40,806 nt of DNA from Aurantiacibacter xanthus (lineage in GTDB: Bacteria; Pseudomonadota; Alphaproteobacteria; Sphingomonadales; Sphingomonadaceae), in contig NZ_QXFM01000110.1 in assembly GCF_003584015.1 (NCBI RefSeq), positions 1-40,806 on the forward strand. Direction: 5' to 3'. The first letter of the stretch is position 1, and each line of letters starts with the position of its first letter. The position numbers were made by a program, and so were the translations under genes. Below are positions 1 to 40,806 of the stretch, in pieces. Below the pieces are notes generated by a model. The model had not been told where the DNA came from. It made no database searches and was given only the letters and a program-made list of their open reading frames with translations.

Positions 1-590
1 ACACTCCGCTGATCTACGCCGCGAGTTGTGCCAAATGTTCTGACGACGGACAGATGGTTGAACATATGCGGCACATAGTCGGCCTTGCCAATCTCGATCC
101 CCCGGCTTCTGAGGATCGCGTAAGCGGTTACGACGTGGAAGTAGAATTGGGGCAGCGCCCAGTCCCTGACATAGTCCTGGCCGGTCATATCGAACGTTGG
201 ACCGCCCGGCAGTTCAAGGATCACTCGCCTATCCTCGGTTCCGTCAAAAGCGCCTGGCTCAAGGCTGCCGAGAAACGATAGGGCGTCACCGATGCGGGTT
301 TGCGCTTCGATCATCGATCCCGACCGTTCACCGGCATTATGCCCTTCCTGTCCGAGTTGCTCCAAGTCTTCCGGTAACATCTGACCACTCAGACGGAATA
401 CGGCTTCCTGCGCCTGCAGACAGGCGAACCGCAGCTGCGCTGACAGGGGGAGCATGTCGGGCGCGAGACGTTGGGCAAGGAGCGCTTCGGCTTCTGAATC
501 CGAGCATTGCTGGCGCGCCTTTTCCAGCAATCCCGCGAGCGTTTGCAGCATATGCGTATATGTCGGCACGAGAAGATCGGTCGGGGACAT
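1..590 (-). CDS. DUF1993 family protein (3' end beyond the window)
   Basis: The reading frame is open from the ATG at 590 to the left edge, giving at least 196 residues with no stop. It begins MSPTDLLVPTYTHMLQTL and continues with a helical segment, LAGLLEKARQQ, as in DUF1993 proteins. These are small helical-bundle proteins of about 170 residues related to DinB-like folds, with no established function. Later segments (GGPTFDMTGQDYVRDWALPQFYFHVVTA in parts) also fit the family. A good ribosome binding site, AGGAG, lies six bases before the ATG. The gene is read in the same direction as the GFA/DJ-1/PhzF operon but is separated from it by 49 bp. The frame runs past the usual family length, so the stop may be only slightly outside the window. 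Confidence 0.72.
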   Translation of the reverse strand, partial: MSPTDLLVPTYTHMLQTLAGLLEKARQQCSDSEAEALLAQRLAPDMLPLSAQLRFACLQAQEAVFRLSGQMLPEDLEQLGQEGHNAGERSGSMIEAQTRIGDALSFLGSLEPGAFDGTEDRRVILELPGGPTFDMTGQDYVRDWALPQFYFHVVTAYAILRSRGIEIGKADYVPHMFNHLSVVRTFGTTRGVDQRS

Positions 591-639
591 GGAAACTCCT
601 GCAGATGAAGTTGGGAAGATGAGGTCTTATACTGACGGG

Positions 640-1065
640 TTATACCGACGACTTTTCTGATCGCGTGGCCGGAACTCGCGGGCCAGGCCATTCAGGTCGC
701 GGATCGTCACAGACAAGGTTCATCCCCGCGCCCTCGGTGGCCCGGACGGGAAGTGCGGTCGCGTCGAATCCGTCGAGGCAGAAGATGTTGACCCCGAAGT
801 GATCGGGCGCCGCGCGCTTGCGGTGGAAGACGTAGATGCCGCAACGCCGGCAGAAATAATGTTTCGCGCGGCCGCTGTTCCATACGTAGAGCGAGAGCAG
901 TTGCTCTCCCTGTTCGATATGCAGCGCTGCTTCGGGCATTTTCACCATCAATGCGTTGCGCTTCACGCATAATGAGCAATCGCATGTCGTCAATTCGATC
1001 GGATCGCTGTCCAGGGTGAAGCGAACCCCGCCGCAGTGGCAGGAACCGGGATGACGGCTTACCAT
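640..1065 (-). CDS. GFA family (CENP-V/GFA domain) zinc-binding protein
   Basis: This 141-residue protein has the cysteine pattern of the glutathione-dependent formaldehyde-activating (GFA) family. C9 and C11 lie in GSCHCGGVRF, C28, C30 and C33 in CDCSLC, and C72 and C75 in HYFCRRCGIYVFH; together these bind zinc. Members are small cytosolic proteins. A few are reported to join glutathione to formaldehyde, but most have no known substrate, so no reaction is assigned. The start ATG lies inside the end of the DJ-1-like gene (7-bp overlap), so this is the last gene of a tightly packed three-gene operon with PhzF and DJ-1-like genes. The length is normal for the family. Confidence 0.85.
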   Translation of the reverse strand: MVSRHPGSCHCGGVRFTLDSDPIELTTCDCSLCVKRNALMVKMPEAALHIEQGEQLLSLYVWNSGRAKHYFCRRCGIYVFHRKRAAPDHFGVNIFCLDGFDATALPVRATEGAGMNLVCDDPRPEWPGPRVPATRSEKSSV

Positions 1066-1742
1066 CGGCTCGCTTCTTCCGCGCCGAATGGGTCGAGCAT
1101 CCTAGCGCCTGAACCGACGCCGGCCGTCTCGTGCTGCGCTGCCGCCAGTATGGCCGGTTCGATCACCCGCAGCGCATGATCGACATAGAAGCTCTTCTCG
1201 CCCACCGGAGCGACATAATGCAACGCTTCGTGCGTGATGTCGATCGACGCGGCGCGCGCGATAATCCACGCGGCGAGATAAGGCGCGGCAAGGCAGCCGC
1301 CCGCTGTCGCGACATTGCCATGAGCGGCGAACGGCGCGTCGATAACGTTGACGCCCGCCTCCACGACCCACGGCTTCGTCGTCAGGTCGGTGCAGGCCGG
1401 CAGGTCGCCGATCAGACCGAGCCTGGCCAACAGCAACGTGCCGGAACATTGCGCGGCGATCAGCTGACGGGTGGGATCGAGCTGCAGGCGAGCCAGCAAG
1501 GCGGTGTCCTCGGCAATCTCGCGCGTCCGAATACCGCTGCCGATCAGCACTGCATCCGCCTCACAGGCAAATTCCAGCGGGCGCTGGCGCTGCACGGTCA
1601 CGCCATTCATGGACGTGACCTGTTTTGACGGGGCAGTGATATGGGCCTGCCAGCCTCGCGGCCGGAGACGGTTGAGGATGGCAGCGCCAATGAAGGAATC
1701 GAGTTCATTGAAGCCGTCGAAGGTCAGGACCGCGATTTGCAT
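1059..1742 (-). CDS. DJ-1/PfpI family protein
   Basis: This 227-residue protein has the class I glutamine amidotransferase-like fold of the DJ-1/PfpI family. It has an N-terminal strand QIAVLTFDGFNELD and a nucleophile elbow IAAQCSGTLLLARLG with Cys99 as the expected catalytic cysteine. The GSGIRTREI segment precedes it. Members include isonitrile hydratases, chaperones and the N-terminal domains of AraC-type regulators. No regulator domain is attached here, so the substrate is unknown. The ATG at 1742 shares one base with the PhzF stop (TGATG), and GGAG lies nine bases upstream, so I prefer it to the TTG one codon earlier. Translation is probably coupled to PhzF. Confidence 0.85.
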   Translation of the reverse strand: MQIAVLTFDGFNELDSFIGAAILNRLRPRGWQAHITAPSKQVTSMNGVTVQRQRPLEFACEADAVLIGSGIRTREIAEDTALLARLQLDPTRQLIAAQCSGTLLLARLGLIGDLPACTDLTTKPWVVEAGVNVIDAPFAAHGNVATAGGCLAAPYLAAWIIARAASIDITHEALHYVAPVGEKSFYVDHALRVIEPAILAAAQHETAGVGSGARMLDPFGAEEASRW

Positions 1743-2584
1743 CAACTGGCACTCCGGCCGCTAAAGAGCGTACGGGTGGCACCGGCAACCCATATCTGTC
1801 CGGCATCATCCTGTTCGACGTGGATGCGACCGCTCCTTCCCAGCCGCGTGCCTTGTGCTGCAATGTAGGCATCGTTCACGCGGCCGCTCGCGAACAGCCA
1901 TTGGCCGAGCGCGGCGTTGAGGCTGCCCGTCACCGGGTCCTCGATCAGCGCGCCATGGGCGTCGCTGAAAAAGGCGCGGACCTCGAATGCTGCGTCACCG
2001 CCTGCCGCATAGGGGCCGAGAATGCCGATATCGATCCGCTGGCTCTGATGCCTTTCCGGTTCCACCGCCAGCACGGCATCGGCCGATTCCAGCATCACCG
2101 CGATCCAACCGGGACCATTATCCGCCCACGTCGCATCCATGATTGCGCCACGCTCGATACGCAAAACCTCCGCCACCCGGGCAATGTCTGCTTCCGTGGG
2201 AGTGCCGCCGCGCAGCAGGGGCGGCGCAGCGAAGGCTAGGCGCTCGCCGTCGTTCCGGATCTTCACCAGACCTGCGCCGCAGTCCTGCACGATCATGTTC
2301 CGATCCCTCGGTTGTCCGCCCGCCTCCATCCAAGCATGAGCGCTGCCCAGCGTCGGATGTCCGGCGAAGGTCAGTTCATGCGCAAGCGTGAAGATGCGCA
2401 CCCGGTAGTCCGCTCCAGGGTCGGTCGGCGGCAGAAGGAAGGTAGTCTCCGACAGGTTCAGCCAGCGGGTGATGGCCTGCATCTCCTCGGTCGAGAGAGC
2501 ATCCGCATCGGACACCACTGCGACTGGATTACCGGTAAAAGGGTCGGCGCCGAACACGTCGACGAGGTGGAAGGGATTGTTCAC
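1742..2584 (-). CDS. PhzF family isomerase-like protein
   Basis: This 280-residue protein belongs to the PhzF family, which has two pseudo-symmetric halves of diaminopimelate epimerase type. The N-terminal half shows HLVDVFGADPFTGNPVAVV and then NLSETTFLLPP, where Glu46 matches the catalytic glutamate of PhzF. The second half shows DPVTGSLNAALGQWL. True PhzF isomerises a phenazine precursor, but most family members outside phenazine clusters have no known substrate, and no other phenazine gene is present. The start is a GTG with AGGAG seven bases upstream. It is the first gene of the operon with DJ-1-like and GFA genes and is divergent from a MocR-type regulator, which is therefore its likely controller. 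Confidence 0.88.
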   Translation of the reverse strand: MNNPFHLVDVFGADPFTGNPVAVVSDADALSTEEMQAITRWLNLSETTFLLPPTDPGADYRVRIFTLAHELTFAGHPTLGSAHAWMEAGGQPRDRNMIVQDCGAGLVKIRNDGERLAFAAPPLLRGGTPTEADIARVAEVLRIERGAIMDATWADNGPGWIAVMLESADAVLAVEPERHQSQRIDIGILGPYAAGGDAAFEVRAFFSDAHGALIEDPVTGSLNAALGQWLFASGRVNDAYIAAQGTRLGRSGRIHVEQDDAGQIWVAGATRTLFSGRSAS

Positions 2585-2648
2585 GCTGTAACTCCTGTTG
2601 CGCAGACGGCTTTTCTAACTGGCGGCACCGGCATCGACAGGCACGGAT

Positions 2649-2661
2649 CGATACGATATCG
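2649..2661. promoter_or_regulatory. Short inverted repeat in the phzF / mocR divergent region
   Basis: The 107-bp gap between the divergent PhzF and MocR-type genes contains CGATA-cga-TATCG. It is a candidate operator for the regulator, but it is short and no second copy was seen nearby. Confidence 0.25.
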
Positions 2662-2691
2662 CCAAACTGTACTGATCATGAAAGCAGGACG

Positions 2692-4077
2692 GTGGCGGCA
2701 AACCCCAATGAAACGCGGACAGGACGTATCGTCCGCCATATTCGCGACCGGATCGAAGCGCGCACGCTCACGCCCGGCGCGCGGTTGCCATCCATCCGCG
2801 CGATGGCGGACACGATGAGCGTCGCGCGCTCGACCGTGGTCGAAGCCTATGAGCGTCTTGCAAGCGAGGGTATGATCCGCTCGCGGCCCGGATCGGGCTT
2901 TTATGTCGCGGCTCCGCTGGCTCCGCTGGCGCTTGAACGGTTGACGCAGACCGCCGAGCGGGAGGTCGATCCGTTATGGATGCTCCGCCAGTCGTTGGGC
3001 GAACGGCGCGCGGGATTGATGCCGGGATGCGGCTGGTTGCCGGATGACTGGCTCGCAGGCGAGGCGCTGCGCAAGGCCATGCGCGCAATGGCGCGTACAG
3101 AGGATGCGGGCGCTCTCGCGAGCTATGCCTCGCCGTTCGGTTCACCCGCGCTGCGCTCGCTGCTCGCCCGCCGCCTCGCCGAACAGGGGGTCGCGGCTGC
3201 GACCGATCAGATCCTTCTCACCGACAGCGGCACTCAGGCGCTTGATCTGGTCTGCCGCTTCCTTCTCCAGCCCGGCGACGCGGTGCTGGTCGATGATCCA
3301 TGCTACTTCAATTTCCTTGCCTTGCTGCGAGCGCATCGGGCCAAGGTAATCGGTGTGCCGATGACGCCCAGCGGCCCCGATCTCGCCGCGTTCGCGGAGG
3401 CGGCCGTCACGCACAGGCCGCGCCTGTATCTGACCAATTCGGCCGTCCATAATCCGACGGGTGCGATGCTTTCCGCACCTGCCGCGCATCGGCTGCTCCG
3501 CATCGCCGAGGCCCATGACATGGTCATCGTCGAGGACGATATTTTCGCCGATTTCGAGCATGTCCCGGCTCCGCGCCTCGCCGCCTTCGACGGGCTGGAG
3601 AGAGTGATCCGGATCGGCAGCTTTTCCAAGTCCCTGTCCGCAGCCGTGAGATGCGGCAACATTGCCGCGCGCGGCGACTGGATCGAGGCACTGGCCGATC
3701 TGCGCATCGCGACCTCCATGGCTGGTAGCCCCTTGTCGGCGGGCTTGCTCCACACGGTCCTGACGGATGGAAGTTATCGCAGGCACGTTGAATCCGTCCG
3801 CGCCCGCCTTGCCCGCGCCATGCCGCGCGTAGCGAAGCGGCTGCGCGACCTCGGTATTGAGCCTTGGGCTGAACCGGGTGCGGGCATTTTCCTGTGGGCA
3901 CGATTACCGGATGGCGTCGATGCGGTCGCTCTCGCCCGCTCTGCGTTGGCCAAGCAGATCGTCCTTGCACCGGGTGCGGTGTTCAGCGCCAGTGGCGGCT
4001 GGCGCGATCATATGCGCTTCAACGTGGCGATGAGCGATGATGATCGCCTGTTCGGTTATTTACGTAAGGTGCTATAG
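2692..4077 (+). CDS. MocR-type PLP-dependent transcriptional regulator
   Basis: This 461-residue protein is a fusion of a GntR-type winged helix (about residues 8-75, with ARLPSIRAMADTMSVARSTV and GSGFYVA) and a fold-type I aminotransferase domain (about 95-455). The PLP-binding lysine is expected in RIGSFSKSLS near residue 313, and the VEDDIFADF segment supplies the PLP-pyridine aspartate. MocR regulators usually sense an amine, amino acid or vitamin B6 through PLP chemistry and control a neighbouring gene. The divergent phzF operon is the obvious target here, which is inference. The start is a GTG with AGGA a few bases upstream; the nearby ATG at 2678 is in another frame. The length is typical for the family. 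Confidence 0.9.
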   Translation: MAANPNETRTGRIVRHIRDRIEARTLTPGARLPSIRAMADTMSVARSTVVEAYERLASEGMIRSRPGSGFYVAAPLAPLALERLTQTAEREVDPLWMLRQSLGERRAGLMPGCGWLPDDWLAGEALRKAMRAMARTEDAGALASYASPFGSPALRSLLARRLAEQGVAAATDQILLTDSGTQALDLVCRFLLQPGDAVLVDDPCYFNFLALLRAHRAKVIGVPMTPSGPDLAAFAEAAVTHRPRLYLTNSAVHNPTGAMLSAPAAHRLLRIAEAHDMVIVEDDIFADFEHVPAPRLAAFDGLERVIRIGSFSKSLSAAVRCGNIAARGDWIEALADLRIATSMAGSPLSAGLLHTVLTDGSYRRHVESVRARLARAMPRVAKRLRDLGIEPWAEPGAGIFLWARLPDGVDAVALARSALAKQIVLAPGAVFSASGGWRDHMRFNVAMSDDDRLFGYLRKVL

Positions 4078-4210
4078 TGGGGATTTGCGAGATTTCGGCC
4101 GCACACTACAGTCACTTCCATATGACAGGCTACGGTAAGACGCTGCTGAGCGACCGCGTCGTACGTTCAGTGCAGGTGTGTTCACTCGCGCTTGCGCAGA
4201 TTCAGCATAA
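4078..4210. other. Intergenic stretch without a gene
   Basis: Nothing convincing is encoded between the MocR-type gene and the truncated nuclease-like remnant. The 74-codon frame starting at 4077 has no recognisable family or ribosome binding site. Confidence 0.4.
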
Positions 4211-4504
4211 CTATGGCGATGCCATTGGACCATGCCCACTGCGAGGCATTCCGTTGATCTTCGCGAGGAGTGGATCGACTTTCATGGTGTCCGGCGCGTA
4301 GCATTGGAAAACCGTTCCATCGCTGGCGCGATACCCGTCACATTTCAAATCGCCGCGCGGACCGTAGGGGCGCACGGGCTGGAAATCGCCGGGGTGGGCA
4401 TGGGCCATGATACGGGCGAACAGCTCCCGCAAGAAGGCATTTTCAAACTTCAGCCCGTATCCAAAGCGTTGCGTGTTATCCAAAACTTCCCCCATCACCG
4501 CCAT
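4211..4504 (-). pseudogene. Truncated nuclease-like (ABC-3C type?) gene remnant
   Basis: This frame of up to 97 residues begins MAVMGEVLDNTQRFGYGLKF or, three codons later, MGEVLDNTQ. It contains a conserved-looking block, RPYGPRGDLKCDGY, followed by GTVFQCYAPD. That pattern (GDxKCDG then FQxYAP) recalls the PD-(D/E)XK-like N-terminal domains of ABC-three-component defence proteins, which I give from memory with moderate confidence. After LLAKIN the similarity stops and the frame ends in an unrelated tail (GMPRSGHGPMASP). The gene is therefore probably cut off at its 3' end. It sits just behind the integrase gene, so integration or deletion at this end of the element may have truncated it. 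Confidence 0.5.
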
Positions 4505-4595
4505 AGCTGTCCATGGCGTGGTCGATCAATTCGAATTGCATAGGAACCGACAGGCCAAGTCTCGCTACTTTCCTCGAACGTACAAAGATTAAGGG

Positions 4596-5963
4596 TCAGG
4601 CTGCCATCTGAGCCGCTACCGTATCATTCGCACCAATCGCGTTTTCCCCATCGTCTAGGCCGAGGAAGCGCGACAGGGCGGCTTGGCGAGACTGGCGATC
4701 GAGCGCGTAAGACGTGTGCTGGAACGAAATGCCGTGCATAAGGCCCTGAATGTAGCCTGAGATCGTATCGGCCGCCATGATGAGCGCGGTGTCCAGCGTG
4801 TGGATGTATTTGCTCGTCACGCTGTTGCGCGAGTGTCCGACGATCGCGGAGATAGTCGCCTCGGTGAAACCGAGATCATTGCCAAGGCTGGCGAAGCTGT
4901 GGCGCAGGACATGGGGTGTCATCCATTCCAGTTCGGTGCCCTTGAAGATCGCCTTCCACTGGCGCGGGAAACCGCCGAACGCCTGATCGTGCTTTCGAAT
5001 CCCTGGGAACACGAAGGTCTGCTCTTCAACCGGGCGCAGGTTCTCAAGCCTTTCCACGACGCGCAGGCCGATCGGGCGAACTGACGCGCCCTCCTTGCTG
5101 TCGTTGAGCCGCAGGCAGCTACTATCAGCATCGAACTCGCTCCATTCCAGACCGATGATCTCGCTGCGCCGCGCGCCCGTCAGGGCTATGTTGCGAGCGA
5201 TCTCCACCGCCATGGCGTAGTTCGGATTTCGGCCAGCTTCGTCGAGTATCTCGCCGAAGACGCGGTATTCGGCTTCGGTCAGGCGGCGGGTGCGAACCTT
5301 GTCCTTCGGCTTCTTCACACCAGCGGCAGGGTTGAGGTCGATGATCCCCGCGTCCATCGCATAGGTCAGGATGCCGCCAAGCAGCCCCACCGTGCGGGAC
5401 GCCGTGCCGGCGCCGCCTTTGACGATCGAGCGGCCCCGCAGGCTTTTTGTCTTTACGTTCCGCCGGGTCTTGCCGGCCATCACGTCTTTCAGAAGCTTGG
5501 TGATGTCCGCCTTGGTCAGATCCTTGACCCGGCGCGTCCCGAGCAGCGGCACGATATGGCGATTGATGCGCCCCTTGTCGGACACAATCGTTCCCGGCCG
5601 CTTCGGCCTGCCACCTTTGCCGAGGATGAGACCGTCATCCAAATCCTTGAGATAGAGGTCACAGAGTTCCTTGACCGTGATCGCCTTGTTGTCGATCTGC
5701 TTTTCCTCGGCGGGATTGTCGCCTTGCGCGACTCGGCCCAGGAGCACCTTGGCTTCCTTCCGGGCCATCTCTGGCGTCCACACGCCATGCAGGCCGATCG
5801 TGAACCGCCGAGTCCGCCCGAGCGCGCGATATTGGATCAGGTAGCTGCGCCTGCCTGACGCGAAGACACGCAGCCCGAAACCCGGCAGCTCGTCGTCCCA
5901 CAGAAAATAGTCCTTCTCGCGCGAAACGGCGGCATCTACGTTCCGCTTGTTGATCTTGGCCAT
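4596..5963 (-). CDS. int: Tyrosine site-specific integrase
   Basis: This 455-residue tyrosine recombinase has an N-terminal DUF4102-like arm-binding domain (about residues 1-90, FLWDDELPGFGLRVFASGRR). A core-binding SAM-like domain and a C-terminal catalytic domain follow. Catalytic residues are visible in order: Arg in ALTGARRSEIIGLEW near 262, the box TPHVLRHSF near 352, His in VGHSRNSV, and the nucleophile Tyr in SKYIHT near 385. The length fits element integrases of the P4/tRNA-targeting type. I chose the ATG at 5963 because GGAGG lies about seven bases upstream; the upstream METGLSSEVYR extension has no such signal. The gene reads away from a tRNA 3' fragment about 200 bp upstream of its start, the expected place for its attachment site. 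Confidence 0.93.
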   Translation of the reverse strand: MAKINKRNVDAAVSREKDYFLWDDELPGFGLRVFASGRRSYLIQYRALGRTRRFTIGLHGVWTPEMARKEAKVLLGRVAQGDNPAEEKQIDNKAITVKELCDLYLKDLDDGLILGKGGRPKRPGTIVSDKGRINRHIVPLLGTRRVKDLTKADITKLLKDVMAGKTRRNVKTKSLRGRSIVKGGAGTASRTVGLLGGILTYAMDAGIIDLNPAAGVKKPKDKVRTRRLTEAEYRVFGEILDEAGRNPNYAMAVEIARNIALTGARRSEIIGLEWSEFDADSSCLRLNDSKEGASVRPIGLRVVERLENLRPVEEQTFVFPGIRKHDQAFGGFPRQWKAIFKGTELEWMTPHVLRHSFASLGNDLGFTEATISAIVGHSRNSVTSKYIHTLDTALIMAADTISGYIQGLMHGISFQHTSYALDRQSRQAALSRFLGLDDGENAIGANDTVAAQMAA

Positions 5964-5992
5964 ACGATACACCTCCGACGACAGGCCTGTTT

Positions 5993-6040
5993 CCACGGAA
6001 GCACCACGGAAGCAGGTGGGAGCAGGTGGGAGCAGGTGGG
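5993..6040. repeat. Two short tandem direct repeats before the integrase gene
   Basis: Two exact copies of CCACGGAAGCA (5993-6003 and 6004-6014) run into three exact copies of AGCAGGTGGG (6011-6020, 6021-6030, 6031-6040). They lie between the integrase start and the tRNA-like attachment core. This is where arm-type integrase or excisionase binding sites are normally found, so that role is likely but not shown. Confidence 0.7.
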
Positions 6041-6165
6041 AGCGAACTCCCGGCTAGAACAGCGTGCCATCGGCGTATTCTATTTAAGGAAAAAGCTAAT
6101 GAATATAGAGCATTAGCGCAGATTATCGTAGAATAGAAAACCGTGGCGTGGCCTCCGTTCTAATT

Positions 6166-6210
6166 CTCCGAAGGCAGAGGCCAGAGGTTCGAATCCTCTT
6201 GGGTGCGCCA
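6166..6210 (+). other. tRNA-Arg 3' fragment, probable attachment (att) core
   Basis: These 45 bases read as the 3' half of a tRNA gene. They contain an anticodon loop CTCCGAA (anticodon CCG, arginine), the 3' strand of its stem GGCAG, a T-arm AGAGG-TTCGAAT-CCTCT, an acceptor strand TGGGTGC, a discriminator G and CCA. The 5' half is missing: the bases before 6166 do not pair with the anticodon stem and no D-arm is present. It is therefore not a working tRNA but a copy of the kind left or carried at an integration site. TGGCCTC (6149-6155) and GAGGCCA (6177-6183) form an inverted repeat around the left part, possibly core sites for the integrase. Confidence 0.82.
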
Positions 6211-6422
6211 AAATCTCCAATAAATTCAGCATTATATGGGCCTTGCAATCTTCCGTTTTGCACCTTGGTCGTCGCCAAAACTCACCAGCTTTGGTGTTTT
6301 CACCTCCATAAGCCCTTCGATTTCCGCCAGAAACGATCCGTTCGTTTCTCACCACGCGAAACTGAGTGTGAGGGGAAAGCCTTCCCCTGACCGGGAGCCC
6401 ATAGGTCTCCCGCTACCCCTTC

Positions 6423-6720
6423 TGCGGGGACACCCCGCAACGCCCCGCTCGGCCCTCCGCGCCGATGGGTAAATCCGCATTCGCGGATTTGTGTCTTTCC
6501 GTAAGTATGGAGATCGGGCCAGGGCATTCGCTGTCCCGATCGCGCGTGTTTGCGGCTCTCCCCGTCGGTGGGGTGGGCGACGCTTCCCTCTAGGCCCGCC
6601 GCGCCGGGGCGCAACGCGCTTGCGCGCTTACCTCCTCTATCGTTCCGGCCCTGCGGGTGCGCTCCGGCTCTGCCGGCGGGCCTTCGGTTCGCTCTTTCAC
6701 CGCCCACCCCATTCCGGGGT
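6423..6720 (+). promoter_or_regulatory. Highly structured leader before the ParB-like gene
   Basis: About 500 bp separate the att fragment from the ParB-like gene, and the second half is full of perfect inverted repeats. They are TGCGGGG-aca-CCCCGCA (6423-6439), AAATCCGC-attc-GCGGATTT (6471-6490) and GATCGGG/CCCGATC (6512-6541). A nested pair also occurs: TGGGGTGGGCG (6569-6579) matches CGCCCACCCCA (6701-6711), and AGGCCCGCC (6592-6600) matches GGCGGGCCT (6675-6683). The segment ACCCC (6706-6710) can alternatively pair with GGGGT (6716-6720), so two exclusive structures exist just ahead of the ribosome binding site. This could be a regulatory RNA leader or a set of ParB or operator sites. Which of these it is cannot be told from sequence alone. 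Confidence 0.55.
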
Positions 6721-6743
6721 GAGTGTGTTGAAGGAGAAGTGTG

Positions 6744-8762
6744 ATGAACGCTGTTACCGAAACCACCGCTGCCGAGCCTGTGTCGGGCGTCGAGATTTTC
6801 GTGCCCCTGAACAAGCTAAAGAAGTCTCCGCGCAATGCGCGCAAGGTGCCGCATGGGACAAGCGCCATAGAGGCGCTGGCTGCATCCATCGCGCACAAGG
6901 GACTGATTCAGAACCTTGTCGTGGAACCCGAAGTGAAGGACGATGGAACGCCAACCGACTTCTATTTCGTGACCGCTGGCGAAGGCCGCAGGGAGGCGAT
7001 GCTGCTGTGTGCCAAGCGCAGGACAATGAAGAAATCCGATCCGGTCCGCTGCTGGCTCGATACCGAAAACGATCCGTCCGAGATCAGTCTGGACGAGAAT
7101 GTGACCCGGACACCGATGCATCCCGCCGACCAGTTCGAGCGGTTCCGCGAGCTTTCCGAAACCAAGGGATGGGGCGCGCAGGAAATCGGCGCGCGGTTCG
7201 GTGTGTCCGCCCATGTGGTGAAGCAGCGGCTTCGCCTTGGTGCCGTGTCTCCCAAGCTGTTGCAGGTCTACCGCGAGGATGGGCTTACGCTGGACCAGTT
7301 GATGGCCTTTGCCATTACCGAGGACCACGAACGGCAGGAACAGGTATTCGAGAGCCTGCATCATAACCGCGAGCCGTGGATCATCCGGCGCGACCTGACC
7401 GCCGCCAATGTTCCCGGCCATGATCGCCGGGCGATCTTCGTGGGCGAAGCAGCCTATGAAGAAGCGGGCGGCACCATCATCCGCGACCTGTTTGCCGATG
7501 AAGGTGGCGGCTATTTCGAGGATGCGGGTTTGCTCGACATGCTTGCTATCGAGAAGCTGCGCGAGGTTGCCGCCGAAGTGCAGGCCGAAGGCTGGAAATG
7601 GGCCGAGGCGCATATCGACTATCCCCACGCGCATGGGATGCAGCGTGTCTATCCCGAACCCGTTGCCCTGTCCGATGAGGACGAGAAGCGGTTGGAAGCG
7701 GCATGGGTCGAATATGACCAGCTTGTCGAGGGTTTCGACTCCTATGACGAGATGCCCGAGGACGTGGCGGCAAAGGTCGAGGCGCTAGATGCGGAGATCG
7801 ACGCGATTTCCGACAAGCGTCATGCCTATGATGCCAATGTGATCGCGCGTGGCGGCGTGTTCGTTGTGCTCAACCATGACGGCACGGTCAGGATCGAGCG
7901 CGGTTTCATTCGTGCTGAGGATGAAGCGCTGGCCGATCCGCAGCCAGAAGGTGAAGTCATTGACCTTAAGGCGGTCGAGGATGAGCAGGCCGAAGGTGAT
8001 GAAGAAGTGCAGGACATCGAGGACGAGGAAGTCGGCAAGCCGATTTCCGAGGCCTTGACCCGCGACCTGTCCGCGCACCGGACGCTTGCCCTTCGCGTGG
8101 CGCTTGGCGAGCGGCCCGACATGGCGCTGATCGCGCTCACCCACACGCTGACCTCGCAACTGTTCTACAGCTATGCCGAGGCCGGTTGCCTTGAGGTTAG
8201 TCCGACCGTGACCCCGCTGGGCAGTCATGCGGACGGGATCGAGGATACACCGCTGGCGGCCAAGGCAAACGCGGCGCATGAGGCATGGGTCGAACGGATG
8301 CCGCGTGATGTGGCGGACCTGTGGACCTTCATCGTCGCACTAGACAATGAGGACCGGATGGGGCTGCTGGCGCATTGCGTATCCGGCACCTTCAACGCGT
8401 TGCGTCTGCCGTGGGATCGCAAGCCCCGGTCGTTGCAAGCCGCCGACAGGCTGGCAAGTGCGCTGACGCTGGACATGGCGAAGGACTGGACGCCCACCGT
8501 TGACAGCTATCTTGGCCGTGTCACCAAGGCGCATATCCTAGAAGCCGTGACCGAAGGCGTGTCGGAAGAAGCCGCCCGCCGGATCGCCGACATGAAGAAG
8601 CAGGACATGGCGCAGGCCGCCGAGCAGCTTCTGGCCGGAACTGGATGGTTGCCTACTGTCCTGCGGACGCCGGAGGCGGAAGCGGCTCAGCCATCCGACG
8701 CGGAGGCTCTCGAAGCGCCAACCGAGGATGGTGAAGACTTCTACGCCGTTGCCGCCGAATAG
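6744..8762 (+). CDS. Large ParB/RepB/Spo0J-like protein
   Basis: This 672-residue protein starts with a ParB/sulfiredoxin-like domain (about residues 15-115: PLNKLKKSPRNARK, LAASIAHKGLIQNLVV, TAGEGRREAM, LDENVTR). A helix-turn-helix follows near 145-165 (EIGARFGVSAHVVKQRLRLG). The middle and C-terminal parts are long and acidic (around 400-430, rich in Asp and Glu) and have no domain I recognise. Typical chromosomal ParB has about 300 residues, so this is the enlarged mobile-element form common in sphingomonads. ParB proteins act as CTP-dependent DNA clamps in partition; a role in maintenance or regulation of the element is inferred. No ParA partner is seen in the window. The ATG at 6744 has AAGGAGAAG upstream; a GTG directly before it is also possible. 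Confidence 0.85.
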   Translation: MNAVTETTAAEPVSGVEIFVPLNKLKKSPRNARKVPHGTSAIEALAASIAHKGLIQNLVVEPEVKDDGTPTDFYFVTAGEGRREAMLLCAKRRTMKKSDPVRCWLDTENDPSEISLDENVTRTPMHPADQFERFRELSETKGWGAQEIGARFGVSAHVVKQRLRLGAVSPKLLQVYREDGLTLDQLMAFAITEDHERQEQVFESLHHNREPWIIRRDLTAANVPGHDRRAIFVGEAAYEEAGGTIIRDLFADEGGGYFEDAGLLDMLAIEKLREVAAEVQAEGWKWAEAHIDYPHAHGMQRVYPEPVALSDEDEKRLEAAWVEYDQLVEGFDSYDEMPEDVAAKVEALDAEIDAISDKRHAYDANVIARGGVFVVLNHDGTVRIERGFIRAEDEALADPQPEGEVIDLKAVEDEQAEGDEEVQDIEDEEVGKPISEALTRDLSAHRTLALRVALGERPDMALIALTHTLTSQLFYSYAEAGCLEVSPTVTPLGSHADGIEDTPLAAKANAAHEAWVERMPRDVADLWTFIVALDNEDRMGLLAHCVSGTFNALRLPWDRKPRSLQAADRLASALTLDMAKDWTPTVDSYLGRVTKAHILEAVTEGVSEEAARRIADMKKQDMAQAAEQLLAGTGWLPTVLRTPEAEAAQPSDAEALEAPTEDGEDFYAVAAE

Positions 8763-8823
8763 CGGCATGAAGCCGGGGCTGCGCGAGCGGTCCCGGCTCT
8801 CTCTACCACTTTGGCGATAGCCG

Positions 8824-8856
8824 AAAAATTGCGGCCGCGCCCGATGGGGCGCGGCC
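8824..8856 (-). terminator. Intrinsic terminator for the permease/copper ATPase operon
   Basis: GGCCGCGCCC-gatg-GGGCGCGGCC is a perfect 10-bp stem. Read on the minus strand it is followed by GC and then AATTTTT, which makes a convincing terminator for the minus-strand operon whose last gene ends at 9011. On the plus strand no T-run follows, but the hairpin lies 70 bp after the ParB-like stop and may stabilise that transcript's end. Confidence 0.7.
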
Positions 8857-9010
8857 AGTTCCAGCAAACGGCTCATATTGGGCCGACAGGAGACTGTCTG
8901 CTTTTGACTGCCAAGCGCAGTATGCTGCCGATTCGGATGCGAACTACCGCGAATTGTCGGCTCGTCGTTTCTCGTAGCTGCTTGGCGCATTCCTATTTGC
9001 TGCACCTGGC

Positions 9011-10342
9011 TTACACCTGTTTTCGCAGGAAAAGGTGTTCTCCGAAAAAGACAACTGCGATTCCCAGCGCCGCAAAGAGGACGATCATCGCGTCGCTCTG
9101 CAACTTGGTCCAGGTGAAGGCTCCCAGAACGACCAGATCAGCCGCCAGCGCCGCCAGCAAAATCTCGGCACGCGCCCCGATCTCCTTGCGCAGGTTCCGC
9201 AGGACGCCCCAATGCACAAGCATGTCCATGACGAGGTAGAAGAACACGCCAAGGGCAGCGATGCGGGAAAGGTCGAACAGGACAGCAAGGACTCCGGCGA
9301 CCACCACCGTGTAGACCAACAGGTGGCTGCGCAGACTACCTTTCATCCCGAAGTGGCTGTGCGGGATCATCTTCATCTCGGTGAGCATTGTCAGCATGCG
9401 GGATACGGCGAACACGCTCGCCACGACGCCGGAAGCGGTGGCGGTAACGGCGATCACAATCGTGAACCAGAACCCGATGCGGCCAAGCGCGGGCTCGGCG
9501 GCTGCCGCCAGCGAGTAATCGCGCGCCGCCACGATTTCGTCGATGCCAAGGCTTGCCCCCACCGCGGCTGCAACAAGGAGATACGTCACGACGCAGATGC
9601 CGATGGCGATCATGATCGTGCGCCCGACATTGCGGTGCGGATCAACGATCTCGCCGCCGCTATTCGTGATTGTCGTGAAACCCTTGAAGGCAAGGATCGA
9701 GAAGGCGACGGACGCAACCATGCCCTCCCACCCGAATCCGCTTGTGGGCTTTGCAAAGGCTCCACCCGAAAACCCGCTCACCCAGAGCGCGGCGATTGCG
9801 AAGATCGCGATACCGCCAATCTTGATTGCTGACATGACAATCGAGACCATGCTCACCGAGCGATTGCCCGAAGCATTCACGAGATAGGCGAACACGATCA
9901 ACGCCAGGGCGAGTGCCGACTGCAGCAGACCATTGTCCTGCATCTCGAAGGGACGCAGCGCGTAGGTGGCAAATGTGCGCGCGACGAGGCTTTCGTTGAT
10001 CACCATTGAAAGCGCCATAAGCAGCGAAGCCGCAGCGGCTACGGTGCTTGGACCGTATGCCTTCTGCAGGATCATCGCGATGCCGCCTGACGAAGGCCAG
10101 GCGTTGGACATCTTTATGTAGCTGTATGCCGCCAGGGCAGTGACGATGGCACCGGCGATGAATGACAGCGGGAACAAGGGGCCGGCGAGTTCGGCGATCT
10201 GTCCGGTGAGGGCGAAGATACCCGCGCCGATCATCACTCCGGTGCCCATGGCGACAGCGCCGCCAAGCGTTATGCTTTCCTTCTCTTCCGATCCGCCGTG
10301 TGAATGCTGACCATCGGTGTGGTTTTGGTGCGCTTCCGTCAC
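9011..10342 (-). CDS. APC family permease with His-rich N-terminus
   Basis: This 443-residue polytopic inner-membrane protein belongs to the amino acid-polyamine-organocation (APC) superfamily. The first transmembrane segment carries the family motif region [21 protein letters not shown], and about 12 hydrophobic segments follow. The N-terminal tail ([17 protein letters not shown]) is rich in histidine, unlike ordinary amino acid permeases, and suggests cytosolic metal binding. It is the last gene of the copper operon. Its GTG start overlaps the stop of the copper ATPase by 4 bp, so translation is probably coupled. The transported substrate is unknown; a link to copper tolerance, perhaps supply or export of a copper-binding amino acid or thiol, is inferred only from context. 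Confidence 0.8.
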
Positions 10343-12558
10343 AGCCTTGCCGTCCGCAACCGCAGGGAGTTGAGGACCACAGAGATCGAAGACGCACTCA
10401 TCGCAAAGGCAGCGAACATCGGACTGATGAGCATGCCCATGACCGGATAAAGCACCCCTGCGGCGACCGGCACGCCTGCAGCATTGTAGATCAGAGCAAA
10501 GAACAGGTTTTGCCGGATGTTGCCCATGGTCGCCTGGGCAAGTCGGCGGGCGCGAACAATCCCGTCGAGATTGCCCTTCACCAGAGTGATGCCCGCGCTT
10601 TCGATGGCGACATCCGCGCCGGTCCCCATGGCGATGCCGACATCGGCCTGTGCCAGAGCGGGGGCATCGTTAACGCCGTCGCCTGCCATGGCCACCCTTG
10701 CTCCACCATCCTGCAATTCGCGAATGATGCGGGCTTTGTCTTCGGGCAGCACGTCGGCACGGATTTCGTCAATGCCGAGCCGCGCGGCGACAGCCTTGGC
10801 CGTGCGTTCGTTGTCGCCCGTCGCCATAATGATGCGCAGGCCAAGCGTGTGCAGTGCCTTGAGCGCATCGGGCGTGGTTTCCTTGATCGGGTCAGCCACG
10901 CTGACGAGTCCGGCAATCGCTCCATCGATCGCTACGAACATCACAGTCTCGCCTTCGTCACGGCGCTGGTTGGCCTTTTCGACCAGATCACCGGCAGCCA
11001 AGCCAAGGTCTTCGATCATCGCCTTGTTTCCGAGCGATACCGCGTGCCCATCGACCTCGCCCTTCACACCCTTCCCGGTGACCGCCTCGAACTCCCTCGC
11101 CTCGACAAGGGAGATGGCTCGCTCCTCGGCACCATTCACGATGGCTTCTGCCAGGGGATGTTCGGAGCCGCGTTCGAGCGATGCGGCTACTCGCAATACT
11201 TCCTCCTCATCCTTTCCCGGCTGAGGGAGGACGGCGACAAGCTTAGGCTTGCCCTTGGTGAGCGTGCCGGTCTTGTCTACGATCAGAGTGTCGATCTTCT
11301 CGAACCGTTCCAGCGCTTCGGCGTTCTTGATCAGCACGCCTGCCTGCGCGCCCCTGCCGGTCGCCGTCATGATCGACATGGGAGTGGCCAGGCCAAGCGC
11401 ACAGGGGCAGGCAATGATGAGAACGGCTACGGCGGCGACCAGGGCATAGGCCAGGGTGGGTTCTGGTCCCCAGATGGCCCATGCGATGAATGCGAGCACG
11501 GCAATACCGATGACCGCCGGGACGAACCAGCCTGCGACCTTGTCTGCATATTTCTGGATCGGCGCGCGCGAACGCTGTGCGGCTGCCACCATCTCCACGA
11601 TCTGCGAGAGCATGGTGTCCGATCCAACCCGCTTGGCTTCGATCACGAGGCTGCCAGTGCCGTTGATCGTTGCTCCGGTGACGGGATCGCCTACGACCTT
11701 CTCGACCGGGACCGGTTCGCCCGTAATCATGCTTTCATCGACGGACGACCGACCATCGACCACTTCGCCGTCAACCGGCACCTTGTCGCCCGGTCGCACG
11801 CGCAGGCGGTCGCCCACATGGACGTGTTCGAGCGGGATCTCCTCCTCGCTGCCATCATCACGGATGACCCGCGCGGTCTTCGCCGCAAGGTCGAGGAGCG
11901 CGCGGATTGCCTTGCCTGTCCCTTCGCGGGCGCGCAGTTCCATGACCTGCCCCAACAGGACCAGCGTCACGATAACCGCCGCCGCTTCAAAATAGACCCC
12001 GACATGGTCTTCCGCATCGCGGAAGCCGTCAGGGAAAATATCGGGTGCGATTACCGCGACCACGCTGAACGCATAGGCTGACACCACACCCATGCCGATC
12101 AGCGAGAACATATTGAGGTTGCGCGTGCGGAACGAGTTCCAGCCCCGGACCAGGAAGGGCCATCCGCACCACAGCACCACAGGCGTGCCGAGGACCAGCT
12201 CGATCCAGACGGTGGTGCGCTCCCCAAAGACCTCGCGGATGCCCGATAGCCCGACCAGCGGCCCCATGGTCAGGACCAGCAAGGGGACGGTCAAAATCGC
12301 GCCAACCCAGAAGCGGTGCGTGAAATCAACAAGTTCGGGATTGGGGCCTTCCTCGACCATTGTGGCCGAATCCAGTTCCAGCCCCATGCCGCATATCGGG
12401 CAGGAACCCTGGTGCGTCTGCCGCACCTGCGGATGCATCGGGCAAGTGTATACCGTTCCCTCGTATCCTTGGGGGACGGTGTCGTAACGCCCGTCACTTG
12501 GAGCATCTTTGTCAGCGTGATGACTGCAATGCCCGGCGTGTTCGTGATCGTGAGCCAT
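10339..12558 (-). CDS. Copper-type heavy-metal P-type ATPase
   Basis: This P1B-type ATPase of 739 residues exports monovalent copper (or silver) from the cytosol. It begins with a His-rich tail ([18 protein letters not shown]) and a small heavy-metal-binding domain ([20 protein letters not shown], about residues 35-63), not a ferredoxin-like CxxC domain. The membrane metal site is [11 protein letters not shown] near 384, the phosphorylation site is [10 protein letters not shown] near 426, the HP motif HPLAEAI lies near 466, and the hinge [10 protein letters not shown] near 626. [11 protein letters not shown] is the actuator loop. The ATG at 12558 has GAGGAG nine bases upstream and is preferred to a TTG at 12591. 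The CPC motif and the neighbouring multicopper oxidase support copper as the substrate. Confidence 0.93.
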
Positions 12559-12587
12559 ATCGGAGAGCTCCTCGACTCCGCGCGGTC

Positions 12588-12851
12588 TCAACCGGCGCGG
12601 CGACTGAAATGGTTATACAACGGCACCAGCAGGATTGCAGCATAGAGGAAACTTCCCACGGCTCCGGCGATGAAGCCGGAAAGGGTCAACCACTCGAATC
12701 CCGGCAAGAGTGTTGCCCAAGCGCGGTGCATGTGCATCTGCTCAGGCGCCCCCAGGCCGAAGGCGATGCAGGCGAAGTAGGTGATCAGGAGGAACAGGCT
12801 GAGCGTCCTGCCCCAGGCCCTGATGCTTTGGCCAATCGCGGATTTCGCCAT
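12588..12851 (-). CDS. DUF5676 family small membrane protein
   Basis: This 87-residue protein has two hydrophobic segments, [18 protein letters not shown] and [20 protein letters not shown]. Between them is a conserved-looking [18 protein letters not shown] stretch and it ends in PLYNHFSRR. That is the pattern of the DUF5676 family, small two-helix inner-membrane proteins often found beside copper or other metal resistance genes. The biochemical role is unknown. The Met/His pair between the helices could contact copper. AAGGAAAAG precedes the ATG. The gene ends 29 bp before the ATPase start and is probably co-transcribed with it. A 124-bp gap upstream shows no gene. Confidence 0.8.
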
Positions 12852-12975
12852 TGTTCTTTTCCTTCTCGATCTGCTTTGGCGGCGTCAGGGACTTGCCTGA
12901 ACAGCCACTCTACGGAGAGAGCGAGCGCCGTGATCTCATTTTCAGGCGCTCGCCCCATGTCCGTCCCCTGACGAC

Positions 12976-13335
12976 TTAGCCGGGGGTGTGGCCTTCGTGG
13001 GCCGAATGATCCTGCGGGGCAGGATCGCTCTGGGGAGCGTCGGTCTGACCTTCGGTCGCGCTGGGTTGGGCGGCCTGGCCGTGGTCCATTGTGCCATGCT
13101 GCATCTGGCTGTGATTCATGTTCGCATGGTCCATGTGGCCGTGCTCCATCATCTGGCAGGTCATCGTGCCGTCTTCGCCGCGCATCATCATGCCGTGCAT
13201 CCGCTCGCCGTTGTGCGTCATTTCACACATCTGCGGCTGTTCGGCTTGGGCTGGTATATCCTGGTCTTGCGCTGCAAGCGGTCCAGCAAACATGCTTCCC
13301 GCAGCCAGTGCCATAATCAATCGCTTCATTGTCAT
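12976..13335 (-). CDS. Secreted Met/His-rich copper-binding protein
   Basis: This 119-residue protein has an N-terminal signal peptide (MTMKRLIMALAAGSMFAGPLAAQ) and a mature part packed with methionine and histidine. MCEMTHNGERMHGMMMRGEDG is followed by repeated MDH, MNH and MQH units (GHMDHANMNHSQMQHGTMDHG) and a loose tail. Such Met/His clusters bind Cu(I) and Cu(II) in periplasmic copper-handling proteins. It has no recognised enzymatic domain, so it is best seen as a periplasmic copper sponge or chaperone. It starts 12 bp after the DUF411 gene. A second ATG two codons in (MKRLIM) is an equally plausible start. Confidence 0.75.
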   Translation of the reverse strand: MTMKRLIMALAAGSMFAGPLAAQDQDIPAQAEQPQMCEMTHNGERMHGMMMRGEDGTMTCQMMEHGHMDHANMNHSQMQHGTMDHGQAAQPSATEGQTDAPQSDPAPQDHSAHEGHTPG

Positions 13336-13347
13336 TCTCTTTCGGTT

Positions 13348-13812
13348 CTATTCGTAACTGGCAAACACGCTGCGACCGGCGCTGCCGAAAGCGATCACCT
13401 GGTAGGGTTGCGTGCGATCACCCATCTCCATCCCCGGCGAGCCGATCGGCATTCCGGGAACCGCGAGACCTTCAACGCCCTCTGGTCGCTCGCGCAGGAG
13501 GCGGGCAATATCCGCCGCCGGGACGTGACCTTCGATGACATATCCATCGACCACCATGGTGTGACATGATCGCAAATCGACCGGCACACCTTCGCGGTCC
13601 TTGATCGCGCCAATGTCCGAACGCTCTTTCACAGCGATCTCTGCCTGCATGCCCGCATGGACATGATTGGCCCACTCTTCGCAGCACCCGCAATTCGGAT
13701 CGCGGAACATCGTGTAGCTCGCCGCCTGGGCAGCATTGGAGCAGGCCGCGAGCGCCATCAGCAGTGCAGGAGCCATTGATCGACGCAGTGAGATGATGGG
13801 TGAAAGTGTCAT
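13348..13812 (-). CDS. DUF411 family metal-binding protein
   Basis: This 154-residue exported protein has an N-terminal signal or lipoprotein-like segment (ALLMALAACSNAAQA; the Cys may be a lipobox). A DUF411 domain follows: YTMFRDPNCGCCEEWANHV, VPVDLRSCHTMVVDGYVIEGHVPAADI, LAVPGMPIGSPGME. DUF411 proteins are small periplasmic proteins regularly found in copper and silver resistance clusters. The CGCC and the SCHT cysteine are the likely metal ligands. The exact role is not established. An ATG at 13812 with GGAG upstream is the clear start. The gene lies between the DUF2231 and Met/His-rich genes in the same direction. Confidence 0.88.
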   Translation of the reverse strand: MTLSPIISLRRSMAPALLMALAACSNAAQAASYTMFRDPNCGCCEEWANHVHAGMQAEIAVKERSDIGAIKDREGVPVDLRSCHTMVVDGYVIEGHVPAADIARLLRERPEGVEGLAVPGMPIGSPGMEMGDRTQPYQVIAFGSAGRSVFASYE

Positions 13813-13833
13813 AGGAACTTACTCCAATTCTAA

Positions 13834-14544
13834 TCAGCGCAGGCCGAGATGGTTGGGGCCGAACACCATTTCTCCGCCGAGGTAACCCTGGGCGACGATA
13901 GCGACCGCAAGAACGAGCAGGACCACCCGAAGCGCCTTTCTGCGTTCGCTTCTGAACGCGAGCCAGGTAGCGAGTAACGCCAGTGCGGCGATTGCGGTCC
14001 CGTTCCAGCGGTGAAGGCCGAGTGTCTCTGATCGGTCGGAAAGCCGCCAGCCTCCCGCGGTCCATCCCAAGAGCGCAGCGACGACCGCCCCAGCCGCGCC
14101 ACCGGCAACGAGGAAGCGGGAGGTCACCTCCAGGCCAATGGAGGGGCGCACCAGCAACATGAGTTCGGCGATTGCTGCGGCCAGCAACAATGCGATCGGG
14201 AAATGCGCAGCGACCGGGTGCAGCCGCCCAAGCACATCGATTACAGATGTGGCGCGGTTCTCTGCAATTGCCGCTGCCATCGCCTGCTCGGGCGTCAGAC
14301 TCGCTTCGGCTGGCGCAACTGCGGGAGCGACTTCGCCATCGTGATGGTCAAGCATGCCGGTATCGTGGTGATCGTCTCCGGCATGGTGTTCGGCGTCAGC
14401 GTCGTGCCCCATCTCCACCTGCACCATTTCGGCATCAGTCATGTCCTGCTGGTGTTCTTCGTGGGCAGTGACAGGAGGTGCCAATGCAATCGAGAGGCCA
14501 ATTGCCAATACAGGCAGGACCAGTCGTCGAAATCTTGCAATCAT
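13834..14544 (-). CDS. DUF2231-like membrane protein with His-rich exported domain
   Basis: This protein of about 236 residues has a signal or first membrane segment (LVLPVLAIGLSIALAPPVTA). A strongly histidine- and aspartate-rich region follows (HHAGDDHHDTGMLDHHDGE, about residues 55-75). The C-terminal half has four hydrophobic segments beginning GRLHPVAAHFPIALLLAA, the signature region of DUF2231 membrane proteins. The His-rich part is likely to bind copper in the periplasm. It is the first gene of the minus-strand copper operon. ATGs at 14553 and 14544 are both possible; AAGGG lies nine bases before 14544, so that one is preferred. Its transcript should begin near 14574 from the ECF-type promoter described separately. 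Confidence 0.7.
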   Translation of the reverse strand: MIARFRRLVLPVLAIGLSIALAPPVTAHEEHQQDMTDAEMVQVEMGHDADAEHHAGDDHHDTGMLDHHDGEVAPAVAPAEASLTPEQAMAAAIAENRATSVIDVLGRLHPVAAHFPIALLLAAAIAELMLLVRPSIGLEVTSRFLVAGGAAGAVVAALLGWTAGGWRLSDRSETLGLHRWNGTAIAALALLATWLAFRSERRKALRVVLLVLAVAIVAQGYLGGEMVFGPNHLGLR

Positions 14545-14580
14545 GTTTGCCATCCCTTGGTCAGGCGAGATAACCAGTCC

Positions 14581-14607
14581 TACGAATGACGGGCCGCCAG
14601 CCCTCAA
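14581..14607 (-). promoter_or_regulatory. Predicted ECF-sigma promoter of the minus-strand copper operon
   Basis: Read on the minus strand, TTGAGGG (14607-14601), 16 bases, then CGTA (14584-14581) form an ECF-type -35/-10 pair. Its -35 element is one arm of the inverted repeat CCCTCAAGAAAAATTGAGGG (14601-14620), whose other arm is the -35 of the opposite promoter. The predicted transcript start near 14574 gives a leader of about 30 bases to the DUF2231 gene. Confidence 0.75.
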
Positions 14608-14613
14608 GAAAAA

Positions 14614-14640
14614 TTGAGGGGCGCTGCGCCAGCATGCGTA
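14614..14640 (+). promoter_or_regulatory. Predicted ECF-sigma promoter of the sensor/sigma/CopAB operon
   Basis: TTGAGGG (14614-14620), exactly 16 bases, then CGTA (14637-14640) mirror the opposing promoter with the same spacing. The downstream bases TGTC resemble the GGAC after the other -10. The transcript would start near 14647, ahead of a GGGAAG ribosome binding site and the ATG at 14670. The sigma factor encoded in this operon is the natural reader, giving positive autoregulation. Confidence 0.75.
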
Positions 14641-14669
14641 TGTCAGGGCAAGAACGGGAAGAATTGCAT

Positions 14670-14954
14670 ATGCACCATGACGATCATCTGGACAGGGCGC
14701 TCAAGTCCCTCGGCAATGTCGCGGCGCCCTCAATGTCTGGCGACTTCATGGATGGCGTGTGGCTGCGAGCCGGGCAGATGGAGCAAGCTGCGGGCCAGCG
14801 CCGCCGCCTGGCCTTGATGGCTGGCATGGCATTTATCGGGCTTGGAACGGGAATTGGCGTGGTCCAGGCTCCTGCCTCGGCCGAGCCTGCCCAGTATCAA
14901 TTGATTGACGGGGCCGATCTCTCCCCGTCTGCACTTCTTCATGTCGAACCATGA
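14670..14954 (+). CDS. CnrY-like membrane anti-sigma factor (predicted)
   Basis: This 94-residue protein has a short cytosolic N-terminal part (about 45 residues, MHHDDHLDRALKSLGNVAAP), one transmembrane helix (about 47-66, LALMAGMAFIGLGTGIGVV) and a short periplasmic tail. Size, topology and position match CnrY, the 95-residue anti-sigma of the nickel/cobalt system of Cupriavidus, which holds the sigma factor at the membrane. Direct sequence similarity cannot be judged by eye, so the assignment rests on architecture and operon order (anti-sigma, sensor, sigma). The ATG at 14670 has GGGAAG upstream; the longer frame from 14586 starts upstream of the predicted promoter and is rejected. The gene overlaps the sensor gene by 4 bp. 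Confidence 0.65.
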   Translation: MHHDDHLDRALKSLGNVAAPSMSGDFMDGVWLRAGQMEQAAGQRRRLALMAGMAFIGLGTGIGVVQAPASAEPAQYQLIDGADLSPSALLHVEP

Positions 14955-15391
14955 AGTTCGGCATTCTCCAGATCATGGCCGGTGTTCTGCTGGCGATAGC
15001 TGCCGGTTGCATCGGCGCGTTCGCAGCGGGTGAGTGGCGTGACGGCGAACAAGGCCAGGGATTGCATGCCTTTGTCCACGACAAGCTCGATCTCGATGCG
15101 GAGCAATCCGCGGCGCTTGAACAGCTGGAAGCCGACTTCGCCATCGAACGCCGACAGCTGGAGCTTTCCCTGCGTGCGGAGAATGCGCAGCTCGCAGCCG
15201 CGATGGATGAGGAGCACGAATACGGACCGCAAGTCTCCGTGGCGATCGACAACGTCCACGCCGCAATGGGTGACTTGCAGAAAGCGACAGTGCGCCATGT
15301 CTTTGCCATGCGCGACTTGCTGACTGAAGAGCAGCGGGCTCAATTCGACAGGCAGGTCTCGGCATCCCTCACCGGCGAAACCGGCGAATGA
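14951..15391 (+). CDS. CnrX-like periplasmic metal sensor
   Basis: This 146-residue protein has one N-terminal membrane anchor (about 5-26) and a helical periplasmic domain of the heavy-metal-sensor (CnrX/CzcI, CpxP-like) type. The five metal-site residues reported for CnrX (His42, His46, Glu63, His119, Met123) have equivalents with one constant shift of three: His39, His43, Glu60, His116 and Met120. They lie in LHAFVHDKL, ALEQLE and VRHVFAM. In CnrX this site releases the anti-sigma factor when metal binds. Here copper is the likely inducer from context, although the ligand set is that of a nickel/cobalt sensor. The ATG overlaps the previous stop (ATGA), so the two are probably translated together. 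Confidence 0.8.
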   Translation: MKFGILQIMAGVLLAIAAGCIGAFAAGEWRDGEQGQGLHAFVHDKLDLDAEQSAALEQLEADFAIERRQLELSLRAENAQLAAAMDEEHEYGPQVSVAIDNVHAAMGDLQKATVRHVFAMRDLLTEEQRAQFDRQVSASLTGETGE

Positions 15392-15397
15392 ACGGCG

Positions 15398-15958
15398 GTG
15401 GTCAAAGAGACGCAGCCCGCTGAACACGATCTGGTAGAGCAGGTCCAGACTGGCAGCCGGTCGGCCTTTGATCGGCTGGTCACGCCACTCGTCCCGCAAT
15501 TGCTTACGCTTGCGCGCCGCATGCTGGGTTCGGCGAGCGAAGCCGAAGATGCCGTGCAGTCCGCTTTGGCATCTGTCTGGGTGGCACGCACGAAACTCGA
15601 TCCTGAACGTCCCCCGGTAGCCTTCCTGACCACGGTAACCCTGAACAAATGTCGCGATGCCCTGCGGCGGCGCAAGGCAGCTCGCTTCTTTGGGTTCGCC
15701 GGCAACGATTTCGATCTCGACCTTGCCGCCGATGAGCCCGATGCCGGAGTTGTCGCAGCAGATCGCCAGGCTTTGGAAACGGTTCAGCAAGCGATGGAAC
15801 GCCTCCCAGTCAGGTTGCGCGAGGCACTGGTGCTCGTGAGCATGGAGGGCATGTCCCAGCGCGAAGCGGCGGAGGTCCTTGGCGTTACAGAAAAGGCCGT
15901 CGAGACCCGCGTCTACCGGGCGCGAGCGCGCTTGCGGGAGAATTTCGACGGATTTTGA
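15398..15958 (+). CDS. ECF-family RNA polymerase sigma factor (CnrH-like)
   Basis: This 186-residue ECF sigma factor has region 2 at about residues 20-85 (FDRLVTPLVPQLLTLARRML, SEAEDAVQSALASVWVARTKL) and region 4 at about 128-180 (MERLPVRLREALVLVSMEGM, REAAEVLGVTEKAVETRVYRAR). There is no C-terminal extension. It should recruit RNA polymerase to the TTGAGGG-N16-CGTA promoters in this island when released by its membrane anti-sigma. The start is a GTG seven bases after the sensor stop, with a weak ribosome binding site, which suggests translational coupling. Its own stop codon TGA is embedded in the -35 element of the next promoter. Confidence 0.92.
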   Translation: MVKETQPAEHDLVEQVQTGSRSAFDRLVTPLVPQLLTLARRMLGSASEAEDAVQSALASVWVARTKLDPERPPVAFLTTVTLNKCRDALRRRKAARFFGFAGNDFDLDLAADEPDAGVVAADRQALETVQQAMERLPVRLREALVLVSMEGMSQREAAEVLGVTEKAVETRVYRARARLRENFDGF

Positions 15959-15981
15959 GGGGTGTGTGCGAAGGCTGCGTA
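15955..15981 (+). promoter_or_regulatory. Third ECF-type promoter, directly before the multicopper oxidase
   Basis: TTGAGGG (15955-15961), 16 bases, then CGTA (15978-15981) repeat exactly the motif seen twice in the divergent region. The -35 element overlaps the sigma gene's stop codon. With a start some seven bases after CGTA, the mRNA would begin at about 15988-15991, at or next to the oxidase ATG (15991). That would make a leaderless or nearly leaderless message and fits the lack of a ribosome binding site there. Confidence 0.72.
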
Positions 15982-15990
15982 ACACTTGGC

Positions 15991-17751
15991 ATGAGCACGA
16001 ACCCGATAAGCATCGATCGCCGCAAGTTCCTCTCTGCCAGTGCAGGTGCAGCAAGCCTGATTGGTCTTGGCCATTCAATACCGGCCTGGGCGACCGGCAG
16101 TCACGAAGGGGCGCTGGCTCGCAAAGGCAGCGATGTGCTGTCCGGCGAACACCTGACCATGACCGTTGCCGATGCCCGGTTCGCCACCGGCAATCGCCGC
16201 GGCCCTGCCGTGACGGTCAACGGCTCGGTGCCGGGTCCGCTGGTGCGATTGCGCGAGGGTCAGAACCTCGTCGTCGATCTGCTCAATAACAGTTCAATGG
16301 GCACGTCTATCCATTGGCATGGCTTGCTCGTTCCGTTCCTGATGGACGGTGTTCCAGGGGTGACCATGGCGGCAGTCGAACCTGGCGAAAGCTTCCGCTA
16401 CGAATTTCCCGTCCGCCAGGCAGGCACCTATTGGTGGCATGCCCACACCTTGCAGGAACCGATGGGACACTACGGCCCGATCATCATCGATCCGGCTGGT
16501 GGCGATCCTCACCAGGTGGACCGTGATTACGTAGTCATGCTGTCGGACTGGTCGCCGATGGACCCGCACGAAGTCATGCGGAAGCTCAAGGTCGGCGAAG
16601 CACCCTTCAATTATCAGAAGACGACGGCGACCGACGACTACCCGCTGTCAGGCGAGGATCGCCGCATGTGGGCGCGGATGCGGATGATGCCGACGGACAT
16701 CTCTGATGTTTCGGCTCCGCTCTACAGTTACCTGATCAACGGGCATGGCCCTGAAGACGGGCTTGAGTTCGCTTTCCAGCCGGGCGAGCGGGTTCGCCTG
16801 CGCTTCATAAACGGATCGGCCATGACCTTCTTCAATGTCCGGATCCCCGGTCTGCCGATGTCGGTGATCTCTGCCGACGGGCAGGATGTGCGGCCGGTCG
16901 AAGTCGACGAGTTCCAGATCGGCAACGCCGAAACCTACGACGTGATAGTGGAGCCTGCCGACGATGCCTCTTTCGCCATCGTTGCCGAGGCAATGGATCG
17001 GTCCGGCATGGGAATTGCCATGCTGGCAAGCCGGCCCGGCGCGCAGGCGGAGGTGCCGCCGCTGCGCGACCCGCCGCTGTTGACCATGGCCGACATGGGC
17101 ATGAGCCATGGATCTTCCGGCGCAGCCATGGATCACGGCGCGATGGATCATGGTGATACGTCCGAGGGCGGAGCGGTGGGTGCCATGAACATGCGCGATA
17201 CCTCGCTGCTACCGCCCAGTGTTGCGGTGGGGCCAGGCGTGGACATGGTTTCGATGAACCCTGTGGATCGGATGGGTGACCCCGGCATCGGCCTCGACAA
17301 TGTCGGTCACCGCGTTCTCAACTATCGCCAGTTGGTAGCAGCCAACATGAACCGCGACATGCGGCAGCCGACCCGGCTCAAGGAGATCCACCTCACCGGC
17401 AACATGGAGCGCTACATGTGGTCCTTCGACGGCCAGAAATTCTCTGCCGTCGCCGATGATCCGATCCGCTTCGCCTTCAACGAGCGGGTGCGCGTGAAGC
17501 TCGTGAACGACACGATGATGGCGCACCCGATCCATCTGCACGGTCACTTCTTCGAGCTAGTGAACGATGCCCCGCACGGTCACCAGCCGCTGAAGCATAC
17601 CTTGGTCGTCCAGCCGGGGGGCAGCGCACAGTTCGACCTGACAGCGAACGAGCCGGGCGACTGGGCGTTCCACTGCCACCTGATCTACCACATGCACAAC
17701 GGCATGTTCCAGGTGGTCACAGTTCGACCTCTGCAAGGGGGAGCAGGCTGA
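15991..17751 (+). CDS. copA: Multicopper oxidase CopA (copper resistance)
   Basis: This 586-residue periplasmic multicopper oxidase oxidises Cu(I) to the less toxic Cu(II). A Tat signal is present (DRRKFLSASAGAASLIGLG, RR at residues 10-11). The copper-site motifs are in order: HWHG (109-112), WWHAH (148-152), HPIHLHGH (512-519) and HCHLIYHMHNGM (561-572), covering the T1 and T2/T3 centres. A Met/His-rich loop at about 364-400 (MADMGMSHGS, MDHGAMDHGD) is typical of PcoA/CopA and binds extra copper. The ATG at 15991 fits the Tat signal; upstream in-frame TTG and GTG codons lie inside the predicted promoter. It overlaps CopB by one base. Confidence 0.95.
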   Translation: MSTNPISIDRRKFLSASAGAASLIGLGHSIPAWATGSHEGALARKGSDVLSGEHLTMTVADARFATGNRRGPAVTVNGSVPGPLVRLREGQNLVVDLLNNSSMGTSIHWHGLLVPFLMDGVPGVTMAAVEPGESFRYEFPVRQAGTYWWHAHTLQEPMGHYGPIIIDPAGGDPHQVDRDYVVMLSDWSPMDPHEVMRKLKVGEAPFNYQKTTATDDYPLSGEDRRMWARMRMMPTDISDVSAPLYSYLINGHGPEDGLEFAFQPGERVRLRFINGSAMTFFNVRIPGLPMSVISADGQDVRPVEVDEFQIGNAETYDVIVEPADDASFAIVAEAMDRSGMGIAMLASRPGAQAEVPPLRDPPLLTMADMGMSHGSSGAAMDHGAMDHGDTSEGGAVGAMNMRDTSLLPPSVAVGPGVDMVSMNPVDRMGDPGIGLDNVGHRVLNYRQLVAANMNRDMRQPTRLKEIHLTGNMERYMWSFDGQKFSAVADDPIRFAFNERVRVKLVNDTMMAHPIHLHGHFFELVNDAPHGHQPLKHTLVVQPGGSAQFDLTANEPGDWAFHCHLIYHMHNGMFQVVTVRPLQGGAG

Positions 17752-18779
17752 TGTGCAAGACCATGCTGTTGTCCCTGCCGCTTATTGTCCTGCCGCAGGT
17801 GGCCTTGGCGCAGGACCACGACCATTCCAGTCCCAATCCCGCCGAGGTAACCGCCCCAGTTGAGGAGGAGAGTGCCGACGATCCGCACGCCGGGCATCAG
17901 GCGATGGACCATTCGGACGATCACGGCATGTCACTAAATGCCACTACGGAGAGTTCGAGCGGGCAGACGATGGATCACGCCGCAATGGGTCACGGCTCGA
18001 TGGATCACGGTGCAGCGGGGGACAGCGCAGACATACCGCAAGGTCCGCCGCCAACCGAAGCCTTTTCGGGACCGCTCTATGCTGCGGACGCCTTTGTCGG
18101 CGAAAAAGAAATGGCCGCGTCGCGCGCGGCGGTCGCTCGTGAGGTCAGTGGCTTGCCGGTCTACTGGTTCCAGGCGGATCGTGCCGAATATAGGGTGCGG
18201 GGCGGCCAGGACGGTTACCTATGGGATGTGCAGGGCTATTACGGCGGTGACCTCGACAAGTTCTGGTTCAAGAGTGAAGGTGAGGGTAATTTCGGCGGCG
18301 AACTTGAGAGCGCGGAGCTACAAGGGCTGTGGAGCCATGCGATCGGTCCATGGTGGGATTTGCAGGCGGGCGTTCGTCAGGACTTCACCGGACCGGAGCG
18401 CACCCATGCCGTGGTCGGCATCCAGGGACTGGCACCCTACCTATTCGAGGTCGATGCCGCCGCATTCCTCTCGACTAGTGGCGATGTCACGGCGCGTTTC
18501 GAAGCCGAGCTGGACCAGCGCATTACCCAGCGCCTCATCCTGCAACCGCGCGCCGAGTTGAACCTGGCAGCGCAGGACATACCCGAACTGGGTGTCGGTG
18601 CCGGGCTCGACAGCGCCGAACTCGGCCTGCGCTTGCGTTACGAATTTACGCGGCAGTTTGCGCCATACGTCGGGATCGAGCAGGAATGGAAGGTTGGCAG
18701 CAGTGCAGACTTTGCGCGAGCGGCTGATGAAGATCCGAGCGTGACCAACTTTGTATTCGGTGTTCGCTTCTGGTTTTGA
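17751..18779 (+). CDS. copB: Outer-membrane copper resistance protein CopB
   Basis: This 342-residue protein has a signal peptide (about 1-21), a Met/His-rich linker (about 22-95, with HAGHQAMDHSDDHGM and MDHAAMGHGSMDHGA) and a C-terminal beta-barrel domain of the CopB/PcoB family (about 95-342). The barrel shows YWFQADRAEYRVRGGQDGYLWD, GPWWDLQAGVRQDF and the terminal strand FVFGVRFWF, which ends in aromatic residues as outer-membrane proteins do. CopB works with CopA in periplasmic copper handling. The ATG shares its first base with the CopA stop (TGATG). It is the last gene of the plus-strand copper operon. Confidence 0.93.
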   Translation: MCKTMLLSLPLIVLPQVALAQDHDHSSPNPAEVTAPVEEESADDPHAGHQAMDHSDDHGMSLNATTESSSGQTMDHAAMGHGSMDHGAAGDSADIPQGPPPTEAFSGPLYAADAFVGEKEMAASRAAVAREVSGLPVYWFQADRAEYRVRGGQDGYLWDVQGYYGGDLDKFWFKSEGEGNFGGELESAELQGLWSHAIGPWWDLQAGVRQDFTGPERTHAVVGIQGLAPYLFEVDAAAFLSTSGDVTARFEAELDQRITQRLILQPRAELNLAAQDIPELGVGAGLDSAELGLRLRYEFTRQFAPYVGIEQEWKVGSSADFARAADEDPSVTNFVFGVRFWF

Positions 18780-18783
18780 AATC

Positions 18784-18882
18784 AGCTGAAATCGGACGCG
18801 GATCACCTGCATCGGCACGCCATTCTGGATTCTCCTCCATTTCAGCCCTTAAAAGCCTCAGCTGTGATGTCCGCTTTCAGCT
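18784..18882. repeat. Imperfect 15-bp inverted repeat at the end of the copper island
   Basis: AGCTGAAATCGGACG (18784-18798) and the complement of TGTCCGCTTTCAGCT (18868-18882) match at 13 of 15 bases, with about 70 bp between. The repeat sits right after CopB, at the junction of copper cargo and element backbone. It could be a weak terminator-like fold or a remnant of cargo insertion. The rest of 18780-19077 shows no gene. Confidence 0.4.
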
Positions 18883-19077
18883 AACCCGCAATGATGCTTT
18901 GATGACCACTATTGGGGCGCAAAGCTGACGCGCTACCATCCCTTCTCTCGTGTGCCGCCTGCCCACACGGCCTCTGTCATGACTGGTCTGACCGGAGAAG
19001 GCTTCGCCCGATCGCTTATGCCGCAATGACGGGCGCCCCGCTTTTTTCCGCCGCCTGACGGCTTTGCATCGCGAAAC

Positions 19078-19098
19078 AAAAAAAGGCGGCTTCCCGCC
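19078..19098 (-). terminator. Terminator-like hairpin on the minus strand before DUF736
   Basis: Read on the minus strand, GGCGG-gaag-CCGCC is followed by seven Ts. That is a well-formed intrinsic terminator, although the stem is only 5 bp. No minus-strand gene lies to its right within 17 kb, so it may insulate against antisense transcription or be part of the DUF736 leader. Confidence 0.45.
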
Positions 19099-19102
19099 AT
19101 CC

Positions 19103-19187
19103 TCCGCTTCGCTGCGGTCCCTTTGGGATGCGCCGTCGATCGCTCCGGTCCCTTGAACCGCCATCGAGGCCGCGATGGGCGCGGTTC
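19103..19187 (+). promoter_or_regulatory. Structured leader before the DUF736 gene
   Basis: Nested hairpins are visible. CATCC...GGATG encloses CCGC-ttcgct-GCGG at about 19098-19133. A stronger one, GAACCGC (19155-19161) with GCGGTTC (19181-19187), encloses CATCG/CGATG and ends 23 bases before the ATG. The layout resembles the leaders of the ParB-like and DUF932 genes. A cis-acting RNA or operator role is inferred. Confidence 0.4.
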
Positions 19188-19210
19188 GAGCAACACGAAA
19201 GGACATAGAC

Positions 19211-19510
19211 ATGGCTATCATCGGCACCTTCACCGCCAACGACAACGGCGAACTGGGCGGCACCATCAGGACGCTTGCTCTCAACACCCAGGCAATCCTC
19301 CGCCCGGTCGACAAGGACGGCGAGAAGTCTCCCGACTTCCGCGTCAGCACCGGCGATCTCGACATCGGCGCCGCCTGGAAGAAGACCAGTCGCGAAGGCC
19401 GCGATTACATCTCGGTCAAGCTGGACGATCCGAGCTTCCCGGCTCCGGTCTATGCCACGCTGTCCGAGAGCGACACCGCCGGCGAATACGCCCTCATCTG
19501 GTCGCGCTGA
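19211..19510 (+). CDS. DUF736 domain-containing protein
   Basis: This 99-residue protein matches the DUF736 family well. It starts MAIIGTFTANDNGELGGTIRT, contains DFRVSTGDLDIGAAWKKTSREGRDYISVKLDDPSFPAP and ends in EYALIWSR. DUF736 proteins are small cytosolic proteins found almost only on alphaproteobacterial plasmids and conjugative elements; their function is unknown. The ATG at 19211 has AAAGGA seven bases upstream. The copper island lies between it and the ParB-like gene, with which it often shares a neighbourhood in such elements. Confidence 0.93.
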   Translation: MAIIGTFTANDNGELGGTIRTLALNTQAILRPVDKDGEKSPDFRVSTGDLDIGAAWKKTSREGRDYISVKLDDPSFPAPVYATLSESDTAGEYALIWSR

Positions 19511-19519
19511 CGGCCAAGA

Positions 19520-19545
19520 GCGCCCCGCCTGTTCGGGCGGGGCGC
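19520..19545 (+). other. Perfect GC hairpin after DUF736
   Basis: GCGCCCCGCC (19520-19529) and GGCGGGGCGC (19536-19545) form a perfect 10-bp stem with a six-base loop, nine bases after the stop codon. There is no T-run, so it may protect the 3' end or terminate weakly. Confidence 0.6.
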
Positions 19546-19661
19546 ATCGGTCATCGGATGGATCGACCGGCTTTCGTCTTGCGGTTGCCGTCATCGCCAG
19601 CTAACACTTGCGAGTGAATCGCAATAAGCGGCATGAGGGGAAGCGCAGAAAGGACAGATCG

Positions 19662-20105
19662 ATGACCCGCCACTTCCCGCCGTCAAGCCTCGACGATGCC
19701 GCGCATCGTTCATTGCTGGTCGAGGCGGCACGGTGCTGGCGCAAGGCACGCGATACGGGTCAGTCTGTTCAGCCCTGTCTCTACAAGATCCTGGCGTCCC
19801 ATAATTGCGAGATGCTTGCTCCCGTGTTCGATAGTCTGATGCACCTGTGCGAAGACGCGCTCGGGCGTCCGGTCGCTATCGGTGAATCCGCGGCACTGTC
19901 GGGCGATGAGCATCTGCTGCTTGGCCTGATCGACGGATCGAAACCGCGCCGCGCCTGCATCGACTGCGCCGAAGGCGCGGCCTCGGCCCTCGATTGTGCC
20001 ATCTGCTCGACACGCATCATGATGGGCCTCGCCCTCGTCCATGATGCTGGCAACGTTCCTGGCCGCACCGTTGCCGTCCAAACTGTCCCGCCCGCTATGA
20101 ATTGA
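19662..20105 (+). CDS. Conserved-looking hypothetical protein of the element backbone
   Basis: This 147-residue protein begins MTRHFPPSSLDDAAHRSLL. I do not recognise a family. It contains segments rich in cysteine and histidine (RRACIDCAEGAASALDCAICSTRIM), with a CxxC-like arrangement that could bind metal, and a helical N-terminal half. The ATG at 19662 has AAGGACAG upstream; the longer frame from 19608 lacks a signal. The codon use is like that of its neighbours. It lies between DUF736 and DUF7662 genes on the same strand, so it is probably part of the same maintenance cluster. Confidence 0.65.
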   Translation: MTRHFPPSSLDDAAHRSLLVEAARCWRKARDTGQSVQPCLYKILASHNCEMLAPVFDSLMHLCEDALGRPVAIGESAALSGDEHLLLGLIDGSKPRRACIDCAEGAASALDCAICSTRIMMGLALVHDAGNVPGRTVAVQTVPPAMN

Positions 20106-20122
20106 GAGGCGGATACGACGGG

Positions 20123-20389
20123 ATGGGTAAATATGATCCACTGTGCACTTTCCTGAAACGCTGGCGGCGGCGCAACGATGCCGAAGGCGTCGAACTGCGC
20201 TTCGCGCATATCGAAGACATTATCGGCGGTTTGCTGCCGCGCGGCGCTGCCGAGCCCGAATGGTGGTGCGCGAACGGGCGCGCCGACGCCCATGCGCCGC
20301 ATCGCCGCGCCTGGCTCGATGCCGGGTTCGAGGCGATTGCCGAGCCGAAGGCCGAGACGGTCTATTTCAAGAGACGGCCCACGCTCTGA
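20123..20389 (+). CDS. DUF7662-like small protein
   Basis: This 88-residue protein starts MGKYDPLCTFLKRW and continues with VELRFAHIEDIIGGLLPRGA, PEWWCANGRADAHAPHRRAWLDAGFEAI and ETVYFKRR. This order of motifs (MGKYDPL, IExIxGxxLP, WWxN, HxxRAWLxAG, VxFxR) fits the family I know as DUF7662. These are small proteins thought to bind nucleic acid, with no proven function. GACGGG precedes the ATG. The stop codon sits inside a CCCACGCT/AGCGTGGG hairpin (20378-20399), which may mark the transcript end. Confidence 0.75.
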   Translation: MGKYDPLCTFLKRWRRRNDAEGVELRFAHIEDIIGGLLPRGAAEPEWWCANGRADAHAPHRRAWLDAGFEAIAEPKAETVYFKRRPTL

Positions 20390-20410
20390 CCAGCGTGGGA
20401 TGATCTCTGT

Positions 20411-20640
20411 CGGCGCGGCTGATGCCGCACCGTGAGGGCTAAGGGCCTTGCCCTCGCGCCGGTCAAGGGAAGCTGCGCCGCCCTGGCCGGTCTCCCCGGC
20501 CTTCCTTCATTGCATTGCGTGCAGGCCGGGCGAGCCCCCTCCGGCCCGGTCGCCCTTGCCCGTTGCTACCCCAGTCTCGCCGACGGGCAGGGTTTCAGCG
20601 CGGCGCTTCCCGCTGCGCGGAATCCCAGACCCGAGGAAGG
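20411..20640 (+). promoter_or_regulatory. Structured leader before the DUF932 gene
   Basis: The 260 bp between DUF7662 and DUF932 hold no gene but a series of perfect stems. They are GCGG-ctgatg-CCGC near 20416, GAGGGC (20434-20439) with GCCCTC (20450-20455), and GGCCGG-tctcc-CCGGCC (20485-20501). GGGCGA (20528-20533) pairs with TCGCCC (20550-20555), and TGCCCGT (20557-20563) with ACGGGCA (20583-20589). The density of stems resembles a long structured RNA leader. It shares its general design, not its sequence, with the leader of the ParB-like gene. Confidence 0.5.
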
Positions 20641-20649
20641 GAAAGACCC

Positions 20650-21495
20650 ATGAACATTCATCATCTCGCCACCCGGTTCGGTCGTAACGCCCACCAGATC
20701 AGCGGACGTGAGCCGCTCGACAATGAGGCGCTTTACAGCCACGTCCCCTCGATCTTCGCCCGCGAACCGCATGACAGCCGTTCGGACCGCTATGTCTATG
20801 TGCCCACCATCGACATCGTGGAGGGGCTACGCCGCGAGGGATGGTTCCCGTTCTTCGCCGTGCAGTCGGTGCCGCGCGACGGCAGCCGCCACGGCCACGC
20901 CAAGCACATGCTGCGCCTGCGCCGGGATGAAGGTATCGGCAAGCCCGAGGCCGCCGAGGTCATTATCGTGAACTCGCACGATGGCACGTCTGCCTATCAG
21001 ATGTTCGCCGGGATGCTGCGTTTCGTCTGCACCAATTCCATGATTGCGGGCGAGCGGTTCGAGGAAGTGCGCGTGCCGCACAAGGGCAATATCCAGCATG
21101 ACATCATCGAGGGCGTTTACACCGTAGCCGAGGACTTCCCCCGCTTGATCGATGCCAGCGAAAGCATGAAGGAAATCCAGCTTGGCGAAGAGGAGCAGCG
21201 CGTGCTCGCAGAAGCCAGCCTTGTCGCCCGCTATGGCGAAGACGAAAGCCCACTCACCCCCGAACAGATCATCGAGCCGCGCCGCCGCGAGGACCGGGGC
21301 AATAGCCTGTGGGGCACGTTCAACGTCATTCAGGAAAACGTGATCCGGGGCGGATTGTCTGGCCGCAAGCGCAACGCCGAAGGCCGCATTCGCCGCAGCA
21401 CCACCCGCGCGATCAACGGCATCGACCAGAATGTAACACTCAACCGGGCGCTCTGGACGCTGGCCGAAGGCATGCAGCGCCTCAAGACGGGTTGA
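20650..21495 (+). CDS. DUF932 domain-containing protein
   Basis: This 281-residue protein contains the DUF932 (phage/plasmid-like TIGR03299-related) domain. Segments are VPTIDIVEGLRREGWFPFFAVQS, HMLRLRRD, EVIIVNSHDGTSAYQMFAGMLRFVCTNSMI and the later LWGTFNVIQENVIRGG, RRSTTRAINGIDQNVTLNRALWTLAE. The family is widespread on plasmids and conjugative elements and is of unknown function. The ATG at 20650 has GGAAGGGAAAG upstream; the longer in-frame extension overlaps the structured leader. An intrinsic terminator follows the gene directly, so it is probably a single transcription unit or the last gene of one. Confidence 0.92.
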   Translation: MNIHHLATRFGRNAHQISGREPLDNEALYSHVPSIFAREPHDSRSDRYVYVPTIDIVEGLRREGWFPFFAVQSVPRDGSRHGHAKHMLRLRRDEGIGKPEAAEVIIVNSHDGTSAYQMFAGMLRFVCTNSMIAGERFEEVRVPHKGNIQHDIIEGVYTVAEDFPRLIDASESMKEIQLGEEEQRVLAEASLVARYGEDESPLTPEQIIEPRRREDRGNSLWGTFNVIQENVIRGGLSGRKRNAEGRIRRSTTRAINGIDQNVTLNRALWTLAEGMQRLKTG

Positions 21496-21505
21496 CCGCA
21501 ATGCC

Positions 21506-21535
21506 GTGGAGCCGGACAACCGGCTCCACGTTTTT
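21506..21535 (+). terminator. Intrinsic terminator after DUF932
   Basis: GTGGAGCCGG-acaa-CCGGCTCCAC is a perfect 10-bp stem with a four-base loop, followed by G and TTTTT. It begins ten bases after the DUF932 stop. Confidence 0.92.
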
Positions 21536-21591
21536 CCGCAATTGCACGGATACGGAACTACGTTTTCACGCATCGCAGGGACTACCCCAAC

Positions 21592-21659
21592 CCGGCCGCG
21601 CGTCCCGGCAGGTCCGCGCGGCCGGTCGAATAAGCGTGCTCGCCGGGCCATAGCCCGGC
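21592..21659. other. Two GC hairpins between DUF932 and the XRE regulator
   Basis: CCGGCCGCGCG (21592-21602) pairs with CGCGCGGCCGG (21615-21625), a perfect 11-bp stem. GCCGGGC (21642-21648) pairs with GCCCGGC (21653-21659). No T-run follows either. They may be regulatory sites or part of an element-specific untranslated RNA. Confidence 0.55.
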
Positions 21660-21690
21660 TCGCGATTTGACTATTTCCATTCACCCAAAG

Positions 21691-21705
21691 CGACTATAAT
21701 AGTCG
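21691..21705 (+). promoter_or_regulatory. Palindromic operator over the -10 box of the XRE gene
   Basis: CGACTA-taa-TAGTCG is a palindrome that contains the consensus -10 hexamer TATAAT (21695-21700). Binding there would block the promoter. The best -35 candidate, TTGACT at 21667, is 22 bp away, which is too far for optimal spacing, so the promoter may be weak or need help. The half-site GACTAT also occurs at 21669. The XRE-family product of the next gene is a likely autoregulator. Confidence 0.6.
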
Positions 21706-21747
21706 TTTGCGTAGCGAACAACGCGCAGGTTGTGGAGGTGATCGTGC

Positions 21748-21999
21748 ATGATCACTTCCCGCCAAGTGCGGGCCGCTCGTGCGCTTCTGGGTTGGACACA
21801 GGAGATGCTAGCAGACAAGGCCCTTGTTGCGCTCACTGCGCTCAAGCGCCTGGAATCGGAAAACAACCTGTCCGTGCGTGACGATACACGCCATCAGGTG
21901 GTCAAGGCGTTGGAAAGCGCAGGGATCGTTTTCCTCGATTCGGACAGGGGACAAGGAGTGCTTCTCGTGAGCGAAGCCCAGAGCGAACCGAACGAATAG
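21748..21999 (+). CDS. XRE-family helix-turn-helix regulator
   Basis: This 83-residue protein is almost entirely an XRE/Cro-type helix-turn-helix domain. SRQVRAARALLGWTQEMLADKALVALTALKRLESEN spans residues 3-39, followed by VVKALESAGIVFLDSD, the pattern of small plasmid and element repressors. GGAGGTGA six bases before the ATG is a strong ribosome binding site. It probably represses its own promoter through the palindrome at 21691-21705, and may also control the genes downstream. Confidence 0.88.
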   Translation: MITSRQVRAARALLGWTQEMLADKALVALTALKRLESENNLSVRDDTRHQVVKALESAGIVFLDSDRGQGVLLVSEAQSEPNE

Positions 22000-22137
22000 C
22001 GCCATGCAAGGCGCCAGCATTTATCCGCATTTTCTCCGACCGCTATAGCAGGCGCGGGACAATTGCTCCGCGTCGTAATGGTGTAAGTGCCCCGAGACGC
22101 CACGCGCCAGAACAATGGCTGAATGCGGAGCGAAGCT

Positions 22138-22401
22138 ATGACGATACCCGCTTTCGAAGACCGCGCGCCCGATGCGGCGCATGTCACCGACTATGACGAA
22201 CGCCATCACCACACCTATTGGCGGTTGCTCGATGCCGCAGCGGAAAATGCCGATTGGCGCGAGGCCGCCGCGATCATATTTGGGATCGACCCTGAGGCCG
22301 AACCCGAGCGCGCGCGCCTGGTGCATGACTCCCATCTCGCGCGTGCGCGCTGGATGACCGAAACCGGCTATCGCCATTATCTGCGCCCTCCCGAATCCTA
22401 G
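22138..22401 (+). CDS. Small DUF2285-like (RovC-type) DNA-binding protein
   Basis: This 87-residue protein starts MTIPAFEDRAPDAAHVTDYD. It contains YWRLLDAAAENADWREAAAIIFGIDPEAEPERAR and ends in SHLARARWMTETGYRHYL. This resembles small element-borne proteins with the DUF2285/RovC-type DNA-binding fold, commonly found directly before a longer DUF2285 gene, as here. I am confident of the conserved neighbourhood but less so of the family name. GGAG lies seven bases before the ATG. A regulatory role in transfer or replication is inferred. Confidence 0.7.
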   Translation: MTIPAFEDRAPDAAHVTDYDERHHHTYWRLLDAAAENADWREAAAIIFGIDPEAEPERARLVHDSHLARARWMTETGYRHYLRPPES

Positions 22402-22563
22402 GGCCGGGATGGGACTGCGGAGCCAAACTGGCAGCCAACGTAGCCAGACCGCTGACTTGAAACGGCTATGCGCCCGCGCGATCGACAGGGCTTCTGCTCA
22501 GCTGCTCGGCTGAGAACATCTTCCGCTGCGCTCCAAAAGAGAGCCACGCTTGGGAGAGGTTCG

Positions 22564-23340
22564 ATGCCGCCTGAGAGGGACTGGCGCACGCCCCCGGACG
22601 AAGCCAGGGACGAGACGCTGCAATATTCGGACATTGCGATGGGCTATCTCAGTCGCAACGCCCGTTATCGTACCGAATATCGCCGCGCTATCGGCAGGGT
22701 GAAGCGTGGAGCGGTCAAATCCGACGACGCCACCGCCGCCTTGGTGCTGCGATGGGGGATCAGCTTCCAGACGGACCCGTCCGCCGCGTTCGATCCGAAG
22801 CTAGCGGTTGCGCGGCCCGATCTTTCGCCGACCGATATAGTTCTCGCTCCGGCGCTCTCCCGCATCGGCGCCGAGCGGCTCGACCCGAAGTCGCTGGGGG
22901 ACATTCGCGCCTGCATCACCATCGGCGAGTTCCGAAATTTCATTCTCGCCGACAAGGATGGCGATGAGCACCTCTGGGTCGCTGGTTCGTTTGGCCGTCC
23001 GCTGGCCATGATGCTGCCGTTCGGGACCGACCCACTCGTTCGCCTCGCATCCGCCGAGCGCTTCTGCCGCCGCCTGCTCGGCATGGCGGTCGGGCCACCG
23101 CCGCTACGGCCAACACAGTTCCGGCGGCATCATTTGCTCACCTTGCTGCAGGTGCTCGACGGGCATGATGCAGGTGCCACCCGCCGGGAACTCGCGGCGG
23201 CGCTGATCGATCGCGATGTGCGCGATTACAGCGCCGCCGACTGGTACGACAGCCGCGAGCGCAAGCGCATTTCTCGCTGGATCAGGGAAGCCGTCGAACT
23301 GCGTGACGGCGGCTATATTCGTCTGCTGCGCGGCGGTTGA
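22564..23340 (+). CDS. DUF2285 domain protein with DUF6499-like N-terminus
   Basis: This 258-residue protein has a short N-terminal transcriptional-regulator-like domain (YLSRNARYRTEYRRAI; compare DUF6499) and a C-terminal DUF2285/RovC-type DNA-binding domain. The latter begins HHLLTLLQVLDGHDAGATRRELAAALI and continues to WIREAVELRDGGYIRLLRGG. Such proteins are conserved upstream of the small helix-turn-helix and RepA genes in alphaproteobacterial plasmids and conjugative elements and are thought to be regulators. The ATG at 22564 has GGGAGAGG upstream; the upstream in-frame part from 22468 has no such signal. Confidence 0.85.
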   Translation: MPPERDWRTPPDEARDETLQYSDIAMGYLSRNARYRTEYRRAIGRVKRGAVKSDDATAALVLRWGISFQTDPSAAFDPKLAVARPDLSPTDIVLAPALSRIGAERLDPKSLGDIRACITIGEFRNFILADKDGDEHLWVAGSFGRPLAMMLPFGTDPLVRLASAERFCRRLLGMAVGPPPLRPTQFRRHHLLTLLQVLDGHDAGATRRELAAALIDRDVRDYSAADWYDSRERKRISRWIREAVELRDGGYIRLLRGG

Positions 23341-23461
23341 AAGGGGGACATTTCCGGCCCCCATACTTCTGTCTCTTCTCCGCTACGCATCCCCTTCGCC
23401 ATCATCGCCTCCTGTCCGCCGGGCCCGCTTTTCAGGGCCGGCCATCACAAGGAGGATCATC

Positions 23462-23728
23462 ATGAGCGAACCGGCAGCCGTCACCACGCCACGCTATCTC
23501 AAGACACCCGACGCGGCGGTCCATCTCGGCCTGTCGGCACGTACGTTGGAGAAGCACCGCTGCTATGGCACCGGGCCGGTCTTCCGCAAACTTGGCGGCC
23601 GTATCGTCTATGCCATCGAAGACCTCGAGGCCTGGGCAGCGCTCGGCACACGCCGTTCGACCTCCGATCCTGGGAAGGGCACCGTCCACCCCGCGAAGCG
23701 CCTGCCCACCGACTGTGTACGTCGCTGA
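23462..23728 (+). CDS. AlpA/excisionase-type helix-turn-helix protein
   Basis: This 88-residue protein has a MerR-like HTH_17 domain: RYLKTPDAAVHLGLSARTLEKHRCYGTGPVFRKLGGRIVYAIEDLEAW, about residues 11-60. This domain is used by excisionases and by plasmid regulators. It starts after a near-perfect ribosome binding site (AAGGAGG). It lies six bases before the RepA gene, so it is probably a regulator of replication. It is far from the integrase (17 kb), which makes an excisionase role less obvious but possible. Confidence 0.82.
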   Translation: MSEPAAVTTPRYLKTPDAAVHLGLSARTLEKHRCYGTGPVFRKLGGRIVYAIEDLEAWAALGTRRSTSDPGKGTVHPAKRLPTDCVRR

Positions 23729-23733
23729 GTCCC

Positions 23734-24627
23734 ATGCGCGCTGCACACTCTTCTTCCGGCGGCCCGGACACCGAACGGACGCAGCTTGAACTGTTTCGTT
23801 CGGTCCCCGGCGATCTCGCGCCGCGCGATGCACAGGATCTGATGGCCTGGCCGTTCTTCAGCCTCGCCAAGAGCAGGCGCATAGCGCCGATCGATTTCAA
23901 TATGGGCAAGACCCGGATATCGGTCGAGGCGGTACCCGAACATGGCATGGCGACCATTTGGGATGCCGACGTGCTAATCTGGGCGGCGAGCCAGCTCATT
24001 GAGGCACGCGATGCCGGAAGGCCGACCTCGCGCCTCATGGTGACGACGCCCCACGAGATATTGGCGTTCACCCGGCGGGGCACTGGCAAGGCGAGCTACG
24101 AACGGCTGAAAGCCGCGCTCGACCGGCTGCAATCCACAACTGTCGCCACCTCGATCCGGCAGGAGCATCAGCGACGCCGCCGTCGCTTCTCGTGGATCAA
24201 TGAATGGCGTGAACTTGCGGACGGCCGAGGCCGTCCGCTCGGGATTGAGCTGATCCTGCCGGACTGGTTCTATGCTGGTGTGCTCGACCGCGCGCTCGTG
24301 CTGACGATCGACCGGGCCTATTTCGATCTGACCGGCGGATTGGAGCGCTGGCTCTACCGTATCGTGCGCAAGCATGGCGGGAGGCAAGAGGGCGGGTGGA
24401 GCTTTGACATTCCCCACCTTCACAAGAAGTCCGGCGTGCTTTCGCCGCTGCGCCGCTTCGCTTTCGAATTGCGAGCTATCGTCGCTCGTCAGCCGCTGCC
24501 CGGTTACGCCCTCAGGCTTGAACACGCACTTGGTCGCGAGCGGCTGAACTTCGCTCCGATCCCGGAGCATCCCTTCGACACCGCGATGCGCCGAATGGGC
24601 ATCGACCCTGTGGATAAGCGGTCATGA
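23734..24627 (+). CDS. repA: Replication initiator protein A (RepA)
   Basis: This 297-residue protein belongs to the replication initiator protein A family (RPA, PF10134). It has WPFFSLAKSRRIAPIDFNMG near the start. The middle has two winged-helix-like halves including LMVTTPHEILAFTRRGTGKASYERLKAALDRLQSTT and GLERWLYRIVRKHGGRQEGGWSFDIPHLHKKSG. It would bind iterons and open the origin for plasmid-type replication. A DnaA box lies in its last codons and three iterons start four bases after its stop, which supports this strongly. No ParA gene follows, although one often does in related elements. Confidence 0.92.
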   Translation: MRAAHSSSGGPDTERTQLELFRSVPGDLAPRDAQDLMAWPFFSLAKSRRIAPIDFNMGKTRISVEAVPEHGMATIWDADVLIWAASQLIEARDAGRPTSRLMVTTPHEILAFTRRGTGKASYERLKAALDRLQSTTVATSIRQEHQRRRRRFSWINEWRELADGRGRPLGIELILPDWFYAGVLDRALVLTIDRAYFDLTGGLERWLYRIVRKHGGRQEGGWSFDIPHLHKKSGVLSPLRRFAFELRAIVARQPLPGYALRLEHALGRERLNFAPIPEHPFDTAMRRMGIDPVDKRS

Positions 24628-24806
24628 GGTTCGGACTATCGGGAACACCGGCACTCGGACGATCAGGAACGCGATCCTCGGACTATCGGGAACGCGAGTG
24701 GCCCGTAATCCCGCAGAAATCCTCGCGAAATCGCACCCCCTCTAACAGTGCTAATAGAATCGAATCCTTCGGATTCTTGCTAACGCAATTCGCTGCTGTG
24801 GACAGA
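24609..24806. repeat. oriV: Probable replication origin: DnaA boxes and three iterons
   Basis: A perfect DnaA box (TGTGGATAA, 24609-24617) is followed by three 16-bp direct repeats. TCGGACTATCGGGAAC occurs at 24631-24646 and 24678-24693, and TCGGACGATCAGGAAC at 24655-24670. Their starts are 24 and 23 bp apart, about two helical turns. A less GC-rich stretch with a GAATCC-ttc-GGATTC hairpin (24763-24777) and a second, imperfect DnaA box (TGTGGACAG, 24798-24806) follow. The layout directly behind repA is that of an iteron-regulated origin. Confidence 0.85.
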
Positions 24807-24864
24807 TCGCGTGCCGCTTCGTCGGCAAGGCATCTGCTCGACGGTGGCTCACAGGAGATCGGCA

Positions 24865-25383
24865 ATGAATAATGACTCACCCAGCGGTGCGCGCGAAGGC
24901 TGCGCATTGGGCTCGGCACGCAAGCAACTGACCGAAGTCGAGCTGACCTGGATCGAGAAGAAATTTGAGCACTGGATACGCTTCGGTCGGATTGCGCAGG
25001 ACCGCATCATCACGCGAAGAACCCGCGTCGTCGGCTTCCGACCCGGCGCGATCTTCACCTTCGTGCGCTGGATGGCGAACGACTATGGAACGATCAGTTC
25101 ACGCATCAATGTGCTGCGCGCCGTCGCGCCCGGCGAAGCCTACACGACCTTGCCTTTCGTGCGGCCCGGCGGAGAGATTCTGCTTCACATTGAGGGCTGG
25201 CCGAAGGTCAACGAGGTGTTGTCCGCGATCGACAGCGTGGAGGCCGCCGATGTCGATCCTTGCGAAGCCGCCCCAGATCATTGGCGCCATGTTCACAACC
25301 GTATCGCGGCCGGGCAGAGCCCGCGGCCCTATACGATGGAACGCCACCTTGCCTGGCTCAAGCGTCGGGAGATCGAGGGATGA
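24865..25383 (+). CDS. DUF2840 domain-containing protein
   Basis: This 172-residue protein matches DUF2840 over nearly its whole length. Segments are TEVELTWIEKKFEHWIRFGR, GFRPGAIFTFVRWMANDYGT, RAVAPGEAYTTLPFVRPGGE, EGWPKVNEVLSAIDSVEA and APDHWRHVHNRIAAGQSPRP. The family is found almost exclusively between RepA/ParA and the TraF-type peptidase on alphaproteobacterial conjugative elements. Its function is unknown, with a role in conjugation inferred. GGAG precedes the ATG, and the stop overlaps the next start by 4 bp. Confidence 0.93.
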   Translation: MNNDSPSGAREGCALGSARKQLTEVELTWIEKKFEHWIRFGRIAQDRIITRRTRVVGFRPGAIFTFVRWMANDYGTISSRINVLRAVAPGEAYTTLPFVRPGGEILLHIEGWPKVNEVLSAIDSVEAADVDPCEAAPDHWRHVHNRIAAGQSPRPYTMERHLAWLKRREIEG

Positions 25384-25937
25384 CCCGCTTCGGCTATGTC
25401 ATCGCCACGCTCGTTACCGCACAGGTGTTTATCCTTCTGTTCGTTGCGGTGGCGCTTGCCGATCCGCGTCCGCGCTTCATCTGGAACGCCAGTGCGAGCG
25501 CACCGATCGGTCTCTACCGGACACATGCCGCCCCCGACCCGCCGGCAAATTCGCTGGTAGCCGTCATCCCGCCACAACAATGGGCGCACTGGATGGCCGA
25601 GCGCGGCTATCTCCCGGAAGGCGTGCCGCTCCTCAAACATGTGGCGGCGAAAGCCGGACAGTGTGTATGCCGCAACGGCAACATGGTGAGCGTCGATGGC
25701 CAGCCCGTTGCCGTTGCTCGGGATCGCGACAGCCGAGGCCGCCCGCTGCCTGTCTGGCAGGGGTGTCACAAACTTCGGTCGGACGAATTTCTGTTCATGA
25801 ACCCGTCTGTGCCCGACAGCATGGACGGTCGTTATTTCGGCCCGCTCCCGGCCACGACGCTGCTGGGGCGCGCGACACCCATGTTCACCCGAGACACGCC
25901 GGACGGACCGCTTATCTGGCGGAGAATCGCGCCATGA
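25380..25937 (+). CDS. traF: TraF-type S26 family signal peptidase
   Basis: This 185-residue protein has an N-terminal membrane anchor (about residues 5-27, VIATLVTAQVFILLFVAVALA). The catalytic serine motif SASAPIGLYR comes next and the catalytic lysine lies in PLLKHVAA near residue 83. GRYFGPLPATTLLGRA is the typical C-terminal block. TraF peptidases of conjugative systems process and often circularise the pilin TrbC. No trbC is present in the window, so its substrate must be encoded elsewhere or be lost. It is coupled by 4-bp overlaps to DUF2840 before it and to the transglycosylase after it. Confidence 0.9.
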   Translation: MTRFGYVIATLVTAQVFILLFVAVALADPRPRFIWNASASAPIGLYRTHAAPDPPANSLVAVIPPQQWAHWMAERGYLPEGVPLLKHVAAKAGQCVCRNGNMVSVDGQPVAVARDRDSRGRPLPVWQGCHKLRSDEFLFMNPSVPDSMDGRYFGPLPATTLLGRATPMFTRDTPDGPLIWRRIAP

Positions 25938-26626
25938 GTCGAGGGAGTCTTGCCGTCGCACTGGTATTGGCCGCGCAGATGGTTGGTTCATCGCCGGCCG
26001 CTGCGGAACCTGCGCCCGGCATTGCCACGGCCAATCCTTATGCAGCGCATGTGGTCGATGCAACGCGGCGGTTCGGCATTCCCCAAGATTGGATATGGGC
26101 AGTCATGCGCGTCGAAAGCAACGGTGACAGACGCGCTGTTTCGCCCGCCGGAGCGATGGGCCTGATGCAGATCATGCCCGCTACCTGGGCCAATCTGCGC
26201 GCGCGTTATCGTCTCGGATTGGACCCGTTCGATCCGCGCGACAACATCATGGCGGGCGCAGCCTATCTTCGCGAGATGCACGACCGCTATGGCAATGCGG
26301 CTGCGATGCTCGCCGCCTACAATGCGGGACCGGGCCGCTATGACGAATACCTTTCCGGCAGCCGGCCGCTGCCCCGCGAGACGCGCGCCTATCTCGTAAA
26401 GCTGACGGCGATCACGGGAAATTCCGGTAACGCGATGATTGCGGCTGTGACACCGCCAGACCCTTTTGCCTGGCGCCGCGCGGCTCTGTTTCCCGCACGG
26501 GCAGATGGCATTCCTACTAGGGAGGATGTGGTGACTGACGACACTTCGGATGCTTCGCAGACCACGCGGTCCGCTACCATCGAGCCGCCGACAAACGGCC
26601 TGTTCGTATCGCTCTCAGAGCAATGA
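25934..26626 (+). CDS. Lytic transglycosylase (VirB1-like)
   Basis: This 230-residue protein has a signal peptide (about 1-24, LAVALVLAAQMVGSSPAAAE) and an SLT/lysozyme-like domain (about 35-155). The catalytic glutamate is expected in WIWAVMRVESNGDRRAVS, followed by GAMGLMQIMPATW and AAMLAAYNAGPGRY. It cleaves peptidoglycan in the periplasm to make room for the conjugation channel. The C-terminal 70 residues are proline- and threonine-rich and probably flexible. It overlaps the peptidase gene by 4 bp. Confidence 0.92.
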   Translation: MSRGSLAVALVLAAQMVGSSPAAAEPAPGIATANPYAAHVVDATRRFGIPQDWIWAVMRVESNGDRRAVSPAGAMGLMQIMPATWANLRARYRLGLDPFDPRDNIMAGAAYLREMHDRYGNAAAMLAAYNAGPGRYDEYLSGSRPLPRETRAYLVKLTAITGNSGNAMIAAVTPPDPFAWRRAALFPARADGIPTREDVVTDDTSDASQTTRSATIEPPTNGLFVSLSEQ

Positions 26627-26894
26627 CGAGCGTCACCACCTACAGCGCCCCATGGCGTGCTCTCCGCCCCGCTGGAGTGCAGCAGAGAAGTGATCGGTCG
26701 CCTCAACTCACGAAGAAAAATCGATGGCAAGATAAAAGCCGCGATGTGCCAAGCCATCTGCAGCCGGTCGTAGCCTTGTTTTACAAGGCCTTGTGGCGTT
26801 CCGCCGCGAGGTGTGCGGCAATGTCCGCGATGTGTGCCTTTCGCCACTTCCTACCGTTTATGCGGCTTTGCGGCACATTACCGGACTCCCGACC
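26627..26894. other. Intergenic region before the relaxase, candidate oriT
   Basis: No gene is seen here. A perfect hairpin GCCTTGT-ttt-ACAAGGC (26773-26789) is followed by GCGG-type repeats, and the stretch lies directly upstream of the relaxase gene, where the transfer origin is often located. No nick sequence could be recognised, so the oriT role is only a suggestion. Confidence 0.35.
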
Positions 26895-28625
26895 ATGAAA
26901 GGCGAGGAAGACTTCCGTGTCCGGCCAGGCCGCATCCGCACGCGGGGCGGACAGCGTGCACGACCCGCTATCTCGCAGGCTCTTGCCGCCGCCCAACGAG
27001 CCGGCGGCCTTGGCGCGGGACGCGCACGATCTTCAGGTGTGGGGTTTTCGACCTTCGGACGCGGGCGTGTAGCGAGCATTCGCGCCGCCCATCGTCTCGG
27101 TAACCGGGCTCGCAACGTCGTGATCAAGGCGCGCGTGGTCCGGCACGGGAGCCGCTCGTCGCTTGGTGCACATCTCGATTACCTGCAACGCGATGGCGTC
27201 ACCCGCGATGGCGAGCGTGGCATGCTATTCGGGACCGAGGGCGACGAATTCGACCGCGGCGAGTTTTCCGCGCGCTGCGAGGATGACCGGCACCATTTCC
27301 GCTTTATCGTCTCGCCCGAAGACGCCGGGCAAATGCGCGACCTCAAGACTTTCACGCGCGAGCTGATGGGGCAGATGGAAAAGGATCTCGGCACCCGTCT
27401 CGACTGGCGCGGGGTCGAGCACTGGAATACCGACAACCCCCATGCACATGTCATCGTGCGCGGCGTTGGCGAGTACGGCCGTGATCTCGTGATCGCGCGC
27501 GACTATATCCGCGAGGGAATGCGGGCACAGGCGCGCGAGATCGTCACGCAGGAACTCGGCCTGCGCACCGATCTCGAAATCCACCAATCGCTAGAGCGGC
27601 AGGTCAATGCGGAACGCTGGACAGATCTGGATTACCGATTGGCGCGAGAGCGCGACCACAACGGCATCATTGAAACGGCTCCTGAACGGGGAGTACGGCC
27701 TGGTCCGGATCATGCACTGCGCATCGGCCGCTTGCGCAAGCTCGAGGGGCTCGGCCTCGCCAGCGAGGTCGCGCCCGGCCAATGGACAATGGCTGGAAAT
27801 GCGGAGACCGCGCTGCGAGAATTGCAGGCTCGCGGTGACATCATCAAGCGGATGCACCGCGCCATGACTGAGCGGGGCATCGACCGGGGCTCGGCCAGCT
27901 ATGCGCTCGAACCCGAACCCGGACAGAACGTAATGGGCACGCTGGTGGAGCGTGGGCTGCACGACGAGCTGACTGGCAGGGCTTATGCGATCGTCGACGG
28001 CATTGATGGGCGGACCCATCATATCCAGCTTCCCGACATCGATGCGACCGGCGATTGCAGGCCCGGTGCGATTGTCGAACTACGGCGCTTCGAGGATCGC
28101 AAGGGCCGGCAGCGGATGGCGCTGGCCGTACGCTCGGACTTCGACCTGAACGCACAGGTCCGCGCGCCGGGTGCGACCTGGCTCGATCGGCGGAACCTGT
28201 CGGGCGATGGGCGAGACCTCGGGGGTGGTTTCGGGGCGGAGGTTCGGGACGCGATGGAAAAGCGTGCCGAGCATCTCGCAGGTGAGGGCCTGGCGCGGCG
28301 GCAGGGGCGACGGATCATCTTCGCACGCAATCTGCTTGATACGCTCCGGCGGCGGGAACTGGATGCCACCGCCGAGAAACTGTCGGCGGAAATCGGCCTG
28401 CCGCATAGGCCATCACTGACGGGCGACTATGTCCTCGGCACTGTGCGCCAGCGGTTGAATCTTGCCTCGGGCCGTTTTGCCATGATCGAAAATGGCCTCG
28501 GCTTCCAGCTCGTGCCCTGGACGCCATCGCTGGATCGTCAGATGGGCAAGCACATCTCCGGTGTAATGCGCGGCGACGGCAGCGTGGAATGGTCGTTCGG
28601 GCGCGGGCGGGGGTTAGGGCGATAA
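26895..28625 (+). CDS. Relaxase/mobilisation nuclease (DUF3363 family)
   Basis: This 576-residue protein is a relaxase. The N-terminal region is basic (RPGRIRTRGGQRARP). A likely catalytic tyrosine lies in LGAHLDYLQRDGV, and the metal-binding histidines are in HWNTDNPHAHVIVRGV near residue 185. HHFRFIVSPEDA precedes these. The C-terminal half is the DUF3363 domain (VRPGPDHALRIGRLRKLEGLG to the end). Relaxases nick oriT and pilot the strand into the recipient. The ATG at 26895 is preferred; an in-frame start at 26793 would add 34 residues without a ribosome binding site. Confidence 0.9.
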   Translation: MKGEEDFRVRPGRIRTRGGQRARPAISQALAAAQRAGGLGAGRARSSGVGFSTFGRGRVASIRAAHRLGNRARNVVIKARVVRHGSRSSLGAHLDYLQRDGVTRDGERGMLFGTEGDEFDRGEFSARCEDDRHHFRFIVSPEDAGQMRDLKTFTRELMGQMEKDLGTRLDWRGVEHWNTDNPHAHVIVRGVGEYGRDLVIARDYIREGMRAQAREIVTQELGLRTDLEIHQSLERQVNAERWTDLDYRLARERDHNGIIETAPERGVRPGPDHALRIGRLRKLEGLGLASEVAPGQWTMAGNAETALRELQARGDIIKRMHRAMTERGIDRGSASYALEPEPGQNVMGTLVERGLHDELTGRAYAIVDGIDGRTHHIQLPDIDATGDCRPGAIVELRRFEDRKGRQRMALAVRSDFDLNAQVRAPGATWLDRRNLSGDGRDLGGGFGAEVRDAMEKRAEHLAGEGLARRQGRRIIFARNLLDTLRRRELDATAEKLSAEIGLPHRPSLTGDYVLGTVRQRLNLASGRFAMIENGLGFQLVPWTPSLDRQMGKHISGVMRGDGSVEWSFGRGRGLGR

Positions 28626-28939
28626 CGTCGCGCCCTGGGCCGGGAGCAGACAGGCCGCATTTGGCGGATGATAGTGAATTTTATTCATTATAAGTGGCAC
28701 CGGTACCTTCGCAGTTACGTCAACTTTAAGACTAGGATCGCAATTCACTTAGCCCTTGCTTCCATGATAGGGAATGACTGGGGCCCACAGACGAGGGGGA
28801 ATGCTGCATCGGATAGACTACCGTTCGCTCGCCGGCCACGGACGAGAGGAGTGGTGACAGTAGGATCATTCGAGTACGCCACGTTGTTTCCGAGGCGGCT
28901 CCGTGTGCCCCCTTTCCGTCCGCCTAGCTCGACAGCCCA
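28626..28939. other. Gap between relaxase and nuclease gene, left flank of defence cargo
   Basis: No gene is seen. The stretch is clearly richer in A and T than its neighbours around 28671-28760. It holds blocks GGCGGATG (28663-28670), AATTTTATTCA (28677-28687) and ATAAGTG (28690-28696) that recur in order on the far side of the cargo. A promoter for the next two genes is expected here, but no clear -35/-10 pair was found. Confidence 0.4.
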
Positions 28940-29737
28940 ATGACACTGACGCTCGTCCCGATAGATCACGGCGAACTCTGCCACGGCTGGGCATGGACCA
29001 TCGACGATGAAGACGTGCTCGCTGAACGCGTCGCACGCATCGTGCTCGGTCAGTATCGCCATGTTGCCAAGATCCTGAGCGGTGCGGGCGTGCCGGGGCC
29101 CGCTGCCAATGCCGAGCAGGCGCTTGCAGCGATCAAACAGTTGACCTTAGCCGAGGGCGAAGATCCCTGGCATCGTGACGGCTGGCTGTTTCAGGCGATA
29201 TCGTGGATCGCCGCGCACCAGCAGCCTTCCGCGTCGCTCACCCGCATGCCGCATATTCGCAAGGCCGACAAAGGCTTCGACGGCATGCAGCTCGAGTTAA
29301 ACGAAGCCGGCACCTCGGTCACTGCGGTCGTCGTCTTCGAAGACAAGGCCACCGATAAGGCCCGCGACACGATCCGAGATGATGTCTGGCCGGGTATCGT
29401 TGCGCTCGAAAAGGGCGAGCGCTTGAATGAACTTAGCCAAGAGGTAAGCGGGATGCTCGACGCGCGCGCCGCCGCTGATCCCGAGTTTGACCTTGATAGC
29501 GCAATCGCCAACATCTTGTGGCACGATGCCCGACGCTATCGCATCAGTATCACCATCGGCGACACTCACAACAATGCCGATGCCCGCGCCAGATTGTTTA
29601 AGGGCTTCGACAAGTCCGCGCCCGGCGCTGCGGCCCGCCGCCGCGCCGACACCATATATCTCCCCGCGATGCGCAACTGGATGACAAGCTTCGCCGCGCG
29701 CGTGATCGTCAAGATAAAGGCCATCGCCAATGTTTGA
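28940..29737 (+). CDS. Predicted PD-(D/E)XK nuclease, HamA-like (defence)
   Basis: This 265-residue protein has a PD-(D/E)XK-like core. A helix DGWLFQAISWIAAHQ is followed by KGFDGMQLEL (Asp), then VVVFEDKATDKARDTI (Glu-x-Lys type, EDK). That is the arrangement of nuclease subunits of anti-phage systems. Its size, and its position before a large helicase gene with an 8-bp overlap, fit HamA (DUF1837) of the Hachiman system, but I cannot confirm the family from sequence alone. It would cut DNA when activated by its helicase partner. No ribosome binding site is obvious before the ATG. The gene interrupts the usual relaxase-TraG order, which marks it as cargo. Confidence 0.5.
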   Translation: MTLTLVPIDHGELCHGWAWTIDDEDVLAERVARIVLGQYRHVAKILSGAGVPGPAANAEQALAAIKQLTLAEGEDPWHRDGWLFQAISWIAAHQQPSASLTRMPHIRKADKGFDGMQLELNEAGTSVTAVVVFEDKATDKARDTIRDDVWPGIVALEKGERLNELSQEVSGMLDARAAADPEFDLDSAIANILWHDARRYRISITIGDTHNNADARARLFKGFDKSAPGAAARRRADTIYLPAMRNWMTSFAARVIVKIKAIANV

Positions 29738-32700
29738 TGCGACGACCGCAGCACTGATTCGGGCGGCGCCTCCACTTGACGGACTCGATCTCGACAATCT
29801 GCCGAAACGGCTGACCGAAGCCTTTGCCGATATCGTCTCGGCGCGCATTCGCCTGCGCGGTGCTACTGTCGAGGCAGACGATGAAGCGTTGGTGGCAACC
29901 GTTGCTGAACTTCGCCGCATCGCTGCAGCGCACGAGACCTATGCCGCCTTGCTTCCCGACCGCGAGAATCGCGCCTCTGCAGCCTTTGTCGCGGCTTCGG
30001 CACATCAAGCCATTTCTCTGGCACTGCGCGGAGCCGATGCTCCCAGCCAAGTCGATATTGCGGCGGTCAGCCCCGAGGTTTGCGCCACATTGCTCTTCCT
30101 CCTGGCAGAAGCGCATGCCGATGCGGCCGAAGCCGCCAAGCGCATTGTGCCTGCGCCGGAGGCCGGGCCGATCGAGCGCGCCCTGCTGCTCGCAATCCGC
30201 AATCTTGCGCAAGGTCGGCTCGGGGAGATCGTCGGTGCCGACGAGCCTGAGATTGATGCTGAAGGCGATGATTTCGGCGCCCGCGCTCTCGATGCGCTCC
30301 GGCTGCTGCTTCTGCGTGGCATCACCAATCTCGCAAGGCAGCTGCGCCTGCGCGTCGACGTCGCGCCCGAGGCGGGTGGGGTCGTTCCAGCGAGCACGCT
30401 GTTCGCGCAGGTGCACGCCCTCGCCAGCGAACCGGTCGATGGCGCCGGCGCGGCCGGCGAGACGCTGCTGAGCCTCTATCCCGGGCCTTTGCACCTCGCC
30501 AATCTACTTCTGGGTCTAGACGGCGACCTGCTCGGAAGTGCGCTCAGCCGCATTCCGACGCCGGGTGGGGTCAGTGACAATGGCTGGTGGCAGACGCTCC
30601 GTCGCATGGCCCGGCAGCGCCCCTATCTCTGGCGCAACCATCGCGAAGCGGTTGCGAAAGGCTATCTGGAACAGGGCGTCTCATCGGCGATCAGCTTTCC
30701 GACTGGTGGCGGCAAGTCAACTCTCGCGGAACTTAAGATCGCCACCGCGCTGCTGCGCGGCGAGCGTGTGATCTTCCTCGCGCCCACGCATGCACTCGTC
30801 GGGCAGACCCAGCGATCGCTGAAGCGCATATTCCAGGACTACAGCATTCTTGCCGATGTAGACGAGGATGTCGGAATTGGCGACGTCGTCGTGCTCGGCG
30901 AAGTCACGGTCATGACGCCCGAGCGCTGCTTAATGCTTCTGTCGATCGATCCCGATGCCTTCCAGGATCTCGGGCTGATTGTCTTCGACGAATGCCATTT
31001 GCTGCATCCACGTGAAGATGATCGGAGTAGGCGCGGGCTTGATGCGATGCTCGTTATTCTAAATCTTACGCGCATCGCTCCTGACGCCGACTTGCTGCTG
31101 CTTTCTGCAATGATGAAGAATACGCAGGAGATCGCTGACTGGATTGCTCATATAACCAGCCGCCAATGCCTGACGTTAGATCTTAGCTGGAAGCCAACGC
31201 GGCAAGTGCGAGGCTGCGTCGTCTATCCCGCCGAGCAGATTAAAGCGCTCAAGACTATCCTAGACCAGGCCCGCACCGACTATCCCGACCACAACATGCC
31301 GCCTGTCTCGGTGAAGAACGCGTTGCTGGCGCAGCCCTTCGGTCTGTTCAGTCTCCTGCAGACCTGGTCGACCACCGCCCGCAGCGACTATGCTCTGCTG
31401 CAGCTCCTCGGCGATGGCCGCTTACTGTCGGCTGGACGTTCCAAGGGCGGCAATTGGTATCTCACCCCTAACGGCAACGAGACAAGCGGCGCAATTGCCG
31501 CCGCCGCAGCGAGCGCGGGCATGAAGACATTAGTGTTTGTGCAGAGCACTGTTTTTTGTGAGAAATGCGTCAAGGATTACCCCTCCCGCGTCCCCACCAG
31601 CCAGATTACGCTTACAGAGGAAGAGCAGAAATGGCGCACCCTCGCCGAAGAGGAGATGGGTGGAGCCGGTTACTGCTACATGAAGCTTGCAGCTGATGGC
31701 ACGCTTCGAGCGGGGACCGCCAGCCATCATGCACTGCTACTGCGCGAGGAGCGTGAACTGCACGAAAGCCTGTTTCGCCGGCCAGATGGGATCAAGGTGC
31801 TTTTCGCGACCTCGACGCTTGCTCAAGGCATGAATCTGCCGAGCGAAGTTGTCATCATTTCAGGGGACAGTCGGTTCGATCCGCAAGCCGACAAGATGCA
31901 GAAACTTGAGGCACATGAGCTGTTGAACGCCGCAGGACGTGCGGGACGTGCCGGCGAAGGTGCGCAGGGCTTCGTCTTGCTTGTACCCAGCAAGGTCATC
32001 GACTTCGACGATCAGAATAATCAGATAAACGGGCATTGGATGGAGCTGCAGGCAATCTTCGAGCAGGCCGACCAGTGTCTCGTTATTGACGATCCGCTGA
32101 AGGCGGTGCTCGACAGCATTCACGACGGCGTCACCCAGACCGGCGCCTCAGCCTATCTCTTGAGTAAGCTACCGCTGGCAATCGCAGGGGCCGAAGACGA
32201 TCCCGCCGCAGTGTTGCTCAACAGGAGCTTCAGCGCGTACCGCGCGCTAGCTGCCGCTGATGCCGACTGGCTGAGCACAAGGGTCGCATCGGCCCTAGCT
32301 GCACGAGCCACGCTCGAGTTGCCAGAAGCCGACCGCTGGATCGAACAGGTCTCTAGCGCAACCGGCCTCTCCGTCGCGTTGCTGCAGCAGATCAGCGAAT
32401 TGCTCGATACCGGCTCCTTTTCAGGAACTGCAGAGCAGGTGATAGCGGCGCTGCTCGACTGGCTCGACGCGCATCCGAGTCAGTTGCTCCGCCTTCTGCG
32501 GCCCGAGAGCCTGGAGGAGGCGTTCGGTACGCCTTACAAGAGCCTCGGCGACGATGAGGCGCGTGGGAAGCATGCGTTGTTGTGGCTGCGGAAACTTTTG
32601 CCGATCTGGTTGTCCGGTGTGCCGCTGTGCGAACTCGAAAAGGCATATCTCGGACGGACCACCAATCTCAAGCAGTGCAAGAATGCCCGGCATTTCGTAT

Positions 32701-33041
32701 CGCGGCTCGTGCCCGATCTTGCCTTTATGGCGGGCCTTCCCGGACAGTTGCTCGCGGCTCGGTTGCGCGCTGCTGGAGACGAAACACCCGTGTCCACCGT
32801 CTTGGCTACATTGAGCGGCGTCGTCCGCGAAGGCTGTGACAGTCCCGACAGTTTGGCGGTACGCTTGCATTTGACACGTTCGGTGTCGCGCGTTGCTGCC
32901 CGCAAACACTACGATGCTATCCGCCAGCATATTCAGCCTGGCAGTCTTAACGAGAGCTTTGAGGAGACGCTGGAGCGTATACGGAATGCAGATATAGTAG
33001 CCAGCTTTGACAAGCTAGATGATCTCAATGGGGATAGTTAG
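29730..33041 (+). CDS. SF2 DEAD/DECH helicase, HamB-like (defence)
   Basis: This 1103-residue superfamily 2 helicase has a long N-terminal domain (about 1-310, helical, unrecognised). Walker A follows at SFPTGGGKSTLAELK near 326-335, with APTHALVGQ (motif Ia), VFDECHLLHP (motif II, DECH, near 419), LLLLSAMMKN (motif III), FATSTLAQGMNLPSEVVI (motif V, near 691) and LLNAAGRAGRAGEGAQG (motif VI, near 732). The DECH and AGRAGR forms suggest a Ski2/Hel308-like branch. The C-terminal 330 residues are unrecognised. A large helicase paired with a small nuclease is the plan of Hachiman (HamB, HamA): the helicase senses abnormal DNA and releases the nuclease. Other two-gene helicase-nuclease systems cannot be excluded. 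Confidence 0.6.
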   Translation: MFDATTAALIRAAPPLDGLDLDNLPKRLTEAFADIVSARIRLRGATVEADDEALVATVAELRRIAAAHETYAALLPDRENRASAAFVAASAHQAISLALRGADAPSQVDIAAVSPEVCATLLFLLAEAHADAAEAAKRIVPAPEAGPIERALLLAIRNLAQGRLGEIVGADEPEIDAEGDDFGARALDALRLLLLRGITNLARQLRLRVDVAPEAGGVVPASTLFAQVHALASEPVDGAGAAGETLLSLYPGPLHLANLLLGLDGDLLGSALSRIPTPGGVSDNGWWQTLRRMARQRPYLWRNHREAVAKGYLEQGVSSAISFPTGGGKSTLAELKIATALLRGERVIFLAPTHALVGQTQRSLKRIFQDYSILADVDEDVGIGDVVVLGEVTVMTPERCLMLLSIDPDAFQDLGLIVFDECHLLHPREDDRSRRGLDAMLVILNLTRIAPDADLLLLSAMMKNTQEIADWIAHITSRQCLTLDLSWKPTRQVRGCVVYPAEQIKALKTILDQARTDYPDHNMPPVSVKNALLAQPFGLFSLLQTWSTTARSDYALLQLLGDGRLLSAGRSKGGNWYLTPNGNETSGAIAAAAASAGMKTLVFVQSTVFCEKCVKDYPSRVPTSQITLTEEEQKWRTLAEEEMGGAGYCYMKLAADGTLRAGTASHHALLLREERELHESLFRRPDGIKVLFATSTLAQGMNLPSEVVIISGDSRFDPQADKMQKLEAHELLNAAGRAGRAGEGAQGFVLLVPSKVIDFDDQNNQINGHWMELQAIFEQADQCLVIDDPLKAVLDSIHDGVTQTGASAYLLSKLPLAIAGAEDDPAAVLLNRSFSAYRALAAADADWLSTRVASALAARATLELPEADRWIEQVSSATGLSVALLQQISELLDTGSFSGTAEQVIAALLDWLDAHPSQLLRLLRPESLEEAFGTPYKSLGDDEARGKHALLWLRKLLPIWLSGVPLCELEKAYLGRTTNLKQCKNARHFVSRLVPDLAFMAGLPGQLLAARLRAAGDETPVSTVLATLSGVVREGCDSPDSLAVRLHLTRSVSRVAARKHYDAIRQHIQPGSLNESFEETLERIRNADIVASFDKLDDLNGDS

Positions 33042-33365
33042 AGGTCGCTCGGTGCCGATTACCACCTCGCCGACAGGTGACGCTACTCGAGATGAGCGAT
33101 AGCTTAGAGCGCATCTCCGAAGGCGGATGCAGAAAAACGCAATTCTATTCACACTGCACCATAAGTGCAGCTGAACGAATGGCCGGTTCCAGGAAGAGCT
33201 AAGTGGACCGCGAATGACCTTGATTGAGGCGCGAAGCCGACATTCTGCGACCACGCGAAATACGCGCCCACGCCATTCCCTGTCTTTCTTCGCCACGCTG
33301 CGCTGGACACAATTCGTGCTTGAATCCGCGCCTTCCTAGCCTCCTCGTTACCCAAAGGAGGTCCA
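33042..33365. other. Gap between helicase gene and traG, right flank of defence cargo
   Basis: No gene is seen. A hairpin CTGCAC-cataa-GTGCAG (33154-33170) follows the helicase gene. Blocks GGCGGATG (33122-33129), AATTCTATTCA (33141-33151) and ATAAGTG (33161-33167) repeat those to the left of the cargo. A strong ribosome binding site AAAGGAGG ends the gap just before traG. Confidence 0.45.
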
Positions 33366-35372
33366 ATGTCCGCGACCAAGATATTGTGGGGCCAGGTCAT
33401 CGCCGTCCTTCTGATCGTGCTGATTGCGATCTGGAGCGCGACCCAATGGACGGCAGCGGCGCTGGCCTATCAGCCGGAATTGGGATCGCCCTGGTTCTCG
33501 CTGGGCGACTGGCCCGTTTATCCGCCGCCGGCCTTTTTCTGGTGGTGGTTTGCATTCGACGCTTATGCCCCGGAGATATTTAGGACGGGTGCCTGTATCG
33601 CCGTGTCGGGTGGATTCGCTGCGATCGTCTTTGCTATCTGCATGTCGGTATGGCGCGCGCGGGAAGCGCGAAACGCTGAGACCTATGGGTCGGCACGCTG
33701 GGCGACCATGGGAGAAGCTCGGACCGCCGGGCTGTTGCGCGACGAGGGTGTCGTTCTGGGCCGTCTCGGATCGGACTATCTGCGCCATGATGGACCCGAG
33801 CATGTTCTTTGCTTCGCCCCCACGCGCAGCGGCAAAGGTGTCGGCCTGGTTGTGCCGTCGCTACTCACCTGGCCGGGCTCTGCGATCGTTCACGACATCA
33901 AGGGAGAGAACTGGCAGCTAACGGCAGGCTTTCGCGCGCGTCACGGTCGCGTGTTACTGTTCGATCCGACCAACGCTGCATCGGCCGCCTACAATCCCCT
34001 GCTGGAAATTCGCAAGGGTGCCTGGGAAGTGCGCGATGTGCAGAATGTCGCTGACGTTCTGGTCGATCCAGAAGGCAGTCTTGAAAAGCGCAATCACTGG
34101 GAGAAGACCAGTCATGCACTACTGGTCGGTGCAATCTTGCATGTTCTCTATGCTGGCGAAGACAAGACATTGGCCGGAGTCGCCGCCTTTCTGTCGGACC
34201 CGCGGCAGCCGATCGAATCGACCTTACGCGCGATGATGACCACGCCGCATCTGGGTAAGGCAGGTGTCCATCCCGTCGTCGCCAGCGCCGCGCGCGAGCT
34301 GTTGAACAAATCGGCGAACGAAAGATCGGGTGTGCTCAGCACGGCCATGTCTTTCCTGGGACTCTATCGCGATCCCGTGGTCGCACAGGTGACGCGTAGT
34401 TGCGAGTGGCGCATAGCGGATCTCGTCGAGAGCGATGTGCCGATCACACTCTATCTGGTCGTGCCGCCCAGCGACATCTCACGCACCAAGCCGCTCATCC
34501 GCCTGATCCTCAACCAGATCGGACGGCGGCTGACCGAGGATTTGCGGGCCCGGCAGTCGCGCCACCGCTTGCTCCTGATGCTCGACGAATTTCCTGCGCT
34601 TGGCCGGCTCGATTTCTTCGAGAGCGCGCTCGCCTTCATGGCAGGCTACGGCATTCAGAGCTTCCTGATCGCCCAAAGCCTTAACCAGATCGAAAAAGCA
34701 TATGGACCGAACAACGCGATCCTCGACAACTGTCATGTGCGCGTGTCGTTTGCCACCAATGACGAACGTACCGCCAAGCGCATTTCGGATGCACTGGGCA
34801 CGGCTACCGAAATGCGGGCGATGAAGAACTATGCCGGCCATCGCCTGTCCCCCTGGTTAGGGCACCTGATGGTTTCGCGCTCGGAAACCGCTCGGCAACT
34901 CCTGACGCCGGGCGAGGTGATGCAGCTTCCACCTGACGATGAGATCATCATGATCGCCGGTATCCCGCCAATTCGGGCGAAGAAGGTCCGCTACTACAAG
35001 GACCGGCGGTTCGCCGAACGAGTTATTTCACCGCCGGATATGGAAGGCGGAGCACGCAAGACGCGTCCCGACGATTGGAGCGGCCGGCGTCCAATCGTTG
35101 CGCCGCCGACGTTTGAACCGGCACCGGTAGACAAGTCTGTCGAAGGATCGGGCGAGGATGACGAGGCCGAAAATGCCGGGTTGCGCCGACAGCCCGATTT
35201 GGAACGTCATGTCGATATCTCACCGGCTCCCAAACCCGCGCCAGCCAACGAGTTCGAACCGGAGGATCCCGAACCGGATAGTGATGCCGCGCGGCAAGCC
35301 ACCGTGCGCCGTCAGGTGCGGACCGTAGCGCGTCAGGCATCACTCGATCCCGATGATGGTATTGAATTGTGA
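33366..35372 (+). CDS. traG: Conjugal transfer coupling protein TraG (VirD4-like)
   Basis: This 668-residue type IV coupling ATPase links the relaxosome to the secretion channel. Two N-terminal transmembrane segments (about 8-30 and 75-98) precede the cytosolic motor. Walker A is in CFAPTRSGKGVGLVVPSLL near residues 150-170, followed by HDIKGENW, and Walker B is in RLLLMLDEFPALGRLD near 400. The C-terminal 90 residues are proline- and acid-rich and probably unstructured. AAAGGAGG before the ATG is a strong start signal. The gene normally follows the relaxase directly, but here the nuclease-helicase pair lies between them. Confidence 0.95.
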   Translation: MSATKILWGQVIAVLLIVLIAIWSATQWTAAALAYQPELGSPWFSLGDWPVYPPPAFFWWWFAFDAYAPEIFRTGACIAVSGGFAAIVFAICMSVWRAREARNAETYGSARWATMGEARTAGLLRDEGVVLGRLGSDYLRHDGPEHVLCFAPTRSGKGVGLVVPSLLTWPGSAIVHDIKGENWQLTAGFRARHGRVLLFDPTNAASAAYNPLLEIRKGAWEVRDVQNVADVLVDPEGSLEKRNHWEKTSHALLVGAILHVLYAGEDKTLAGVAAFLSDPRQPIESTLRAMMTTPHLGKAGVHPVVASAARELLNKSANERSGVLSTAMSFLGLYRDPVVAQVTRSCEWRIADLVESDVPITLYLVVPPSDISRTKPLIRLILNQIGRRLTEDLRARQSRHRLLLMLDEFPALGRLDFFESALAFMAGYGIQSFLIAQSLNQIEKAYGPNNAILDNCHVRVSFATNDERTAKRISDALGTATEMRAMKNYAGHRLSPWLGHLMVSRSETARQLLTPGEVMQLPPDDEIIMIAGIPPIRAKKVRYYKDRRFAERVISPPDMEGGARKTRPDDWSGRRPIVAPPTFEPAPVDKSVEGSGEDDEAENAGLRRQPDLERHVDISPAPKPAPANEFEPEDPEPDSDAARQATVRRQVRTVARQASLDPDDGIEL

Positions 35373-35791
35373 CGACCAAGGCGCGACTTTCGGTCTATCT
35401 TGACCAGGAACTTATGCAGGCGCTGGCTGCCTATGCCGACCGGCGCGGGCAATCACGTTCGCTGATTGCCGAGGCAGCTATAGCCTCCTTCCTGTCACCT
35501 GATGGCGACGAGCGGAGTGAGGCAGCGGTGACAAAACGTATAGACCGACTTGACCGTAAGGTGGCGCGGCTCGAACGCGATCTTGGCATCAGCGTCGAGA
35601 TGATCGCGCTATTCGTTCGCTTCTGGCTGACATCTACTCCGCCGCCGCCGGAAAGCGAACGCGCCGTGCTACGCAGCCTGGGTGGAGATCGCTACGACGC
35701 CTTCATTGATGCGTTGGGACGAAGGCTCGCCAGCGGACGGAGGGTTGGGCAAGAGGTCGTGGAGGATCGAATTTCATCCGAGGAGAAATGA
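35369..35791 (+). CDS. CopG-type ribbon-helix-helix protein
   Basis: This 140-residue protein has an N-terminal ribbon-helix-helix domain (KARLSVYLDQELMQALAAYADRRGQSRSLIAEAAIASFL, about 3-43), a coiled-coil-like segment (KRIDRLDRKVARLERDL) and a hydrophobic stretch. This CopG-family protein regularly stands between traG and trbB in alphaproteobacterial elements and probably regulates the trb operon. The GTG start overlaps the traG stop by 4 bp. The expected trbB does not follow; the sequence after it breaks off into non-coding DNA. Confidence 0.88.
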   Translation: MTTKARLSVYLDQELMQALAAYADRRGQSRSLIAEAAIASFLSPDGDERSEAAVTKRIDRLDRKVARLERDLGISVEMIALFVRFWLTSTPPPPESERAVLRSLGGDRYDAFIDALGRRLASGRRVGQEVVEDRISSEEK

Positions 35792-36012
35792 TAGCTGGTG
35801 TCGGACGATCCGGAATGGCGGCTTTCAGGAGCGCTGATTGGAATAGCCGACGATCCGGACGGTGAACCGGCGTGTCAGCTTCGCGCCCAATAACCAGTCG
35901 TTTCGCTACCGTTCGGACTGTCCTCGAAAGCGGCCGCTACCGCATATGCCTATGAGCTACAACAATGGCATCTTGCGCCATGCGATTGCTGAAGCGCTAT
36001 TGGGACAACGCG
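35792..36012. other. Broken end of the transfer operon
   Basis: Only a 31-codon frame (GTG at 35798 to the stop at 35891-35893, product beginning VSDDPEWRLSGALIGIADDP) is present where trbB usually starts. It is of doubtful significance. The second defence cargo begins on the opposite strand at 36013, so this is probably the junction where the trb operon was displaced or lost. Confidence 0.4.
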
Positions 36013-37833
36013 CTATGGGCGGCATACCACATATCCTTGGGCACCCATCTCAACACAGGCCGAGAAGTAACTCATCAATAGCCAGTAGAGTTGGACGAAG
36101 TGCGGCGACGGCGCTGTCCCCTGCACGACATCGGCAAGGACTCCTTCCACCTGCGCACGGCTGAGCGACGAGGTCACAATAAATACTCGCCGGAGCGCAT
36201 CTGGGGCGACGCGCACCGCGTCAAGTTTCTCGGAAATCTGTTGTGGCGTTCCGCCACGGATCATCCGGGCGATGTCGGTCTGGACGCCGTTGTTACGATA
36301 GCGATTAGCCCAGCCGGCCAGTTTGTGGGGCAGCATATCGGCGGGTAGCCCCATCCGGCCGAGGTTCTTGATCGCTTGGCCGACCGATTCATGAAAGGCC
36401 GACGCGCTGAGGGACTGGTTACCGTGTTTGGCATGGTAGAAGCTGATCATCGTCGGGCTGCTGTGGGTGCTGACCCCGATAAAGTCGGCCCATTCATCAC
36501 CGAGATCATCACAGAGCAATACGTCATCGCCGTCTGCGATCGTATCGACCACCGAGCGGAATACGCAGTCTTGGGCAAACTCCACCTGGCCAACCGCAAA
36601 ATCGCCTTTCTCACTGGTGGTGTGCACAAGCGAGGGATCTGCCTGTAGGCGTGCGAGCAGCGCAGTACCGCCGCCAGCAAGCGCCTCGTCGCGAAACAGC
36701 GCCCCGTCGATGTACGCCAGGGCGAGATCGCTGAAGAGTATCGTGAACAAATTTTCGCGGTCGAGGTAGCGCGAAAGTGAGACCGCATTGGCGTCCTCCC
36801 CTAGCGGCTGGCTGCGTTTCTCGACTGAAATTCCGGCGATTTGCGGGACATCGAGTTTCCGCAATCCGATCCGCGTTGCTCCGATACGCAGCCTGGCGAT
36901 CGGGGTAACGCCGTCTTCGGCGCGCACTTCGAGTACGCGGCGGCGGCGCACGACCGGGAACGCTGGCTCGAGCGCGGCCAGTACGGCTTCGGCTTCAGGT
37001 TGCAGCAGTTCCTCGACACCGTTTGCGCCCTCGCGGATCAGGCGCACTCCGTTATCGGCATTGAACAATGCGTCGGCCAGACCCATTGTGTCGATGCCGA
37101 CGAAGGTTGGCCGGACGTGGGAAGGGAGCGCGGTCAGTTCGATAGCGCGCGCGAAGTTGCGGATGAAGCCGGCGACCGCTCCGCCATCGGCTTGGAGGAG
37201 TTCCGAGATCTGGATGGCCCATGCAACGGTTGCTTCGACTCCAACGCGATCGGCGCGAAGCGAAATCCGACCGGTGGTCGGCGTGGCGGAATAGACACCG
37301 TCTTCGCGTCGCACGCTATAGGCTTGGGGAATGAAGCGACTGGCGCTGCTGGTGGCGACGGCGTTCTCGAGATCGCGAGCTTCGAGCGATTTTGAACGCA
37401 ACGCGAGCGGCGAAATCGACATATTGCGTAGACGCAGCTTCTGAAACACCGCGTCTTGCCGGGCGATCGCGCACTCTATCCGCTCATTTGCGACTTTGCC
37501 GAGATGGGCGGTTTTGAATGCCGAGGGCAGATCTAGCCCCGATTTGAAAACCGCAATGTACGGACCGTGCTCGACGATCAGCACATAGCCATAGACGCGC
37601 TCGACAGCTTCGGCTTCAGGCGCAAGGAAGGCCACATCGCGTTCGTGCGAGAAGCAGATCGCCGAATAGCGGGCATCGTCAAGCACGACCCGATCGACCC
37701 GGAACAAATTTTGCGAAGGCCGTCGGGCCTGGGCGCGAATAGTCGTGAAGAGGCGATTGATCGCTTCGTTCGACAGACGGCGTTTACGCTGGTAAAAATA
37801 TCCCGATTGCGCGATTTCGAGATGGTCAATCAT
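36013..37833 (-). CDS. Unrecognised 606-residue protein, possible nuclease (defence cargo)
   Basis: I do not recognise this family. It has a mixed alpha/beta N-terminal half with VYGYVLIVEHGPYIAVFKSG and KLRLRNMSISPLALRSKSLE. The C-terminal part contains LLCDDLGDEWADFIGVS followed by MISFYHAKHGNQSLSASAFHESVGQAIKNLG. The order acidic-D...E-x-ADF, then FYHAK, resembles a PD-(D/E)XK nuclease core, with the sequence HAK in place of the usual ExK; this is a guess. There is no signal peptide or membrane segment. Its start overlaps the upstream DUF2235 gene by 4 bp (ATGA), so the two form one operon. The location next to a nuclease-helicase module and inside an element suggests a defence role. Confidence 0.6.
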   Translation of the reverse strand: MIDHLEIAQSGYFYQRKRRLSNEAINRLFTTIRAQARRPSQNLFRVDRVVLDDARYSAICFSHERDVAFLAPEAEAVERVYGYVLIVEHGPYIAVFKSGLDLPSAFKTAHLGKVANERIECAIARQDAVFQKLRLRNMSISPLALRSKSLEARDLENAVATSSASRFIPQAYSVRREDGVYSATPTTGRISLRADRVGVEATVAWAIQISELLQADGGAVAGFIRNFARAIELTALPSHVRPTFVGIDTMGLADALFNADNGVRLIREGANGVEELLQPEAEAVLAALEPAFPVVRRRRVLEVRAEDGVTPIARLRIGATRIGLRKLDVPQIAGISVEKRSQPLGEDANAVSLSRYLDRENLFTILFSDLALAYIDGALFRDEALAGGGTALLARLQADPSLVHTTSEKGDFAVGQVEFAQDCVFRSVVDTIADGDDVLLCDDLGDEWADFIGVSTHSSPTMISFYHAKHGNQSLSASAFHESVGQAIKNLGRMGLPADMLPHKLAGWANRYRNNGVQTDIARMIRGGTPQQISEKLDAVRVAPDALRRVFIVTSSLSRAQVEGVLADVVQGTAPSPHFVQLYWLLMSYFSACVEMGAQGYVVCRP

Positions 37834-38252
37834 TCGTCGTCCTTGATCGTGTCAGTATGTCCGGGGGTTGGCGGCACAGTCGTGAACTCAGTGGGAAGAT
37901 TGACCGGCTTATAACCCTTGGCGATCCGTTCGATCACCGAATGATGGAGCAGCGCGCCTTCGGGAATTTTACGCGGTTCCGCGCACGGCAGATAATAGCC
38001 CCCGCCCGACACCTTCTCAGGGAAGCGCTTCCACCTGCGGTTCTTGGGCAGATATTCCAGCGGCTTCCAAGGGATGGTCATCGAATTGTGGATTTCGCCA
38101 TTTGCATCGGGCGCGACATACATGCGTTTGCCTCCGGGCAGAGGAGCGCCCTCCGCTAGATGATTGAACAGGGACTCGTTGATTTGAAGGCCGTGCTCCT
38201 GCGCTTCTCGAGCCATCCAGATCAGCGGAAACTTGGCGACCTGACTTACGGC
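37830..38252 (-). pseudogene. DUF2235 hydrolase gene, 3' part, split by IS66
   Basis: The frame is open from the edge of the insertion sequence to the stop at 37830, about 140 codons. It reads AVSQVAKFPLIWMAREAQEHG at its start and SGGGYYLPCAEPRKIPEGALLHHSVIERI near its end. Both match the C-terminal part of DUF2235 proteins, alpha/beta hydrolases that include phospholipase effectors. The catalytic GxSxG part must lie beyond the right edge of the window. The ATG at 38216 is an internal Met, not a start. The gene is therefore interrupted by the IS66-family element beginning at 38253 and probably inactive. It is the upstream partner of the 606-residue gene. Confidence 0.78.
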
Positions 38253-38337
38253 GTACCCCTCCGGCGAGGGCCGCCTTGCGTGGATAGGTATCGAGCGCTC
38301 TTAAGCGTGCTCTTGTGAGCGCGCTTAGGAGTGGTCG

Positions 38338-38715
38338 ATGGGTCAGGTGACGGTGTTTTCGGGGCCGGAGCGGCGGCGGCGGTGGAGCGATGAGGAGCGG
38401 CTGCAGATCCTGTCCGAGGCTTTCGCGCCGGGCGCGTGCGTTGCCCAGGTGTGCCGACGGCACGATATTTCTTCGGCGCTGATCTACACCTGGCGGCGCA
38501 AGTTGCTCGATGCAGGCGTGGAGCGGGAAGCAGAGCTGCCCGAGGCACTTCCGACGCCGGTGTTCGCCGAAGCGGTGATCGACGAAGATGTGATGGCGGC
38601 CGGCGCTGCCGAGCACCCCGCGATGATCATCGACCTGCCGCGCGGCAAGCGGCTGAGCATTTTCGCGGCGGCACCGCCGGCCCTGGTCGCTGCGGCGCTG
38701 AAGGGGCTGCGATGA
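38338..38715 (+). CDS. tnpA: IS66 accessory protein TnpA
   Basis: This 125-residue protein of the IS66 orfA family has a helix-turn-helix of the transposase_8 type. RRRRWSDEERLQILSEAFAPGACVAQVCRRHDISSALIYTWRRKLL spans about residues 13-58. It is needed with TnpB for efficient transposition. AGGAG six bases before the ATG is a clear start signal, and its stop overlaps the tnpB start by 4 bp (ATGA). Confidence 0.94.
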   Translation: MGQVTVFSGPERRRRWSDEERLQILSEAFAPGACVAQVCRRHDISSALIYTWRRKLLDAGVEREAELPEALPTPVFAEAVIDEDVMAAGAAEHPAMIIDLPRGKRLSIFAAAPPALVAAALKGLR

Positions 38716-39053
38716 TCCCTTCGGGCGCGCGGGTGTGGATCGCGCTCGGCCACACGGATATGCGCAAGGGCATGCAGGGCCTGGCGCTGCTGGTGCAGCA
38801 GGGTCTCAAGCGTAATCCGCACGGCGGCGATCTGTTCGTGTTCCGTGGCCGCGCAGGCTCGCTGATCAAGATCATCTGGCACGACGGGATCGGCATGTCG
38901 CTCTACGCCAAGCGGCTAGAGAAGGGCCGGTTCGTATGGCCCTCAGCGACTGAGGGAACGGTGTCGCTGACCCCCTCGCAGCTGGCCTGCCTGCTGGAGG
39001 GGATCGACTGGCGCAACCCGCAGTATACATGGCGGCCACAGAGCGCCGGATAA
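38712..39053 (+). CDS. tnpB: IS66 accessory protein TnpB
   Basis: This 113-residue protein matches IS66 TnpB (COG3436). It shows VWIALGHTDMRKGMQGLALLVQQ, DLFVFRGRAGSLIKIIWHDGIGMSLYAKRLEKGRFVWP and LLEGIDWRNP. It is a small accessory protein of unknown mechanism that is essential in other IS66 elements. The length is normal and the frame intact. Confidence 0.95.
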   Translation: MIPSGARVWIALGHTDMRKGMQGLALLVQQGLKRNPHGGDLFVFRGRAGSLIKIIWHDGIGMSLYAKRLEKGRFVWPSATEGTVSLTPSQLACLLEGIDWRNPQYTWRPQSAG

Positions 39054-39071
39054 TCGGCGCGAGGCGGTGTT

Positions 39072-40754
39072 TTGCCCTTGCAGCAGAGGGTGGATGATGA
39101 TTCACTCCGGTCTATGGAAGCCGCCATTTCGCCCCTTCCGGACGACGTTGAAGCGCTCAAGGCGCTGGTGGCGGCGATGGCCCGCAAGGCCGATGAGGCA
39201 GAGGCCAAGCTTGCCAACGCCATGGCCCACCAGAGCGCCATCGAGGCGCTGATCGCTCACCTCAAGCTGCAGATCGCCAAGCTCAAGCGCGAGCAGTATG
39301 GCCCCAGCGCCGAACGCAGCCGCCGTCTGCTCGACCAGATGGAGCTGCAGCTCGAAGAGCTCGAGGCTGATGCCGCCGAAGACGACCTGATCGCCGAGGG
39401 AGCGGCGGCCAAGACCGCCACGGTCACCGCCTTCGAGCGCAAGCGCCCGGCAAGGAAGCCGTTCCCCGAGCATCTGCCGCGCGAGCGCGTCGTGGTGCCT
39501 GCGCCCTGTTCCTGCCCGGCATGCGGTGGGGATCGGCTCTCGAAGCTCGGCGAGGACGTCACCGAGACACTCGAGGTGATCCCGCGCTCGTGGAAGGTGA
39601 TCCAGACGGTGCGCGAGAAGTTCTCGTGCCGCGACTGCGAGAAGATCGCGCAGGCCCCCGCGCCCTTCCATGTGGTGCCCCGCGGATGGGCCGGACCCAG
39701 CTTCCTCGCGATGCTCCTGTTCGAGAAGTATGGACAGCACCAGCCCCTCAACCGCCAGGCCGAGCGGTTTGCCCGCGAAGGCGTGCCGCTCAGCCTCTCG
39801 ACTCTTGCCGATCAGGTCGGGGCAGCTGCCCATGCGCTGATTCCGATCTACAAGCTCATCGAGACGCATGTTCTGGCTGCAAACCGGATCCACGGTGACG
39901 ATACCACCGTGCCGGTCATGGCGAAGGGCAAGACCGATACGGCGCGATTATGGGTTTACGTACGCGATGATCGTCCCTTTGCAGGCACCGATCCTCCAGC
40001 TGCCCTGTTCCACTATTCGCGCGATCGGCGCGGCGAGCACCCGCAAGCCCATCTCGCGGCATGGTCCGGCATCCTGCAGGCCGATGCCTATAGTGGCTAC
40101 AACGATCTCTATCGCGGGGACCGCGCCCCCGGTCCCGTGCTGGAAGCGGGCTGCTTTGCTCATGCGAGGCGCAAGTTCTTCGAGCTCGCCGATGTCCTGA
40201 GCTCAGCCCGCAAGAAGAGCCGCGGCCAGCGCGGCAGCATCTATCCGATCGCGCTCGAAGCCGTGCAGCGTCTCGACGCCCTGTTCGACATCGAGCGCGG
40301 CATCAACGGCAAGAGTCCTGCCGAGCGGCTCGCAGTCCGTCAGGAACTCAGCGCGCCGCTGATGGCCGAGCTCCACACCTGGCTTACCGCGCAGGTCGCC
40401 AAGCTATCGCGCGGTCATGACCTCACCAAGGCCTGCTTCTACATGCTGAAGCGCTGGGATGCGTTCACCCGCTTCCTCGACGATGGCCGCATCTGCCTCA
40501 CCAACAACGCCGCCGAGCGCGCGCTGCGCTGCATCCCGCTTGGCCGCAAGGCATGGCTGTTCTGCGGATCCGATCGTGGCGGGCAACGCGCCGCCATCAT
40601 CTACACCCTGATCCAGACCGCGAAGCTGGGCGACGTCGATCCGCAGGCATGGCTTGCTGATGTCCTCGCACGCATCGCCGATCATCCTGCCACCCGGCTC
40701 GACGAACTCCTGCCCTGGAACTGGGCGCCCCGTCCGAACGCGATCGCCGCGTAA
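39072..40754 (+). CDS. tnpC: IS66 DDE transposase TnpC
   Basis: This transposase of up to 560 residues has an N-terminal coiled coil (about 15-100, ALVAAMARKADEAEAKLANAM), a zinc-finger-like region (CSCPACGG, CRDCEKIAQ) and a DDE catalytic domain. The expected aspartates lie in RIHGDDTTVPV and LQADAYSGYNDLY, and the glutamate in LTNNAAERALRCIPLGRKAW. It ends in an IS66 C-terminal domain. The start is uncertain: TTG at 39072 has GAGG seven bases upstream, while the first ATG in frame is at 39114 without such a signal. All three IS genes are intact, so the element may be active. Confidence 0.94.
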   Translation: MPLQQRVDDDSLRSMEAAISPLPDDVEALKALVAAMARKADEAEAKLANAMAHQSAIEALIAHLKLQIAKLKREQYGPSAERSRRLLDQMELQLEELEADAAEDDLIAEGAAAKTATVTAFERKRPARKPFPEHLPRERVVVPAPCSCPACGGDRLSKLGEDVTETLEVIPRSWKVIQTVREKFSCRDCEKIAQAPAPFHVVPRGWAGPSFLAMLLFEKYGQHQPLNRQAERFAREGVPLSLSTLADQVGAAAHALIPIYKLIETHVLAANRIHGDDTTVPVMAKGKTDTARLWVYVRDDRPFAGTDPPAALFHYSRDRRGEHPQAHLAAWSGILQADAYSGYNDLYRGDRAPGPVLEAGCFAHARRKFFELADVLSSARKKSRGQRGSIYPIALEAVQRLDALFDIERGINGKSPAERLAVRQELSAPLMAELHTWLTAQVAKLSRGHDLTKACFYMLKRWDAFTRFLDDGRICLTNNAAERALRCIPLGRKAWLFCGSDRGGQRAAIIYTLIQTAKLGDVDPQAWLADVLARIADHPATRLDELLPWNWAPRPNAIAA

Positions 40755-40806
40755 CCCGACCTACACTCCGGTCGGCATCACGCTGCGGCCTTCACCGGAC
40801 GGATAC

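Follow-up and report, generated by a model that had tools for sequence, protein, structure and literature searches.

Outward-facing promoters predicted for a CnrH-like ECF sigma factor in a copper-resistance cluster of Aurantiacibacter xanthus

The usual -35 element of extracytoplasmic function (ECF) sigma factors is GGAAC. The two promoters of the CnrYXH system on plasmid pMOL28 of Cupriavidus metallidurans are built as AAGGG-N17-CGTATA before cnrY (cnrYp) and GAGGG-N17-CGTATA before cnrC (cnrCp). Earlier primer extension, as cited in an excerpt of PMC9045368, puts their starts 24 and 25 bases upstream of the respective genes; when placed on the sequence, each start lies 12 bases beyond the C of CGTA. 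An excerpt of PMC3817407 refers to promoter models given as a figure.

The window examined here is the whole analysed stretch of 40,806 nucleotides from Aurantiacibacter xanthus (NZ_QXFM01000110.1). It contains a perfect inverted repeat, composed of CCCTCAA at 14601-14607, GAAAAA at 14608-14613 and TTGAGGG at 14614-14620, whose arms belong to two back-to-back copies of TTGAGGG-N16-CGTA, one at 14581-14607 on the minus strand and one at 14614-14640 on the plus strand. A first-pass annotation had reported this repeat between two copper operons, with 16 bases and then CGTA following in each direction (14637-14640 on the plus strand, 14584-14581 on the minus strand), and the coordinates are exactly as it gave them. 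The two copper operons were also correctly recognized, but the promoter copies number three, and the copy at 15955-15981 (plus strand) was overlooked. That third copy overlaps the stop codon of the sigma factor gene and precedes a copper oxidase gene, with nine bases between its end and the start codon of the oxidase. The copies are called P1, P2 and P3 below, and the features of the region are as follows:

10339-12591, minus strand: copper P-type ATPase (TIGR01511)
12976-13335, minus strand: small His/Met-rich protein (no Pfam or NCBIfam match)
13348-13812, minus strand: DUF411 protein (family match)
13834-14553, minus strand: DUF2231 membrane protein, first gene after P2 (family match)
14581-14584, minus strand: putative P2 -10 element CGTA, 16 bases from the P2 -35 element (motif)
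14601-14607, minus strand: putative P2 -35 element TTGAGGG (motif; kept in relatives)
14608-14613, no strand: A-rich gap GAAAAA separating the two -35 elements (length varies in relatives)
14614-14620, plus strand: putative P1 -35 element TTGAGGG (motif; kept in relatives)
14637-14640, plus strand: putative P1 -10 element CGTA (motif; cnrYp/cnrCp geometry)
14670-14954, plus strand: 94-residue protein, probable anti-sigma factor in the CnrY position (by reading, a single hydrophobic stretch)
14951-15391, plus strand: CnrX/NccX-like periplasmic metal sensor (PF13801; nearest solved relatives NccX and CnrX)
15398-15958, plus strand: ECF sigma factor (PF04542 and PF08281; regions 2 and 4)
15955-15981, plus strand: putative P3, TTGAGGG-N16-CGTA (motif; its -35 element holds the TGA stop of the sigma gene)
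15991-17751, plus strand: copper-resistance multicopper oxidase, first gene after P3 (TIGR01480)
17751-18779, plus strand: copper resistance protein CopB (PF05275)

The inverted repeat taken alone is ordinary, since the window holds 62 perfect inverted repeats whose arms have 7 bases and whose loops have 3-12; it was absent from the automated repeat listing of the window and was then verified directly. The exact bipartite motif is another matter, with three copies in the window where shuffles predict 0.02, and CGTA lies 16 bases on from three of the six TTGAGGG sequences in the window (binomial P about 1E-7). The -10 elements of P1 and P2 are 53 bases apart (14584 to 14637), and P2 of the window is without the G before CGTA and the T after it that are commonest in relatives. 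Other readings of the site were tried and set aside. The repeat is upstream of both predicted starts and thus untranscribed from either, and no terminator-like site was listed there, which disfavors a hairpin or terminator; no sigma-70 promoter was found at 14400-16100; and a GGAAC-type ECF -35 element differs from the motif present. A BLASTN search of plasmids with the 161-base intergenic stretch as the query gave no match. Two IMG/VR contigs filed as viral (L169 and L170), which may be mobile elements, carry the complete palindrome with CGTA 16 bases further on.

Among the genes around the promoters, the 94-residue protein has the position and the size of a CnrY-like anti-sigma factor. It matched nothing in Pfam or NCBIfam, and its one weak match to CnrY, over 27 residues, is unconvincing. 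When aligned, the sensor keeps the metal-ligand pattern of CnrX, namely HxxxH, Glu and HxxxM. The role of Met123 in CnrX is given in an excerpt of PMC7689651. The best PDB match of the sigma factor is CnrH (E 3E-33, 38% identity). Gene order places the copper P-type ATPase probably further down the P2 unit. The copper cluster probably sits on an integrative mobile element, because reading of translations finds integrase-like (4596-5996, minus strand), relaxase-like (26793-28625, plus strand), TraG/VirD4-like (33366-35372, plus strand) and IS66-like transposase (39072-40754, plus strand) ORFs flanking it.

Across the whole genome (4,377,143 bases) the exact motif occurs five times, three times in the window and twice at a second cluster on contig C139, and a reversed-motif control has no exact copies; with one mismatch allowed there are 39 motif copies versus 19 for the control. 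The sigma factor of the second cluster is 54% identical to that of the window, and by reading of translations a similar sensor, oxidase and CopB accompany it. The divergent partner there is TTAAGGG, at a gap of 10 instead of the 6 of the window, and a further TTAAGGG copy lies ahead of a permease gene.

The first-pass annotation proposed conservation of the motif beside related sigma genes as a check, and such conservation is found in related genomes. In 119 genomes of the family there are 126 exact copies versus 48 copies of the reversed control (table counts summed). Of these exact copies, 83 are at most 6.5 kb from a member of a set of 62 sigma homologues (taken at E up to 1E-18), compared with a chance expectation of about 0.27; another 39, close to the control number, are either over 25 kb distant or on different contigs. 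Copies next to homologues of the window sigma factor account for the excess over the control. An exact copy is present within 1.5 kb of 41 of the 62 homologues; the 21 without one include the high-identity homologues G081 and G095, and also two (L142 and L147) that carry (A/G)AGGG-N16/17-CGTA, the relaxed form. In G036 (contig C31, 10587-10670), exact motifs form a divergent pair with no sigma homologue nearby (E up to 1E-18).

The relaxed motif was then counted at loci for which sigma homology was the sole selection criterion (the top 80 of 106, most of them with sphingomonad titles), where it is present as P1 in 79, as P2 in 78, as P3 in 74 and in all three positions in 73, versus 3/80 for the reversed control; many of these loci are near-identical copies, and the 80 are therefore not independent. 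P2 is missing from L067 and L074. Wider searches of 289 genomes of the class and 397 of the phylum supplied 49 further loci, the phylum loci being 30 of 39 matches. Here the relaxed motif follows the sensor, occurring in 22 of 24 loci with a CnrX-like sensor and in 1 of 25 without (Fisher 1E-10), or in 18 of 20 with a sensor once the four duplicates among the 22 are removed (Fisher 2E-9); the reversed control occurs in 1/49. The exceptions are L124 (weak sensor score of 17) and L140, which have a sensor and no motif, and L132, which has the motif without a sensor. Spacing in these 49 loci, duplicates counted, is N16 in 52 matches, N17 in 10 and N20 in one, with none at N14, N15, N18 or N19, and the reversed control gives 0-3 matches at each spacer length. 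In ten plasmid loci (L110-L119) hand-picked from 203 records, the relaxed motif is present in six of seven with a sensor, the exception being L111 (Caulobacter), and in none of three without. What the sequences show directly is the motif, common to many related bacteria, with its spacing and its position, and its association with CnrX-type sigma loci. Convergence extends to bases that the search pattern leaves free: G precedes CGTA in 98, 84 and 93% of P1, P2 and P3 copies (n = 45, 44 and 41), and TT is the commonest start of the -35 element. The inner spacer bases are poorly conserved. The observation in the window is correct, and stronger than was claimed.

The geometry of the divergent pair was compared across 84 distinct sigma proteins from a set of 106 loci that have both a sensor and the motif. 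The pair is present in 76 of the 84 and missing in 8. The gap between the 7-base -35 elements runs from -2 (an overlap) to 79, most commonly 10, 9 and 6, where gaps were taken from the nearest pair by rule and long ones may include chance pairs. In a tree of 54 representatives, neighboring rows have unlike gaps (6/5; 9/6; 29/5; 20/21), and two Cupriavidus plasmids and a genome grouping with them have no divergent pair. The tightest pair seen is that of L150 and L156, some 784-787 bases ahead of the sigma match, where the -35 7-mers share two bases (CCCTCGTAAGGG and CCCTCGTGAGGG).

Such variation favors two promoters drifting relative to each other over a protein that binds the dyad. The first-pass annotation saw a single symmetric site; this is not supported, given the changing gap, a spacing that stays at 16 (sometimes 17), and a P3 that is unpaired. 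What survives of its proposal is a pair of divergent ECF-type promoters, with the sigma factor at 15398-15958 probably serving both; the inverted repeat as one functional symmetric site lacks support. The palindrome reads as incidental, a by-product of two -35 elements set close together, because the gap varies while the promoter spacing does not. At the seven positions immediately preceding the -35 element, A/T makes up 41-83% by position across P1, P2 and P3, including the unpaired P3, and the A-rich middle of the palindrome may for that reason serve both promoters. Further upstream, most positions in P1 are about 20-50% A/T, and in P2 and P3 some positions elsewhere are A/T-rich as well. 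In the window the P3 -35 element (15955-15961) includes the TGA that ends the sigma gene, and the same holds for 34 of 73 P3 sites counted.

By analogy with the geometry of cnrYp and cnrCp, transcription in the window is predicted to start near 14649-14650 (plus strand), 14571-14572 (minus strand) and 15990-15991 (plus strand). The predicted P3 start coincides with the oxidase start codon. The distance from the P3 CGTA to the oxidase start codon is 13 bases in the window (15978-15991) and in 9 of 39 representative loci on separate branches (L030, L035, L091, L095, L097, L104, L106, L107 and L149); by the cnrYp geometry, the oxidase mRNA of such loci would be leaderless or nearly so.

The genes downstream of the motif are copper genes. 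First genes were taken automatically in 47 representative loci with a P2, the Cupriavidus loci lying outside this set, as the longest ORF of at least 60 residues starting within 220 bases, with ATG favored; individual picks may be wrong. The first gene after P3 is a TIGR01480 oxidase at all 39 sites examined. After P2 it is CopC in 22 of the 47, a methyltransferase in 6 and DUF2231 in 4, followed at 3 each by DUF411, a heavy-metal-binding domain and an acyltransferase. By its content, therefore, this is a copper regulon, and copper would be the most likely metal signal as judged by the genes controlled.

Our preferred reading, to which we give a probability of roughly 0.83, is that P1 and P2 are separate outward-facing promoters recognized by a single ECF sigma factor, P3 being a third where the sigma gene ends. 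Very probably, one metal-responsive sigma factor switches on the copper-resistance cluster through the copies of this motif. We infer that the sigma factor of the window reads them, and the extents of the operons are estimated in the same spirit. In such a scheme, the periplasmic CnrX-like sensor would bind metal, most likely copper, the membrane anti-sigma factor would then release the sigma factor, as in CnrYXH, and the complex of sigma factor and RNA polymerase would read TTGAGGG-N16-(G)CGTA. P1 would raise the anti-sigma factor, the sensor and the sigma factor itself, which amounts to autoregulation, P2 would raise the DUF2231-DUF411-ATPase arm, and P3 the oxidase and CopB.

Several alternatives bear on the same site. 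The palindrome could be the operator of a dimeric repressor or activator governing both operons, as its perfect 7-base arms, its A-rich center and its position between divergent genes might suggest; however, the arms are -2 to 79 bases apart in relatives while the CGTA of each stays fixed at 16 or 17, so that a fixed half-site spacing is absent, the third copy is unpaired, and no regulator family was found among the nine neighboring ORFs scanned, the sigma unit apart. This is very improbable and nearly refuted. Chance, or a coincidence of coding sequence, draws on how common the inverted repeat alone is, but it is left with a negligible share by the count of the full motif in the window and by the genome-wide and cross-genome association with sigma loci, and conservation refutes it. 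A reading in which the promoters are real but are used mostly by a different sigma factor, such as the C139 paralogue with its 54% identity, is unlikely rather than negligible: the paralogous locus has the same motif and the same layout, which makes cross-reading likely, but across genomes the motif tracks the sigma/sensor unit of its own locus, and, of the 53 family genomes with a match, 45 have a single such sigma factor (E up to 1E-18).

A different use of the same promoters is doubtful, though less so. Closely set -35 elements might exclude joint binding of two holoenzymes, each copy of the site then serving one operon at a time. The window has six bases between its -35 elements and about 77-79 between its predicted starts, the 7-mers of L150 and L156 overlap, and for bidirectional sigma-70 promoters an excerpt of PMC12825309 describes competition that sets in once one direction is strengthened. 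Gaps of 15-79 also occur among relatives, however, so exclusion is unnecessary for the system. Tentatively, then, the copper-cluster CnrYXH branch, frequent in sphingomonads and occurring in other alphaproteobacterial families as well, may have had its -35 elements pushed together so that the operons compete for one holoenzyme position; if this is true, a switch allocating transcription between regulator and effectors would be built in, with no extra regulator. Returning to the separate promoters of one sigma factor, that reading yields a testable promoter code, TTGAGGG-N16-GCGTA, and a regulon for a widely spread copper-linked sigma group whose specificity is now tied to the mapped CnrH promoters. 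The divergent pairs also form a natural series, their -35 elements ranging from overlapping to 79 bases apart, in which interference between neighboring ECF polymerases would be measurable. In the open-access literature, with subscription papers mostly outside that scope, no description was found of TTGAGGG with a sigma factor, of back-to-back divergent ECF promoters or of the copper-linked sigma group.

Comparison with other known systems places the locus more closely. In excerpts of PMC10141476, CorE is likewise an ECF sigma factor for copper homeostasis, but it is controlled through its own C-terminal extension, with no anti-sigma factor. The sigma-F regulon of Caulobacter crescentus (PMC3511200, in part) is similar in being small and in belonging to an alphaproteobacterial metal-stress ECF sigma factor, but its promoter is GTAACC-N16-CGAA. 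In the bidirectional sigma-70 promoters of E. coli, transcription starts on either side of, or within, a shared -10 element (excerpt of PMC12825309). According to the same excerpt, these promoters, like the pair in the window, set divergent transcription in one short stretch where polymerases may compete; unlike them, each direction in the window has its own -10 and -35 elements, and the -35 elements are back to back.

CnrYXH of pMOL28 is the nearest. The order of anti-sigma factor, sensor and sigma factor is the same, the sensors are homologous, the sigma factors are 38% identical, and in both one promoter lies ahead of the anti-sigma gene and another after the sigma gene. Both also have the (A/G)AGGG ... 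CGTA core. The first-pass annotation knew the motif from no described sigma factor, yet cnrYp and cnrCp carry (A/G)AGGG-N17-CGTATA, and the motif can be read as a variant of the CnrH type, for which a precedent exists. The CnrH promoters differ in having 17 bases between the core elements, where the window has 16, although runs of G make them readable with a G-shifted -35 element and 16 bases as well. At the CnrYXH locus (L110) no divergent partner was found, and its targets are Ni/Co efflux genes, with cnrC after the sigma gene, whereas those in the window are copper genes. The locus is therefore a relative of CnrYXH with other targets rather than a cnr determinant itself, and is best read as part of a copper-cluster branch of CnrYXH-type systems, with three putative promoters of one sigma factor.
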